From NCBI GenBank assembly GCA_009783295.1, contig WRHK01000024.1, positions 1-55,675 on the forward strand: a stretch of 55,675 nt of DNA, read 5' to 3'. The stretch comes from Promicromonosporaceae bacterium (lineage in GTDB: Bacteria > Actinomycetota > Actinomycetes > Actinomycetales > Cellulomonadaceae). Below, piece after piece: positions 1 to 55,675 of the stretch (position 1 is the first letter of the stretch; the number at the start of each line of letters is the position of its first letter). The translations under genes were made by a program, and so were the position numbers. The notes below the pieces were generated by a model. That model saw only the letters and a list, made by a program, of their open reading frames with translations. It searched no databases and had not been told where the DNA came from.

Positions 1-1008
1 CTCGACGAACGGGTAGACGGCCACCGCGGCGAACCACGCGCCGACGACCGCCAGCGGGACGAGGACCGCGAACGTGACGGTGTAGCCGGACCACACGGTC
101 TCCCAGCCTGAGGGCACAAGCCGCAGCGCACCGTCGAGGAACCCCGTGTACCAGTCGGGCTGGCTGCCCGCCCCGGCGTCGCCCGGGTCGGCGGGCCCGT
201 ACGCCCACACGGGGGTGATCGTGGCCACGGCGCCGAGCAGCACCAGGACGGCGCTGGTCATCGCCGCCATGCCGACCGCCAGAAGCGTGGCGTCCGGCCA
301 GAGCCGCACCCCGAGCGAGCCCCGGACGGCGTCGCTCGCGGGGACGGCCTGCCCGTGGCGCCGCGCCAGCACGGCACGGACCGCGATGAGCGCCACGATC
401 AGTGCGGGAACCACGTACACGTGGATGGGGTAGAGGTGCTCGATGATGTGCCCCGGGAAGCCGCCCCCGAAGATCAGGCTCGAGAGCCGGGTACCGACGA
501 ACGGGATCGCCAGGACCACGCCCTGGGTGATCTGCAGTCCGGTGCCCGAGAGCATGTCGTCCGGCAGCGCATACCCGCTCCACCCGCCCGCCAGCACGAC
601 GGCGAAGAGGGCCACGAGCAGCACCCAGCTGCCGCGCCGCGGCCGCCGGAACCAGCCGCTGAAGAACTTCGTGAGCAGCTGCACCACCATCGCCGCGGGC
701 AGCACGAGCGCGGCCCAGTGGTGGGTCTGGCGCACGAGCATCCCGCCGGCGGTCTCGAGCGAGAGGGTGACCACGGAGTCGTAGGCCTGCGAGACGCGCG
801 CCCCGGCGAGCGGCGCGTAGACGCCGTCGTACGTCGTGAGCGCACCGGACGGGCGGTAGGCGACGGCCAGCAGGATGCCGGTCACCGTCAGGAGGACGAG
901 GCACGTGGCGATGACCACGCCGACCAGGCTCGACCACGTCAGGTAGACGCGCCGCCGGGCGAGCGCGGCGAGGACGCCGCGCCGCGCCAGCCCGCGGTCA
1001 GCGAGCAT
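1..1008 (-). CDS. cytochrome b (QcrB-like) subunit, 3' end outside window, heme bH ligands missing
   Basis: 336 residues are visible from an ATG at 1008; the gene continues past the left edge. It resembles the actinobacterial cytochrome bc1 subunit QcrB: transmembrane helices at about 27-50 and 96-118, the segment GYALPDDMLSGTG at 145-157, and the quinol-site motif PDWY at 284-287 followed by a conserved GFLDGALRLVP stretch. Cytochrome b carries two hemes through four histidines on helices B and D. Here H96 and H196 are present, but the partners are Q110 (14 residues on) and R211 (15 residues on), where His is expected. Both remaining histidines belong to the heme bL site, so the bH site looks lost. 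The start overlaps the upstream ndh gene by 11 bp, which suggests translational coupling. No Rieske or cytochrome c gene is visible. It may be a paralogue and not the respiratory QcrB itself. Confidence 0.85.
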   Translation of the reverse strand, partial: MLADRGLARRGVLAALARRRVYLTWSSLVGVVIATCLVLLTVTGILLAVAYRPSGALTTYDGVYAPLAGARVSQAYDSVVTLSLETAGGMLVRQTHHWAALVLPAAMVVQLLTKFFSGWFRRPRRGSWVLLVALFAVVLAGGWSGYALPDDMLSGTGLQITQGVVLAIPFVGTRLSSLIFGGGFPGHIIEHLYPIHVYVVPALIVALIAVRAVLARRHGQAVPASDAVRGSLGVRLWPDATLLAVGMAAMTSAVLVLLGAVATITPVWAYGPADPGDAGAGSQPDWYTGFLDGALRLVPSGWETVWSGYTVTFAVLVPLAVVGAWFAAVAVYPFVE

Positions 1009-2422
1009 CGCCCGCTCCGACCGGCTCGTGGTTGCGGTTCATGACGGCGGCCGCGTCGGGGCCGGAGACGGCCCGTGGGGGCAGGACGACGTCGGGGTCG
1101 CCGCCCGCCTGGATGGCCTGGCGGGGGCGCTCGATGGAGGGCAGCGGCACGATGTCGCGGCCGAAGAGCGCCGCCGACAGCCACACCGCCAGCACCTGGA
1201 CCTTGCGCTGCCAGGTCGGCACGGCGAGCACGTGGTAGCCGCGGTGCATCAGCCAGCCCAGCCGGCCGCGCACCACGATCCCGTGCCCGCGCCCGAACGG
1301 GTACTGGAAGATGCCGTGGCCGAGGCCGAGCGTGGCGACGACCCCGAGGCTGTGGTGGATGTACGGCCGCGGCTCGCGCCCGCGCAGCGACGCGAGGAGG
1401 TTCTTGGCCAGGCGCTGGCCCTGACGCACCGCGTGCTGCGCGTTGGGCACCGTCATGGCGCCCGGCACGCGTACGGCGAGGTCGGGCACCGCGGCGTCGT
1501 CTCCGGCCGCCCAGGCGTCGGGCACGATCTGGCCGACGGCGTCGACGACGCGCAGGTCGGCGCGCACGCGGACGCGCCCGCGCTCGTCGACCGGCAGGTC
1601 GGTGTGCCGCGCGACGACGGGGTTCGCGCCGTTGCCGGCCGCCCAGACGAGCAGGCCGGTGTCGAGCACCTCGCCGGTCGACAGGACGACACGGCCGTCC
1701 GTGGCCGAGACGACCTGGGTGTTCAGGTGCACGGTGCCGCCACGCTTCTCCAGGTCGCGCACCACCCAGCGGCCCTGGTCCTCCGTCACCTCGGGCAGGA
1801 TGCGGCCGCTCGCCTCGACGAGGTGGAACGACGGGTCCGCGACCGAGAGCTCGGGGTACGGGCGCAGCAGGCTCGTGGCCAGCTGCAGCAGCTCGCCGAA
1901 CAGCTCGACGCCGGTGAACCCGCCGCCGACCACGGTGATGGTCAGCGCCGCGCTCCGCTCAGGGCCGGCAGGCAGCTGTGCGGCCTTGTCGAACGCGACC
2001 AGCAGGCGGTCGCGGACGGCGACGGCCTCCTCGACCGTCTTCATCCCGAAGGCCTGGTCCGTCAGGCCGGGGATGGGGAACGTGCGGGTGACCGCCCCGG
2101 CCGTCACCACGAGGATGTCGTAGTCGACCCGGTGCGTGCGCCCGTCGAGGGTCCGCACGAGCACACGCTTGTGCGCGTGGTCGACGGAGGTCGCGAACGC
2201 GGCGACGACCCGGGTGGTGTGCAGGTGCGCGCGGAGCGAGACGATCGCGTGCCGCGCCTCCACCGACCCTGCCGCGACTTCCGGCAGGAACGGCTGATAG
2301 GTCATGTACCCGCGGGGGTCGACGAGCGTGACCTCGGCCTCGCCGCGGCGCAGGTGCTTCTCCAGCTTCCAGGCGGTGTAGAAACCGGCGTACCCGCCGC
2401 CGACGATGAGGATCTTCCGCAT
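998..2422 (-). CDS. ndh: type II NADH dehydrogenase (NDH-2)
   Basis: 474 residues. A single-subunit flavoprotein that oxidises NADH and reduces membrane quinone without pumping protons. The N-terminus ILIVGGGYAGFYTAW is the FAD dinucleotide fold; a second GxGxxG-type fold (ITVVGGGFTGVELFGEL, about residues 163-179) binds NADH. The segment YMTYQPFLPEVAAG and the later AAGDDAAVPD are typical of bacterial NDH-2. No transmembrane helix is obvious, in line with peripheral membrane attachment through the C-terminal part. The ATG start is supported by an AGGAGGG sequence five to six bases upstream. The 3' end overlaps the start of a cytochrome-b gene by 11 bp, so the two are probably one transcript and may act together in quinone reduction. 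Confidence 0.9.
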   Translation of the reverse strand: MRKILIVGGGYAGFYTAWKLEKHLRRGEAEVTLVDPRGYMTYQPFLPEVAAGSVEARHAIVSLRAHLHTTRVVAAFATSVDHAHKRVLVRTLDGRTHRVDYDILVVTAGAVTRTFPIPGLTDQAFGMKTVEEAVAVRDRLLVAFDKAAQLPAGPERSAALTITVVGGGFTGVELFGELLQLATSLLRPYPELSVADPSFHLVEASGRILPEVTEDQGRWVVRDLEKRGGTVHLNTQVVSATDGRVVLSTGEVLDTGLLVWAAGNGANPVVARHTDLPVDERGRVRVRADLRVVDAVGQIVPDAWAAGDDAAVPDLAVRVPGAMTVPNAQHAVRQGQRLAKNLLASLRGREPRPYIHHSLGVVATLGLGHGIFQYPFGRGHGIVVRGRLGWLMHRGYHVLAVPTWQRKVQVLAVWLSAALFGRDIVPLPSIERPRQAIQAGGDPDVVLPPRAVSGPDAAAVMNRNHEPVGAGDAR

Positions 2423-2627
2423 GATTCCCTCCTGATGTTCTCGCTATGGAGACAACCCAGGAGGGCGGGATGTGACGTGGCGTGCGTTACGTCGCGCGGG
2501 TGGCGCCGGGCTCCGACTGCTCCGTCTGGTTGACGGAACGGATGCAAGCCTGCCCGGCGCCTCGTCGGCGGGAACCCCCACGCTAGCCAGCGGCGGCGCC
2601 GCGTGCCCCCCTTCGAGCTGCCCGTGA

Positions 2628-3542
2628 TCACAGCTCCGCGCCGTTCCATAGAGAGAGCTTCGCGGGGTTGACCATCAGCCGCAGCGCGGTCACCCGGCCG
2701 TCGTGCACGTCCAGCGTGACGACGCCGACGATCCGGCCCTCCTCCCAGAGCGCGAAGCCGAGCCCGTCGGTGGTCTCCTGCGCGGCCAGCTCGACGCCAG
2801 GCCACTTGCCGATCGAGCCCAGCAGGAACCGCGCGACCCGGTCCGCGCCGACCACCTGGTTGCGGGCCGCGCCCCGGCGGCCGCCGCCGTCGGACGTGAG
2901 CACGACGTCGGGGTCCAGCGCGCGGATCAGCTCCTGCACGTCGCCGCCCTGCGCCGCCGCGGCGAAGGCGCGCACGACGGCGTCGTGCTCCGCGCGCGGC
3001 GCGCGGCGCGTTCGGCTGTCCTCGACCTTGCGCCGGGCCGAGACGGCGAGCTGGCGGCACGCCGCCGGGGTGCGCCCGACGGTCTCCGCGACCTCCGCGA
3101 ACGGCATCGCGAACACGTCGTGCAGCACGAACACCACGCGCTCGGCGGGCGTCATCGACTCGAGCACCAGCAGCAGCGCCGAGCTCACGGAGTCGTCGAG
3201 CGTGACCCGGTCGGCGGGGTCGACCTCGGGCTCGGTGAACGCCTGCGTGGGCACAGGCTCGGGCAGCCACGGCCCGACGTAGAGCTCGCGCCGGGCGCGC
3301 GCCGAGCCGAGCATGTCGAGGCACACGCGGCTCGCCACCCGGGTGAGCCACGCGGCGGGCACCTCGATGGCGTCGCGCTCCTGTGGGCTCATCCGGTACC
3401 AGCGGGCGTAGGTCTCCTGCACGGCGTCCTCGGCCTCGGCGATGGTGCCGAGCATCCGGAACGCCAGGGACACCAGGTGCCGGCGCTCGCCGAGCACCTC
3501 GGCGTCGACGGCGGGATCGTCGGCTGTCGTTCGATCGTCCAT
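2628..3542 (-). CDS. sigJ: ECF41-family RNA polymerase sigma factor (SigJ-like) with SnoaL-like C-terminal domain
   Basis: 304 residues. Sigma region 2 lies at about 18-90 (LVSLAFRMLGTIAEAEDAVQ) and region 4 at about 125-185 (ending in the helix-turn-helix AEVAETVGRTPAACRQL). The linker holds GPWLPEP and the C-terminal SnoaL-like domain holds SDGGGRR and a late NPAKL; WLPEP, DGGG and NPDKL-type motifs are hallmarks of ECF41, where the C-terminal domain controls sigma activity in place of a separate anti-sigma factor. ECF41 genes typically sit next to the oxidoreductase-type gene they control, and here the divergent membrane-protein/SDR operon starts 79 bp away behind a matching promoter. Function in the cell is unknown. 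Confidence 0.93.
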   Translation of the reverse strand: MDDRTTADDPAVDAEVLGERRHLVSLAFRMLGTIAEAEDAVQETYARWYRMSPQERDAIEVPAAWLTRVASRVCLDMLGSARARRELYVGPWLPEPVPTQAFTEPEVDPADRVTLDDSVSSALLLVLESMTPAERVVFVLHDVFAMPFAEVAETVGRTPAACRQLAVSARRKVEDSRTRRAPRAEHDAVVRAFAAAAQGGDVQELIRALDPDVVLTSDGGGRRGAARNQVVGADRVARFLLGSIGKWPGVELAAQETTDGLGFALWEEGRIVGVVTLDVHDGRVTALRLMVNPAKLSLWNGAEL

Positions 3543-3585
3543 GTCAGTCTTGACCGGGCAGCGGCCCGAAACGTGATGCGGACCA

Positions 3586-3612
3586 CCTCACATCGACGGC
3601 GGCCACGTCGTC
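3586..3612 (+). promoter_or_regulatory. candidate ECF41-dependent promoter
   Basis: CCTCACA at 3586-3592 and CGTC at 3609-3612 are separated by exactly 16 bases. As I recall it, the ECF41 consensus is TGTCACA-N16-CGTC, so five of seven -35 bases and all -10 bases match at the right spacing. The initiation codon of the next gene starts nine bases after CGTC, so the transcript would be leaderless or nearly so. The match is by eye. Confidence 0.5.
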
Positions 3613-3621
3613 GGACGGGGC

Positions 3622-4065
3622 ATGAACACACTATGGCGCAGGGTCGCTCTGGCGCTTCTGGCCCTCGCAGGGCTCTTCGTGGGCGTCTGGGCCGCGGCGG
3701 CGCCGCGCTCCTTCTACGACAGCTTCCCGTCCCTCGGGTACCACTGGATCGACCTGCTGCCGCCCTTCAACGAGCACCTCGTCTTCGACGTCGGCACGCT
3801 CCAGCTGGGCCTGGCGGCCGGGAGCCTGGCGGCGATCGTCAGCCGCCGCGCCCTGCTGGGCCGGCTGAGCGGGCTGACGTGGTTCGTCTTCGCCCTGCCG
3901 CACTTCGCCTTCCACCTGGCCCGCCTGGGTCCCACCATGTCCGACTCGATCGGCCAGGCGGTGTCGACCGGGCTCCCCGTGGTGCTCGGCCTGCTGCTGA
4001 TCCTGCCCGCCCGCGTGCGGGTCGAGGCGGACACACCTCTCGAGATCAAGGAGATCGCACGATGA
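3622..4065 (+). CDS. small integral membrane protein, putative ECF41 target
   Basis: 147 residues with about four hydrophobic helices (roughly 8-28, 50-70, 78-100, 118-138). The segment PFNEHLVFDVG recurs in uncharacterised actinobacterial membrane proteins; no catalytic motif was seen. The stop codon overlaps the ATG of the downstream SDR gene (ATGA at 4062), so both are co-translated. The start lies directly behind the candidate ECF41 promoter. It probably belongs to the regulon of the divergent sigma factor; its biochemical role is unknown. Confidence 0.7.
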   Translation: MNTLWRRVALALLALAGLFVGVWAAAAPRSFYDSFPSLGYHWIDLLPPFNEHLVFDVGTLQLGLAAGSLAAIVSRRALLGRLSGLTWFVFALPHFAFHLARLGPTMSDSIGQAVSTGLPVVLGLLLILPARVRVEADTPLEIKEIAR

Positions 4066-4814
4066 AGATCGCTGTCGCCGGGGGTACCGGCGCCGTCGGA
4101 CGCCACGTCGTGGAGGCCGCACAGGCCGCCGGGCACGAGCCCCTCGTCCTGACCCGCTCGACGGGCGTCGACATCACCACCGGCGCAGGGCTCGCGGACG
4201 CGCTGCGCGGCGCGGACGCCGTCATCGACGTCGCCAACACGACGACGATGTCCGCCAAGGCGTCGACCCGCTTCTTCGAGGCGGCCACGGGCCACCTGCT
4301 CGCGGCCGAGCGGGAGGCCGGCGTCGGGCACCACGTGACGCTCTCGATCATCGGCGCCGTCGATGCTCCGGAGAGCTACTACGCGGGCAAAGCCGCCCAG
4401 GAGCGGCTGGTCATGACCCGTCCCGACGGGTGGTCGGTGCTGCGCGCGAGCCAGTTCCACGAGTTCGTGCCGCAGATCCTGTCCACCACCCGCATCGGGC
4501 CGCTGCAGCTCGCGCCCAAGATCCGGATGCAGCCGGTGAGCGCGGCCGAGGTCGCGGCCGAGCTCGTCGCCATCGCCGAGGCCGGGCCGAGCGGCCTCGT
4601 GGCCGACCTCGCCGGACCGCGCGAGGAGGACTTCGCCGACCTGTCCCGCCGCTACCTCGCGGCCGTCAAGACGCCGCGCCGCGTGCTGTCGGTCCCGTTC
4701 CCCGGCGCGTACGGGCGTGCTCTGCGCAACGGGACCCTGCTGCCGCGCCAGGGCGCCAGGCTCGGCCGCCAGACGTTCACCGAGTGGCTGGCGGCGACCA
4801 CCCGGGTCGTCTGA
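4062..4814 (+). CDS. atypical/extended SDR-type NAD(P)-binding oxidoreductase (NmrA-like)
   Basis: 250 residues. The N-terminal KIAVAGGTGAVGRHVVEAA is a Rossmann GxxGxxG nucleotide-binding site; the segment YYAGKAAQERLVM sits where SDR proteins have the YxxxK-type region. Extended or atypical SDR proteins of this size act on quinones, sugars or as redox sensors; the substrate cannot be read from sequence. An oxidoreductase of this kind beside an ECF41 sigma factor is the classical ECF41 arrangement. It overlaps the upstream membrane-protein gene by 4 bp. Confidence 0.8.
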   Translation: MKIAVAGGTGAVGRHVVEAAQAAGHEPLVLTRSTGVDITTGAGLADALRGADAVIDVANTTTMSAKASTRFFEAATGHLLAAEREAGVGHHVTLSIIGAVDAPESYYAGKAAQERLVMTRPDGWSVLRASQFHEFVPQILSTTRIGPLQLAPKIRMQPVSAAEVAAELVAIAEAGPSGLVADLAGPREEDFADLSRRYLAAVKTPRRVLSVPFPGAYGRALRNGTLLPRQGARLGRQTFTEWLAATTRVV

Positions 4815-4825
4815 CCGGTCGCTCC

Positions 4826-4876
4826 GGTGGTTGAGCCTGTCGAGAGCGCTGAGGTGTCTCGACAGGCTCAACCACC
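4826..4876. repeat. REP-like perfect inverted repeat, 20-bp arms
   Basis: Arm GGTGGTTGAGCCTGTCGAGA (4826-4845) and its exact reverse complement (4857-4876) flank an 11-base loop, 11 bp after the SDR stop codon. The transcript would form a very stable hairpin, so it may end or protect the operon mRNA. The arm is a palindromic word I know from Micrococcales genomes; related copies lie at 4889-4905 and 41928-41949. Confidence 0.85.
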
Positions 4877-4888
4877 TGGGTTGGGGGG

Positions 4889-4905
4889 GTGGTTTCGACA
4901 GGCTC
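4889..4905. repeat. partial third copy of the REP-like arm
   Basis: GTGGTTTCGACAGGCTC repeats the right arm of the adjacent palindrome in a form with TTTCGACAGGCTC, without a partner arm. It directly precedes a degraded gene fragment, so the junction may lie at the repeat. Confidence 0.6.
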
Positions 4906-5060
4906 GTACGACGTCGTCATGCTCCCGATGGGCTCCGAGGCGGACAAGGCGGCGCTGCTCCAGGACCTCGAACCCGTTCTTCACGACGCCGCGCTTCGAC
5001 GGCACCCCCTCCGTGTTCGTGCGCGAGTGCCGGCTGGACGCTCGAGCGTCCCGAAGGTCC
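4904..5060 (+). pseudogene. frameshifted 3' remnant, MmcQ/YjbR-like
   Basis: One frame reads SEADKAALLQDLEP and, after a frame change near 4970-4980, another reads NPFFTTPRFDGTPSVFVREC. Together they resemble the C-terminal part of MmcQ/YjbR-family proteins, where an FFTTPHFDGYPAV-like segment follows a helix. There is no N-terminal half and no start codon that would keep both frames. It begins right at a REP half-copy, as if most of the gene had been deleted there. Family assignment is from memory of the motif. Confidence 0.4.
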
Positions 5061-5149
5061 GCCGCACATTGCCTGCCATGAGTGGGTTCCTCTCCACCCA
5101 CCCAGGTACGCCGCCGCGCCCGACGTTCCCCAGCGGGGCAACGGCTCAG

Positions 5150-5219
5150 CCATGCATGTCGCCAATCCGCGTCGTGACCTGCACGAAGGACCGCGAACTC
5201 GTGGGGCACCAGCGGGGTT
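5150..5219. repeat. direct repeat copy A
   Basis: CCATGCATGT (5150-5159) and TGGGGCACCAGCGGGGTT (5202-5219) lie 52 bases apart, start to start. The same two words recur at 5349 and 5398. Confidence 0.65.
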
Positions 5220-5348
5220 TCGGATGGCCCCGCAGGACCATTCCTGTCCACTCGTGTACCTGACGCCCAAGAGCGTCATCCCAGGTCAGGCCGCGCTCCC
5301 GCTGGCCACGGGCCCACGGCCTGACCCCTGGAACTCTCAGACGTTGAA

Positions 5349-5415
5349 CCATGCATGTGTGCCCTGAGCTGCTGGGTCACTCCCATCGGAAGGCGAATGG
5401 GGCACCAGCGGGGTT
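5349..5415. repeat. direct repeat copy B
   Basis: CCATGCATGT (5349-5358) and TGGGGCACCAGCGGGGTT (5398-5415), 49 bases apart; the sequence between the words differs from copy A. Copies are about 200 bp apart. Function unknown; recombination site or duplicated regulatory element are possible. Confidence 0.65.
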
Positions 5416-5635
5416 CCAGGCGCACTGAACTCGCAGCCGCCGGCGAACCGACGGGTCGAGGCAACCGTCCCCAGGCGGGATGTCGCCGTCTGCGGAGGTC
5501 TCCGCGCAACCCAGGATACGGCGCGCAAAGCCCACGGCCGCGAGGCGTCACGGCGACAGGAAGTGGGCTCGAAGCGAGATTCGCAACTCGCTCGCCTCCC
5601 GGACGAGGCGACGCTAGCGCCTCCAAGCCCGCGAC

Positions 5636-7357
5636 TCAGACGTCTAGCTCCACCAACAGGTCCGTCGCGAACCCGTCGCCAATGTGGTCCGGCGTTCCGA
5701 CCAGCGCCACGCGGTCGAGGTAGATGTTCCGGTGCTCGCAGCTCGTCTCCGGCAGAAGGAGACACGCATGGCAGGCGGCGAGGTTCAAGCCGTCGGCGCC
5801 CGAAGGCCCGGACTCCGAGCACACCGGATCGTTCGAGCACCAACCCGCGCGGCTCACCGCCGACTGCAGTGCGTGAGCGAACCGCGCCTCGTCAGCGAGA
5901 GCGGCGAGGCCGCCAAGACTCCCGGCGGCATCGGACGAGGCGGTGTACACGAGGACACCAGTCTGGTCGCCGTCCGCGTAGATCCGCTCGCGCAGCGATC
6001 CCACGGGATAGCCGGCGTCGAGGCTGAGCTCCTTCAGAACTGCGTGCGCCAGCGAGTGGATCGCGATGAAGCGCGCGCTCGGCGCTTCTGGGCTGACAGC
6101 GCCGGACTCGGCAGCCCGCCGGTCGAGCGAGTCGGCGAGGCGCTTCTGGCGGTCGACAGCGAACGCAGACCTCTCCCAGTCGGAGACGAGCGCGTCGTCG
6201 AGGCGGACGAAGACGCCCTCACCAAGCACCTCCGTGGCGGGGAGCCAATCCCTCGGAGCTGCGCTGAGCCGCGCCACGCGCGGGGTCGTCGTGTCCGTGG
6301 GCATCGGCGTCACCCGTGAGAACCCGGTGAGCGCACGCACCTCCCGAAGCCGGGTCACCTTGGAGACCTGAGCGACGAGTCCTCGCAGCTCGACGGCGAC
6401 GTCGACCTCCACGCACTGGAACGTGTCGCGCGATCCGGCGTCGTTGCCGTCGATCAGCGCCCGGTACTCCTCGGCCCGAAGTTCAGCCTCGGTCGGGACG
6501 TGGTTCGGGTCGAGACCCCTGCGCTGGCGCACCTGTGCAAGGACGCCTTCGACGGTAAGGCCCGGCGCCCGCTGCTTGTCGACGACACCGGCGATGGCGC
6601 CGTCGTCCAGGTGCTCGAGGATGTGCCAGTTCCGGGTCACGTACTGCGCGGCGGGGCTGGACCACGGCGGGATGGAGATGCTGGACCGCACGGCCGCGAA
6701 CCAGACGTTCGACGAACCACGCTGGAGCACCCGCAGCGGCTTCTCGCACGAGGGTTCGTTCTCGACCCCGAGCAGCCAGGGTCGCCGACCAGCGCAGGAC
6801 TTGATCTTCTGCAGCGCGCCGGCCGAGAACGATCCGTCGAGGTCATGAGCGGGAACGCCGCACGAGCAAGAGACAACGATGTCGGCGAGGGACGACGACG
6901 CGCCGCGGGTCGTCAGCTTGAGCTTGTGGTTGTCGCCGACGACCTCGTGGCCCCGATGGACCCACTGGAAGTACGGGAAGTCCTCGATGTGGCCGTTCTC
7001 GCAGCAGGCCACGAACCGCGATGGCGTCAGGTCCGTGACACAGTCCGGGCACTGCGTCTTCCGTGCATCGAACCGCCAGAAGTGGTCGAGCCGTCGGCAC
7101 GACGGGCAGTAGTGGTACTCGGGGAAACGCACCGCGGGAACGTCTCCCCTGTTGCTCCCCGTCGATGGTGCACGGAACGTGCGGACCCGAAGGGATCGAG
7201 CGAGTCGCGGCTCCTCCACCTCGGCGCACCACCGCTCGTCCCAGTCGTCGGTCCCGCAGATCATGAAGCTCTGATCCCCGGCGGGGAACAACGAGCCCAC
7301 GCCGTAAGTGGTGACGAGTTGGCTCTGGCGCGCCTTCGGCTTGTCAATCGTCGCCAT
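5636..7357 (-). CDS. drmB: DISARM-type protein DrmB (DUF1998)
   Basis: 573 residues from ATG 7357; a GTG at 7366 is an alternative start. The N-terminal QLVTTYGVGSLFPAG, three Cys pairs of zinc-ribbon type (CPSCRR near 88, CPDC near 105, CSCG near 167) and the C-terminal ACHACLLLPETSCEHRNIYLDR are typical of DUF1998 proteins and of DrmB. DrmB forms a complex with DrmA in DISARM anti-phage systems and helps it engage foreign DNA. It overlaps drmA by 14 bp and is the last gene of the operon. No DrmC-like phospholipase-D nuclease follows it. Whether this set protects by the published DISARM mechanism is an inference. Confidence 0.88.
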   Translation of the reverse strand: MATIDKPKARQSQLVTTYGVGSLFPAGDQSFMICGTDDWDERWCAEVEEPRLARSLRVRTFRAPSTGSNRGDVPAVRFPEYHYCPSCRRLDHFWRFDARKTQCPDCVTDLTPSRFVACCENGHIEDFPYFQWVHRGHEVVGDNHKLKLTTRGASSSLADIVVSCSCGVPAHDLDGSFSAGALQKIKSCAGRRPWLLGVENEPSCEKPLRVLQRGSSNVWFAAVRSSISIPPWSSPAAQYVTRNWHILEHLDDGAIAGVVDKQRAPGLTVEGVLAQVRQRRGLDPNHVPTEAELRAEEYRALIDGNDAGSRDTFQCVEVDVAVELRGLVAQVSKVTRLREVRALTGFSRVTPMPTDTTTPRVARLSAAPRDWLPATEVLGEGVFVRLDDALVSDWERSAFAVDRQKRLADSLDRRAAESGAVSPEAPSARFIAIHSLAHAVLKELSLDAGYPVGSLRERIYADGDQTGVLVYTASSDAAGSLGGLAALADEARFAHALQSAVSRAGWCSNDPVCSESGPSGADGLNLAACHACLLLPETSCEHRNIYLDRVALVGTPDHIGDGFATDLLVELDV

Positions 7358-10300
7358 CGCTGGCACCTGCTCTCGTCCTCGTCGGTCGGATGATCCTGAG
7401 CGTGCTCTCCCTGTCGACGTTCCTCAGCGAGGTCAGCGTCGGCCAAGGGGTGTCGGAGGGAGGGAATGACTCTGCGAGCAGCGTGCCCGCACCACCCCCG
7501 GGCGGACTGCCCGCCGGCACCATGAGCGCCTTGTCGCCTGCGCCGTGCCAGCTGGCGTATTTCGCCAGCACGCCCGCATCCCACGCAGTCGCCCACGACT
7601 CGGCGAGCTCCGCCAGCGCGTCCTCGACGGAGTCGGCGGTCTCTGCGTCGGCAACCTCGGCCGCGCGTTCGGCGACGATGCGGGCGATACCGTCGAAGGC
7701 GTCGGAGTCGACAGGCACCCCAACGGAACCGTCCGCGGCCGCACCGGACGTCGTGTGCCTGGCGAGGATCGTCAGCAGTCCGTGGAGGCCGCGGTCGAGT
7801 GCTCGCGGCGCGAAGGGCGTCGCCCCCGTCGCCTCGACCTGCTTGTAGAGCGCCCGGTGGTAGGACGTGAACGACTCGAAGTGCGACAGGTCGCGCGACC
7901 GCGACGCGTTGAACAGGGTAAAGACAAGCCCCGGAAAGCGGCGACCAACGCGGCTCGTCGCCTGGATGTACTCCGACGTCGTCTGCGGCTGACCCATCAC
8001 CACCATGAGACCGAGACGGTCGACGTCGACACCGACGGAGATCATGTTCGTGGCGAGCACGACATCCGGCGTATCGGGGTTCGGCAGTGAGGTCTGCAGG
8101 CGTTCGAGCTGCTCCGGGATCTCGCTCGACCGCTTGCGCGACGTGAGTTCGGCAGGATCTCGGATCTCGCGAACGGTGGAGCCGAGTCGACCGGCGACGA
8201 CCTTGACCCTGTCGCGGACGTCGTCGCTGGTCTGGATGTAGGCGGCGCCCAGGACTCGAAGGCTGTTGAAGTAGCCCAGCAGCGTCCAGTACGCGTCCTT
8301 CACGGTCTCGTCGGCGTCGAGGTCGTGCGCGCCCTGGAGCACGGCGGCGTAGGTTCGCACGAGGAGTGTCGCGTGGCTCGTGCTCGGTGCCATCAACCCG
8401 ACGTATCGTCGTGTCCCCTTCTCCGCCGGCGTCGCGTCGACGGCGAAGAACGAGTCGCTCGCGTCGAGCCCCGGCGGCGGGAACTGCTGTGATGTCCGGT
8501 TGAACACCGCCGAGACCTGGTGGGCGGCTCGACGGATCGTCGCGGTGGAGGCCACGAGCTTGGGGCGGGCGTGCGTGTCGGGATCCGTCGCCAGGAAGTC
8601 GATCGCCGTCTCGTACAGGCCGACGAGCGTTCCGAGCGGTCCGGAGATGAGGTGCAATTCGTCCTGGACGATGAGGTCCGGCGTCGCGTCAGTGCCGGTT
8701 GTGCCACCTCGTCCGAACAGGAGGCCGCTCTTCTCGTTCCAGGCGAGCATCGCGAACTTGTCGACCGTGCCGATGATCAGCGACGGGCGCTGGTCGTAGA
8801 CGTCCTCGTCGACGAGGCACACCGGGAGGCCGTCACCGCCGTGGAACCGGCACTCGAGGTCCGGGCACCGGACATACATCCGCGGCATGTGACGGTCGGC
8901 CTTGTACGCCTGGTGATCGAGCTTGGCGCCGCACCACGGGCAACGCAGGAGCTGAACGGGGTTACCCGAGTCGCCCGGGTCCTCGTGGTTCGAGAGCTTC
9001 CGCAGCGCCTTCGCGGCGTCGTCGACCTTGTTCGGCGTGGCACCCTGACCTACCCAGAGCCCGATGGTGAAGGGCGCCTTGTCGCGGAGGTCCGGGTCGG
9101 TCGACCGGAGATCCTCCAGGGCGCAGATCAGGCCGGTCGCGCGCTCGAACTGCTGGAGGGTGAGAAGGCGCAGCGTGTAGCGCATGATCACGCCGACGCC
9201 GCCCCCGCGGCCGTCGTCGCCGGCGCCCCGAAGCCTGCGGTGGACCAGGGTGAAGGCTATGAGTCCGAGGTAGGCCTCGGTCTTGCCGCCACCCGTCGGG
9301 AACCACAGGAGGTCGGCGACATCGCGGTCTTCGCAGGCCGGATCCGCCAGCCCTTCGAGATTCAGGAGGATGAATGCGAGCTGGAACGGCCGCCACGAAC
9401 CGACGACCGCGGTGGTCTTGTTGCGCACGTACTCCTGCTTGCTGCGCTGCTGCTGCATGACGGAGTTCATCGCCTGGAACGACTTGCGCGCCACTGCATC
9501 GCGTTCGAGAAGGGCTATGCCGCCGCGCATCCGGACGACGGCGCGCTGGGCGTCGTCGCAGTGCTTCTCGGCGGTCTCGCGATGGTGGGCTGGCAGACCC
9601 TCGTCACGGGTCCTGGCGCGCTGGTCCGAGATCCATTTCTCGTAGGCGTCGACGAGTGCGCTCAGCGGCGCGGTCAGCGTCGGGATATCGCCCGCGCCGG
9701 CCAGTCCGGGCATCTCCAGGCCCGGCACGTCGATGCGATCCGCTTTGGCCAACGGAAGGTCGTGCTGAGGGAAGAACGTCGTGCGGAGTTCGTCGACATG
9801 CTCCTGCTCGTCCCACGTCACGGCGACGCCGTGGCCGACGGCGAGGTGTCGCTCACGGCGGTAGAGCAACTCACCACCGCGCTCGTCAGAGTCGAGATGG
9901 GCCAACACGCGGTCAGGGCGTCGGTCCTTGAACTCGCCGTCGACGGCCCGGACGCGAAGCTCGGGACGGAACCAGCACAGGTGGTCGACGCGCCCCTTCT
10001 CCGGACGGCGCCAACTGTTGACGAGAACGAGGGTCACGTTGACGACGCCATCGCGGGCAGGCCTCACGACGGTCCGCAACTGGAGCCCGTCGACGACCGT
10101 CTGCGCGGGGCGCACGCCGGGCGTCACGTCGATCGTGATCTCGGTGGGTCCCACGGTGAGCCGTCGCCACTGGCCGATCCTCTTCGTCAGGGCTCGGGTC
10201 TCAGGGCGCTCCGCTCCCTCCCCTGCGCCGGCGGAGGTGTCGGGCTCGTACCGGTCGGTAGAGACCTCGACGGTGATCGTGGTCGTACCAGAGGACAGGC

Positions 10301-10583
10301 CGAAGGTGAGGCCGATCGTGGATGGGTAGCGCAGGTGGGCGAACGAGACGCCGGGGTCGTAGTCGGCGTCGGGGGCGGCACCCGCCTCGACCTCGGGCGT
10401 CTCGTTCGGGTCCTCGACCGACGACCCGGCGCCGACACTCGACTGGGGATGGAGGATGCCGACGATAAAGCGCTCCAGCGGCTCCTCGCCGAGGACGTCG
10501 TCGTCGGGCCCGCCGTAGAGGTCGGCGCGGACGGCGTCGACCATATGCTCCCGCGCCAAGTACCACGGTGCGAGGTCAGTCAT
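7344..10583 (-). CDS. drmA: DISARM-type helicase DrmA
   Basis: 1079 residues from ATG 10583 (start MTDLAPWYLAREHM), overlapping the upstream helicase gene by 8 bp. The Walker A segment LLWFPTGGGKTEAYLGLIAF lies near residue 430, followed by IMRYTLRLLTLQQFERA, the box IVQDELHLISGPLGTL (DEAH-like, DELH), LVASTATIRRA (motif III) and in the C-terminal half VVLATNMISVGVDVDRLGLM and QATSRVGRRFPGL (motifs V and VI). Four cysteines in RCPWCGAKL and RCPDLECRF form a probable zinc site. This layout and length fit DrmA, the SF2-type translocase of DISARM. It is the strongest marker that this island contains a DISARM core. Confidence 0.92.
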   Translation of the reverse strand: MTDLAPWYLAREHMVDAVRADLYGGPDDDVLGEEPLERFIVGILHPQSSVGAGSSVEDPNETPEVEAGAAPDADYDPGVSFAHLRYPSTIGLTFGLSSGTTTITVEVSTDRYEPDTSAGAGEGAERPETRALTKRIGQWRRLTVGPTEITIDVTPGVRPAQTVVDGLQLRTVVRPARDGVVNVTLVLVNSWRRPEKGRVDHLCWFRPELRVRAVDGEFKDRRPDRVLAHLDSDERGGELLYRRERHLAVGHGVAVTWDEQEHVDELRTTFFPQHDLPLAKADRIDVPGLEMPGLAGAGDIPTLTAPLSALVDAYEKWISDQRARTRDEGLPAHHRETAEKHCDDAQRAVVRMRGGIALLERDAVARKSFQAMNSVMQQQRSKQEYVRNKTTAVVGSWRPFQLAFILLNLEGLADPACEDRDVADLLWFPTGGGKTEAYLGLIAFTLVHRRLRGAGDDGRGGGVGVIMRYTLRLLTLQQFERATGLICALEDLRSTDPDLRDKAPFTIGLWVGQGATPNKVDDAAKALRKLSNHEDPGDSGNPVQLLRCPWCGAKLDHQAYKADRHMPRMYVRCPDLECRFHGGDGLPVCLVDEDVYDQRPSLIIGTVDKFAMLAWNEKSGLLFGRGGTTGTDATPDLIVQDELHLISGPLGTLVGLYETAIDFLATDPDTHARPKLVASTATIRRAAHQVSAVFNRTSQQFPPPGLDASDSFFAVDATPAEKGTRRYVGLMAPSTSHATLLVRTYAAVLQGAHDLDADETVKDAYWTLLGYFNSLRVLGAAYIQTSDDVRDRVKVVAGRLGSTVREIRDPAELTSRKRSSEIPEQLERLQTSLPNPDTPDVVLATNMISVGVDVDRLGLMVVMGQPQTTSEYIQATSRVGRRFPGLVFTLFNASRSRDLSHFESFTSYHRALYKQVEATGATPFAPRALDRGLHGLLTILARHTTSGAAADGSVGVPVDSDAFDGIARIVAERAAEVADAETADSVEDALAELAESWATAWDAGVLAKYASWHGAGDKALMVPAGSPPGGGAGTLLAESFPPSDTPWPTLTSLRNVDRESTLRIIRPTRTRAGASDGDD

Positions 10584-12360
10584 CGCGGTCACCGCTCCAA
10601 TCGAAACGCAACATGCCCGAGCACACGGGCGACAACCAGAGGCCATGTCTACCGACGGCGCCGCGCTGGGTTTCGCCCGAGACCGTGGCGATACTCTCGA
10701 CGCGGGCGCCGGTGATGCGAGGCCAGGGCACCTTTGCGCGGTCCCGCGGTCCGAGCCACCGCGCAAACCCCTCGCCGAACTCGAGCGACGAACGTCCGAC
10801 CACGTACCCGTCGTGGAGTAAGTTCCAGAACGGCAAAGCCAGGGTCGACCTCGTCAGGTCGAGCTCGAAGCGCAAAGGGTCTCCAGGACGCACGTCCTGA
10901 GCGATGTGGATCTGCGTCGCCACCTTGTCCACGCCGGGTGGTTCAGCGCGGTCGAGGTCGTCGACCTTGAACTGATAGCCGAGCTTCGTTCCAGGCTTCC
11001 ATCCGGACAGATACCAGCGGCCGGACCTCCCGGCGGACGCGCGCAGCCTCCGGTCGTCCGGACCGTCGCCGCGGACGATCACGTCCCGTGCGCGTGAGAG
11101 TGCCACGAACATCGCGCGGACGGACTCGGCATCGTCCGGACCATCGACGTCCAGCCAGGGCTTGTCAGGGAAATCGAGGCGGACGACGTTGTCGAACTCC
11201 AGGCCCTTGGCCCGGTGGACCGTCGATACGACGAACCGGGCATTCATCGGCTCGATGAGGTCGGGGACGAGCGGTCTGGGGCGGCGCAAGCCACGGGCCA
11301 GCACGGGAAGGTTGACTTCACGACCCGCGCCACCGGTGACCGAGCGCAGAGCCCGCCAGATCGACGCTGGATCGAGATCGGGTGCCACCTCGCAGGCTCG
11401 CTTGTCGACCTCATCCCGAGTGATGCCCGTCATGGGGTGGTCGGCGAGAATGCGCGCGATCCACTGGGCCAGCACGCGCTGATGTGCGCTGCGCCGAACC
11501 TCGACGGCGTCACCCGTAGCCGCAATCGCCTCAGCGGTGAGCAACGCCTGGCCGTTGTTCGGCGTCAGGAACACGGTGTTCCCGCTCCACCGACGTGCAT
11601 GCTCGACGGCGGAGGCGATGTCTCCGACGGGCACGAGCCCGGCGTAGAAGTCGTCGAGCGATGAGTTCCCATCACCTCGAAGGGCGGCCTCCCGCATGGC
11701 GACGACCTTGCGAGCGTCACGGGACCTGGCGCGGTACTGACCTGTGAGTTCCTTGACGGAGACCCCGGCCATGCGCCTCACGGTCGCCAGCAGTTCGAGC
11801 GAGGTCGTGGCGGACAGGGGAGAGTTCTCCGGCCGCAACTGCCAGTCGTAGATGCCCTGCGCGGGGTCGCCGAGCAGGCTGAAGCCGGCATCGTCCGGGA
11901 GCGCTGCGAGGATCTGCAGGAGGAAGTCCGCCCGAACCCCCACGACATCCTGGATCTCGTCGACGACGAGGTGCTCGAGACCGTCGAGCCGATCCCACGG
12001 TTCGCCTGCGAGCAGAGTCGTCGCCAACCTGATCCGCCGATCGAAGCCGAGTCCCGCGACATCCTCATCGGAGAGGTCACGGATGATCTCGCCGGCGAGC
12101 GAGTCCATCGTCTGGACCGTCACCGGCGCGCCACCACTCGCACGAAGGCGTGCGTCAGCGGCGTGCACGGCGGCGTTCGAGAACGAGAGCACGAGAATGC
12201 CGTCGGTCGGGTCGACGCCCTCCTCGTCGACCAGGTGGGCCACGAGGTTGGATACGACCTGCGTCTTGCCGGAACCCGGTCCGGCGATGACGAGCTGCCG
12301 GGTGTCCGGCTCGACCTCGACGGCGTCCAACTGGCTGGGATCGAGCTGCACGTCCGTCAT
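10576..12360 (-). CDS. UvrD/Rep-like SF1 DNA helicase
   Basis: 594 residues. Walker A IAGPGSGKTQVVSNL (26-40), DEAD-equivalent box LVVDEIQDVVG (about 130), STVHRAKGLEFDNVVRLDFP and MFVALSRARDVIVRG toward residues 385-430 are the standard SF1A helicase motifs. The C-terminal 150 residues lack UvrD features and may be an added nucleic-acid or partner-binding domain. It is 594 residues against about 720 for UvrD. The gene starts with a 4-bp ATGA overlap with the upstream GHKL-helicase and overlaps drmA by 8 bp, so it is co-translated with the DISARM-like genes. UvrD-type helicases are not part of the DISARM classes I know of. Confidence 0.88.
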   Translation of the reverse strand: MTDVQLDPSQLDAVEVEPDTRQLVIAGPGSGKTQVVSNLVAHLVDEEGVDPTDGILVLSFSNAAVHAADARLRASGGAPVTVQTMDSLAGEIIRDLSDEDVAGLGFDRRIRLATTLLAGEPWDRLDGLEHLVVDEIQDVVGVRADFLLQILAALPDDAGFSLLGDPAQGIYDWQLRPENSPLSATTSLELLATVRRMAGVSVKELTGQYRARSRDARKVVAMREAALRGDGNSSLDDFYAGLVPVGDIASAVEHARRWSGNTVFLTPNNGQALLTAEAIAATGDAVEVRRSAHQRVLAQWIARILADHPMTGITRDEVDKRACEVAPDLDPASIWRALRSVTGGAGREVNLPVLARGLRRPRPLVPDLIEPMNARFVVSTVHRAKGLEFDNVVRLDFPDKPWLDVDGPDDAESVRAMFVALSRARDVIVRGDGPDDRRLRASAGRSGRWYLSGWKPGTKLGYQFKVDDLDRAEPPGVDKVATQIHIAQDVRPGDPLRFELDLTRSTLALPFWNLLHDGYVVGRSSLEFGEGFARWLGPRDRAKVPWPRITGARVESIATVSGETQRGAVGRHGLWLSPVCSGMLRFDWSGDRDD

Positions 12361-15300
12361 CGGCGGTTCCAGAGGTACTCGAACTCGTTGAACGCGAGCA
12401 GCTCCCCATACTTCTGGAAGTTATCCCGAACGTTGATGATCAGGACCTCCTCCGAGCCGCCGTTCTTCGGCCCGCGCAGACCGCGGCCGATCATCTGCTG
12501 GTAGACGTTCGGACTGAACGTCGGTCGGGCGACGAACACGGCCTGCACCTTCGGGGCGTCGAAGCCCTGCGTGAGCACGTTGTAGTTGGTCAGGACGCGG
12601 ATCCGTCCCGCCTTGAACTCCTCGACGTAGTGGCGGCGGGCCGCTGGCTCGGTGTCGGCGGAGATCGACACGGCCGGGATCCCACGGTGCGAGAGCAGGG
12701 CCGCGATAACGCGCGAGTTCTCTACCGACGGCGCGAAAGTCAGGATCGTCCAGTCGCCGGGCAGGTCCGCGATCGCGTCGACGATGCGCTCCGTACGAGC
12801 CAGGTCCGCACCCAGGCGAGTGTTCACTGCCGAGGGCAGGCGTCGCATCTTCTCGATCTCCGCCAGATCGACGTCGGTGAGCTCGACGTCCGTGCCGTCG
12901 ATGACCTGGTGCCTGACCTGCGCGAGCACGCCCATGTCCTGCAGCTCCCCATAGGGGTCATCGGCATTCCGAAAGGCGCCCCGATCAAGCCGGTTTCCGT
13001 CGTAACGCCGGACCAGACGCTCCGTCTCCTCGGTCGACGTTCCACGGAACGGCGTCGCGGTGAGGCCGATGAGGGGCTTGGGGTCGGCTGCGGAGTCGCG
13101 CCCGCGACCGCCTCGCCCCATCCACTCGAGCACCTTCGTGTACGTCGGAGCAATCGACGTGTGGGCCTCATCGATGACGACCACCGAAGGGTCCTTCAGC
13201 CAGTCGTACTCGTCGCCGCCGCCCTTGGAGCGCTCATCGAGGGTGTCGATCGTCGCGATGACGAGCTGGAACGCTCCCGGCTCCTCAGGGACGTGGTTGC
13301 CGCCCCACAGGCGGCCCAGCCGCATCGGAACCGAACTGCCGATCGCGCGCCACACGTAGGTCCACGTCTCTGCGGCCTGCTCGCAGAGCTCGTCCGTCTG
13401 CGCGATCCAGACGAGCGGACGGTCGGTGTCGATCTTCGTCGCGTTGATCTCGTTGACGAGCGCCTCCACGGTCACGCGCGTCTTGCCTGCACCCGTCGGC
13501 AACGACACCATCCCGCGGTCGCTGCCGACGCCGCGGAGCATGGCGGCGATGTTGCGCGTAACGTGCTGCTGATAGTCGTGGAGTTCGCCAAGGGTGGCTG
13601 GGCCATCGATCACCTCGACTGCCGGGCGGCTGGATCCCGGGAAGCCTGCCCACTCGGCCGGGAAGCCAAGGGATGCGATCCACTGCCTCGTGGGGCGGCG
13701 TCCACTCCACTCGCGCGGCGGGTCCAGCCTGGCCGCATCGAGGGCGGTGCGGAGCTGCTTCAGGATGCCGACGCCGTGGACCGCCCTGGCCAGTGCGGCG
13801 ATCTCCTGTGGCGTGGTCTCCTCGGGCCGGTTCTCGAGAGCCTCAAGGGCTTGAGCAGGCACAATGCGCCGGAGCGCGTCAAGTCCGACCGCCATCAGCA
13901 GCCGCTCGTCGTCGTCGGTGGCCTTCTTGATGGCCACACGAAGCTTGTTCGCGACGGTCTGCGCCATCTGATCGAAGACCTGTGCAACGTCGCGGCTCGA
14001 CATCCCGAGCGAGAGCACGTGCGAGACCTGCTGAAGCTGGCCCTCGCGGCTGGTGGCTGTCGTGAGAATCGTCGTGCCCTCCCGGCGCGCGGCGATGCTC
14101 TGTGCCTTCTGTCCCTGCGGTGTGGCGATCATCCGCTCGAGCCGAGCGCAGGGCTGGAGACGTAGGTCCTGGTCCTCGGGCGCGAGCCTCAGCCGTAGCG
14201 GCGGGAACAGATCAGTCAGGAACTCGGCCTCGCCAGAGGTCTCGACGACGATCTCCTCTTGGAGCAAGTCCTTGCCGAGCGGCATGCTCCAGTTCTGGAC
14301 GTAGATGTCGACGTCCTCGGCCTCCGCCACCCGCAGTGCGGGAACCTGGGCCTCCAGCATGGCGGCGTAGACGTCGTCGTCGTCGGTGACTCCGACGTTC
14401 TTCGGCTCCACCAACTGCCGACGCGACCCGACGCGAACCATGATGGCCTCGGGCGTGATCGAGTCGGCGGTCCATACGTAGAAGGCGGCGCGACGCCGGT
14501 CGTCCGAGTCGTCGCGCGTCCACGTGTCGGCGATCGACTTGTAGAGCGACCAGTCGTCCGCCGTCACCTTCGCCGGGTCATCCTGCAGACGAAGCGTGCG
14601 AGCCACATGCGAGGAGGTCTCGTATGCAGGCAGGGAGTCCGTCGGCACCGACTCGCTCGCGACGAGAACGTGCTTCGGCTTCATCAACCCGAACGACGTC
14701 CGGAGGAGGCCGTACCTGCGGATGAACCACGCCTCAGGCGAGATGACCTTCTTCTGGCCGTAGCTCGCGTTGGACCGGTGGCGCACCGTACGCCCGGCCG
14801 GGATGCCCTGCGCGATGATGCGAGCGGTCGCCGCGGCACGCGCCTCGGGCGACATCTCCGTCAAGATCTGCATCGGCCAGAGCGGAGGCGGACCCTCGAC
14901 GAGAACGTAGTCGGGATCAGGCCTCGCACCCTGCTGGTCGGCGATGAAGTGTTCCTTCATCGCGTCGATGTAGCTGAGGTACCACTGCTCGCGAGACACC
15001 TCCTCGTATCGGGCCGTCGGGGCCTCGACCGCGCCGATCTCTCGCAGCAACTCCGCGTCGTCCCGGTGAAACCTCGGGTCGATCAGGAAGTCGCGATCCC
15101 GCGAGCCGTCGACAGGGACGATGTCACCGGCGAGGAATGCCATCCCAGGAGGCACCCACCGCCCGGCAGCGGTCTTGACCCTCGTCCGAAGGGTCAGGTC
15201 GCGAGCGTCCGTGCAGTTGAGGTCCTGGCGAAGGAGCGATAGAGCGGTGCCGTGCGGGATCTCGCGCAGGATCTCCCAGATCTGTGGCCATACGGAGCCA

Positions 15301-17183
15301 GGCTCCTTGAGCGCCGCGGCGGTCAGCGCCCTCGTCAGGAGCTCGCGAAGCCGTCCGGTGCGGTCCATGAGGACGACGCCGAGCCGCGAGAGCCCCTCCT
15401 TGACGCCGGGAACGGCGACGAGCTCGGGATCGACGAAGTCGACACCCGTGCGATCCTCGCCCTCGACCTTGACGAACACTCGTCCCTTCGTCGCCGCCTT
15501 GAGCACGCCCGTGTCAAGGCGGACGATCTTCGCCCTCGAGACCCCGCTCGCGAGCTGTCGCCCGGCCTCCAGATCCGTCAGCCGACCCGACTGGTCGAGG
15601 ACCCACGCCGCGAGGTCGATTGCCTTCGCGCACTCGTCCACGGCGCCCTTCTCAACGACGTCCTCCAGCCACGCCTCGATCGACGCCGGGTGTGAATCTG
15701 GTGCGCTGTCGGCAGCCTTCATGAGGCGTGCGACCTTGGCGCGCCGCTCGGGGTTCGTGTACACCATCGGGTGCACCCAGCGGTCGGCGTGTCCGCCCGC
15801 ATCGCGCCAACGCTCGAGCCACGCGACCGAAACCGGCGAGTTCCGGCCCAGCGTGTCTCCTCCGAGCCACTGCAGCTTCGTCGCCACCCGGAGCCGTCCG
15901 GTCCCATCGGGCAGCGACGGCTCGCGCCTCAGGTGATTGATCACGGGCACGTTGATGATGTCGTCAGCGTCGCTTCGCGGCTCGTTGCCTCGCGCAGGCA
16001 TCGCGTCGAGGACTGCGGCAATCCGATCCGTGCCCTGGAAAGCACGGAACGCGCGGACGATCAGGGGCGGGAGCACCCGTGTCAGCAGCTCCTCGTTGAA
16101 CGCGCCCCGCAGCAGGTGCTTGCGGTCGTCCGAGAGCTTCCAGGGGGCGTTGACGATTCCGGACAGCGTCGTGAGGTCGCCCGTCGGGAAGTAGGACCAG
16201 AACTGACCCATCTCGTAGGCGGAGCGCGTCAGGCAGACGGCATACGCAACCTCGACCACGTCGCGTCCGGCGGAGTAGGAGCCCTCGACCCGCGCCGCGG
16301 GACTCGGAACGTGGGTGGTCCTCGCCACCGCCCAATCGGTCGCCTCATCGTTGACCTGAAGCCGAAAGACGCCGGCACCGACCTCCTCTACGGAGAGGGT
16401 GCGCCTACGGGGCGGCTGGCGCTGGAGCACGAGGCCACGCTCCTCCGCGGAGAGGGCGAGTCCCCGCAGCGCAACGACGTCACGGGCCGGGAACTGGTCC
16501 TCGTTGCGCAGGCCGACCCTCGTGACATGAGGGGAGAACAGTACGAACTCGTTGCGGAACAGATCGAGCCGCACCGACAGGAGGCGGTGGGCTTCGGCAT
16601 CCCGCAGCGGGAGGACAACGATCGTCGACGCCCACTCCTGGAGCTCGCGGAGCACCGCGTCACCCTCGAAGTCGAGCGCCGGATCGAGGATCGTCGCGGT
16701 GCGCATCGTCGGGAAGCGGCGAGACTCGAAGCCTGCCTCACGCAAGGTCGCTTCGGCCTGGGCCCTGTCGAACCCGAACGAGACGCTCGTGCTGTAGATC
16801 CTCGGTGCGTCGCTGACGGCAAGGACGGACTTGAAGCCGATGCCGAAGCGACCCACCTGCTCCTCACCCTTGGACGAGATGTCCGAGGCCATGATCGCCC
16901 GGACGCCCTTCTCGTCGAACGGCGCACCGTCGTTTGCGACGTACAACGCGTCCCGGGTGAGCACCACCTCGACCTGCCGCCCACCTGCTCGGGCCGCATC
17001 GACCGCGTTCTGGACGAGCTCCTCCAGCTGACGGGTGCTGTAGCCGCCCGTGGAGATCTTCGCCTCGTTGTTGGCGTCCTCGAGGATCCTCGCCGGGTCC
17101 TCCGCGTAGACCTTGAGGCAGGTTGCGGTCTGGTTCTCGACGACGGCGGCCAACACGGCGTGGCCAGGGGTCCAGCTCGGCAC
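12357..17183 (-). CDS. GHKL ATPase (Hsp90/sacsin-like) fused to SF2 DEAH helicase
   Basis: 1608 residues. GTG at 17183 is chosen because GGGAG lies 7 bases upstream; an in-frame ATG at 17237 is the alternative. The N-terminus is a GHKL ATPase: N-box ELVQNAVDAARAGG (N59), ANDGAPFDEKG (D85, G86) and lid VGRFGIGFKSVLAVSD (110-125), as in sacsin and Hsp90 N-domains. About 1000 residues without recognised motifs follow. The C-terminal 385 residues are an SF2 helicase: SLPTGAGKTRVTVEAL (near 1225), VVVIDEAHTSIAPTY (near 1336), LIGLTATPFRG, LTNYNVLTQGFDAPKVQAV and QMIGRGLRG. One chain thus holds a clamp-type ATPase and a DNA translocase. It follows the m5C methyltransferase gene and is coupled to the UvrD-like gene by ATGA. 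Confidence 0.88.
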   Translation of the reverse strand: MPSWTPGHAVLAAVVENQTATCLKVYAEDPARILEDANNEAKISTGGYSTRQLEELVQNAVDAARAGGRQVEVVLTRDALYVANDGAPFDEKGVRAIMASDISSKGEEQVGRFGIGFKSVLAVSDAPRIYSTSVSFGFDRAQAEATLREAGFESRRFPTMRTATILDPALDFEGDAVLRELQEWASTIVVLPLRDAEAHRLLSVRLDLFRNEFVLFSPHVTRVGLRNEDQFPARDVVALRGLALSAEERGLVLQRQPPRRRTLSVEEVGAGVFRLQVNDEATDWAVARTTHVPSPAARVEGSYSAGRDVVEVAYAVCLTRSAYEMGQFWSYFPTGDLTTLSGIVNAPWKLSDDRKHLLRGAFNEELLTRVLPPLIVRAFRAFQGTDRIAAVLDAMPARGNEPRSDADDIINVPVINHLRREPSLPDGTGRLRVATKLQWLGGDTLGRNSPVSVAWLERWRDAGGHADRWVHPMVYTNPERRAKVARLMKAADSAPDSHPASIEAWLEDVVEKGAVDECAKAIDLAAWVLDQSGRLTDLEAGRQLASGVSRAKIVRLDTGVLKAATKGRVFVKVEGEDRTGVDFVDPELVAVPGVKEGLSRLGVVLMDRTGRLRELLTRALTAAALKEPGSVWPQIWEILREIPHGTALSLLRQDLNCTDARDLTLRTRVKTAAGRWVPPGMAFLAGDIVPVDGSRDRDFLIDPRFHRDDAELLREIGAVEAPTARYEEVSREQWYLSYIDAMKEHFIADQQGARPDPDYVLVEGPPPLWPMQILTEMSPEARAAATARIIAQGIPAGRTVRHRSNASYGQKKVISPEAWFIRRYGLLRTSFGLMKPKHVLVASESVPTDSLPAYETSSHVARTLRLQDDPAKVTADDWSLYKSIADTWTRDDSDDRRRAAFYVWTADSITPEAIMVRVGSRRQLVEPKNVGVTDDDDVYAAMLEAQVPALRVAEAEDVDIYVQNWSMPLGKDLLQEEIVVETSGEAEFLTDLFPPLRLRLAPEDQDLRLQPCARLERMIATPQGQKAQSIAARREGTTILTTATSREGQLQQVSHVLSLGMSSRDVAQVFDQMAQTVANKLRVAIKKATDDDERLLMAVGLDALRRIVPAQALEALENRPEETTPQEIAALARAVHGVGILKQLRTALDAARLDPPREWSGRRPTRQWIASLGFPAEWAGFPGSSRPAVEVIDGPATLGELHDYQQHVTRNIAAMLRGVGSDRGMVSLPTGAGKTRVTVEALVNEINATKIDTDRPLVWIAQTDELCEQAAETWTYVWRAIGSSVPMRLGRLWGGNHVPEEPGAFQLVIATIDTLDERSKGGGDEYDWLKDPSVVVIDEAHTSIAPTYTKVLEWMGRGGRGRDSAADPKPLIGLTATPFRGTSTEETERLVRRYDGNRLDRGAFRNADDPYGELQDMGVLAQVRHQVIDGTDVELTDVDLAEIEKMRRLPSAVNTRLGADLARTERIVDAIADLPGDWTILTFAPSVENSRVIAALLSHRGIPAVSISADTEPAARRHYVEEFKAGRIRVLTNYNVLTQGFDAPKVQAVFVARPTFSPNVYQQMIGRGLRGPKNGGSEEVLIINVRDNFQKYGELLAFNEFEYLWNRR

Positions 17184-17351
17184 CGATCTACTCCCGATGA
17201 TCATCATTGGTTGGGCAACGATGCCCACATCGAGCATCCTCGACTGGTCGGGACTGTACGACTCGCCACGGACATCAACGGCCGCGCGAATGGCCCAGGA
17301 CCAGCTTCATCCCCAACGTCGCACGGATTTCACCCGCTGAGTTGCGATCGG

Positions 17352-18458
17352 CTACAGAACCTGCGCGAGGTGGCGCCCGATCGCCTCTCCCAGCTGGACC
17401 GGCACCGCGTTGCCGATCTGCCGCGCGATCTGAGCCCGATCCCCTACCCAGAGATAGTCGTCCGGGAAACCCTGGAGCCGCGCCGCCTCCCAGTGTGTGA
17501 TGGCGCGGTGCTGGGTCGGGTGGATGAACCGGCCCTTCTCGGGCTTGAAGAACTCCGTCCGGATCGTCACTGACGGCTTCTCCCACTCGAGCCGGCCCAT
17601 GACGTCCGAGGCGCTGTGGGGGTTGTTGCGCCAGCAGTCCGCGCTGAGCTCGTCGGGCAGGTCGTGGCGACTCCCGCCGTACGGGATCGCACGGAACCGC
17701 TGCTCGTAGAGCGGACTCCAGTTGCGCGTGATGTGCAGCTCGGGGCCCTTGAAGACGCCGGGCAGCCACATCCCACGGAACTGCACCTTGCGCGGCGGTA
17801 GCGAGATGCTCCCCGCGAAGCCACGGATGCCCGCGAGCGCATCGCGGACGGTTGCGCGCGGAGCATCGGACGCGGTCGGGTGTCCGGGGTGTTCGATGTC
17901 GCGGCGGACGCCGATCACGATCACCCGCTTCCTGGTCTGCGGCGCCCCGAAGTCAGCCGCGTTCAGGATCTCCACTCGGATCTCGTAGTCGGCGAGCTCG
18001 CCGCTCGCGAAAGTGTCGACGAACGCGGCGTACTCCCCCGAGCGCAGCAGCGCCGGAACGTTCTCCATCACGAAGGCGCGGGGCATTGCGCGCCGAACGA
18101 CCTCGACGTACGGGCGCCATAGCGTGTTCCGGAGGTCGAGTGGGTCGCGCTTCCCGATCAAGGAGAAGCCTTGGCATGGCGGCCCGCCCAACACCACGTC
18201 GGCAGACGGCGTCCGCTCGTCCTCGAGCCATGCTGCGATGTCGCCGGCGTAGACGACGTCGCCAAAGTTCTGCGCGTAGGTTGCAGATGCCGCAAGGTCG
18301 ATCTCCACGGCCCGCGTGGTTGCGAAGCGATTGCTGCCCTGATGGAAACCCAGGCTCAGTCCGCCGGCGCCAGCGAAGAGGTCGATGACGGAGAGCCGAT
18401 CCTCCGCCCCTGAGGCGGTGCGCCGGTGCTGGTCGGAGGGCGCGGCATCGGATGGCAC
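17352..18458 (-). CDS. DNA (cytosine-5) methyltransferase, predicted GCCGGC-specific
   Basis: 368 residues from GTG 18458, chosen because a -10 box sits 6 bases upstream; an in-frame ATG at 18488 is possible. Conserved m5C motifs: I VIDLFAGAGGLSLGF, IV GGPPCQGFS (nucleophilic Cys), VI FVMENVPAL, VIII QTRKRVIVIG, X QIARQIGNAVP. The target-recognition region, from ELHITRN through CWRNN and DVMGR to PSVTIRTEFFKPEKG, is shared with the second methyltransferase at 20770-21936. Its neighbour encodes an NgoMIV-type endonuclease (GCCGGC), so it probably methylates that sequence. It lies between that endonuclease and the GHKL-helicase/DrmA/DrmB genes, and could serve both as R-M partner and as the self-marking enzyme of the DISARM-like set. 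Confidence 0.92.
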   Translation of the reverse strand: MPSDAAPSDQHRRTASGAEDRLSVIDLFAGAGGLSLGFHQGSNRFATTRAVEIDLAASATYAQNFGDVVYAGDIAAWLEDERTPSADVVLGGPPCQGFSLIGKRDPLDLRNTLWRPYVEVVRRAMPRAFVMENVPALLRSGEYAAFVDTFASGELADYEIRVEILNAADFGAPQTRKRVIVIGVRRDIEHPGHPTASDAPRATVRDALAGIRGFAGSISLPPRKVQFRGMWLPGVFKGPELHITRNWSPLYEQRFRAIPYGGSRHDLPDELSADCWRNNPHSASDVMGRLEWEKPSVTIRTEFFKPEKGRFIHPTQHRAITHWEAARLQGFPDDYLWVGDRAQIARQIGNAVPVQLGEAIGRHLAQVL

Positions 18459-18464
18459 GGTCGC

Positions 18465-18470
18465 ATCGTA
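18465..18470 (-). promoter_or_regulatory. leaderless -10 box of the first m5C methyltransferase gene
   Basis: TACGAT on the minus strand, 6 bases before the GTG at 18458. This fits the TANNNT box of actinobacterial leaderless transcripts. No good -35 was seen. Confidence 0.5.
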
Positions 18471-18508
18471 TGTGCGACCGCCGAGCATTCCGGCGACGCG
18501 CGGCCGCT

Positions 18509-19447
18509 CTATGCGAGCGCCTGGATCTCGGCCACGAGGTCGTCATAGTCGCGGATCCGACGCTGGTCGACAAGGCGGTGGAACTGATCCCTGCCTCGCC
18601 GGCGCTGCGGCGTCTTCCCGTAGACGTCATCGACGGCCTGAGTGAGGGCGGCCACGTCAAGGTGGTAGACGCAGTCGACGTCGCCAGCACCGCCACCGAG
18701 AAGGTTGAGCATGTACGGCCGCGGCTCCATCGTGACGACCGCGAAGTGCGGCATGCGTCCCCGGCGGAGCGCCGACATCTTCGCTCCCTGGGAGCGACAA
18801 TCCTGGGCACGATCGGTGCGCAGCGACCACTTCAGCGAGAGGCCAACTTCGAGGCTCGGCAGGCGATCTGGAGTGCCCTGCCGCGCGACCGTTAGGTCAA
18901 GCCCAAGGAGGGACTCGTCGCCGAGTTCGTCCAAGAGCTTGTGGAGGACCGCGTCCGCTGCATCGACGGAGCTCTCGACTGCGGCGATCATCGCATCGGC
19001 GCGACGCATGTCGGCCGGCTTCGTGGCCCGCGCCCGCACGAACCTCGTCAGTCGTCCCCAGGCGACGTTGAACTCCTTCGATCGCCCAGGCTTCACGTCG
19101 CGGATGGCACCGACATGGCGATACTGCTCGAAGTCGAAGAGCTTCCTCTCCGGTCTGACCTCGATTCCGCCTGCGTCGACAGGGAAGCGACTGAGCAGAT
19201 CGGTGGCGACCGCGTCGGCAAGCACTCGCCCCGTCGGCTCGTCCTTCTCACCCGCGGTGGGCACGTGCCGTACCCCGAGCACATCGAACAGGGCTTCGCC
19301 TACCTCGACGCTCAAGTCGTCGCTGGCGTCGGAAGTGTTGGGCTTCCCGTTCTTGCGGTACTTGCACAGGTCCTTGGCGAAGGGGGCGGGCACGGTGGCG
19401 ACGATAGGGGCTCCAATGCTCCAGGTGCTCCGCGACACACGGCGCAT
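18509..19447 (-). CDS. NgoMIV-family type II restriction endonuclease
   Basis: 312 residues against 286 for NgoMIV. The C-terminal part follows NgoMIV closely: SLKWSLRTDRAQDCRSQG (NgoMIV CKWTIRSDRAQNARSEG), then RGRMPHFAVVTMEPRP and GDVDCVYHLDV. K206 matches the catalytic Lys; D184 in LLGLDLTV is the likely metal-binding Asp. The equivalent of NgoMIV Glu70 is not clear by eye. NgoMIV cuts G^CCGGC as a tetramer. The ATG overlaps the stop of vsr by one base (TGATG), so both are translated together; the methyltransferase gene starts 50 bp downstream in the same direction. It could be the DNA-degrading arm of the DISARM-like operon. Confidence 0.85.
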   Translation of the reverse strand: MRRVSRSTWSIGAPIVATVPAPFAKDLCKYRKNGKPNTSDASDDLSVEVGEALFDVLGVRHVPTAGEKDEPTGRVLADAVATDLLSRFPVDAGGIEVRPERKLFDFEQYRHVGAIRDVKPGRSKEFNVAWGRLTRFVRARATKPADMRRADAMIAAVESSVDAADAVLHKLLDELGDESLLGLDLTVARQGTPDRLPSLEVGLSLKWSLRTDRAQDCRSQGAKMSALRRGRMPHFAVVTMEPRPYMLNLLGGGAGDVDCVYHLDVAALTQAVDDVYGKTPQRRRGRDQFHRLVDQRRIRDYDDLVAEIQALA

Positions 19448-19863
19448 CAACCGGGGAGGGCGTCTCGCAGGGCGGCTTCGATGGTGTCGGCCGCGGCCGA
19501 CGCCTGCTCGTGCTCCCAGATCCGCACGACTCGCCAGCCAGCGGCTGCAAGGTCGGCGTCGGCCTGCCGGTCGCGGGCGGCGTTCCGTGCGAGTTTCTCG
19601 GCCCACCACTCGGCGTTCGACTTGGGATGCGTCGCGTGCTGGGGACACGAATGCCAGAAGCAGCCGTCGATATAGACGGCGATCTTCGCCCTGGGGAACA
19701 CGACGTCCACTCGCCGTCGACCAGGAAGCACCGCCCGCTGCACGAAGTACCGGCGTCCTCGCCGGTAGAGCTCGCGCCGAACCGCCAGTTCAGCAGCGGT
19801 GTCACGGTTCCGAACCCGCGCCATCCGAGCGCTGGTCGCCGCATCCGTCTTCACGCCCTCCAT
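19447..19863 (-). CDS. vsr: very-short-patch mismatch endonuclease Vsr
   Basis: 138 residues, the usual Vsr length. It reads SARMARVRNRDTAAELAVRR at 11-30, then RRRVDVVFPRAKIAVYIDGC with the catalytic Asp, FWHSCPQHATHPKSN with the Cys/His zinc cluster, and WRVVRIWEHE near the end. Vsr nicks beside T:G mismatches that arise when 5-methylcytosine deaminates, and so limits mutation at methylated sites; this fits two m5C methyltransferases in the same island. It is the first gene of the leftward run and its start codon is separated by only 20 bp from the NaeI-type gene on the other strand. Confidence 0.93.
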   Translation of the reverse strand: MEGVKTDAATSARMARVRNRDTAAELAVRRELYRRGRRYFVQRAVLPGRRRVDVVFPRAKIAVYIDGCFWHSCPQHATHPKSNAEWWAEKLARNAARDRQADADLAAAGWRVVRIWEHEQASAAADTIEAALRDALPG

Positions 19864-19870
19864 GATCCGC

Positions 19871-19876
19871 TACGGT
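19871..19876 (+). promoter_or_regulatory. leaderless -10 box of the NaeI-type gene
   Basis: TACGGT, 7 bases before the GTG at 19884, within the 20-bp gap to vsr. Matches the TANNNT leaderless pattern; any -35 would lie inside the vsr coding region. Confidence 0.5.
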
Positions 19877-19883
19877 CCATCCC

Positions 19884-20807
19884 GTGACGGATCTCGCGCC
19901 GAAGCCGACGCTGCCTGCACCGGGAGACATCTGCACACCCGATCCGCGGCCCGGCCGGACTCGGGAGCCGCACGTGCTCCTCGCCCCCGAGGACGACGAC
20001 GAGCTCCAGCAGGTCTATGCCTGGCTGGCGCCGTCTCCCGTCGAGCGCGCGTTCACGAGAGCTGTCGACGACGCCATCAAGTACGTCCTCGACGGATCCC
20101 GCACCGGGCGGTTCGACCTCATGAGCCCGGACGTCGACTCGGACGAACGAGCATCGGTCGGTACGAAGCTGCAGTACCGGATCCTCAACGAGCTGAACCT
20201 CGTGAAGGAGCCACCGCTCGACACGACCATCCTCGGGATCCCCGTCGAGCTCAAGGCGACGGTGCGGTCGAACTGGATGATCCCGACGGAAGGTCAGTGC
20301 GAGATCTGCCTGCTCGTCCAGGTCGATGCCTCCGCCCCCCGCCACCGCGCCTTCCTCATGAGGACGCACCGAGCGTGGCTGCGCGACGGCGCCAACAAGG
20401 ACGGGAAGCGCGGGATCACCAGCGCAGCCCTCGCTCCCTACGCCTTGCCCGTTCTCGACTGGACGCCGCTGCCGCCCGAGCCGCTCAAGCGACTCACCCG
20501 GCCTCAGCTCGACGTCGTGTTCGCCCCTCGCGTCGGACAGACCGAACGCCTCACGGCCCTGTTCGGGTTTCTGCCGGACGTCGTCGTGCCACGGTCGTCG
20601 ATCGAAACCGTCTGTGCGGGCAACCGCGACCCACTGCGTCGGGCGCGCCAGGCAAAGCCCCTCGTCGCCGCTCGACACGGCCTCACACTTCTGTGCGGCA
20701 CGTGGCGGGAGGACCTCGAACTCGCGGCTTCGCGCGGGTTCGACATCTCCGGTGACGCTTGGGTGGCGCTTACTCCCGAGGCGCTCGCGCGTCCAGGAAC
20801 GGCTTGA
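19884..20807 (+). CDS. NaeI-family type II restriction endonuclease
   Basis: 307 residues against 317 for NaeI. LDGSRTGRFDL (69-79) matches NaeI YDGQRTGRWNF, and the catalytic core PLDTTILGIPVELKA gives D113, E122 and K124 at the spacing of NaeI D86, D95 and K97 (Asp95 is replaced by Glu). WMIPTEGQCEICLLVQVDAS matches WMLPPESIGHICLVIWASD. NaeI cuts GCC^GGC after binding two sites and has a C-terminal CAP-like effector domain; the C-terminal half here has a similar size. Its 3' end overlaps the convergent methyltransferase gene by 38 bp. The residue equivalent to NaeI Leu43, where a Lys change gives topoisomerase activity, appears to be Val. Confidence 0.88.
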   Translation: MTDLAPKPTLPAPGDICTPDPRPGRTREPHVLLAPEDDDELQQVYAWLAPSPVERAFTRAVDDAIKYVLDGSRTGRFDLMSPDVDSDERASVGTKLQYRILNELNLVKEPPLDTTILGIPVELKATVRSNWMIPTEGQCEICLLVQVDASAPRHRAFLMRTHRAWLRDGANKDGKRGITSAALAPYALPVLDWTPLPPEPLKRLTRPQLDVVFAPRVGQTERLTALFGFLPDVVVPRSSIETVCAGNRDPLRRARQAKPLVAARHGLTLLCGTWREDLELAASRGFDISGDAWVALTPEALARPGTA

Positions 20808-21936
20808 TCTGACGAGCGATGGCGCGGGCCAGGCCGCTGGGCACCGCGTTACCGATCTGGCGCGCGATCTGGATCTTCGTGCCGACCCACTTGTAGTCCT
20901 TCGGAAAGTCCTGGATCAGCGACGCCTCGTAGTGACTGATCACGCGGTCCACGCTGCGAACCGGGTCGCCCTGGACCTTCCCCTCGTAGCCGTGATCCTG
21001 GACCACGGCCCGCTCCCACTGCGGGTGCAGGTACTGCCCCTTCTCCGGCTTGTAGAACTCGGTCCGGATCGTCACCGACGGCGCGTCCCACCGACCTCGG
21101 CCCATGACGTCGGTCGTCCCGGTGGCCTTGTCCTGCCAGCAACGAGGCTGCAACTCGTACGGAAGGTCGAACCTGCCGCCGCCCGGAGGTACGAAGGAGT
21201 AGCGCTGAAGGCTCTCCGGCCGGGGGTTCCGCTTGATGTGGAGCTCGAGCTCCGTGAACGGCCCAGGCATCACCTGACCGTTGAACTCGCGCTTCCGGTC
21301 CGAGCCAGTCGGCAGCTCGGTTGACGCAGGGTCGGCAGGAAGGTGTCCGATGACTTCGCGCAACGTCCGCCATGGCTTGAGCCCGGTGCCTTCGCCTGGC
21401 CTCTGAGCGTGAGTCGGATCCGGCATCTCGATCCGACCGATACGGGAACCGATGACGATGGTTCGCTTCCGCCGCTGGGCCACGCCGTAGTCGGCGGCGT
21501 TCAGCACGGCGTGGCTGAGCTCGTACTCCTTCAGGGCGCCGTGGTCCTGCTCGGATAGCAGCATCTGGAACTCAGGGCTCTTCGAGAACCTGTCCACGTT
21601 CTCGATCACGAAGACCTCAGGCTTCGCGGCCCCGACGAAGCGCAGGTACTCACGCCACAACTGGTTTCGCGGATCGTTGATGTCCTTGAGGCCCAGGTTG
21701 CTGAAGCCTTGGCACGGCGGTCCGCCGATGATCACGCGGGCTCGCGGGATCTCGTCCGTCGGCACGTCCGCGATGTCGCCGGCGATGACGTGGTCCTCGC
21801 CGAAGTTCGCGGCATACGTCGCAGCAGCAGCCTTGTCCCACTCGACGGCAAGCAGAGGCTCGAACCCCTCCTCGACGAACCCCTGGGTCATGCCACCGCA
21901 GCCTGCGAAGAGGTCGATCATCGAGATGCCGGTCAT
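20770..21936 (-). CDS. second DNA (cytosine-5) methyltransferase, predicted partner of the NaeI-type enzyme
   Basis: 388 residues from ATG 21936. Motif I MIDLFAGCGGMTQGF, IV GGPPCQGFSNLG, VI VFVIENVDRF, VIII QRRKRTIVIG, X QIARQIGNAVP. The recognition region ELHIKRN ... RFDLPYELQPRCW ... DVMGRGRWDAPSVTIRTEFY parallels that of the methyltransferase at 17352-18458, so both probably modify GCCGGC. Two starts are credible: ATG 21936, seven bases after a TACGAT box (leaderless), or in-frame ATG 22044 with AAGGAG six bases upstream, which adds 36 residues. The two forms may coexist. The gene is convergent with, and overlaps, the NaeI-type gene. Confidence 0.92.
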   Translation of the reverse strand: MTGISMIDLFAGCGGMTQGFVEEGFEPLLAVEWDKAAAATYAANFGEDHVIAGDIADVPTDEIPRARVIIGGPPCQGFSNLGLKDINDPRNQLWREYLRFVGAAKPEVFVIENVDRFSKSPEFQMLLSEQDHGALKEYELSHAVLNAADYGVAQRRKRTIVIGSRIGRIEMPDPTHAQRPGEGTGLKPWRTLREVIGHLPADPASTELPTGSDRKREFNGQVMPGPFTELELHIKRNPRPESLQRYSFVPPGGGRFDLPYELQPRCWQDKATGTTDVMGRGRWDAPSVTIRTEFYKPEKGQYLHPQWERAVVQDHGYEGKVQGDPVRSVDRVISHYEASLIQDFPKDYKWVGTKIQIARQIGNAVPSGLARAIARQIKPFLDARAPRE

Positions 21937-21943
21937 GGGGGCG

Positions 21944-21949
21944 ATCGTA
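21944..21949 (-). promoter_or_regulatory. leaderless -10 box of the second methyltransferase gene
   Basis: TACGAT on the minus strand, 7 bases before ATG 21936. Same layout as at 18465 and 19871. Confidence 0.45.
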
Positions 21950-22050
21950 CGGTGACGAACTGACACTCCCCGTTGGGCTCGCGCGTGCGCTCCCGGTTCC
22001 GCGCACGAGACCAGGCCGTCTCGGGTCGTATTCATTGGGCACATCGAGGT

Positions 22051-22056
22051 CTCCTT
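22051..22056 (-). promoter_or_regulatory. Shine-Dalgarno supporting an upstream start of the second methyltransferase
   Basis: AAGGAG on the minus strand, six bases before an in-frame ATG at 22044. It competes with the leaderless start at 21936. The rest of 21950-22322 holds no gene that I recognise; CCCCG-CGAG-CGGGG is a small hairpin there. Confidence 0.5.
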
Positions 22057-22322
22057 GAGCGTCGAGTCGCTCGTCCAAGTGCACTTCACGTGCTCGCGAG
22101 CGCGGGTCGGCTCGACCGCCGCTGTGGACGAGGCGCGCCTCTCAGGGGCCAGCCGTGCGGACATAGCTCCCTCGAGAGGGCCACCCACGCCCGCTCCCCA
22201 CCAGACCCCGCGAGCGGGGTGACAGCTCTACGGCAGCCCTGGGCCATGGCCATCTCAGCAGTTCAGCGGCCATCGACGGTGTGAGCACCATGGGCTGGGC
22301 ACGTTGTGCCAAGCTGAGCCGC

Positions 22323-23315
22323 ATGGAGAACGGCGGTCCTCGGGCGTGGCTTCTCATGGCGGCGGGCGACGACCGGAGCCACGGCGGCAACACCGGATAC
22401 GACGACCAGGTCGACGCCTACTACTCGTACGACAGCGAAGTCCAGAACTATAGGAACATCCGGGTAGGCGACGTCGTCGCCCTGTGGGACAAGGCACGGC
22501 TGCTGGGCGTGTCCGTGATCGAAGAGATCGAGTCCTGGCAGGGCCCCAAGCTGCAGAACCGCTGCCCCAACTGCAATGAGACGCGCATCAACGAGCGGTC
22601 GACCAAGGCGCTCCGATGGCGGTGCCAAGACTGCAAGCACGAGTTCCCTGCCCCTGTAGGCCAGGTCATTGAGGCAACGCACTTCCGGGTCCGCTACGAC
22701 GCTGCATGGACGTCGCTCACCGGCCTCCTCGTGAAGGAGGAGATCAAGTCACTTCAGATCAAGCCCGGCAGCTTCAACTCGATACGCCAGCTCGACTGGA
22801 GCGCCTTCAGCGAAGCGCTCATCGCCAAGAACGCCGACCGCGCTGTCCTCCGCGTCGCCTCACGGACCCCAGCAGCCGTCGACTGGAACCAACTGCCAGG
22901 CCTCCACGTCGATATCCCCCAGGGCTTCCGGCACGCGCTCGTGCGCGTTCGACGAGGTCAAGCGCAGTTCCGGGAGCGACTTCTCCTCAGTCAGGGGAGC
23001 CTGTGCGCCTTCACTGGTGGCGCACCGCCACGAGCTCTCGAGGCGGGCCATCTCTACAGCTACGCGGCGTTCGGCGAGCATCACGAACACGGCGGCCTCA
23101 TGCTCCGCAGGGACATCCACCGGCTCTTCGACGACGGGCTGCTTGCGGTGCAGCCGTCGAACCTGCACATCGACGTCTCTCCTGAGCTCGAGCCGTATCC
23201 GCAGTACGCGCGGCTCCACGAGATGCCCTTGACGATCGAGCTCCACGACAACCAGGTTGACTGGCTCGGCCGGCACTGGGACGAGCACCGCATCGCCCCG
23301 AGGGCGCTCGCGTAG
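22323..23315 (+). CDS. HNH endonuclease with PUA-like N-terminus and zinc ribbon, possible modification-dependent nuclease
   Basis: 330 residues from ATG 22323; an in-frame GTG at 22281 adds 14. The first ~75 residues (AWLLMAAGDDRSHGG, then NIRVGDVVALWDKARLLGV) have the look of PUA/EVE-like domains that bind modified bases. A four-Cys zinc ribbon follows (CPNC and CQDC, about 80-105). The C-terminal third is an HNH nuclease: ALEAGHLYSYAAFGEHHEHG and LMLRRDIHRLFDDGLLAV; the usual middle Asn seems replaced (HEHGGLML). Such fusions are found in type IV restriction, cutting modified DNA. Beside two m5C methyltransferases it must ignore the host pattern, or read another modification. The PUA-like call is tentative. 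Confidence 0.7.
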   Translation: MENGGPRAWLLMAAGDDRSHGGNTGYDDQVDAYYSYDSEVQNYRNIRVGDVVALWDKARLLGVSVIEEIESWQGPKLQNRCPNCNETRINERSTKALRWRCQDCKHEFPAPVGQVIEATHFRVRYDAAWTSLTGLLVKEEIKSLQIKPGSFNSIRQLDWSAFSEALIAKNADRAVLRVASRTPAAVDWNQLPGLHVDIPQGFRHALVRVRRGQAQFRERLLLSQGSLCAFTGGAPPRALEAGHLYSYAAFGEHHEHGGLMLRRDIHRLFDDGLLAVQPSNLHIDVSPELEPYPQYARLHEMPLTIELHDNQVDWLGRHWDEHRIAPRALA

Positions 23316-23410
23316 GGCAATACCGCTCCCGGCGTCCGAACCCGGGGCGCCATCGATGCCGTCCGTGCTGGGGGAAGCCATACGCCACGGGCCGGTTTCT
23401 CACCCGCTGC

Positions 23411-23416
23411 TACCTT
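23411..23416 (+). promoter_or_regulatory. leaderless -10 box
   Basis: TACCTT, 8 bases before the ATG at 23425. Confidence 0.4.
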
Positions 23417-23424
23417 CACGGCTG

Positions 23425-24441
23425 ATGTCCTCCTCCACCGCCTCCCTAGTAACTGCCGTCTCGCCATCGACGAAAGCGCCCCGTCGCGAAGGCATGCGCT
23501 GGTGGACCCGCGTCTTGCTGTTCCACGTGTTCATCGCGCCCGTGTTCGCCCTCCACATGTGGGCACACGTCCCAGCGGGCGTCATGGCGGTCGCACTCGC
23601 CATCACCTGGCTCTCCCTGAGATCGCTCGTCACCAAGCACGCCGACCCGAACGCACCGCTCGCACCCGTTCGCCAGGTCGCGGAGTTGCCCTCTGTGCGC
23701 CCCGAACCAGCTCGCCGGATCCACGTACTCGGATATACCTGTGAGATATGCGGTCGCAGCCTTACGAACGCCGAGAGTCAGCGTGCCCGCGTCGGCTCGG
23801 AGTGCATCAAGTCGCACGGACCGCGCTACAGGTTCACGGCGAACCCCGACCATGACCGCTGGGCCGAAGAAGACGCGCGCGCCCGGGTGTACCAGGTCGT
23901 CAAACAGGCCGAGCTCAACCAGCTCCATGAGCGAGCGATGGATGCCCACGCCCTTGAAGTGGAGAACTGGGCGGCCGAGTTGACGTCGCCGGAAGCCGCG
24001 GAGCGTGCACGCTTGCGCCGCAAGGCCAAGTTCTGGCGTTCCGTCGTCGGTGTCGCCTTCTGGACGGCCCTGGCTGGGCAGTTCGCCATCGGTCATGCGC
24101 TACCTACGGCCGATCAGAACTCCCCCGACGCGGTCGCCCTGAAGTCGGCCGTCAGCGAGTACACCGTCGCCTACTTCAAGGGCGACGAGAAGCAGGCCGT
24201 CGACGCCATGTGGTCACGTGCATGTCTGGCCGAGAGCGGCCCGTCGTCCGCAGCTCGCAGTCTCATCAACATGAACGGCGCGACCCATGGGTCCGGGTAT
24301 GCGTCCGACATCACAGTGATCCGCCTCGATGCCGGCGAGGCGCGCGTGTCGTACAAGTACTCATCGGGCCAGAAGTCCGGCACCGTCGCGTCGCAGCCAT
24401 GGGTGTTCGAGTTCGGCGGCTGGAAGTTCGACGACTGCTGA
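23425..24441 (+). CDS. membrane protein with DUF6011-like zinc motif
   Basis: 338 residues from ATG 23425. Two hydrophobic helices lie near 32-70, then a cytosolic part with YTCEICGRSLTNAESQRARV and GSECIKSHGPRY, a Cys4-type motif of DUF6011. A charged region rich in Ala, Glu and Arg follows (about 145-200), a third helix (FWRSVVGVAFWTALAGQFAI, near 210-230), and an outer domain of about 110 residues with the NTF2-like look of small secreted folds (EYTVAYFKGDEKQAVDAMWS). The function is unknown. It lies between the HNH nuclease and unrelated cargo and may be either accessory defence or cargo. Confidence 0.6.
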   Translation: MSSSTASLVTAVSPSTKAPRREGMRWWTRVLLFHVFIAPVFALHMWAHVPAGVMAVALAITWLSLRSLVTKHADPNAPLAPVRQVAELPSVRPEPARRIHVLGYTCEICGRSLTNAESQRARVGSECIKSHGPRYRFTANPDHDRWAEEDARARVYQVVKQAELNQLHERAMDAHALEVENWAAELTSPEAAERARLRRKAKFWRSVVGVAFWTALAGQFAIGHALPTADQNSPDAVALKSAVSEYTVAYFKGDEKQAVDAMWSRACLAESGPSSAARSLINMNGATHGSGYASDITVIRLDAGEARVSYKYSSGQKSGTVASQPWVFEFGGWKFDDC

Positions 24442-24518
24442 TCCGTCTTGGCGGCTTGACACACGTCAGCGCCCAGGACAGTCGCTGTACGCATGCCATT
24501 TGTCATGGCGCTCACGGT

Positions 24519-25955
24519 CTACCGACCAACGACGGCCGGACTGCTCGCCTCGCGCGGCCGCGCATACTCCGCCGACCCGCGCCCCTGCCCCCGCACCGAC
24601 CGCCGCTCCGGCCGCCGCGCCGCAAGTTCGCCGACGATCGCCCCAAAGTCCTGCCGCCCTTTCACTTCATCCCCCGACACGATCACCTTGGGCTTGGCCC
24701 ACGCCGCGTCGTCGAAGTCGTTGACCATCCTGAGCACCTCGGGATGCGTCTCTTTGTTGAGCGGCTCGAACCGCCGCACCGCGTGCCGCACGCCCCCGAG
24801 CGCCACGCCCTCGAGCTGGTAGTCGTGCGCGACGAAGTACCGCCCGTCGGCGATCCCCTGGTGGATCGCATCGCCGAGCCGCGAGTCCGTCATCGCGAAA
24901 AGGCTGGCGAGCCACTCGAGCTGGTCGACGGTGACCGGCTCGCCCGCCTCCACTGCGTCCGACAGCCCGAGCAGCGCGGCGTTCCCGTCCGCGACGATGG
25001 ATGCGCCGCCCCCGCAAGTCCCCGCCACGTCCTTGGTGAGCGCACCGAGGAGCCGGGCGTACCGCTCGGCCCGGCGCCGGGACCCGTTGGCGAGGTCGGC
25101 CTCCCCCGCACTGATCGCGAGCGTGCGGGCCAGCGCCGACTCGAGCCGTTGCGTCCGTGCGATGGCGACGACCGCGTCCGCTGACGGCACCATCGCGTTG
25201 AGCCGCACGACCACGTTGTGCTGCGCGGCGATCGCCCCGGCAACACCGAAGGCCCCTGTGCGGACCAGTGCAGTGTCGGTGGGCCGGTACCCGAGGCGAT
25301 CAGCGGCAGCGACGTCGTCCGGCGTCCACGACTCTCCCCACTTGGCGCACAGGAGTGCCGACGTCACGGGGCTGAGGATGACCTGGTTCGCCCGGTCGGC
25401 CCACAGGTGGGCGTTCGGGCCCAGGGTGCGCCATCCGGGCGTCCTCAGGTACCGCACGTCGAGCGCGAGGAGGGCGTTGGTGAGCTGCCCGACGTCGTAC
25501 ATCACGACGCGCGCCTGCGCGATGTCGACAAGGTCGGGGAACCGCGGGAGCTCACGCTCCCTTCCTGTCACGGCGGCGACGGCTGCCATGCGCCACCACT
25601 CGGCCAGGGGAAGGTCCTGCACGGTCGCGAGCTCGTCCATCGTCGCGCGACGCCCGTCGGGGAGCTGCCCCACGTCGGGAACGCGCGTCCGCAACCACCG
25701 GGCGACACGCAGCGGCGCCTCCCACCCGGTCATCGCACCGGGCGGGATGACGGTCTCGGCGGCGCGGGCCAGGTAGTCCACGATCTCGGCGCGGTACCGA
25801 AGGATCCGCTCGACTGCGGCGCGGCGCTCCGCCGGCGTGGTGATGTCCTTGCCGTTGGTGAACCCGCTGCCCTTGCCGAGGTAGAGGGAGATCCGCTGGG
25901 CCTTCAGGAGCTCGGTCATCGTGTGCCGCAGCGAGGCGGCGACCTGCCCGTACAT
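24519..25955 (-). CDS. conserved hypothetical protein of the mobile element
   Basis: 478 residues from ATG 25955. Largely helical, Ala-rich, no signal peptide or membrane helix; no recognised family. The N-terminal part (MYGQVAASLRHTMTELLKAQ) and a middle with many Trp (GWRTLGPNAHLWADRANQV) suggest a soluble scaffold-like protein. The last ~30 residues are basic. The start codon overlaps the stop of the upstream 25955-26290 gene by one base, so the two are a unit. Confidence 0.6.
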   Translation of the reverse strand: MYGQVAASLRHTMTELLKAQRISLYLGKGSGFTNGKDITTPAERRAAVERILRYRAEIVDYLARAAETVIPPGAMTGWEAPLRVARWLRTRVPDVGQLPDGRRATMDELATVQDLPLAEWWRMAAVAAVTGRERELPRFPDLVDIAQARVVMYDVGQLTNALLALDVRYLRTPGWRTLGPNAHLWADRANQVILSPVTSALLCAKWGESWTPDDVAAADRLGYRPTDTALVRTGAFGVAGAIAAQHNVVVRLNAMVPSADAVVAIARTQRLESALARTLAISAGEADLANGSRRRAERYARLLGALTKDVAGTCGGGASIVADGNAALLGLSDAVEAGEPVTVDQLEWLASLFAMTDSRLGDAIHQGIADGRYFVAHDYQLEGVALGGVRHAVRRFEPLNKETHPEVLRMVNDFDDAAWAKPKVIVSGDEVKGRQDFGAIVGELAARRPERRSVRGQGRGSAEYARPREASSPAVVGR

Positions 25956-26290
25956 CAGTCGCGACCACGGTCGTATGCGGCTCGGCGCTCCGAGAGCGCC
26001 CACGCGGCGTCCAGCGCCTCACGCACAAGCCCGAACGCTGCGCGGTCTCGTCCGACGCCGAGGGCGCCGATGGCGGTCCGCGCGGCCGAGTAGAGCGACA
26101 TGGCGTCGTCGGCGGCGGGCCACATCGCCACGGGAAGGTCGCGCGGGTCGCTCAGCGCGTCGAGTTCCGCAAGCACGAGCCAGAAGTCGGCGACGGACAC
26201 GGCCGGCTCCACCTGGGCCAGCGCCCACAGGTTCGATCTGGCCTCGGCCAGCAGGAGGCCGTCGCGCTCGGTCCAGGAGTTCTCGTCCAT
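25955..26290 (-). CDS. small hypothetical protein
   Basis: 111 residues, acidic and helical, no known domain. AGGAGA lies six bases before ATG 26290, a clear ribosome site. The stop overlaps the start of the 478-residue gene downstream (TGATG), so the products probably act together. Confidence 0.65.
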   Translation of the reverse strand: MDENSWTERDGLLLAEARSNLWALAQVEPAVSVADFWLVLAELDALSDPRDLPVAMWPAADDAMSLYSAARTAIGALGVGRDRAAFGLVREALDAAWALSERRAAYDRGRD

Positions 26291-26366
26291 GGTGATCTCC
26301 TTCGAGGCAGCCGACGGCGCGGCGCGGTCGGTCCGCCGTCAGGTGCGACTGCGGCACCGCTGCGCG

Positions 26367-26702
26367 TCACGCACTGCGTCCGACGACGACGCGGCGCACC
26401 TTGCGAACCGCCCACACGATCGGGGCGCGCAGCCCGACGGAGACGAACTTGAGGCAGTTGACCACCGCCCAGGCGAAGACGGCCCACCACCAGTTGGAGC
26501 CGCCCGCAGCGAGGCGATCCTCCGCACAATGCCCGAGCGCGAAGTACCCAGGCACAAGGACCGCGGAGATCGGAAAACCCCAGAGCGCGCCACGGTCGGT
26601 GTAGATCCAGCGGACAAGCCAGTTCGTCGGCATCCACGCCTGGCAAAACCCGAGGACCGCGGCAGCGGCGCCGCGGCCGAGGCGGAAGACCACGCTGATC
26701 AC
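26367..26702 (-). CDS. small membrane protein
   Basis: 111 residues from GTG 26702 with two to three hydrophobic segments (about 3-20, 40-58, 70-95) and a basic C-terminus (RKVRRVVVGR). Phe/Trp-rich (NWWWAVFAWAVVNCLKF). No family recognised. Same strand as the two genes to its left, separated by 76 bp. Confidence 0.5.
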   Translation of the reverse strand: MISVVFRLGRGAAAAVLGFCQAWMPTNWLVRWIYTDRGALWGFPISAVLVPGYFALGHCAEDRLAAGGSNWWWAVFAWAVVNCLKFVSVGLRAPIVWAVRKVRRVVVGRSA

Positions 26703-26835
26703 CCCATCTCGTCATCGACGACGTACGTCGCCGACAACCTGACCGTGACGGTGGTACCGGGTGGCCCGCCCGTCACAGGGACGATCCTGTGGACGGCGAG
26801 CGGAATGAGGCTCGCTGCGGTGGGAGTCTGTCCCC

Positions 26836-27444
26836 ATGCCGGTTGACCTGCTCGTCATCGACGATGACCTCAGAGGCGCAGCACCTGCCATTTTCGGCGG
26901 TCGCCCGCCGGTACTTGACGCCGACGGATTCGCCTGGCCACGCTGCGCGACCTGCGCCGGACCACTGCAGTACCAGGGCCGGGTGCCGCACCCCATCGAC
27001 GCTGGCAAGGACATCCTCTTCTTCCAGTGCGCCAACGATCCCGGCATGTGCGACGAGTGGGACCAGAAGGCCGGGGGGAACGCCGCCATCGTCGTGGCGG
27101 CCGGAGCCGAGTCGTACGCCGTGCCGCCGGCGGAGGGGATCACCAGCCTGCACGGACACTGGAGCGGCCACGTCGTGGCCGCCGACGCGGACACCTACGA
27201 CCAGGCCCGCGCGGACTCGCGAGGAGACGGGCTCGCCGTCCTCGGCTGCTTGGGAGGCGAGCCCGGCTGGATCCAGGACGACGAGACCCCCACGTGCAGC
27301 GCGTGCGGGCAGCCGATGATCCTGGCCGCGCAGCTCGAAGAGTCAGCCGACCGCAACTCGTTCAACTTCGGCGGCGCCGGGTGCGGCTACATCTTCGCGT
27401 GCACATGCCCAGGTGGGACCGCCTCGTTCCTCTGGCAGTGCTGA
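26836..27444 (+). CDS. DUF1963-like cytosolic protein with zinc-ribbon Cys pairs
   Basis: 202 residues. Cys pairs in RCATCAGPL (about 36-44) and TCSACGQPM (near 155), and a C-terminal GCGYIFACTCPGGTASFLWQC, fit the YwqG/DUF1963 type of fold in which two halves resemble each other. No signal peptide. GGGAG lies nine bases before the ATG. Function unknown; such genes are frequent solitary cargo. Confidence 0.6.
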   Translation: MPVDLLVIDDDLRGAAPAIFGGRPPVLDADGFAWPRCATCAGPLQYQGRVPHPIDAGKDILFFQCANDPGMCDEWDQKAGGNAAIVVAAGAESYAVPPAEGITSLHGHWSGHVVAADADTYDQARADSRGDGLAVLGCLGGEPGWIQDDETPTCSACGQPMILAAQLEESADRNSFNFGGAGCGYIFACTCPGGTASFLWQC

Positions 27445-27477
27445 GTCCCGGCCAGACCTCCATCGGTGTCGACGACG

Positions 27478-27494
27478 TGCACTGACGCAGTGCA
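27478..27494. terminator. hairpin TGCACTG-ACG-CAGTGCA
   Basis: Perfect 7-bp stem with a three-base loop, 34 bp after the previous stop codon and 32 bp before the -10 box of the next gene. No T-tract. It may be a terminator or an operator. Confidence 0.4.
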
Positions 27495-27525
27495 ATGCAT
27501 CCCCGCCTCAAGGTGACCTGGGCGC

Positions 27526-27531
27526 TACGGT
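27526..27531 (+). promoter_or_regulatory. leaderless -10 box
   Basis: TACGGT, seven bases before ATG 27539; identical in word and spacing to the box of the NaeI-type gene. Confidence 0.5.
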
Positions 27532-27538
27532 TCCCGCC

Positions 27539-28168
27539 ATGGCGAAGCGGTGGCGACCACCAACCTGGGCGCTCCTGGCGGCAGGGGTCATCGCGTGGCT
27601 CGCCGCGTTCTCGGGCTGGATCGCGTCGTCGCTCGCAAGCCAGCATGCGCTCCCTCAGACCGTGGGCTGGCTCGTATGGCCCCGCGGCGCGGGCGTGTAC
27701 GTCCGAGCCGCCGGGACCTGTGTCGGTCTCGCGCTGCTGGTCTGGCTCAGCGTCCGCCTCTCCCGGCGTCTCTGGGTCACCTCGCTGGTCGTCATCGCAG
27801 GCTTGGTCGTCGCGGTGGGTGCACCTCAGGCGCCGTACCCCGGCCCACGTGCCCTGTTCGACTCGATGCGGCCCCAGCTCGATGCGATCACGACCCTCCC
27901 CGACGTCGCCGGTCCGGTGTCGCCCCGGCATGACGTTCCGCTACCCCGCGGCCTGTCGGCCGTCGCCGTGTTCGGCTACGTGTCCTCTGACGGAGTCGGC
28001 GGCGTCTTCGTTCCGCAGTGGGCGGCGCTGGTCGACGACGCCGGAGGGTTCTGGTTCACTCCCGGCACGTCGCCGGACGGTCGGGACATGTGGGGCATGA
28101 CCTGCACGGACCCGACGCGGCTCGACGGCGACTGGTGGACGTGCGGAATGAAGCTGACGGCCGAGTGA
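27539..28168 (+). CDS. membrane protein of unknown function
   Basis: 209 residues from ATG 27539, which is decided by the TACGGT box seven bases upstream. Three hydrophobic helices in the first 105 residues (about 10-30, 55-72, 80-98), then an outer domain with several Trp and two Cys (GMTCTDPTRLDGDWWTCGM). The Cys pair may form a disulfide. It is convergent with the relaxase gene; the stops are 34 bp apart. Confidence 0.6.
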   Translation: MAKRWRPPTWALLAAGVIAWLAAFSGWIASSLASQHALPQTVGWLVWPRGAGVYVRAAGTCVGLALLVWLSVRLSRRLWVTSLVVIAGLVVAVGAPQAPYPGPRALFDSMRPQLDAITTLPDVAGPVSPRHDVPLPRGLSAVAVFGYVSSDGVGGVFVPQWAALVDDAGGFWFTPGTSPDGRDMWGMTCTDPTRLDGDWWTCGMKLTAE

Positions 28169-28202
28169 ACGCAGCGAGTTCGCGCCTGGGTGCGGCCGCC
28201 TC

Positions 28203-31200
28203 TTAGCGTCCAAGACCGGCGTTCCGAAGGTGGGTCGGCGGCGAGGTCGTCGCCGTCGAGAGAGTCCGCGCGTCGCGGAGTGCGAGTCGCGCAGACTCGG
28301 CATCGCGCCGCTGCGCGGCGTCGAGCCCGTCGGGCCCGAGCGGGTCACGGCACGTGATCCCGTACCGGTCCCGGTAGGCCGCGACCGCACGAATGCGCCG
28401 CATCCACCTCTCCCGCTCCACCACGCCGGGAGGCATCTGGCCGATCCGCCGCACCCATGGAGCCCTCGCTCGCGCAGCCTCATCAGCAAGTGCGGTGGCA
28501 CGCGCCTCGATGAGGTCGCGCCGAGCATCGAGTGCGGCGCGGACGTCGGCCGGGACGACGCACAGGACTTCCGGCACGAGGCCCGCGATCAACCCATCCT
28601 CGACCGAGCTCCTCGGTTCGCGTGCCACGCGCGCGACGCGGCTGGAGAGAACGGCGCCGACATCGTCTGCACCTAGCAGGCTCTGCCAGCCGACCACGCG
28701 CGGCAGCAGCTCCTCAGCCCCGAACCCGAACGCTTCCGCACGCCGCAGTTCCGCGACCAGCGCACCGAACGATCGTCCGCCGACGACGTCGTCTACCTCG
28801 GAGGGTGTGAGCCGCGCATGTACCGTCAGCACCTCCCGCGCCAGGCCAGCCCACCGCTCGCGGAGAACCTCGGTCGCGATGGCGTCGTACTCGTCGGCGA
28901 GCTGTGCGATGCCACCCCACTTCTCCTGCTCGGCGCGCATCGTCTCGTGCGCCGAGAGCTCACGACCGGAGTGGTGCAGGACGCCGTAGAGCACCGACGC
29001 GGCCGTCGCGTCACCGGGCCGCGGCGGGGCGTGCGACTCGTCCGGCTTGTCGAGCGCCACGTATGCGACGTTCTCGTGCCGTCCGCGGGTCATCGCGACG
29101 TAGAGGTTCGCGCGGGTGGTGGATCCGCCCACGACGACGTGCGAGGTGTCCACGGTGACGCCCTGGGCGCGGTGCGCGGTCACCGCGTAACCGAGGTCGA
29201 CGTGCTCGGCGACGTACCAGGCGGGGAGGGTCGCGACACCGCCGTGCCGGCCGCGCCGGCTTACCTCGAGCGACCCGTCCCGGTGCACCCGGTCGACCTG
29301 CCACCGGTCGCCGTTGCGGACCCAGGCGCCGCGGTCGGTGCGCAGGCGCCGATCGTTGAGGCGGGTGATGACGAGATCCCCGGCCGAGACGCGCAGGTCG
29401 TCGGCCAGGGTGGCCTCACGCCCGGCCTGTGTCTCACCGTCGACGATCCGCTCCGCGCGGGCGCGCTGGTTGAGCAGCCGGACCGACACTGCCGAGTCGG
29501 TGACGAGGATGCTCGCCTTGCCTGCGGCCAGGTCGGACCGCCATGCCTCGTAGGCGGTGTCGACCATCTCCTCCGTGGTGCCCTGCCGCAAGCGGCCGTG
29601 CCCGGCGTAGGCGTCGATCGCCTCGACGTCGCCCCGTCGGACAGCGAGGGAAGCCTCCCGCTCCCAGTCGTTGACGAACCGGTGCACGTCGGTCAGTTCG
29701 GCGACGGCGTCGCCACGCTCCTGGACGAGCAGGGAGAACGCTCCCCCGGCGTCGACGGACTGGAGCTGTGCCCAGTCGCCGACGAGGAGGACCTTGCCCC
29801 CGGCCCGCCGCGCCTCGGCGGCGATCAGGTCGAGGTCACCCGTCCGGGCGAGTGACGCCTCGTCGACGATGACGAGCTGGCCGCGCCGGATCGCCGTCCG
29901 TCCGGCGGCAAGTTCGTAGAGCGACTTGGTGGTCGTCTCGCAGCCGACGCCGAGGTCCGTGCCGAGTACGCCCGCCGCGACCGCCGACGGCGCGAGCCCG
30001 ATGACGGAACCCTCGCCATGCTCGGCGGTCCACGCGAGCAGCAGAGCACGCATCGCCGTCGTCTTGCCTGTCCCAGCAGGACCGACCAGGACGTCGATCA
30101 CTCGCCCCGACGTCGCGACGGACCGGACCGCTGTCACCTGTTCCGCGCTGAGTGGGCCCTCGATGTCGGAGGCAACGGCCCGGTCGACGGCGGACGCCGC
30201 AACCGAAGGCCCATCAAGGGCCGCAGCGCCGTCGAGCAGGCGGGCCTCGGCGCGCAGGAGGTGCTCCGACGTGAAGTACGCCGCATGACGAGAACGGAAC
30301 GCGCTCGACCCGTCGTGGCGCTGCAGCGCGCTGGGGGTTGGCACAAGGTCGTCCGGCGTGAGGCAGATCGACTGTCGGGCGGCCTCCGCGACGACGCGCC
30401 CCACGGCAATCTCGCGGGAGGCCGCCGTGTCGAACCGCCAGCCCATCGTCTGCCGCGACGCCTCCGCCCACAGATTCCAGTAGCGCCACGTCGACCGCTT
30501 CTCCCCTACGGCCTCGACAACCCGACGGGCGACCCTGGCCACCTCGCCGTCCGGCGGGCCAGAGAGTCCGAAGGAGTTCTGCTCGCCGCGGGTCAGGAGA
30601 TCACGGACCCAACGTGCAGGATCCGCGCGAAGCAACGTGCCCGCTCGCTCCCGCCATGACTCGGACAGGTCGGCCAGCGAGTGGACGACCTTCTCCGGAC
30701 GGGTCGCAAGAGTCGCCTGGGCGCGCATCGCCACGATCTGCCGTCGCGTCGGCCGTCGGCCGTTCGTCGTCTCGAACGCGGCGATCATCTCGTCGCTGGC
30801 GACGTCGATCGCACGCGACCGGCTCGAGAACTCGGCGATCAGGTCGTCCGGCACCCCGACGACGTCCCACGACGGGTTCCGGTCAGCGCCCCGCGACCGC
30901 TGCTCCCACCCGACGCCGAAAGCACCGGTCAGCCGGTCCGCGAGCACCGCGTGATAGTGCTCTGACAGCGCGACGACGGCGTTGTGCAGCGCCCGCGAGT
31001 CCAGGGTCCGCCACTGGCCGTCGGCCACGGTGCGGACCCGGTTCGCGACGACGACGTGTGTGTGCAGGTGCGGGTCGTTGGCGCGCGAGTCGAAGTGGTC
31101 GAACGCCGTCGCGGCAACACCGCGAACGCCGACCTGTGCGACCCCGTGCACCCCGACACGCGTGGCCGCGACCTCCCGCTCCAGAAGGTCGAGCACCTCG

Positions 31201-31724
31201 GCTACCGCGGAGTGATGGGCGGCGGCGATCTGCTCCTGCAGACCGGCGTCGGCCAACGCCCACAGCGCCGACACCGACTTCGGGACCGCGAACGTCAGGT
31301 CGAACCCGGCCACCGCGGTCTGTGGGCCGCGCCTGGTCTCGGCGGCGGAGATCTCGGCGATCCTCGCGTCGAACGCGGCAGCGGGCAGGGAGCGATCGAG
31401 CTTCGCGACCCGCGCGGCGATACGCTCCTCGAGCGTCGCGTAGCGCTGGTACGGCCGACCGAGGGGCTCTCCAGTCACAGGGTCGAGGGCCTTGCCGAGC
31501 AGGGTCTGGAGCTGCTCTGGCGTCACCGTCATCCCTGCGCGCAGCTCACCGTTCCCGAACTCGGCGACACCGCTGCCCATCCAGGTCCCGGGCGGCGTGC
31601 CCTTCTCGGTGTAGTACCGCGTCAGGGCGAAGAGCCGGTCCGCGTTGCCATCTCCGACGACGACGGTGCGTAGCAGGTAGGCGTAGCCGTCGCCGGCCGA
31701 CATGACACGCATCGAGACCGTCAC
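28203..31724 (-). CDS. MobF-family conjugative relaxase-helicase (TraA/TrwC-like)
   Basis: 1173 residues from GTG 31724, set by GGAGGT six bases upstream. The relaxase domain opens with GDGYAYLLRTVVVG (candidate catalytic Tyr 14 or 16) and YYTEKGTPPGTWMGSG; the metal-binding three-His cluster lies in FDHFDSRANDPHLHTHVVVA (near 200-220). The SF1 helicase half has VLVGPAGTGKTTAMRALL (near 546), LVIVDEASL, LLVGDWAQLQSVDAGGAF and GYAVTAHRAQGVTVD. It nicks oriT, binds the 5' end covalently and unwinds DNA for transfer. It is transcribed away from the other conjugation genes, which lie 14-22 kb to the right. No oriT motif is certain. Confidence 0.93.
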   Translation of the reverse strand: MTVSMRVMSAGDGYAYLLRTVVVGDGNADRLFALTRYYTEKGTPPGTWMGSGVAEFGNGELRAGMTVTPEQLQTLLGKALDPVTGEPLGRPYQRYATLEERIAARVAKLDRSLPAAAFDARIAEISAAETRRGPQTAVAGFDLTFAVPKSVSALWALADAGLQEQIAAAHHSAVAEVLDLLEREVAATRVGVHGVAQVGVRGVAATAFDHFDSRANDPHLHTHVVVANRVRTVADGQWRTLDSRALHNAVVALSEHYHAVLADRLTGAFGVGWEQRSRGADRNPSWDVVGVPDDLIAEFSSRSRAIDVASDEMIAAFETTNGRRPTRRQIVAMRAQATLATRPEKVVHSLADLSESWRERAGTLLRADPARWVRDLLTRGEQNSFGLSGPPDGEVARVARRVVEAVGEKRSTWRYWNLWAEASRQTMGWRFDTAASREIAVGRVVAEAARQSICLTPDDLVPTPSALQRHDGSSAFRSRHAAYFTSEHLLRAEARLLDGAAALDGPSVAASAVDRAVASDIEGPLSAEQVTAVRSVATSGRVIDVLVGPAGTGKTTAMRALLLAWTAEHGEGSVIGLAPSAVAAGVLGTDLGVGCETTTKSLYELAAGRTAIRRGQLVIVDEASLARTGDLDLIAAEARRAGGKVLLVGDWAQLQSVDAGGAFSLLVQERGDAVAELTDVHRFVNDWEREASLAVRRGDVEAIDAYAGHGRLRQGTTEEMVDTAYEAWRSDLAAGKASILVTDSAVSVRLLNQRARAERIVDGETQAGREATLADDLRVSAGDLVITRLNDRRLRTDRGAWVRNGDRWQVDRVHRDGSLEVSRRGRHGGVATLPAWYVAEHVDLGYAVTAHRAQGVTVDTSHVVVGGSTTRANLYVAMTRGRHENVAYVALDKPDESHAPPRPGDATAASVLYGVLHHSGRELSAHETMRAEQEKWGGIAQLADEYDAIATEVLRERWAGLAREVLTVHARLTPSEVDDVVGGRSFGALVAELRRAEAFGFGAEELLPRVVGWQSLLGADDVGAVLSSRVARVAREPRSSVEDGLIAGLVPEVLCVVPADVRAALDARRDLIEARATALADEAARARAPWVRRIGQMPPGVVERERWMRRIRAVAAYRDRYGITCRDPLGPDGLDAAQRRDAESARLALRDARTLSTATTSPPTHLRNAGLGR

Positions 31725-31729
31725 GCTCA

Positions 31730-31748
31730 CACCTCCGACTTGGAGGTG
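31730..31748 (-). promoter_or_regulatory. hairpin that masks the relaxase Shine-Dalgarno
   Basis: On the relaxase mRNA, CACCTCC (31748-31742) pairs perfectly with GGAGGTG (31736-31730) across the loop AAGTC. The second arm contains the GGAGGT ribosome site of the GTG at 31724, so the site is fully double-stranded when the hairpin forms. Confidence 0.6.
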
Positions 31749-31941
31749 CGAGCAGCAGCCGCCCAGTCCTCGCTTGCGCTGTCGCGAAGTCCTGCCCGCG
31801 TCCAGTCGACTCCGGTAACGCAGCCGCCTCAGAACGCCTTCGATCAGGTGGCGCCAACCCACCCCTGTCACCACACGCCATGCATCCGGTAACTGACGAT
31901 GGGGCACGCAATCACGTCGAACCAGCAAGGGCGGTGGCCTC
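31749..31941. other. relaxase upstream region, candidate oriT
   Basis: 193 bp between the divergent relaxase and small membrane-protein genes. TCCGGTAAC occurs twice (31811-31819 and 31885-31893). It also holds CCATGCAT (31879-31886) and ATGGGGCAC (31899-31907), words found in the repeats at 5150 and 5349. Position next to the relaxase suggests oriT; no nick site is recognisable. Confidence 0.3.
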
Positions 31942-32313
31942 ATGGACGAGCTCATCAAGAAGATCGCGGCGCTGGGAGTCCCAGGGATCATCCTCATCAT
32001 CGCGGTCCAGGTGAGTGGGTTCGCTGGTGCGGCAGCACTCACCACGGCACTGGCTGCGCTCGGGGGCCCTGTGGGCATGGTTGGCGGGATCGCGATGCTC
32101 GGAGTCATCGGGCTGATCGCCCACGGGCTCAGCTCCTACGGCTACGAGAAGATCCTCAAGGCATCGATCGACGCCGAGGCCCATAAGGCCTGGGCGCAAG
32201 GAAAGTCACGCGCCGACGTCGTACGCGAGATCGAGCGGCGGATCGACAAGATGGCCGTCTCGAAGGCGATGAAGCTGAAGCTCAAGGACGGCCTGCGGGC
32301 CGGCACTGTCTGA
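31942..32313 (+). CDS. small glycine/alanine-rich membrane protein
   Basis: 123 residues. Two hydrophobic, Gly/Ala-rich segments (about 13-32 and 42-62: GVPGIILIIAVQVSGFAGAA and GPVGMVGGIAMLGVIGLIA), then a charged Lys/Arg-rich cytosolic tail. I have the impression of a widespread small-protein family whose role is unknown. It stands 27 bp before the HAD-fusion gene on the same strand and probably shares its transcript. Confidence 0.6.
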   Translation: MDELIKKIAALGVPGIILIIAVQVSGFAGAAALTTALAALGGPVGMVGGIAMLGVIGLIAHGLSSYGYEKILKASIDAEAHKAWAQGKSRADVVREIERRIDKMAVSKAMKLKLKDGLRAGTV

Positions 32314-32340
32314 GCTGCGAACACGAGAAGGAGACCTTTC

Positions 32341-33099
32341 ATGGGAGGCATCGCGGTCTCGAAGGTTCGTTCGGGCTTCCTCGCCGGCCGCGGGATCCAC
32401 TACACCGGCGGCGGACTCTGCATCGCGGACAGGTACTACCTCAACCGAGACTCGATCGAACGTTACGAGGTCACCGGCGAGACCGTAAGCAAGAAGCGGT
32501 TCCCGCCGGAGACCGTCTATCTCGTGAGTCTGTGGTGGACGACCGGCGAAGTCTCCTACGCCAAGCTGAGCGCGGAGAAGCTGAGCGTGCTGAACGACGT
32601 GATGAGGGCACCGATGCAGGTGAAGCCCAAGTCGAGCGACCGCGCAGCCGACTGGGTCGTGAACGACGTGGCCGAACTGACGCCGGCTGTCCTCCGCGAG
32701 CACGGAATCTCCGTCGTCGCGACCGACATGGACAACACCATCACCGAGTTCCGCGGGAAGCGCCTGAGCCCGCGAGCGGAGTCCTGGCTCTGTGACCTCG
32801 CCGATGCGGGCATTCAGGTCATCGTCGTGTCCAACGCGAAGCACGACCGCGTTGCGCGGTTCTGCGGCCAGTACGGCCTGCCGTTCGTGCCGCGGGCCGG
32901 CAAGCCGGCCCCCGACGGACTCCTGCGGGCCATCACTACCTGCGGCGCCACGCCCTCCCAGGCCCTCATGATCGGAGACCGAGTCTCCACCGATGTAGTT
33001 GCGGGCAATCGAGCAGGGGTCCGTGTCGCCATCGTCGAGCCCGTCAGCCGCAACCCCTGGTTCCGCTTGGTGAGACGGGTCGACCGCCCAGACGCATAG
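32341..33099 (+). CDS. HAD phosphatase (YqeG-like) fused to an N-terminal domain
   Basis: 252 residues; AGGAGA lies six bases before the ATG. Residues 1-105 form an unknown domain that seems to be beta-rich (GGGLCIADRYYLNRDSIERY, VYLVSLWWTTGEVSYAKLS). From about 125 it is a YqeG-type HAD phosphatase: VVATDMDNTITEFRGK (catalytic Asp pair DMDNT), IQVIVVSNAKHDRVARFCG, FVPRAGKPAPDGLL (Lys) and LMIGDRVSTDVVAGNRAGV (acidic motif IV). The Asp-x-Asp motif and Lys are intact, so it should be active; the substrate is unknown. The fusion to the N-terminal part is unusual for this family. Confidence 0.8.
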   Translation: MGGIAVSKVRSGFLAGRGIHYTGGGLCIADRYYLNRDSIERYEVTGETVSKKRFPPETVYLVSLWWTTGEVSYAKLSAEKLSVLNDVMRAPMQVKPKSSDRAADWVVNDVAELTPAVLREHGISVVATDMDNTITEFRGKRLSPRAESWLCDLADAGIQVIVVSNAKHDRVARFCGQYGLPFVPRAGKPAPDGLLRAITTCGATPSQALMIGDRVSTDVVAGNRAGVRVAIVEPVSRNPWFRLVRRVDRPDA

Positions 33100-33653
33100 G
33101 CCCGGCGGCGGCTGCTGGTAGCGGCCCTGACCGGACTCCTCCCTCAAGTTGCTCCGCCTCCAGGAGTAGTCGGGACGCGGTGGCGAAGGAGTCCGCCGAC
33201 CAAGAGAGTTGTCCACAACCTCAGCGCACAGTCCGCGGTGGTCGTCGCGACAGGCGCACCCTTGGCTCCATGCGACCCGTCAGCGACGGCCTGACCCAGG
33301 ACCCTCGGCGCCTGAGTGCCAGAGGCGTGACCACCCCCGCCTCGCCACCGAGCCCCGCCCCGCCGACCGCCTCCGCGAGCCCGGCCGCCACCCTCCGGAA
33401 CGCCACGCCGCCGTCCCGCCAGCCCGTCTCCACGCCACCGCCGCCCGCCGCCCACACCCCGGATCCCGACCCGCACCTCCAAACCGAGCCAGCCGACCGC
33501 GGAACCGACATCCCGGTCAGGCTGCACGAAAGGTTGCCGAACGGGAACTACACGGGTGCAATGGTTCCCCTGGAACGACCCACACCGGCTCGGTGCGCGG
33601 CCGTTCCTGTGTGGGCAGAGCTCCGACGGAACTCGCAAGGGAGGGTTCGGGGG
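33100..33653. other. 554-bp intergenic region before the Tad-like operon
   Basis: The plus frame is open through much of this stretch, but reads as Pro/Ser/Thr-rich low complexity (33280-33500) with no start signal; I regard it as non-coding. It contains one TTGTCCACA DnaA-box word (33209-33217) and a small GTTCC-CCT-GGAAC hairpin near 33564. It probably carries the promoter of the operon starting at 33654. Confidence 0.4.
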
Positions 33654-34310
33654 ATGCGGATCAGGCGGCTTAGCGTCGCGATCGCGGCGGCGGTCATCAC
33701 GACGACCGCCGTCGCTGGCTGCACCGGCTCGGCCTCGCCCGCTCCGACCCCAGCGACGCACCCCGCTTCCCCGAGGCCGTCACCCTCCACCGACTCGCCG
33801 TCACCGGACCCGTTCCCGACGTCGGACTCGGAGCGCGCGGCAGCAAACGCCGAGGCCGCCGTCCGGGACTACTACGCGGTGATCGACGAACTCCGGTCCG
33901 ACCCGGCGCGCAACGTGTCGGCCCTCGACGGCGTCGCCACGTCGATCGCGCTGTCGTCCCGCCAACGGCAGCTCGAGCGGGAGCGCGGCCAGGGCTGGCA
34001 CCAGACCGGCAAGACCGTCGTGGTCACCGTCGACCTCAAGGGCGTGGACCTCAGCAACACGGACCCGAGTGGCACCGCCGCGCCCCTGGTCCAGCTCGAC
34101 GTGTGCATCGACATCTCCGGCGTCGACGTCGTCGACAAGAACGGCAGCTCGGTCGCTGCCTCTGGTCACCCCACCACCGGGTGGGAGCGACAGACCGTCA
34201 TCAACCACGACTGGGCGAAGAACCCGGTCGGCGGGTGGCGCGTATCGACCAGCGAGACCCTCGGACAGCAGCCGTGCGAAACCGACTCGTCACCGATGGC
34301 GTCGTCTTAG
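33654..34310 (+). CDS. secreted lipoprotein of the Tad-like operon
   Basis: 218 residues from ATG 33654, preceded by GGGAGG. Signal peptide RIRRLSVAIAAAVITTTAVA then lipobox VAGC (Cys 23), a Pro/Ser/Thr-rich linker to about residue 60, and a domain of about 150 residues with an NTF2-like look (AVRDYYAVIDELRSDPARNV). Two Cys late in the chain may pair. It is the first gene of the operon and overlaps the next by 37 bp. A surface anchor or assembly factor of the pilus is an inference. Confidence 0.75.
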   Translation: MRIRRLSVAIAAAVITTTAVAGCTGSASPAPTPATHPASPRPSPSTDSPSPDPFPTSDSERAAANAEAAVRDYYAVIDELRSDPARNVSALDGVATSIALSSRQRQLERERGQGWHQTGKTVVVTVDLKGVDLSNTDPSGTAAPLVQLDVCIDISGVDVVDKNGSSVAASGHPTTGWERQTVINHDWAKNPVGGWRVSTSETLGQQPCETDSSPMASS

Positions 34311-35242
34311 CACTCGCCTTCCTGGGCCTCGTCGCACTCCCCGGGAGTGCCGCCGGGGACGCCCCGCAGTGCCAGCAGGTCGACTTCGTCACCGGCGTCT
34401 GCATCATCACGGTCGAGCCGCCCCCGGGCACCGACGGCGCCGCCCCGGTCGCCGACGCCCCTCCGGCTGACACGGGCACAGGCTCGCCCTGCTGGATCGA
34501 CCCGACGAGGCAGTACGCCTCCGGCATCCCGCCGCAGGCAGTGCCCTGCGAGCGGGACGGCATGTGGTGGTCGAACGCCTATGGCTGCTACTTCCGTGCC
34601 CTCGACCCGCAGCCCGACGCGTCCGACCCGGCATGGGCCGGACGCGACCCCGCAGCGGGCGGCGCGATCTACGAGTGCTGGCAGCCCGTCTCCGACTACT
34701 CGGTGTACCTCTGGCTCGCGGACCCACCCGCACGCTCCGGGCAGGGACCGTCGCCGCGTGCCGTCGCCGAGCTGGCGGTCAAGCAGATGAACCTCTCCGC
34801 GATCCAGATCGGCATCGTTCCCCAGCCGGGGCCGGGGTCGATGGGCATCGTCGGGATGCCCGTGTGGATGTGGGCGGCGAACGCCACCCCGAGCACCGTC
34901 GGCCCGGTCAGCGCGACCGCCTCGGCCGGCGGCGTCACGGTCACGGCGACCGCGAAGATCCACGCGATCACCTGGGCCATGGGTGACGGCTCCACCGTCA
35001 CCTGCCGGGGCCCCGGAACTCCGTACGACGCGAGCCGCGGCGACACGACGTCGCCCGACTGCGGTCACGTCTACACCCGCACGAGCGCGGGACAAGCGGG
35101 CGGTGTGTACACCGTGACCGCCACCTCGGACTGGGTCATCACGTGGGTCGGCGCCGGGCAGACCGGCACCATCCGCATGGGTGACCTCGTGCGTTCCGTC
35201 CAGATCGCCGTCGGCGAGGCGCAGGTGCTCGTGACGAAGTAG
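34274..35242 (+). CDS. secreted PKD-like protein of the Tad-like operon
   Basis: 322 residues from GTG 34274, inside the end of the lipoprotein gene. An N-terminal signal peptide (LVTDGVVLALAFLGLVALPG) ends near residue 28. Cys-rich N-terminal half. In the C-terminal half ITWAMGDGSTVTCRGPGTPY and TSPDCGHVYTRTSAG resemble the PKD fold with its GDG and HxY marks. No transmembrane anchor at the C-terminus. Probably exported and associated with the surface structure made by the downstream genes. Confidence 0.7.
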   Translation: MRNRLVTDGVVLALAFLGLVALPGSAAGDAPQCQQVDFVTGVCIITVEPPPGTDGAAPVADAPPADTGTGSPCWIDPTRQYASGIPPQAVPCERDGMWWSNAYGCYFRALDPQPDASDPAWAGRDPAAGGAIYECWQPVSDYSVYLWLADPPARSGQGPSPRAVAELAVKQMNLSAIQIGIVPQPGPGSMGIVGMPVWMWAANATPSTVGPVSATASAGGVTVTATAKIHAITWAMGDGSTVTCRGPGTPYDASRGDTTSPDCGHVYTRTSAGQAGGVYTVTATSDWVITWVGAGQTGTIRMGDLVRSVQIAVGEAQVLVTK

Positions 35243-35274
35243 CCGCGAGCGCCGCCCAGCGAAGGGCAGCACTG

Positions 35275-35946
35275 ATGACCAGCATCTTGCACCGCAGCAG
35301 CACGAAGGCGACGTCTCCGGTCGAGCCGGCGGCGACGCCGCCTCCGCGGCCGCGTCGGCGCGGGTGGCAGGTGGCGACGGCCGTGGTGCTGGGTGCGTGT
35401 GGTGCGATCGGCGGGACGTTGGCGTGGACGTCGACGTCGGCGATGGAGCCGGTTCTGGTGGCGAAGCAGTCGCTCCATCGCGGTGACGTGATCGTGGCGG
35501 ACTCGTTCACGACGGCCCGCACGTACGCCGATCCGTCGCTGGACCCCGTGACCCCGGCCGAGCTCGCCGGCCTGGTCGGGACGCGGCTGTCGCTCGACGT
35601 CGCGGCGGGGAGCATCGTCACGCACGGCGCCGTCACCGGAGTGGACCCGACGCGTGCGGGCAAGCTCCTGGTCGGCGTGCGGCTGGACACCGCGCACGCG
35701 CCAGGGACGCCGCTGCTGGTCGGCGACATCGTGCTCGCCGTCGTGACACCGCCTTCGGGAATGGCGACCGACAAGGCAATCCCGGCCTCGGCTCACGCCG
35801 AGGTGGCGTCGGTGGCGTCGGACCGCGAGACCGGTGACACGGTCGTCGACCTCCTCGTCTCGGTCGCCGACGGGCCGATGATCGCCGCCAACGCGGCCGC
35901 CGGGAACGTCGCCGTCCTCCTCGAGGCCCGGGGCGGTGGCAACTGA
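35275..35946 (+). CDS. SAF-domain protein (CpaB/RcpC-like)
   Basis: 223 residues. One helix (about 30-48: WQVATAVVLGACGAIGGTLA), then a SAF domain with VLVAKQSLHRGDVIVADSF and the LAGLVGTRLSLDVAAGSIV strand pattern. CpaB-type SAF proteins help assemble Flp/Tad pili at the envelope. A small AAGGGCAG precedes the ATG; the stop overlaps the next start (TGATG). Confidence 0.8.
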   Translation: MTSILHRSSTKATSPVEPAATPPPRPRRRGWQVATAVVLGACGAIGGTLAWTSTSAMEPVLVAKQSLHRGDVIVADSFTTARTYADPSLDPVTPAELAGLVGTRLSLDVAAGSIVTHGAVTGVDPTRAGKLLVGVRLDTAHAPGTPLLVGDIVLAVVTPPSGMATDKAIPASAHAEVASVASDRETGDTVVDLLVSVADGPMIAANAAAGNVAVLLEARGGGN

Positions 35947-36710
35947 TGGCGGTCATCACGCTCTGCTCGGCGTCGGGAGCGCCGGGGGTGACGACGACGG
36001 CGGTCGGGCTCGCCCTGTGCTGGCCGCGCCCCGTACTTCTCGTCGAGGCGGACCCGCGGGGTACCTCGACGGTCCTGGCGGGGTTCTTCCAGGGCGCCCG
36101 CGAGTACGACGGGGGCCTGGTCGAGCTTGCGCTCTCGCCGCTGGAGATCTCCGACGCGCTGCGCGACGTCGTGCGCCCGCTGGTCGGTCAGGCGAGCTTC
36201 GTCGCGGGCACGCGGTCGCCGGCGCAGGCGGCCGGTCTGCGGGAGCTGTGGGGGCGGCTGTCCGAGGCCCTGGACGACCTCGAGTCGACGGGGCAGGACG
36301 TCATCGTCGACGCCGGTGCGCTCGGCTTCCCTGGGTCCCCGGAGGCGCTGCTCTCGCTGGCCGACGTGACGCTCCTGGTGACCCGGTCCCACCTCCCAGC
36401 CCTGTTCGCGGCCCGTTCCTGGACCGACTCGATGCACCGCGGCGGACCCGCGTGGCAGCAGCCGGGGCTGCTGCTCGTCGGCGAGGGCCAGCCGTACTCC
36501 GCGCGGGAGGCGGGCAGGCTGCTCGGCCTGCCGGTGGTCGCGTCGATCGCCGACGACGCCGAGGCGGCCGCCGTCTACCACCGCGGCGACCGGCCGCCCC
36601 GGAAGTTCGCCCAGGGCGCCTACATCCGCTCGCTGCGGGCCGCGGCGGCCGCGATCGGCGACCGGGTGACCGCCCGGCGCGAGGAGCTCCTGCGAGAGGT
36701 GGCACCGTGA
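35946..36710 (+). CDS. CpaE/TadZ-like ParA-superfamily protein with a degenerate Walker A
   Basis: 254 residues. The N-terminal LCSASGAPGVTTTAVGLAL is the position of the deviant Walker A (KGGxGKT) but neither Lys is present; VLLVEADPRG keeps the Asp of A'. DVIVDAGALGFPG replaces the Walker B region. In Tad systems this protein localises the pilus machine; loss of the Lys residues suggests a binding, not hydrolysing, role. It overlaps the SAF gene and the next start (GTGA). Confidence 0.8.
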   Translation: MAVITLCSASGAPGVTTTAVGLALCWPRPVLLVEADPRGTSTVLAGFFQGAREYDGGLVELALSPLEISDALRDVVRPLVGQASFVAGTRSPAQAAGLRELWGRLSEALDDLESTGQDVIVDAGALGFPGSPEALLSLADVTLLVTRSHLPALFAARSWTDSMHRGGPAWQQPGLLLVGEGQPYSAREAGRLLGLPVVASIADDAEAAAVYHRGDRPPRKFAQGAYIRSLRAAAAAIGDRVTARREELLREVAP

Positions 36711-36832
36711 CCGACCTGCGCATGACCTCGACCCCGCTCGGCCCGGACGACGCGTACCCCGCCTCGACCCCGCCGCGCTGCCGTTCCTCGCCCAGCCCGA
36801 GACGCCGTCCCAGCCACCCGCCGAACGGCTGA
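36707..36832 (+). pseudogene. possible frameshifted N-terminus of the TadA gene
   Basis: GTG at 36707 overlaps the CpaE-like stop (GTGA) and has GAGAGGTGG upstream, an ideal start, but its frame stops at 36830-36832 after 41 codons. The TadA frame is open across the same bases and reads LDPAALPFLAQPETPSQPPA before the GTG at 36835. One base change near 36745-36770 would join both. Confidence 0.45.
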
Positions 36833-36834
36833 CC

Positions 36835-38193
36835 GTGCCGGGTGCGGCGCCGTCGGACAGCGTCGACTGGCGGCTGGTCGCGACGCTGCGCGCCCACGCC
36901 TCCGACCTGCTCTCGCAGGCGACCGCCGGGGAGGGCCTCGACAAGGGCAGCGAGGAGCAGCTCGGCCGCTCGATCGTCCTCGACCTCATCGAGGCGGCGA
37001 TGGCCGAGGACGCCAACACGGGCCGTCCCGCGTGGTCGCTCGCGCGGCAGCGCGCCACGGCCAATGCCGTGTTCGACGCGCTGTTCCGCCTCGGCAGGCT
37101 CCAGCCGCTGGTCGACGACGACCGCGTCGAGAACATCATCATCACCGGCTACGACCACGTGGTCCTGGACCTGGTCGACGGGTCCCGGATCGCCGGGCCA
37201 CCGGTCGCGGACTCCGACGACGAGCTCCTGGCGTTCTTGCAGTTCCTCGCCTCGCGGTCGGAGGTCAACGCACGTCCGTTCTCCGAGGCCCAGCCCTCCC
37301 TGCACCTGCGCCTCGACGGCGGCGCGCGCCTGGCCGCGCTCGCGTGGGTCACCCCGCGCCCGTCTGTCGTGATCCGTCGACACCGGCTCATCCAGGTCAC
37401 CCTCGACGACCTCGTCGCCAAGGGGCTGATGACCGACGTCACGCGCTCGTTCCTCGCCGCGGCCGTCCGAGCGCGCAAGTCGATCGTCGTCGCCGGCGCC
37501 CAGGGCGCGGGCAAGACCACCCTGCTGCGCGGGCTGTGCTCCGAGATCGACCCCGACGAGGTCATCGTGACCATCGAGACGGAGTACGAGCTACAGCTGC
37601 ACCTGCTCCCAGAACAGCACCGGCTCGTCCACCCGATCGAGGCCCGGCCCGGGTCCGGCGAGCGTGGCCCTGACGGGCGGGCCGCCGGGGAGTACACGCT
37701 GTTCGACGGGCTGCACGACTCGTTCCGCCTCGACGCCGCCCGGCAGATCATCGGCGAGGTCCGCGGCAAGGAGATCTGGCCGATGATCCAGGCCATGGAG
37801 TCCGGCAGCGGCTCCATGTGCACGACCCACGCCACAAGCGCTGCCGCCGCGTTGGAGAAGCTCGCATCGTGCGCGCAGCAGGAGGCGCCAGGGATCGACG
37901 ACCGCGTCATCGGCCGCAAGCTCGCATCAACCATCGACCTCGTCGTCTACATCGACTTCCGCGACGTCGTCTCCCCCGACGGCACTCGCGCGCGGCAGCG
38001 GCGCATCACCGAGATCGACGCCGTCGCCCGCGGCGAGCGCGACACCGGGTACGCCCTCACGCACGTGTTCCGCAGCGTCGAGCGCGGCGGGACCGCCTAC
38101 CCGCACACGCTCCCGGACGACCTGCGCGAGCTCGAGGAGTTCGGCTTCGACCTCACGGGCTACCTCGCCACCCAGCGCAGGAGGGCGTCATGA
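36835..38193 (+). CDS. tadA: Tad/CpaF secretion ATPase
   Basis: 452 residues from GTG 36835; the natural start may be 36707 (see the possible frameshift there). Walker A SIVVAGAQGAGKTTLLRG (near 217-234), VTIETEYELQL (Asp box), ARQIIGEVRGKEIWPMIQAM (Walker B) and SGSMCTTHATSAAAALEKL (His box) mark a type II/IV secretion NTPase of the TadA/CpaF group. It powers assembly of the pilus. All catalytic motifs are intact, so the core is functional. It overlaps the tadB start by 4 bp (ATGA). Confidence 0.93.
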   Translation: MPGAAPSDSVDWRLVATLRAHASDLLSQATAGEGLDKGSEEQLGRSIVLDLIEAAMAEDANTGRPAWSLARQRATANAVFDALFRLGRLQPLVDDDRVENIIITGYDHVVLDLVDGSRIAGPPVADSDDELLAFLQFLASRSEVNARPFSEAQPSLHLRLDGGARLAALAWVTPRPSVVIRRHRLIQVTLDDLVAKGLMTDVTRSFLAAAVRARKSIVVAGAQGAGKTTLLRGLCSEIDPDEVIVTIETEYELQLHLLPEQHRLVHPIEARPGSGERGPDGRAAGEYTLFDGLHDSFRLDAARQIIGEVRGKEIWPMIQAMESGSGSMCTTHATSAAAALEKLASCAQQEAPGIDDRVIGRKLASTIDLVVYIDFRDVVSPDGTRARQRRITEIDAVARGERDTGYALTHVFRSVERGGTAYPHTLPDDLRELEEFGFDLTGYLATQRRRAS

Positions 38194-39035
38194 GGGGCGT
38201 CGGGCTCATCGTCTCGGGCACGATGCTGGGCCTGTCGATCGCGTGGCTGGTCATCGCTCTGCGCCCCCAGCGGGACGACGGCGACCAGGTCGTGCGTCGC
38301 CACGGCAGGCTCAGCCGGGTCACCCGCCAGACATGGATCCTGCTGGGCGTGGGCGTCGTCGGCGGCGTCGTGACGTGGCTGATCACCGGGTGGCTCATCG
38401 CGCTGGTCGTCGTCCCAGTGGGCGCCGTCGGGCTGCCGCTGCTCCTGACGAACGCGGCGGCCGGCGCGCAGATCACCCGGCTCGAGGCGATGGAGGAGTG
38501 GACGCGCTCCCTGGCGGGAGTGCTCACCGTCGGCGTCGGCCTCGAGCAGGCGCTCGGCTCAACGCTCCGGTCCGTCCCGCCCGCGATCGCGCCCGAGGTC
38601 CGGCGTCTGGTGGCACGGCTGCGGGCCCGCGGGAACACCGAGGAGGCGCTGCGCGCGTTCGCCGACGAGCTGGACGACGCGACCGGCGACCTCGTCGCCG
38701 CCAACCTCATCCTCGGCGCGAGGCGTCGTGGCGCCGGGCTGGCATCGGTGCTCCAGGCCCTTGCCGAGTCCGTCGCCGCGGACGTGCGCGCCCGACGGCA
38801 GATCGAGGCCGACCGGGCCAAGCCGAGGTCCACCGCCCGATGGGTCACGATCATCTCCACCGGCGTCCTGGTCGTGTTCACCCTCTCGGGACGCTATGTC
38901 GCCCCCTACGCGACGCCCATCGGGCAGGTCATCCTCGTCGTCCTCGTGAGCGCCTACATCGCCACCTTGCTCTGGATGAAGCGCATGGCGACGGGGAAGC
39001 CAGCGCCCCGGTTCCTGGTCGGGACCGCCCGATGA
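38190..39035 (+). CDS. tadB: TadB-like inner-membrane platform protein (GspF family)
   Basis: 281 residues. Transmembrane segments at about 5-25, 46-62 and 66-84, a cytosolic GspF domain (MEEWTRSLAGVLTVGVGLEQ, ALRAFADELDDATGDLVAAN), and helices at 215-235 and 243-263. The TadB/TadC pair forms the platform on which TadA works. ATGA overlaps on both sides. Confidence 0.9.
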   Translation: MRGVGLIVSGTMLGLSIAWLVIALRPQRDDGDQVVRRHGRLSRVTRQTWILLGVGVVGGVVTWLITGWLIALVVVPVGAVGLPLLLTNAAAGAQITRLEAMEEWTRSLAGVLTVGVGLEQALGSTLRSVPPAIAPEVRRLVARLRARGNTEEALRAFADELDDATGDLVAANLILGARRRGAGLASVLQALAESVAADVRARRQIEADRAKPRSTARWVTIISTGVLVVFTLSGRYVAPYATPIGQVILVVLVSAYIATLLWMKRMATGKPAPRFLVGTAR

Positions 39036-39937
39036 GCGCCACCGTGCTCGTGCTCGCCGTGTGCGGGACCCTCGTCGGGCTCGCGCTGTTCATGCTCGTG
39101 ATGGCCCTGCTGCCTGCGCCGCACGTCGACCTCGCGGACGCCGTCGCCCGCGTCGGCCACCGGCCCACCCCGCGACCAGAGGCGCCAGGGGCGGAGCGCA
39201 ACGCCACGGACCGGCTCGGCAACTGGGCGATGAAGAACCTCCCCGCCGCAGCGTGGGTCCGTACGCCCCGGCGCGAGCTCGCCCTGCTCCAGATGCCGCT
39301 CGAGCGGTTCTACGGCGAGAAGGTCACGCTCGCGTTCATCGGCGTCGTCGCCCCGCCGCTCCTGGTGACGTTCTTCCGGGCCATCGGGCTCGGCATCCCA
39401 TACCAGGTCACGCCCGTCCTCGCCCTGGGCCTGGGCGTCTTCCTGTTCTTCTACCCCAACCTGGACGCCGTCGAGCAGGCGAAGAAGGCACGCGCCGAGT
39501 TCCGGCGAGCGCTCGGCGCGTACGTCGACCTCGTCGCCCTCGAACGCCTCAACGGCGCCGGCGCGCTGCAGGCGATGGAGTCGGCCGCGCAGATCGGCAG
39601 CTCGTGGGTGTTCGCCAGGCTGGCCGAGGACCTCGCCCGATCGCGATGGTCGGGCGTCCCGCCCTGGGACTCGCTCGAGACCCTCGCCGACGACCTCGGC
39701 CTACCCGAGCTCGACGACTTCGCCGACATCATGCGCCTGTCCGGCGAGCAGTCCACCGCCGTCTACGGCCACCTGCGCGCCCGCGCCGAGTCCATGCGCT
39801 CCGCCCTGCTCGCCGACGAGCTCGCCCAGGCCAACGCCCTCGGCGAACGACTCCAGATCCCCGGCGCCCTCCTCGGCGTCATCTTCATGGCCCTGGTCAT
39901 CGCCCCCGCCCTGCTGAGCATGGCGACCGGCACCTGA
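39032..39937 (+). CDS. tadC: TadC-like inner-membrane platform protein (GspF family)
   Basis: 301 residues. One N-terminal helix (3-25), a cytosolic linker, two helices (about 88-106, 115-135), a GspF domain (FRRALGAYVDLVALERLNGA, MRLSGEQSTAVYGHLRARAE) and a C-terminal helix (LGVIFMALVIAPALLSMA). Second half of the Tad platform. The start overlaps the tadB stop (ATGA). Confidence 0.9.
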   Translation: MSATVLVLAVCGTLVGLALFMLVMALLPAPHVDLADAVARVGHRPTPRPEAPGAERNATDRLGNWAMKNLPAAAWVRTPRRELALLQMPLERFYGEKVTLAFIGVVAPPLLVTFFRAIGLGIPYQVTPVLALGLGVFLFFYPNLDAVEQAKKARAEFRRALGAYVDLVALERLNGAGALQAMESAAQIGSSWVFARLAEDLARSRWSGVPPWDSLETLADDLGLPELDDFADIMRLSGEQSTAVYGHLRARAESMRSALLADELAQANALGERLQIPGALLGVIFMALVIAPALLSMATGT

Positions 39938-40004
39938 CCCGACCCGGTGCGCCGCCGGACGACGCACCGCACCTCCCGCAAGTCAGCACCGAAGGAGTCA
40001 GACC

Positions 40005-40190
40005 ATGTACCACCTGCTCACCGCGATCGCCGTCGCCAAGGCGTGGCTCGTCAGGCCCGACGACGACCCCGAACGCGGCTCCCACACCACCGACGTCGTG
40101 CTCTGGACCCTCGGCGTGATCGTCATCGCCGGGATCGTCATCGCAGCGGTGACCGCATATGTCACGGCCCAGGCCGCCAAGATCCAGTAG
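40005..40190 (+). CDS. small Flp-pilin-like protein
   Basis: 61 residues; AAGGAG lies seven bases before the ATG. A short polar N-terminus (to about 30) precedes one long helix (LWTLGVIVIAGIVIAAVTAY). The size, the single helix and the position after tadC and before the TadE-like genes fit an Flp-type pilin, but no clear prepilin cleavage site (G/XXXXEY) is present. Its 3' end is overlapped by the next gene. It could be the main subunit. Confidence 0.6.
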   Translation: MYHLLTAIAVAKAWLVRPDDDPERGSHTTDVVLWTLGVIVIAGIVIAAVTAYVTAQAAKIQ

Positions 40191-40611
40191 CCCCCGGCAC
40201 GCCCGGGCCGGTACCTCGCACCGTGGTCGACGCGGGTGGGACGAGCGCGGCTCGACGTCGGTCGAGATGGCGATCCTGCTGCCCGCGCTGCTCGTCACGT
40301 TCTGGCTCGGCACCCAGGCGGCGCTCTACTACCACGCCCGCAACGTCGCCATGGCGGCCGCGAGCGAAGGCGCCCGCGCGGCGGCCGCGGAGGGTGGCCG
40401 CACCTCGGACGGCATCGCGGCCGCGACCGCGTTCGTCGCCGACGCCGGCGGCGACCACGTGATCGCCGGGCTCGGCGTCGCCGGCGATCGGAACGCCGAA
40501 CGGGTCCTCATCACGGTGCGCGGGACCAGCATCACGGTGGTTCCGGGCTGGTCGCCGAGCTTCGAGGTGCACGCGACCGCACAGTCGGAACGACTGACGG
40601 CGGCGCCATGA
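40159..40611 (+). CDS. TadE-like pseudopilin
   Basis: 150 residues. A basic N-terminus then DERGSTSVEMAILLPALLVT, the typical TadE motif (RGxxxVExAxxxP) at the start of a single helix, and an outer domain of about 90 residues. It overlaps the pilin gene by 32 bp and the next start by 4 bp. Confidence 0.85.
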   Translation: MSRPRPPRSSSPRHARAGTSHRGRRGWDERGSTSVEMAILLPALLVTFWLGTQAALYYHARNVAMAAASEGARAAAAEGGRTSDGIAAATAFVADAGGDHVIAGLGVAGDRNAERVLITVRGTSITVVPGWSPSFEVHATAQSERLTAAP

Positions 40612-41054
40612 TCCAGGCGCTGCGACGGCTCTGGTCCCGGGACGAGCGCGGCTCTTCCTCCGTCGAGGCGGCCATCGTCGTGCCCGCATTCGTGCTCTTC
40701 CTCGGGCTCGTCATCTTCGCCGGGCGCACCGCCCTGGCCCACCAGGCCGTGCAGGCCGCGGCCAACGACGCCGCTCGTGCCGCATCGCTCGCCCGCTCGC
40801 CCGACGCGGCGCAGTCCGCTGCCCGCGACGCGGCGGCGGAGACGCTCGCCAACCGGGACCTGAAGTGCGCGCGCACCGACGTCGTCGTCGACACGTCGGC
40901 GCTCAGCGCTCCGCTCGGGACCTACGGATCTGTGAGCGTCGAGGTCCGATGCCTCGTCGACCTGGGCGACCTGACGGTGCCCGGGATCCCGGGCACCAAG
41001 GCCGTGACGGCCTCCATGTCCTCACCAGTCGACGCCTTCCGGGAGCACCCATGA
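40608..41054 (+). CDS. TadE/TadF-like pseudopilin
   Basis: 148 residues. DERGSSSVEAAIVVPAFVLF near residues 12-31 is the TadE motif; the outer domain has two Cys (KCARTD, EVRCLVD) that could pair. ATGA overlaps link it to both neighbours. Confidence 0.85.
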   Translation: MIQALRRLWSRDERGSSSVEAAIVVPAFVLFLGLVIFAGRTALAHQAVQAAANDAARAASLARSPDAAQSAARDAAAETLANRDLKCARTDVVVDTSALSAPLGTYGSVSVEVRCLVDLGDLTVPGIPGTKAVTASMSSPVDAFREHP

Positions 41055-41479
41055 CCAGGCACCAGCCCACCGACGAGCGCGGGTCCATCAGCGCGTGGGT
41101 CGTGCTCGCAGCCTTCGCGACGATCGTGCTCGTCGGGCTCGTCGTCGACCTCGGCGGGCAGCTCACCGTCCTGGAGCACGCACGCGACGTCGCCGGCCAG
41201 GCGGCGCGCGCCGGTAGCGAGCGCCTGAACGCACCCCAGGCGATCGAGGGCCACGGTGCGTCCGTCGACGTCGCCGCCGCGAAGTCCGCAGCAAACGGAT
41301 ACCTCGCAGCGGCCGGCGTGGACGGCACGGTGACCGTCAGCAACGGCACCACGGTGACCGTCACCGTCCACGACCACTACGAGACGGTGTTCCTGGCCGC
41401 CGTCGGCATCGGCCGGCTCGGCGTCACCGGCACCGCCAGCGCCCGCGTGATCCGCACATTCGGAGGAGTCGAACGATGA
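41051..41479 (+). CDS. TadG-like pilus protein
   Basis: 142 residues. DERGSISAWVVLAAFATIVL near the start is a TadE/TadG-type motif without the Glu; one helix, then an outer domain (GQAARAGSERLNAP). Third of the tandem pseudopilins, translationally coupled to both neighbours. Confidence 0.8.
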   Translation: MTRHQPTDERGSISAWVVLAAFATIVLVGLVVDLGGQLTVLEHARDVAGQAARAGSERLNAPQAIEGHGASVDVAAAKSAANGYLAAAGVDGTVTVSNGTTVTVTVHDHYETVFLAAVGIGRLGVTGTASARVIRTFGGVER

Positions 41480-44400
41480 CCGTCCGCCGCCGCCTCGCCG
41501 GCCTCGCCGCGACCCTCGCGATCCTCGCCTTCGTGGCCGGGGTCCCGACGCTGCTCGTCTGGGCCTACGGGCGCCTCGGGACGCTGACATGGTCCGAGCT
41601 GTGGGTCCGCGCGCAGATGCCCGACGACGGGACGCTCGTGCTCGTGCTCCTCCAGGTCGTCGCGTGGATCGCGTGGGGGTACCTGACCTGGGGGCTGGTG
41701 CTGGAGGTCGTCTTCCGGGTGCGCGCGATGCCGGCGCCGCGTCTGCGCGGGCTCGGGCTGTCGCAGGGCGCGGCACGTCATCTGATCGATGCTGCCGCAG
41801 TGCTGTTCGTCGTAGTTCCTGTGACGGCGCCTCTCGTCGCGGCGCCGGCTCATGCTGTGACGTCGGCGAGCACCGGGCCGGCTCCGGCTGTGGCGTCCGC
41901 GCCGCTGGTTGCTCTGCCCGCTCCCCCGGTGGCCGAGCCTGTCGAGACCGCCGCGCCGACCCCGGCGACGTTCGAGTACACCGTCAAGCGCAACGAATCC
42001 TTGTGGAAGATCGCAGAGCGCTTCCTCGGGCACGGCACGGCATGGACCCAGATCCGCGACCTCAACCTCCAGGCCTTGGGTGACAACCCGTCGTACATCG
42101 AGCCCGGGATGGTGCTCCGCATCCCCACGATCGGGACGGACTCCCCCGACGGTGGGACGTATGTGGTCGAGCCAGGCGACACCCTCAGCGGGATCGCGCA
42201 GAGGAAGCTCGGCGACGCGGGCCGGTATCGGGAGATCTTCGAGGCGTCGACCTCGACCGTGCAGCCGGACGGCGAGCGGCTTACCGATCCCGACCTCATC
42301 CGGCCAGGGTGGACGGTGACGATCCCGGGCACGACGGCCGGCTCGCGCGCCGCCACCGCCACGAGCGCTGCCCGGTCCGGGCGGGCCAGGCCTGCTCCTG
42401 TCTCCGGTACCGAACAGGCGCCAGCCCCGCCGTCGCCGGTCCCGCCGTCGCCGGTCCCGACGTCGGCCGTCACGCCGACGCCAGAACCGCTCGCGACGGC
42501 TCCCCGGCCACTCAACGGGAGCGGGCTGGCGGCGACAGCGCCTGCGCCCGAGACGCCCCGCGAGCCCGCGGACGCCGCACCCTCGGGGCGGGCGACCACC
42601 GACGCCCCTCCCGCCGGCATGGAGGCCTCACCCACGTGGCTGGTCCCGGGGCTCGCGGGCGCCGGCGGGATCCTCGCCGGCGCGCTCTTGCTGACGATCC
42701 GGGCACGCCGCCGGACCGCCGCTCGGCGGCGCGAGACCGGGATGATGCTCCCGCCGCTGCCACCCGAGCTCCAGCCGACGGCGCGGACGGCCGCCTACAC
42801 CGGTGCAACGCCGTCCGAGGCCGTGGCGTGCCTGACCGGCATGCTGGCCGCCCTCGCCGGCGAAACCACGGACCCCGAACGTCTCCCGCGGGTGGTCACC
42901 GCCGTCGTGGCAGGCGGAGAGGTGACGCTGACGCTCGGCGAAGACGCCTCGCTGCCCTCCCCGTGGTCCGGCGCCGGAACGACGTGGACGGCGCCGCTCA
43001 CACCAACACCCGTCGTGGCCGGCGATGCGCCGTACCCGTTGCTCGTACCCGTCGGCGCCGACACCGACGGGCGGGTCCACCTGGTCAACCTGGAGCACCT
43101 CGGCACGCTGGGCCTGACCGGTGACGACGACCGGGTGATCGCGTTCGCACGCTTCCTCGCCTCGTCCGTCGCGCTGAACCCCTGGTCGGCGCGGGTGTGC
43201 GTCTACGCGCTCGGGGTGGCCGAAGAGCTCGCCGACATCGACCATCTGCGCCTGCAGTACTTCGGTCCGGAGGATTCCTCGGGCATCGAAGAGGCGGTCC
43301 ATGCCGCCACGATCGGCACGGCTCTCGCGTCCGTCCCCGACAACCGGCTCCTGGTCCTCACCACGGGGTCCGGCGACCGCGAGCACGAGCTCGCGACCGC
43401 GATCGCCAGCCATCAGGCACGCCCCGCGGTGGTTCTCGTCGCGCTCGGCTCCAACCTCCCGGGCGCGACGCACGCCGCGATCACCGCTACCGGCCGGCTC
43501 GTCATCGCCGACCTCGGGATCGACGTCACTGCACCTGGCCTCTCCCGGGACGAGGCGGCGGCCTGCGCCCAGGTCGTCGCGGCGACCGACGCGGCAACGA
43601 GCGTCCCGATACCCGTGGACGACGACGCCGGCGATGGTTGGGAGACGCACGCGAACCTCGCAGGCGCGCTGCGCCCCGAGCTCGTCACCGACCGGCCCCG
43701 CGACGCGAGCGCGCCTGCCGGGAGCGCCTCGCTCCTGCCGGACGCCGCAGCCTCGTACGTCGACTTCGCACCGGTGACGGCGGACGACGTCGCCGTCCTC
43801 GCGCCCCTCGTGCGTGACGGCGTCCGAAGCGCCGTCGAAGAGGACCTCGACGACCTCGACCGCGACCTCGCCGACTTCGGGCGAACCCCCGCCCGGCGCC
43901 CCTGGATCCGCCTGCTCGGTCCCGTCGAGGGGCTCGGGTGCGGAGACCGGCACGCAGCGCCCTACCGCGACGCGACCCGGCTCGAGACGTTCGCCTACCT
44001 CGCACTCCACCCCAAGGGCGCCACCGCGGCTGAGCTCCGGGACGCCGGCATCGCGGGCACCAGCACCGCCCAGCGCGCCACGGAACTTCGGACCTGGCTC
44101 GGAAGGAACCCTGCGACCGGGACGCCCTACCTCCCGAACGCCCACCACTCCCCGGACCACGGCAAGTCCGGGCTCGTCTACCGGCTCGAGGACTGCCTCT
44201 GCGACGTTAGCCTCTTCCGCGCGCTGCGCGTGCGCGGCGAGGCGCGCGGCGGGGAGGCGGGGATCGCCGACCTCGTCGCTGCACTGCGACTCGTCGAAGG
44301 AGAGCCGTTCGCCCAGGCGCCCGGGCACTTCAGCTGGGTGTTCGAGGGCGAGCGACTCGACCACGTCATGACCATCGCGGTGCTCGAGGTGGCCTCGGTC

Positions 44401-44667
44401 GTCATCGCGCACGCCCTTGCGGTCGGGGACCTGGCCACGGCACGGCTCGCCGCCGAGGCCGCTCACCGGGCCGCGCCCGACGACGACCAGGCGAAGCTCG
44501 ACCTGGTCGCCGTGGCGGCGCGCGAAGGGCACGGGGGCAAGGAGGTGCAGCACATGCTCGATGCGGTCGGCGTGACCTCGACCGACTACAGAAGTCCGAT
44601 CGACCCATCGGATCGCACGCAGGAGATCATCGAGGCGCTGCGCTCGAGCGCACGATCGGGCGGCTGA
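41476..44667 (+). CDS. membrane LysM protein with SARP-like wHTH and BTAD domains
   Basis: 1063 residues. Helices at about 8-31, 53-80 and 103-127; two LysM peptidoglycan-binding domains outside (about 166-217, YTVKRNESLWKIAERFLG, and 228-284, YVVEPGDTLSGIAQRKLG); a Pro/Ala/Thr linker; a fourth helix near 388-410 (LVPGLAGAGGILAGALLLTI) followed by RARRR. The rest should be cytosolic. It ends in a winged-helix-like part (about 813-905, LRLLGPVEG to LVYRLED) and a bacterial transcriptional activation domain (908-1045). By topology LysM lies outside and BTAD inside, so it may sense wall or pilus assembly and signal inward. Last gene of the Tad-like operon; ATGA overlaps the TadG-like gene. Confidence 0.85.
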   Translation: MTVRRRLAGLAATLAILAFVAGVPTLLVWAYGRLGTLTWSELWVRAQMPDDGTLVLVLLQVVAWIAWGYLTWGLVLEVVFRVRAMPAPRLRGLGLSQGAARHLIDAAAVLFVVVPVTAPLVAAPAHAVTSASTGPAPAVASAPLVALPAPPVAEPVETAAPTPATFEYTVKRNESLWKIAERFLGHGTAWTQIRDLNLQALGDNPSYIEPGMVLRIPTIGTDSPDGGTYVVEPGDTLSGIAQRKLGDAGRYREIFEASTSTVQPDGERLTDPDLIRPGWTVTIPGTTAGSRAATATSAARSGRARPAPVSGTEQAPAPPSPVPPSPVPTSAVTPTPEPLATAPRPLNGSGLAATAPAPETPREPADAAPSGRATTDAPPAGMEASPTWLVPGLAGAGGILAGALLLTIRARRRTAARRRETGMMLPPLPPELQPTARTAAYTGATPSEAVACLTGMLAALAGETTDPERLPRVVTAVVAGGEVTLTLGEDASLPSPWSGAGTTWTAPLTPTPVVAGDAPYPLLVPVGADTDGRVHLVNLEHLGTLGLTGDDDRVIAFARFLASSVALNPWSARVCVYALGVAEELADIDHLRLQYFGPEDSSGIEEAVHAATIGTALASVPDNRLLVLTTGSGDREHELATAIASHQARPAVVLVALGSNLPGATHAAITATGRLVIADLGIDVTAPGLSRDEAAACAQVVAATDAATSVPIPVDDDAGDGWETHANLAGALRPELVTDRPRDASAPAGSASLLPDAAASYVDFAPVTADDVAVLAPLVRDGVRSAVEEDLDDLDRDLADFGRTPARRPWIRLLGPVEGLGCGDRHAAPYRDATRLETFAYLALHPKGATAAELRDAGIAGTSTAQRATELRTWLGRNPATGTPYLPNAHHSPDHGKSGLVYRLEDCLCDVSLFRALRVRGEARGGEAGIADLVAALRLVEGEPFAQAPGHFSWVFEGERLDHVMTIAVLEVASVVIAHALAVGDLATARLAAEAAHRAAPDDDQAKLDLVAVAAREGHGGKEVQHMLDAVGVTSTDYRSPIDPSDRTQEIIEALRSSARSGG
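41928..41949. repeat. REP-like arm inside a coding region
   Basis: GGTGGCCGAGCCTGTCGAG followed by ACC, close to the arm at 4826-4845. It is in frame in the linker before the first LysM domain and encodes PVAEPVET. Confidence 0.6.
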
Positions 44668-44797
44668 CGAGCTCTCGCCTCCCGCGGGGGCCGCCGGGCA
44701 TCGGCGCGAAAGGATCAGACGCCCGGCGACCCCGCGTTCAGACTCGCGCACCGCGCGGGTCTCGGCTGGGAAGTCGAGCGTCCCGGTGGCGGAGGCG

Positions 44798-44814
44798 GCG
44801 GCCCGCCGGGCCGC
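44798..44814. terminator. hairpin between convergent genes
   Basis: GCGGCCC-GCC-GGGCCGC, a 7-bp G/C stem with a three-base loop, between the stops at 44667 and 44847. No T-tract, as is common for actinobacterial terminators. The rest of 44668-44846 holds nothing I recognise. Confidence 0.4.
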
Positions 44815-44846
44815 GCGGGCACCCAGCAGCTCGGACGCTCGCCGCG

Positions 44847-45128
44847 CTACGGGGAGGCCTGTCGTCGACTCACGGCCGTCGCCCACAGCCACGCCTGGCC
44901 GGCTCGACCGTGCGGGTCCGAATAGGTCACAAGGACCTGACTGCGCGTCCAGGCCACGGCCTCGGCATCAGCCTCGAAGTCGCCTGTCTGCCGCTGCGAG
45001 ATCCAAGCCTTGACGGGAATCGGCGCGTCAGGGCGATGGATGTGCTCCTCGTCGCGCCCCCTGCGCGGCGCCTCGACGGGAGAGTCGCGCATCGGCACGC
45101 GGTCGGGTCGGCGTCCTTCTCCAGTCAT
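44847..45128 (-). CDS. small conserved hypothetical protein
   Basis: 93 residues from ATG 45128, chosen because TACGAT lies six bases upstream; an in-frame ATG at 45143 is the alternative. The C-terminal half (PVKAWISQRQTGDFEADAEA, VLVTYSDPHGRAGQAWLWA) looks like a small beta-rich domain seen next to actinobacterial conjugation clusters. No known function. Divergent from the prim-pol gene, convergent with the LysM-BTAD gene. Confidence 0.6.
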   Translation of the reverse strand: MTGEGRRPDRVPMRDSPVEAPRRGRDEEHIHRPDAPIPVKAWISQRQTGDFEADAEAVAWTRSQVLVTYSDPHGRAGQAWLWATAVSRRQASP

Positions 45129-45134
45129 GAGGCG

Positions 45135-45140
45135 ATCGTA
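45135..45140 (-). promoter_or_regulatory. leaderless -10 box
   Basis: TACGAT on the minus strand, six bases before ATG 45128. The shared upstream region 45144-45345 has no other clear signal. Confidence 0.45.
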
Positions 45141-45345
45141 CATATGTTCTAGGGACGCGAAGTGTTGCGATAGAGGCTGGTGACGTCTGCGTGTCTTCGG
45201 GTGGCTCACGAGATCGGCGACAGGTCAAGCAACCTACGGACCAGATATGGGAGGCACATGACCTGCGCAAACAGAACATCCCACACTCCGTGAGCCGTTG
45301 ATGTGGTGATCGTTCTGGTGATGCCCACGGCCGACGGTCGTGCGC

Positions 45346-46245
45346 ATGGACACGAGCACCGCGTCGCCGAGCACTTCGCTCGCGGCTTTCACCGTGGCGG
45401 ACCACGCGCCGTCTCTCGCTGAGTCCGCGCTGGCCTACGCGAGAGCCGACATCCCGGTCTTCCCGTGCGTGCCGGGCTGCAAGCCGCCGATGACCGGGGC
45501 TGGCTACAAGTCGGCCACCACGGATCCGGACCGCGTCGCCGCGTGGTGGAACGCCCGCCCCGACGCGAACATCGGCATCCCCACGGGCGAGCCGTCAGGT
45601 CTCGACGTCGTCGACATCGACCTGCACGGTGGAGTCTCCGGTCGCCCCACGTTCGAGCGCGCCCGGGACGCCCGCCTGGTCGACGGGTGGATGTGGTCGG
45701 TGCAGACGCCGTCGGGCGGGCTGCACGTCTACTTCCCCCACGCGGCCGGTGTCTCGCAGCGCTGCTGGACCACGGCGGCGCACATCGACTTCCGCGGCGA
45801 CGGCGGGTACGTCGTCGCCCCGCCTTCGCGCATCGCGTTCGACCGTGACCACTCGGCGGTCTACGCGATGAATGCCGTCTCGACCGAGCCGGACCATCCC
45901 GTGGATGCCGCCGCGTTGCGACGGTTCATCGACCCGCCGCGGCCTCCCGGGACCGCCGGGCTGATCCCGCGGCGTGGGCGCGCGCTGGACGATCTCGTCG
46001 GCTGGGTCGAGCGACGCGGCCCCGGGACCCGCAACTCCGGCCTGTTCTGGGCCGCGTGCGAGATGGCCCGCCACGGGTACAGCCACGACAGCGCCCTCGC
46101 CTCGCTCGGGCCTGCGGCCCTGCGCGCGGGCCTCGAGGAGCGCGAGATCGCGACCACCGTCGGCTCGGCCTTCCGCCGTCAGCCACCTCTTCAGTCCTCA
46201 CCGAACCCTGCCGGCACTGACGCACGCGAAGGGATGTCACTGTGA
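45346..46245 (+). CDS. bifunctional DNA primase/polymerase (prim-pol)
   Basis: 299 residues from ATG 45346. The archaeo-eukaryotic primase domain of mobile elements: LDVVDIDLHGG (metal-binding Asp-x-Asp), TPSGGLHVYFP (the SxH motif) and HIDFRGDGGYVVAPPS (third Asp). N-terminal ALAYARADIPVFPCVPGCKP is typical of the family. No helicase domain is fused, so the gene makes a short replication enzyme that would need host or element partners. First gene of the replication/conjugation operon; the stop overlaps the next start (GTGA). Confidence 0.9.
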   Translation: MDTSTASPSTSLAAFTVADHAPSLAESALAYARADIPVFPCVPGCKPPMTGAGYKSATTDPDRVAAWWNARPDANIGIPTGEPSGLDVVDIDLHGGVSGRPTFERARDARLVDGWMWSVQTPSGGLHVYFPHAAGVSQRCWTTAAHIDFRGDGGYVVAPPSRIAFDRDHSAVYAMNAVSTEPDHPVDAAALRRFIDPPRPPGTAGLIPRRGRALDDLVGWVERRGPGTRNSGLFWAACEMARHGYSHDSALASLGPAALRAGLEEREIATTVGSAFRRQPPLQSSPNPAGTDAREGMSL

Positions 46246-46619
46246 ACACCGCCGAGGTCTACGACCGGCCGCACCGCATGCCAGCACCAACGCCTGCCGG
46301 CGCCGCACGGACGACGCCGCCGAGCTCACTTCCGAGCGGGCTCGCAACGTTCGGCGACCCGTCGCTGCGCGCACCAGGCTCACCGGCCACGTCGTCGGTG
46401 CGCAGCGGCGCAGGTGCCACGCGGTGGGTGCGGCCCACCGACATGCCCGAGGTGGCGATGAGTGCCCTCTCCAGTGCCATCGACGGCGCGCTCGCGGTTC
46501 AGTCGCGCGCCATCAGCGCGGCTGCTCGCACCGTCCGATCCGATCTCCGCCGACACCCCGAGCGCCCGCCGCTGACACCACCGACGTCGACGCAAACGCG
46601 CGAAGGGCTGGCCCTGTGA
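46242..46619 (+). CDS. hypothetical protein of the replication operon
   Basis: 125 residues from GTG 46242. Rich in Pro, Ser, Thr and Ala, probably disordered over most of its length, with a short helical part (PEVAMSALSSAIDGALAVQS). No known family. Overlaps the genes on both sides, which supports expression. Confidence 0.5.
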   Translation: MNTAEVYDRPHRMPAPTPAGAARTTPPSSLPSGLATFGDPSLRAPGSPATSSVRSGAGATRWVRPTDMPEVAMSALSSAIDGALAVQSRAISAAARTVRSDLRRHPERPPLTPPTSTQTREGLAL

Positions 46620-47482
46620 TGGCCGCCTCCGACCTGAGGTCCCCCGACGTACTGCGCGACCTCCTGTTCCGCCTCCACGCCGACCCCGGGCTGTGGCGAG
46701 ACGATCCCGAGGCGCGCGAGCTCCTGCTGCTGTGCCGCGAGAAGTACGCCGCGCTGGCCCGCAAGCACGGGCAGAGCGCCGACGACGCGATGCGGCTCGC
46801 GTTCGAGCTCCTGCACGCGGCGGGTACCCGCTGGGCGCACGACCCGTGGGGATCGCTCACGACGGCGATGCGGATCGCGCTGATGACGACGTCGTTCGAG
46901 GAGGCCCTGATGTGCGGGCGCGACCAGGCCTCGCACCTGATGAAGACCCGCACGCGCCGCGACGTGGCCCGGATCGGTGAGCACGAGCACCTCGCCCGGC
47001 ACGTCGAGAACCTCGCGGCCAACCCCGGGTCGGCCGGCGCCACCACACATGAAGCCAGCCGCGCCTACGCGGAGGCCGAGCGGATCGTCGAGGACGCGGC
47101 CCGGTTGCTCGCCGTGTGCGGGTGGCCCGCCCAGGTCGCGGGGCACGCGGTCGGGCTCGTGGCCGCGCGGCTCATCGAGACGCCGGACCGACGTCGGGCG
47201 CACGAGGGCCTGCGGCACGACCGTGAGACGCCGATGGTCCTGGGCGTCTCGCACCGGTCGTGGTGCGTGCTCGTCACCGCGCTGCTCGGCAGCCCAGCCG
47301 CGACCCTCGAGCACACGTCTGTCGGGCACGGGCTCCTGCGCCGGCTCGCGTCCGGCGTGAGCGTCGACGAGATTCTGTGCGACGACCGCCTGGTCGGGCG
47401 GCTCATCGAGGCCGCACCGATCGCCGCTGCGAACACTCCCGGTTCAGTCGCGCAGCGGGAGGCGGTGAGCACCAGTGCGTGA
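46619..47482 (+). CDS. hypothetical helical protein of the replication operon
   Basis: 287 residues from ATG 46619 (GTG 46616 possible). Wholly helical by composition, no signal peptide, no known domain (AMRLAFELLHAAGTRWAHDP, GHAVGLVAARLIETPDRRRA). Position between prim-pol and the ParB-like gene suggests a replication or partition accessory. Overlaps ParB by 8 bp. Confidence 0.6.
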   Translation: MAASDLRSPDVLRDLLFRLHADPGLWRDDPEARELLLLCREKYAALARKHGQSADDAMRLAFELLHAAGTRWAHDPWGSLTTAMRIALMTTSFEEALMCGRDQASHLMKTRTRRDVARIGEHEHLARHVENLAANPGSAGATTHEASRAYAEAERIVEDAARLLAVCGWPAQVAGHAVGLVAARLIETPDRRRAHEGLRHDRETPMVLGVSHRSWCVLVTALLGSPAATLEHTSVGHGLLRRLASGVSVDEILCDDRLVGRLIEAAPIAAANTPGSVAQREAVSTSA

Positions 47483-48551
47483 GCAGACCGCCTACCCCAC
47501 CGAGATCCGCCCGCTCGACGAGATCCGCGTCGCGGACCGCCGCCGCCGGTCGCTCGGGAACATCGACGGGCTCGCCGCATCCATCGAGGCGGTCGGCCTG
47601 ATCAACCCGCCACTCGTCTCGGCAGACGGCGTCCTCCTGTGCGGGGCGCGCCGCCTGGCAGCGGTCCGCGAGCTGGGTTGGCGGCAGATCGAGGTGCGCG
47701 TGCACCCGGACGCGTCCGGCACGCTCAGCGCAGCCCTGGCCGAGCAGCAGGAGAACGGTCAGCGCCTGGACCTGCTGCCGACGGAGGAGGCTCGCCTCTA
47801 CGTCGAGCTCAAGCCCCTCTACCAGGCAGACGCCGCCGAGCGTCAGGCCGCGAGCCGCTTCGGCCACCCCACCGCAACCGGACCGGGTGAGGACGACTCC
47901 CCCGGACCCCACGGTGCGCAGGAATCCTCCGGACCGCGCGGGCCGAACCTCACCAGCCGCCAGAAGGCCTCCCTTGCGATCACGGGCAAGCTGTCCTTCC
48001 AGCGGCTGGACCAGATCGCCAAGATCATCGCCGTCACCGAGGACCCTGCCACCGCATGGCATGTGCGCAAGGTGGCCGAGGGCGCCCTGACGGCGATCGA
48101 CGAGCGCGCACCCGTCGACCCGCACTACCGCACGGTCATGGCAGCGCTCACCCTGGCCAACCTCTCCCCCGACGAGCCCACCGCACCGGACGACGTCGCT
48201 ACGCCGGGTCCGGTACGGCCGCACCTGGTGTCAGACGAGGACGTCGCCGAGATGGCCCGGGAGGCCGAGCGTGTCGCCAAGGCTCGCCGTGCGGCCGAGC
48301 AGGCAGCGGCCGCGAAGCGGCGCCTGGCCGCCCAGCCGGTCCGACGCAGCGTGCGCGCCCTGTACCTGTCGATGCAGGACCTCGACGGCATCACCCGGCA
48401 CTACGACCTGGACCAGGTCGCGCACGACCTCTCCGACCGCGAGTGGGACCTGGTCTGCCGCGTCGAGAGCGAGTGGCACGCCTTCATCACCGCCATCACC
48501 GAGGTCCGCGCCGCGCTCGCCGCAGACCCCACCCGTGCGGAGGCGGTGTGA
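47475..48551 (+). CDS. ParB-like nuclease-domain protein
   Basis: 358 residues from GTG 47475. The N-terminal domain has LDEIRVADRRRRSLGNIDGL and LCGARRLAAVRELGW, the ParB/Srx CTP-type fold with the GxRR box (CGARR). The middle has a helix-rich DNA-binding part (SRQKASLAITGKLSFQRLDQ), and the C-terminus is a charged coiled-coil-like region (VAKARRAAEQAAAAKRRLAA). No ParA gene is beside it. Likely partition or regulation of the element. Confidence 0.85.
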   Translation: MREQTAYPTEIRPLDEIRVADRRRRSLGNIDGLAASIEAVGLINPPLVSADGVLLCGARRLAAVRELGWRQIEVRVHPDASGTLSAALAEQQENGQRLDLLPTEEARLYVELKPLYQADAAERQAASRFGHPTATGPGEDDSPGPHGAQESSGPRGPNLTSRQKASLAITGKLSFQRLDQIAKIIAVTEDPATAWHVRKVAEGALTAIDERAPVDPHYRTVMAALTLANLSPDEPTAPDDVATPGPVRPHLVSDEDVAEMAREAERVAKARRAAEQAAAAKRRLAAQPVRRSVRALYLSMQDLDGITRHYDLDQVAHDLSDREWDLVCRVESEWHAFITAITEVRAALAADPTRAEAV

Positions 48552-48552
48552 G

Positions 48553-49239
48553 ATGCGCCGGCTCCCAAGCCTCACGGCGCGCGGACGGCTCACGCTCGTC
48601 GCCGTCGGCCTCGCCGCCGCGATCGCCGTCGGCGGTCTGGCCGTTCACGCCGGAGACCGCACGCCCAAGGTGGTGGCGGCGCCGTCGCCCGCGCCCGGAC
48701 TGGGAGCGCCGGCCGCGCCGAGCGACAACCAGTCGGCCGCGGCACCCCTCCGTCTTGCCGCGGACGGGACGGTCCCTCCGACGTCTGACCCGCTGGCGTT
48801 CACGACGCTCGTCAGCCAGGCCCTGTTCACCTGGGACACCACGAGCACCGATCCTGGCGAGGTTCGCGGCCGGCTGCTCGACGTCGCCGACCCGACCGGC
48901 GAGGAGTCCCCCGGCCTTCTCGCCGACCTCGACGGCTACGTCCCGGACGCCGCCACCTGGACGCGACTCGGGACGTACTCGACCCGGCAGTGGATCGACG
49001 TCACGACGGCAGCAGTCCCGGCCGCGTGGACCGCCGCGCTCGCCCAGACCCGGCCCTACGTGGCTCCCGGCACCACCGCCGTGACGGTCACGGGAGTGCG
49101 GCGCCGCGCCGGTACGTGGGAACGCGAGGCGGTGACGTCGCAGCACGACGTCGCCTTCACCGCCTTCGTCGTGTGCGCGCCGACCTACCCGACCTGCCGG
49201 CTCCTGCGCCTCTCCGCGCTCGACAACCCGCTGCGATGA
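48553..49239 (+). CDS. membrane-anchored conjugation protein, VirB8-like fold possible
   Basis: 228 residues. One N-terminal helix (about 12-32: LTLVAVGLAAAIAVGGLAVH), a Pro/Ala linker, and an outer domain from about 75 with the size of NTF2-like VirB8/TcpC domains (FTTLVSQALFTWDTTSTDPG). Two Cys at the end (VVCAPTYPTCRLL) may pair. One base separates it from the ParB stop. Identification is by position and topology only. Confidence 0.6.
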   Translation: MRRLPSLTARGRLTLVAVGLAAAIAVGGLAVHAGDRTPKVVAAPSPAPGLGAPAAPSDNQSAAAPLRLAADGTVPPTSDPLAFTTLVSQALFTWDTTSTDPGEVRGRLLDVADPTGEESPGLLADLDGYVPDAATWTRLGTYSTRQWIDVTTAAVPAAWTAALAQTRPYVAPGTTAVTVTGVRRRAGTWEREAVTSQHDVAFTAFVVCAPTYPTCRLLRLSALDNPLR

Positions 49240-49249
49240 GGAGGTCGCC

Positions 49250-50416
49250 ATGAAGAGACTGCTCGCCGCCGGTGCCCTCGTGACGGTCCCCGTCCTAGGG
49301 CTGACGACGATGACCGCGCTCGGTGCTCAGGCGACGGCGTCCGTCTGTGATGCCGTGACCGCGCGCGTGGGCACCGTCCCGGGGACGCTGTCGGCTCGGA
49401 CGGCCGATGGCCGAACCGTCACCCTGAACGGGTCCCAGCTGCGCAACGCGGCCACGATCATCGAGGTCGGGGCGCAGACGCCGGGCGTTGGCGAGCGGGG
49501 CGTCATCGTCGCGCTCGCCGCCGCCCTGACCGAGTCGGGGCTGCGGATGCTCGCCAACCCGAACGCCTCTCCCGTCTCGGCGTACTTCCCCAACGACGGC
49601 ACCGGGGCGGACCACGACAGCCTGGGCATGTTCCAGATGCGCCCCCGCGCAGGCTGGGGAACCGTCGCGCAGCTCATGGACCCCGCGTTCCAGGCACGCG
49701 CGTTCTTCGGCGGCCCGACCGGCCCGAACCACGGCTCCCCACGCGGGCTGCTCGACATCACAGGTTGGGAGGCCCTGACCCCGGGCGCCGCGGCCCAGGC
49801 GGTCGAAGTCTCCGCCTACCCCGACCGGTACGCGCTCTGGGTCCCCGTCGCCGAGCAGATCCGGACGGCGCTCACCACACCACACCCGACCTCGCCGGCC
49901 GCGGAGTCCGTCCCGACCTCGGCCGGTCCCGGCGTCTTCCCGCTCCCGCCCGGGACCTGGACCCGGACCAGCGGCTTCGGGGAACGCCTGAACCCGGTGC
50001 TCGGCGTGGTGCGCCTGCACGCGGGCGTCGACCTCGCCGCCCCGTCCGGCACGCCCGTCCTTGCGACGGCCGCGGGCCGCGTCGTCGTCGCCGAGTACAC
50101 CGGCGGGCTGGGCAACCACGTCGTCATCGAGCACGACGTCGCCGGGCACGCCGTCGCGTCCGTGTACGGGCACCTCCTGGCCACCTCCCACGACGTGAGC
50201 GTCGGTGACGTGGTCCTTGCCGGGCAGGTCATCGGGCACGTCGGCTCGACGGGCAGCTCCACCGGCCCGCACCTGCACTTCGAGATCCACCCCGGCGGCC
50301 CGGACGCGCCCGCCGTCGACCCGACATCGTGGCTCGACACCGCCACGGTCGGCCGGCCCGCCGACGTCGGACCGACCGCCGCGTGCCCTGCGAGCGCCAC
50401 CGGGAGGGCGGGCTGA
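49250..50416 (+). CDS. bifunctional peptidoglycan hydrolase: lytic-type domain plus M23 peptidase
   Basis: 388 residues; GGAGG precedes the ATG. An N-terminal signal peptide (about 1-27), a lysozyme-like domain of about 150 residues with AALTESGLRMLANPN and DSLGMFQMRPRAGWGT, then an M23 peptidase: RLHAGVDLAAPSGTPVLA (His and Asp), VYGHL and GPHLHFEI (the HxH). The metal ligands are complete. In Gram-positive conjugation such enzymes open the wall for the channel. The stop overlaps the next start (TGATG). Confidence 0.9.
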   Translation: MKRLLAAGALVTVPVLGLTTMTALGAQATASVCDAVTARVGTVPGTLSARTADGRTVTLNGSQLRNAATIIEVGAQTPGVGERGVIVALAAALTESGLRMLANPNASPVSAYFPNDGTGADHDSLGMFQMRPRAGWGTVAQLMDPAFQARAFFGGPTGPNHGSPRGLLDITGWEALTPGAAAQAVEVSAYPDRYALWVPVAEQIRTALTTPHPTSPAAESVPTSAGPGVFPLPPGTWTRTSGFGERLNPVLGVVRLHAGVDLAAPSGTPVLATAAGRVVVAEYTGGLGNHVVIEHDVAGHAVASVYGHLLATSHDVSVGDVVLAGQVIGHVGSTGSSTGPHLHFEIHPGGPDAPAVDPTSWLDTATVGRPADVGPTAACPASATGRAG

Positions 50417-50682
50417 TGCCCGCCGTCACGCCGGACTTCGGCGCGGTCTCGACCAGCGGCCTGGGCGAGGTGGTCGGCGCGCTCCTGACGGTCACGCTCG
50501 TCGTCGCCGTTGCTGCGCTGATCGTCTGCGCCGTCGCGTGGGCCATCGCCACCGGCACCGGCGCGTGGCAGGCCACGGCGCGCGCCCGGGCGGGCGTCCT
50601 GGTCGCGCTCGCTGCCGCCGTCCTGGCCGGCGGCGCCCTCGCGTGGACCAACTGGCTGCTGGACACCGGGGGCCACCTGTAG
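50416..50682 (+). CDS. DUF6112-type small membrane protein, first copy
   Basis: 88 residues, two hydrophobic helices (about 20-45 and 62-82: GALLTVTLVVAVAALIVCAV, ARAGVLVALAAAVLAGGALA). Typical neighbour of M23 and SCO6880 genes in actinobacterial conjugation clusters. The layout is VirB2-like in size, role unproven. Coupled to the M23 gene. Confidence 0.75.
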   Translation: MPAVTPDFGAVSTSGLGEVVGALLTVTLVVAVAALIVCAVAWAIATGTGAWQATARARAGVLVALAAAVLAGGALAWTNWLLDTGGHL

Positions 50683-50721
50683 CGCCGCCCGCCCGCCATC
50701 CGTCACGAACCGGAGGACCCC

Positions 50722-51018
50722 ATGCATCGCCACCGTCTGCTCGCCGACATCTCCATCACGCCCAACGCCGACGGCCTGCCTGGCATCGAGCAGCTGCGGA
50801 CCATCGTCGGCGCCGTGATGACCGTCGGGCTGATCCTCGCCGTGCTCGCGCTGATCGTCGCGGCGATCGTGTGGGCGTTCGGCGCAAACTCCTCCAACCC
50901 GCACCTGGCGGGACGAGGAAAGACGGGCGTCGTCGTCGCGCTGGCCGCAGCGGTCGTCTGCGGCGAGGCCGTCGCACTGGTCAACTTCTTCTGGAACGTC
51001 GGCCAGCAGGTCGGGTGA
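50722..51018 (+). CDS. DUF6112-type small membrane protein, second copy
   Basis: 98 residues, two helices (AVMTVGLILAVLALIVAAIV and GVVVALAAAVVCGEAVALVN). Parallel to the previous gene in size, spacing of helices and the GLI-like helix pattern, so the two are probably a tandem paralogue pair. CGGAGG precedes the ATG. Confidence 0.75.
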   Translation: MHRHRLLADISITPNADGLPGIEQLRTIVGAVMTVGLILAVLALIVAAIVWAFGANSSNPHLAGRGKTGVVVALAAAVVCGEAVALVNFFWNVGQQVG

Positions 51019-51025
51019 GGCCACC

Positions 51026-52294
51026 ATGGACGTCTGCGACCTGCCCGTCGCCGCTCCTGTCTGCAAGGTCGCGACCGACGGCGCGGCATCGGTCCTCACC
51101 GGACCTGCAGAGTGGTTGGCCGGCGGCGTCGCCGGAATGGCCACCTACCTGCTGCGCGGGGTGTGGTCGGTGTTCGAGGCCACGACCTTCGTCGACATCG
51201 CCTCGCCGCGCTTCCAGCGCGTCTACGCGATCCTGTTCGGGGTCGCGGTGTTCGTCATGGTCGCGTTCTTCCTGCTCCAGCTCATCGGCGGGATGGTCCG
51301 ACGCGACCCGACCGCGCTCTCGCGCGCAGGTCTGGGTCTCGGCAAGGCCGTGCTCGGCTCGTTCGTGGCGCTGTCACTGATCGCCACGGCGCTCGAGATC
51401 GTCGACCGGCTCTGCCTGGCCATCGTCGCGGCCGCCGGGACGACGGTGGCGGCCATGGGCGACCGCATCGACCTGCTCACCGGGACGGTCGGCACCGCCG
51501 TCGCCACCGGACCCGCCGTGGCGTTCCTGATCGCGCTGTTCCTGGGCGGGCTCGCCGTCGCGGCGGCGTTCATCGTCTGGATCTCGCTGCTGGTGCGCAA
51601 GGCGCTGCTCCTCGTCGCGATCGTGTTCGCACCGATCGCGTTCTCGGGTGCGACCTGGGACGCGACCCGCGGATGGGTGTCGCGGTGGACGCAGTTCGTC
51701 GTCGCGCTCATCGTGTCCAAGCTCGTGATGGTCGTGGTGTTCCTGCTCGCCGCCGAACAGGTCTCCGCACCCATCGACACCGACCTGCGCTCGGTCGCAG
51801 ACCCCCTCGCCGGGATCGTGCTGCTGCTGATCGCCGGGTTCGCGCCCTACCTGACCTACAAGGCCATCAGCTTCATGGGCGTGGACTTCTACCACGCGAT
51901 GAGCACCGAGCAGGAGGCCAAGCAGGCACTCAACCGGCCCGTGCCCGTGCCCCCGAGCCCGATGCGGATGACGCCGCCGCGGGTGCTATCCGGGGCCGAC
52001 GGAAGTGATAAGCCACCGCCGTCGATGGTCGCCAGAGGCGCCGGATCCGCGGGTGGCACCTTCGGTCCCGGCGGCGGCTCGGGAGCGCAGGCGGCAGCCG
52101 GGACGACATCAGGCGCGACCGCCGGGTCGAGTGCAGCGGCCGCGGGCGCTGCCGGCGCTGCGACCGGCGGCGCTGCTGTCGCGGCTCTCGCACTCAAGAG
52201 CGCGGCGACGGCGGGACCGCGGCTCGGAGCATCCGTGGCCGACCGTGCAAGCCGCCAGACCGACCTGGGACCCGGCCGGAGCGATCGGCGATGA
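51026..52294 (+). CDS. TrbL/VirB6-like polytopic conjugation membrane protein
   Basis: 422 residues. About six helices between 30 and 285 (GVAVFVMVAFFLLQLIGGMV, VAFLIALFLGGLAVAAAFIV, SKLVMVVVFLLAAEQVSAP), including ALLLVAIVFAPIAFSGAT, a TrbL-type segment. The last 120 residues are a Gly/Ala-rich disordered tail. It forms the inner-membrane channel core. The stop overlaps the SCO6880 start (ATGA). Confidence 0.88.
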   Translation: MDVCDLPVAAPVCKVATDGAASVLTGPAEWLAGGVAGMATYLLRGVWSVFEATTFVDIASPRFQRVYAILFGVAVFVMVAFFLLQLIGGMVRRDPTALSRAGLGLGKAVLGSFVALSLIATALEIVDRLCLAIVAAAGTTVAAMGDRIDLLTGTVGTAVATGPAVAFLIALFLGGLAVAAAFIVWISLLVRKALLLVAIVFAPIAFSGATWDATRGWVSRWTQFVVALIVSKLVMVVVFLLAAEQVSAPIDTDLRSVADPLAGIVLLLIAGFAPYLTYKAISFMGVDFYHAMSTEQEAKQALNRPVPVPPSPMRMTPPRVLSGADGSDKPPPSMVARGAGSAGGTFGPGGGSGAQAAAGTTSGATAGSSAAAAGAAGAATGGAAVAALALKSAATAGPRLGASVADRASRQTDLGPGRSDRR

Positions 52295-53739
52295 CCAACG
52301 AGGAGAGGCTCGCGACCACCTCTCGCTTCTCGCGCCTGCCCCGGCGCGGAATCCTCGTGGGACTGTCCGGCGCACAGCTCGGCGTGCTGGGTCTCGGGGC
52401 AGCCGCACTCGTAGCCGCGCTCGTCGCCGGCGGGACCTCCTTTGTCGGCGCGATACCCGTGCTCATGACCTGCGCGGCACTGTGCTGGACCCGTGTCGGT
52501 GGGCGACCCACGGTCGAATGGCTGCCGGTCATCACCACATGGGCCAGGCGCTCGGCAACAGGACAGCTCGAGTACCGCGCCCGCGTCGGACGACCCCGAC
52601 CCGCCGGCACGCTTGCGCTGCCCGGCGACGCCGCTCGCCTGCGCCAGTGGGTCGACGCCGAGACCGGCGGCGTCATGATCCACGACCCCCACGCCGCCAC
52701 CCTCACCGCCGTCATCGGCGTCCAGCACCGCGCGTTCATGCTCCTCGACGCCGACGACCAGACCCGGCGCACCGCCGCCTGGGGCCGCGCGCTCGCGTCT
52801 ACCTGCCGCTCCGGGAACATTGCCGCGGTCCAGATCCTCGAACGCACCCTGCCCGACTCCGGCAGAGGCCTCGCGGACTGGTGGACCGCCCACGGCAGCG
52901 ACGACGGGGGCTGGGCCGCCCGCACCTACGCCGAGCTCATTGATCGCGCCGGCCCCACCGGAGAGCGACACGCGTCGACGATCTCCCTGACCATCTCCCT
53001 GCGCTCGGCCGCCCGTTCCGTCCGCGCCGCCGGCGGCGGACTCCGTGGCGGGGCCGAAGTGCTCCGCCAGGAGGTCGCGTCTCTGACTGCCGCGCTGCGC
53101 GCGGCGGACCTGACGCCGTCAGCGATGCTCGACGCCGGCGACCTAGCGCTGGCGATCCGGACCGCGTACGACCCCGCCGTCGGGGCCGCGCTCGAACGCC
53201 ACGGGACGGTCGGCCGGGACCTCGCCACCGCCGGACCCGTCGCGGTCACCGAGTCCTGGGGACACCTGCGCGCCGACTCCGGCTACCACGCCGTCCTGTG
53301 GATCTCGGAATGGCCGCGCACCCTCGTCTACCCCGGCTTCCTCGCCCCACTCCTCCTCGCCCCCGGCGTCGGACGCACCTTCTCAGTCACGTTCACACCC
53401 GTCCGCGCCGACGTCGCCGCCCGCGACCTACGCCGCAAGAAGACCGAGTACATCTCCGACGCTGCGCAGCGCGGAAGGATCGGGCAGATCGAGGACGCCT
53501 CCGAGTCCGCCGAGTACAGCGACGTGCTCCAGCAGGAGGCTGACCTCACCGCCGGGCACGGCGTCCTGCGGGCGGTCGGGCTCGTCACGGTGTCCGCGGC
53601 GACGCTCGACGAACTCGAGCGAGCTATTGCCGCCGTCGAGCAGGCGGCGATACAGGCATCGTGCGAGACCCGACGACTGTGGGGGCAGCAGGCGCGGGCG
53701 TTCGCGCACGGGGCGATTCCGATCGGTCGGACCCCATAG
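52291..53739 (+). CDS. SCO6880-family conjugation protein
   Basis: 482 residues, the usual length. Two helices near 28-65 (GAQLGVLGLGAAALVAALVA), then a soluble region of 400 residues with EYRARVGRPRPAGTLALPGD, HAAFM-like strands, RFDLT-type turns absent, and a C-terminal DLRRKKTEYISDAAQRGRIG and CETRRLWGQQARAFAHGAIP. SCO6880 proteins sit directly before the VirB4 ATPase in actinobacterial conjugation clusters and resemble the N-terminal half of VirB3/VirB4 fusions. Here no VirB4 follows. Confidence 0.88.
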   Translation: MTNEERLATTSRFSRLPRRGILVGLSGAQLGVLGLGAAALVAALVAGGTSFVGAIPVLMTCAALCWTRVGGRPTVEWLPVITTWARRSATGQLEYRARVGRPRPAGTLALPGDAARLRQWVDAETGGVMIHDPHAATLTAVIGVQHRAFMLLDADDQTRRTAAWGRALASTCRSGNIAAVQILERTLPDSGRGLADWWTAHGSDDGGWAARTYAELIDRAGPTGERHASTISLTISLRSAARSVRAAGGGLRGGAEVLRQEVASLTAALRAADLTPSAMLDAGDLALAIRTAYDPAVGAALERHGTVGRDLATAGPVAVTESWGHLRADSGYHAVLWISEWPRTLVYPGFLAPLLLAPGVGRTFSVTFTPVRADVAARDLRRKKTEYISDAAQRGRIGQIEDASESAEYSDVLQQEADLTAGHGVLRAVGLVTVSAATLDELERAIAAVEQAAIQASCETRRLWGQQARAFAHGAIPIGRTP

Positions 53740-53748
53740 CCAAACCAG

Positions 53749-53790
53749 GTGAATGCACGGACGCCGTCCCCGCCGACCAACGGCTACGAC
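53749..53790 (+). pseudogene. possible truncated start of the VirB4 gene at the element's right end
   Basis: GTG at 53749, nine bases after the SCO6880 stop and with CCAGGTG upstream, reads NARTPSPPTNGYDAR and then enters sequence that is the antisense of the RidA 3' end. The position is where VirB4 normally starts. The inference rests on position, not on a recognised domain. Confidence 0.3.
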
Positions 53791-54194
53791 GCCAGGGCGG
53801 CGGTGAGGTCGACCTCGACGAGCTGGCCCTCGAAGCCGAGCTGGGCGACTCCCAGGAGGGTGCTCGCCGTGGTGAACGCCTGCCCCAGGGGCGACGTGGT
53901 GAGGCGGTGCCACGCGGCGCCCAGGACTTCGACGTCGTCGGTGACGACGTAGATGACGGACCGGACCACGTCCGCCGGGGTCGCATCGACCGCCGCGAGG
54001 GCCGTGACGGAGTTCGCGGCGACCTGGTCGATCTGGGCATCGAGGTCGCCGCGGCCAACCACCTCGCCGTCGATCCCGACAGGGCACTGGCCGGCGAGAT
54101 GGGCAGTCCGGCCCGCCTCGACGATGGTGATGTGGTGATAACCGGGCGGTGTGTGCAGCCCAGGAGGATTGATCCGGGAGATCGCCTTCGTCAT
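53784..54194 (-). CDS. RidA-family enamine/imine deaminase
   Basis: 136 residues from ATG 54194; ATG 54206 is an alternative. NPPGLHTPPGYHHITIVEAG at the start, HLAGQCPVGIDGEVVG with the conserved Gly, and a late VEVDLTAALA fit RidA (YjgF/YER057c/UK114). The C-terminal Arg/Glu set is not complete by eye (no IEIEAIA). RidA proteins hydrolyse reactive enamines made by PLP enzymes. It is chromosomal; its 3' end abuts the conjugation cluster. Confidence 0.8.
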   Translation of the reverse strand: MTKAISRINPPGLHTPPGYHHITIVEAGRTAHLAGQCPVGIDGEVVGRGDLDAQIDQVAANSVTALAAVDATPADVVRSVIYVVTDDVEVLGAAWHRLTTSPLGQAFTTASTLLGVAQLGFEGQLVEVDLTAALAS

Positions 54195-54341
54195 GGGCGC
54201 CAGCATGCCGAGTCAGACCTGAGCTCGCACGAACTTTGTGACACTCACGAAGATCTCGACGGGCAACGGCACCGAGGACTGCAAACATCTGGGTGCGTTC
54301 AGGAGCGGCCCTCGATCCTGGGCCCTTCGCCACTCCATGGC

Positions 54342-55124
54342 TCAGGCCAGCTCGAGATAGTCGCTGAGGATACGGATCCAGGTGCCGAAGGCGTCGAGGT
54401 GGGCGTCGTGGCTGCCCTCGGGGATGTCGGCGCGACGCGTCCCGGGGCGACGACAGATCAGTTCGTCCCTCTGCTCGTTGGTGAACATCCCGTGCTCGGC
54501 AAAGACTGCGAGGGTGGGGACCGTGAGACCTTCCCACTCTGTCCAGCGAGGCTCGTGGACCGCGGCGATCGTTCGCTCCATGACATCGGCATCGAACCTC
54601 GGACGCAGCCCCCTCTCAGTGCGCTCGAGCCCATCGATCCATGCTTGCGCCAGCGGGGACTCGCCGAGGAACTTGCGGGCGCTCGCGACGTCGGTGAACG
54701 GTACCGGCCAGGATGCGAAGTAGTTACCGAGTTCGCGCGCATCCTCTGTGCGGTCGCTGCCTGCGACGTGACCCTCGAGCATCACAAGCCGGTCGACGAG
54801 ATCGGGTCGGGCCGACGCGGTCAGGAACGCGGTGTGGGCGCCCATGGACTGCCCGACCAGGGTCACCTTCTGCCCGGGCAGCAGCGCCTCGATCACCGTG
54901 ATCACGTCCTCGACGAACGCGCGCCGCGACAGATCCGCGGGACGCCGCGTGCTCTCGCCGTGACCTCGCTGGTCGACGAGCAAGACGTGGAACGAGTCGG
55001 CGAGGGCGTCGGCTGTCGGCACCATCTCACGCGAGCTGCCGGCGAGTCCGTGCAGCAGGACGACAGGTGGGCCGTCACCCCCGCGAGTGGTGACGGCGAT
55101 GCGCACATCACCGTTCTGGACCAT
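54342..55124 (-). CDS. alpha/beta-hydrolase
   Basis: 260 residues from ATG 55124 (in-frame GTG 55139 possible). PVVLLHGLAGSSREM carries the oxyanion HG, VDQRGHGEST the Asp-Gln-Arg-Gly-His-Gly turn, LVGQSMGAH the nucleophile elbow GxSxG (Ser), and IPEGSHDAHLD the catalytic His. LAVFAEHGMFT is where the acid residue would sit. Substrate unknown. Confidence 0.88.
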   Translation of the reverse strand: MVQNGDVRIAVTTRGGDGPPVVLLHGLAGSSREMVPTADALADSFHVLLVDQRGHGESTRRPADLSRRAFVEDVITVIEALLPGQKVTLVGQSMGAHTAFLTASARPDLVDRLVMLEGHVAGSDRTEDARELGNYFASWPVPFTDVASARKFLGESPLAQAWIDGLERTERGLRPRFDADVMERTIAAVHEPRWTEWEGLTVPTLAVFAEHGMFTNEQRDELICRRPGTRRADIPEGSHDAHLDAFGTWIRILSDYLELA

Positions 55125-55237
55125 GCCTCCTGAGATCACCCGGCAATTGTCACGTGCACGGCTCGGGGCTCGCCCATCCGTCGGGGTGTCAAGCGTCGTT
55201 GGCTGGGTAGAAGCGGTGTGCGCGCGGAGAATGAGCC

Positions 55238-55675
55238 ATGCGCTCCTCGCAACCCCCGGTCGTGCGGGTCCTCCCGGAGCCGTCGACCCCGCTGCCGGCG
55301 CACGAGTGGCCGCGCACGATCCCCGCCGTCGAGCAGGTCCACCACGACGGCCTCGACCTCGGCCCGGGCGTCACCTTCCTGGTGGGCGAGAACGGCTCCG
55401 GCAAGTCGACCCTCGTCGAGGCCGTCGCCGTCGCGTACGGGCTCTCCCCCGAGGGCGGCTCCCCGCACGGGCAGCACACCTCCCGCGCGACCGAGTCCCC
55501 GCTTCACCAGGCGATCCGCCTCCAACGCGGCATCGGGTCCGGCCACTGGGGGTTCTTCCTGCGCGCCGAGACCATGCACGGCTGGTACACGTACGTCGAG
55601 CAGATCGGCAGCAACCCGCGCAACCCCGACCCGCGCTTCCACGAGATGAGCCACGGCGAGTCGTTCCTCACAGTC
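55238..55675 (+). CDS. AAA/ABC-type ATPase, 3' end outside window
   Basis: 146 residues are visible from ATG 55238; GGAG precedes it. VTFLVGENGSGKSTLVEAVA (about 46-65) is a Walker A with the ABC/SMC-like context of AAA-ATPases that lack a membrane partner; later GSGHWGFFLRAETMHGWYTY. The next motif seen is MSHGESF at the right edge, the usual Q-loop/signature region (SHGES). Role unknown. Confidence 0.85.
   Translation, partial: MRSSQPPVVRVLPEPSTPLPAHEWPRTIPAVEQVHHDGLDLGPGVTFLVGENGSGKSTLVEAVAVAYGLSPEGGSPHGQHTSRATESPLHQAIRLQRGIGSGHWGFFLRAETMHGWYTYVEQIGSNPRNPDPRFHEMSHGESFLTV

Follow-up and report, generated by a model that had tools for sequence, protein, structure and literature searches.

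We identified a four-gene operon in a Promicromonosporaceae bacterium that encodes a GHKL ATPase fused to an SF2 helicase (GHKL-SF2), a UvrD-like SF1 helicase, DrmA, and DrmB. This four-gene core is a real, conserved, closely packed operon whose members diverge together. An m5C DNA methyltransferase is usually nearby, and the restriction enzyme that accompanies it varies. On balance, we propose that a fixed core and an exchangeable m5C modification and restriction cassette together form a DISARM-like anti-phage module here, and that the core acts as a methylation-sensing motor effector.

Gene content of the locus

The window (the whole stretch of DNA that we analyzed, 55,675 nucleotides) is an entire contig, C24 (WRHK01000024.1), of a 3.98-Mb genome in 119 contigs. 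An earlier note on this DNA described seven same-strand genes at 5636..19863, and these are present as claimed: on the minus strand, the reading order is vsr, the NgoMIV-type gene, the m5C methyltransferase, GHKL-SF2, the UvrD-like gene, drmA, and drmB. The note was right about the gene content, but its end at 19863 is too short, as genes for a NaeI-type enzyme, another m5C methyltransferase, and an HNH_2 endonuclease extend the cassette to about 23.3 kb. The genes are:

5636..7357, minus strand: drmB (MZB/DUF1998), the final core gene; the open reading frame reaches 7366, with an ATG at 7357
7344..10583, minus strand: drmA, a YprA-type SF2 helicase of 1079 amino acids
10576..12360, minus strand: UvrD/PcrA/GajB-like SF1 helicase of 594 amino acids (Pfam UvrD-helicase, 3.3e-21)
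12357..17237, minus strand: GHKL (sacsin/TmtA-like) ATPase fused to a ResIII-type SF2 helicase, 1626 amino acids, the leading core gene
17352..18488, minus strand: m5C DNA methyltransferase 1 (Pfam DNA_methylase, 1.3e-60)
18509..19447, minus strand: NgoMIV-type restriction endonuclease (Pfam NgoMIV_restric, 1.6e-21)
19447..19863, minus strand: Vsr-type mismatch endonuclease (Pfam Vsr, 3.3e-17)
19884..20807, plus strand: NaeI-type restriction endonuclease, divergent from vsr (Pfam NaeI, 4.5e-28)
20770..22188, minus strand: second m5C DNA methyltransferase (Pfam DNA_methylase, 2.3e-59; PADLOC DruM, 4.5e-112)
22281..23315, plus strand: HNH_2 endonuclease (Pfam HNH_2, 5.7e-8)

Some of the starts are approximate. 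GHKL-SF2 may begin about 30 nucleotides further downstream. The probable start of the NgoMIV-type gene is 19447, and a longer reading frame would overlap vsr. The true start of the second methyltransferase is probably downstream of the position given, as its domain begins at residue ~86. With the likely starts, we reproduced the overlaps that had been noted among the four core genes: 4 bp between GHKL-SF2 and the UvrD-like gene (12357-12360), 8 bp between the UvrD-like gene and drmA (10576-10583), and 14 bp between drmA and drmB (7344-7357).

The G+C content is 66-69% over about 6-24 kb, with flanks mostly at 70-74%, and this drop suggests that the block was acquired. A gene for a TrwC relaxase lies in the window beyond the HNH_2 gene. 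Scans of the window for promoters and terminators gave nothing that exceeded shuffled sequence.

The four core genes recur together

We queried with four aligned GHKL-SF2 proteins, found 443 relatives, and used the nearest 80. Because these are the ones nearest to the query, we also searched additional, even samples of genomes. Some of the 80 loci have less than 10 kb of DNA on one side, so absences in those loci are weaker.

In 76 of the best 80 of 443 loci, genes for GHKL-SF2, UvrD, DrmA, and DrmB are contiguous, on one strand, and in that order. The exceptions among these 80 are L094, which is rearranged and cut; L098, in which we did not find DrmAB; and L108 and L115, in which another SF1 helicase occupies the UvrD slot (it is of the NERD type in L115 and clusters with that of L108).

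In the even sample of the phylum, 13 of 396 genomes match GHKL-SF2 at 1e-20, mostly over part of the protein. In the even sample of the class, 18 of 394 genomes match at 1e-60; one of these matches (in genome G128) is to the helicase only, which leaves 17 of 394 genomes, the window's included, with 18 full-length loci. The quartet is present in 16 of these 18 (14 of 15 new loci, plus the window and L019). The other two are L208, which has DrmAB and no match to UvrD, and L021, which has a DruE-like helicase and a UvrD-like helicase adjacent and no DrmAB alongside. GHKL-SF2 was thus found without DrmAB in L021 and L098. L160 has DrmA-DrmB-UvrD with no GHKL-SF2 within 20 kb; by coordinates, this genome's GHKL-SF2 is about 27 kb away.

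The core also behaves as a unit in its spacing and divergence. The junctions between core genes are at most 10 bp in 75/78, 72/78, and 78/81 cases. The pairwise-distance matrices of the four proteins correlate at r = 0.961-0.985, to which shared host ancestry contributes. This comparison used 77 of 83 rows; those dropped failed the length limits or lacked a core gene. The atypical rows are L092 (short UvrD), L096 (short DrmB), and L094 (DrmA cut by the end of the DNA). In a quick tree of DrmA (which flagged long branches for L021, L168, L022, and L170), 39 of 41 GHKL-linked representatives form one branch together with L160, with an SH-aLRT of 99, and this branch is apart from the DrmC-linked DrmA. 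The DrmA of L108 and L115 fall elsewhere.

The earlier note recognized that it would be refuted if the GHKL-SF2 and UvrD-like genes were rarely beside drmAB; they are together in 76 of the best 80 of 443 loci, and the class sample has them together in 16 of its 18 full-length loci. On these counts, the tight junctions, and the correlations, we reject a chance assembly of four genes. The recurrence and the separate branch of DrmA support the claim of a separate, recurrent arrangement of DrmAB without DrmC.

The core proteins

The matches of DrmA and DrmB show clear homology to the DISARM core of known structure. DrmA matches the PADLOC DrmA model at 8e-242 and DrmA in the PDB (7s9v_A) at 2.8e-170; DrmB matches PADLOC DrmB at 3e-72, DrmB in the PDB (7s9v_B) at 7.7e-76, and Pfam MZB at 3.3e-8. 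These and the Pfam matches of the methyltransferase confirm that DrmA, DrmB, and an m5C methyltransferase are present, as had been claimed. Across relatives, the motif residues of GHKL, SF2, UvrD, and DrmA (PTGGGKTEA and DELH in DrmA) and the cysteines of DrmB are near-invariant; for the catalytic motifs of GHKL-SF2, this is across 83 sequences.

The N-terminal part of GHKL-SF2 matches PADLOC TmtA (1.3e-45 over residues 31-389) and sacsin-type GHKL (2.6e-8, with sacsin chains at 2.5e-8 in a profile comparison), and residues 1218-1398 match Pfam ResIII (7.8e-18). An AlphaFold (AF2) model of residues 1-1190 had a mean pLDDT of 88.6 and a pTM of 0.60. When this model was compared to known structures, only Hsp90 and sacsin were among the matches listed, with TM scores by query of at most 0.20, and none of them gave a named structural counterpart to residues about 420 to 1190.

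The AF2 model of the UvrD-like protein had a mean pLDDT of 91.7, and its C-terminal domain is beta-rich. UvrD/Rep head the Foldseek matches listed (best 1.6e-17), with AdnAB and AddAB lower down; these matches appear to align through the helicase part of the model. We considered whether this protein might hide a nuclease and rejected the idea: it has no match to a Pfam nuclease, and the 50 Foldseek rows listed are all helicases or helicase-nucleases with TM scores by query of at most 0.49.

The alignment of the window's DrmA to DISARM DrmA starts at residue 82 of the former and chain residue 230 of the latter. At the position of the DISARM trigger loop, the window's DrmA has an acidic stretch (between residues 46 and 87). 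Of 81 DrmA proteins, 80 carry a net negative charge in the stretch at this position, with a median of -7.

The modification and restriction cassette

An m5C methyltransferase is present in 77 of the best 80 of 443 core loci and Vsr is present in 58 of them. Of 20 stretches of 20 kb picked arbitrarily in two genomes of a single genus, none had the m5C methyltransferase or Vsr; around other DrmA loci, we found the methyltransferase in 5 of 25 and Vsr in 4 of 25. The three of the best 80 of 443 loci with no match to the methyltransferase are L039, L096, and L109, although clustering places one reading frame of L039 among the methyltransferases. In the class sample, 11 of 15 new loci have a methyltransferase within 20 kb. 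Widening the stretches around the four negatives raised this to 14 of 15, by adding L199, L201, and L207 but not L206 (about 11 kb). Vsr is in 5 of these 15 loci, or 8 with the widened stretches. There was no methyltransferase in ~42 kb around L019 or in the stretches of L021 that we examined.

The methyltransferase can be on either side of the core and its distance varies. Only 25 of the best 80 of 443 loci have it within 1 kb of the core, so the cassette and the core may be separate neighbors.

The cassette swaps among NgoMIV, NaeI, EcoRII-C, HNH_2, or a set of M33-type genes. Among the best 80 of 443 loci, profile matches to M33 genes are by far the most common (51-52 loci), followed by NaeI (6), HNH_2 (3), NgoMIV (2), and EcoRII (1). 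The M33-type genes match phage-defense candidates in PADLOC. NgoMIV and NaeI types, which we take to cut the same sequence, occur together in the window, L108, and L115. In 19 of the best 80 of 443 loci we found none of these nuclease or M33 profiles, and all 19 have an m5C methyltransferase; the nuclease profiles are few, so further restriction enzymes may escape detection. A NERD-helicase profile matched 33 of the best 80 of 443 core loci; we did not use it, since the UvrD gene is probably among its matches.

The earlier note suggested that an NgoMIV-type enzyme may supply the nuclease. We reject NgoMIV as the intrinsic nuclease as a general rule: it was found in 2 of the best 80 of 443 loci and in 2 of the 15 new loci of the class sample, and other families of restriction enzymes are in its place elsewhere.

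Lack of DrmC is not distinctive by itself

The earlier note held that a DrmC elsewhere in the genome would weaken its reading. We searched the genome with one PADLOC model of DrmC and found nothing at 1e-5. The genome's matches to PLD_2 are a two-domain frame of 432 amino acids on contig C22, on which the PADLOC model reached only E = 0.003, and a frame of 763 amino acids on contig C57. Using eight DrmC genes that accompany DrmA elsewhere, we also built a DrmC profile, which recovers all eight source genes and seven further places. It matched at only one of the best 80 of 443 relatives (L096, about 5 kb away). It had no match in the window, L019, L020, or L160, nor in the 15 new loci of the class sample, including those that were widened.

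PADLOC matches listed for the seven operon proteins include no DrmD or DrmE. Like the earlier note, we did not recognize DrmC, DrmD, or DrmE in the operon. In the relative L044, though, a DrmD-like SNF2 gene is near the quartet (PADLOC, 1e-85), and the cluster that holds this gene (one member of which was profiled) occurs in 7 of the best 80 of 443 loci.

In the phylum sample, 29 of 396 genomes have DrmA at 1e-30, with 30 loci by count. Three of these have the quartet and one (L160) has UvrD-DrmA-DrmB only. Another 13 have a match to DrmC nearby (E = 1.5e-48 to 1.5e-7). The remaining 13 lack the quartet as well as any confident DrmC nearby, although one has a weak match to DrmC. DrmAB without DrmC is not rare and has several forms. 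(In L165, L166, and L167, a NERD-type SF1 helicase precedes DrmA.) PMC9142583 reports that DrmC is dispensable in DISARM and often missing. Given that report and the 13 other loci without DrmC, the missing DrmC is not by itself distinctive of the quartet. The subtype lacking DrmC that the earlier note proposed stands as a separate arrangement, but the absence of DrmC is weakened as its distinguishing mark.

Proposed role and alternatives

We infer a defense role for the core. In the reading that we favor, the m5C methyltransferase would mark host DNA, and Vsr would shield the host from the T:G mismatches left by deamination of m5C. DrmAB, shut by the acidic loop as in DISARM, would load onto unmodified DNA with 5' overhangs; candidate substrates are phage ends, replication intermediates, and cuts by the linked restriction enzyme. 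The GHKL ATPase may be an ATP-gated clamp that gathers the SF2 and UvrD motors on the same DNA. The motors would jointly unwind and block the invader, and enzymes of the cassette or host nucleases would then degrade it.

The DISARM precedent comes from PMC9142583, in which a trigger loop (residues 176-232) keeps DrmAB autoinhibited until 5'-overhang DNA opens it, and in which methylation is proposed to repress DISARM. Because an acidic stretch precedes the part of the window's DrmA that aligns, the same DrmAB gate may operate here, and GHKL-SF2 and UvrD may supply additional motors. The function of the acidic loop and any interaction between GHKL and UvrD are suggested by analogy only.

We also put forward, tentatively and as a rather unlikely mechanism, a restriction machine that works much like mismatch repair. 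A GHKL clamp that resembles MutL and carries its own SF2 motor would load the UvrD-type helicase where Vsr or the linked restriction enzyme has nicked or cut unmethylated DNA, the resulting 5' overhangs would open the DrmAB gate, and one complex would serve any m5C cassette.

The quartet could instead boost restriction, with type II enzymes that sense the invader and make the first cut and a RecBCD/AddAB-like processor that loads on the ends and stops repair. NgoMIV, NaeI, and EcoRII-type enzymes do occur in the cassettes, and the model of the UvrD-like protein resembles UvrD/Rep and, lower among the matches listed, AdnAB and AddAB. NgoMIV and EcoRII leave 5' overhangs, but NaeI cuts blunt, which we count against this idea. 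According to PMC9142583, 5'-overhang DNA activates DISARM DrmAB, which speaks for this reading. What makes the booster rather doubtful to us is the 19 of the best 80 of 443 loci that have a methyltransferase but no match to a restriction enzyme or M33 profile, and also two Corynebacterium loci in which the methyltransferase closely follows drmB: the neighbors that we scanned there are an AAA_16 ATPase (L056) and an Nramp transporter and a helicase-like protein (L062). A looser association, in which an m5C type II restriction-modification cassette with Vsr and a stand-alone quartet that ignores m5C marks are independent neighbors in a defense island, seems unlikely as well, and a little more so. 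It would explain why the side and distance of the methyltransferase vary (within 1 kb in 25 of the best 80 of 443 loci, and none near L019) and why cassettes are exchanged, and both the M33-type genes (51-52 of the best 80 of 443), which resemble phage-defense candidates, and the relaxase in the window are consistent with an island. But the methyltransferase is in 77 of the best 80 of 443 loci, as compared to 0/20 and 5/25 in our few controls, which exceeds a simple island background.

We consider it very unlikely that the GHKL half acts like TmtA of Tiamat as an abortive-infection sensor whose activation kills or arrests the cell. About 360 N-terminal residues do match TmtA (1.3e-45), but no toxin-like domain was recognized among the Pfam and PADLOC matches listed for the four core proteins, and PMC12458937 reports that ARMADA, with three helicases and a methyltransferase, is non-abortive. 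Least plausible of all is a role in DNA repair instead of defense, with MutL-like GHKL, UvrD, and Vsr as a branch of mismatch repair for m5C deamination. GHKL, UvrD, Vsr, and an m5C methyltransferase do share one locus, and a parallel to MutL-UvrD-Vsr is drawn in a passage of PMC2292703. Against this, DrmAB is present, the distribution is patchy (17 of 394 genomes of the class have a full-length GHKL-SF2), and 22 of the best 80 of 443 loci have no match to Vsr.

If the defense role that we propose is true, then the quartet is an unnamed branch of bacterial immunity in some actinobacteria, and the DrmAB core would gain a second recurrent setting. Because the motor core stays constant while restriction enzymes are naturally exchanged, and because the m5C mark is removable, the open question of DISARM's nuclease would become approachable.

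Comparison with known systems

The locus joins lines that, in the parts of the literature cited here, have so far been treated apart: the DISARM/YprA helicases, the MORC-like GHKL restriction operons, and the UvrD/GajB helicases. We found no description of this operon in the open-licence PMC literature that we searched.

DISARM comprises core DrmAB, DrmC, DrmMI and/or DrmMII, and DrmD or DrmE. The window shares with it a DrmA helicase, a homologous DrmB (DUF1998) encoded by its own gene next to drmA, a nearby m5C methyltransferase, and an acidic stretch at the position of the trigger loop. It differs in that DrmC was not found in the genome, nor DrmD or DrmE among the matches listed for the operon proteins, and because of these absences the locus is DISARM-like and not formally DISARM. 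Unlike DISARM, it has the GHKL-SF2 fusion and a UvrD-like helicase and is linked to Vsr and type II restriction enzymes, and its first methyltransferase fits PADLOC's DruM (8.5e-101, the best match) better than DrmMII (3e-53). The Figure 1 legend of a 2025 preprint by Bell (PMC12458937) mentions many uncharacterized DISARM-like classes. The quartet is probably one of these classes of the YprA family, and the preprint's authors may already know the clade; its main text uses none of the terms GHKL, Hsp90, sacsin, and histidine kinase.

ARMADA Type II, as passages of the same preprint describe it, combines SF2/RapA, YprA-like, and GajB-like UvrD helicases with a methyltransferase, so both it and the window have three helicases plus a methyltransferase. 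In ARMADA, however, YprA is a single chain with DUF1998 and a fused C-terminal Vsr-type nuclease, whereas DrmA, DrmB, and Vsr are separate genes in the window. ARMADA has a PglX-like methyltransferase and a UvrD with RelE; the window has an m5C methyltransferase, and a ResIII-type GHKL-SF2 replaces RapA.

The GajB protein of Gabija is a UvrD-like SF1 helicase too, but GajA is not among the matches listed for the seven operon proteins, and the fold of our helicase ranks nearer to UvrD/Rep. With Tiamat, which we take to be the system of PADLOC's TmtA, the likeness is in the N-terminal GHKL region: TmtA aligns over N-terminal parts only (~31-586 at most), and the window's protein is fused to SF2 and sits in a four-gene operon.

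The MORC/paraMORC restriction-modification neighborhoods (Iyer 2008, PMC2292703), in the passages that describe them, have a GHKL ATPase, an SF2 helicase, a DNA cytosine methylase, Vsr, and nucleases that include HNH and EcoRII-like types, and the window has the first four of these as well. DUF1998 does not appear in the text of PMC2292703. In those neighborhoods, GHKL and the helicase are neighboring genes; in the window, they are one chain, accompanied by DrmAB and an SF1 helicase.

The cassette of restriction genes and m5C methyltransferase beside the quartet (GHKL-SF2, UvrD-like SF1 helicase, DrmA and DrmB) continues immediately past the range described in the earlier note (5636-19863), and a relaxase gene lies close to it:

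19884-23315, genes for a NaeI-type enzyme, another m5C methyltransferase and an HNH_2 endonuclease
28203-32108, TrwC-type relaxase (Pfam, 4e-90)

A relaxase so near the cassette suggests a mobile element. In a profile search of 80 loci (the best 80 of 443 GHKL-SF2 relatives), L108 and L115 have both the NgoMIV and NaeI types, as in the window. Genome G648 contains the quartet twice (L206 and L207), with about 40 kb between the copies, and an NgoMIV-methyltransferase-Vsr cassette sits between them.

A set of three genes adjoins the quartet in L074 (5124-9127), with comparable sites in 51 of the 80 loci. The first and third genes match the PADLOC phage-defence candidates PDC-M33A and M33C, and we found no match for the middle gene. 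The name PDC-M33 was not found in the open-licence PMC literature.

GHKL-SF2, or a helicase like part of it, also occurs in other settings. In L021 (genome G278), GHKL-SF2 adjoins two other helicases, one UvrD-like and one a DruE-like YprA helicase, as well as a 542-amino-acid protein with no match in Pfam or PADLOC. In L022 (genome G128), a stand-alone helicase that resembles the C-terminal part of GHKL-SF2 is opposite DrmA-DrmB and adjoins MzaB-E genes.

In three DrmA loci that lack the quartet (L165, L166, and L167), profile searches of the DNA around DrmA-DrmB gave no match to DrmC, the PLD nuclease of DISARM. These loci have a NERD-type SF1 helicase ahead of DrmA-DrmB, which is a second arrangement without DrmC.
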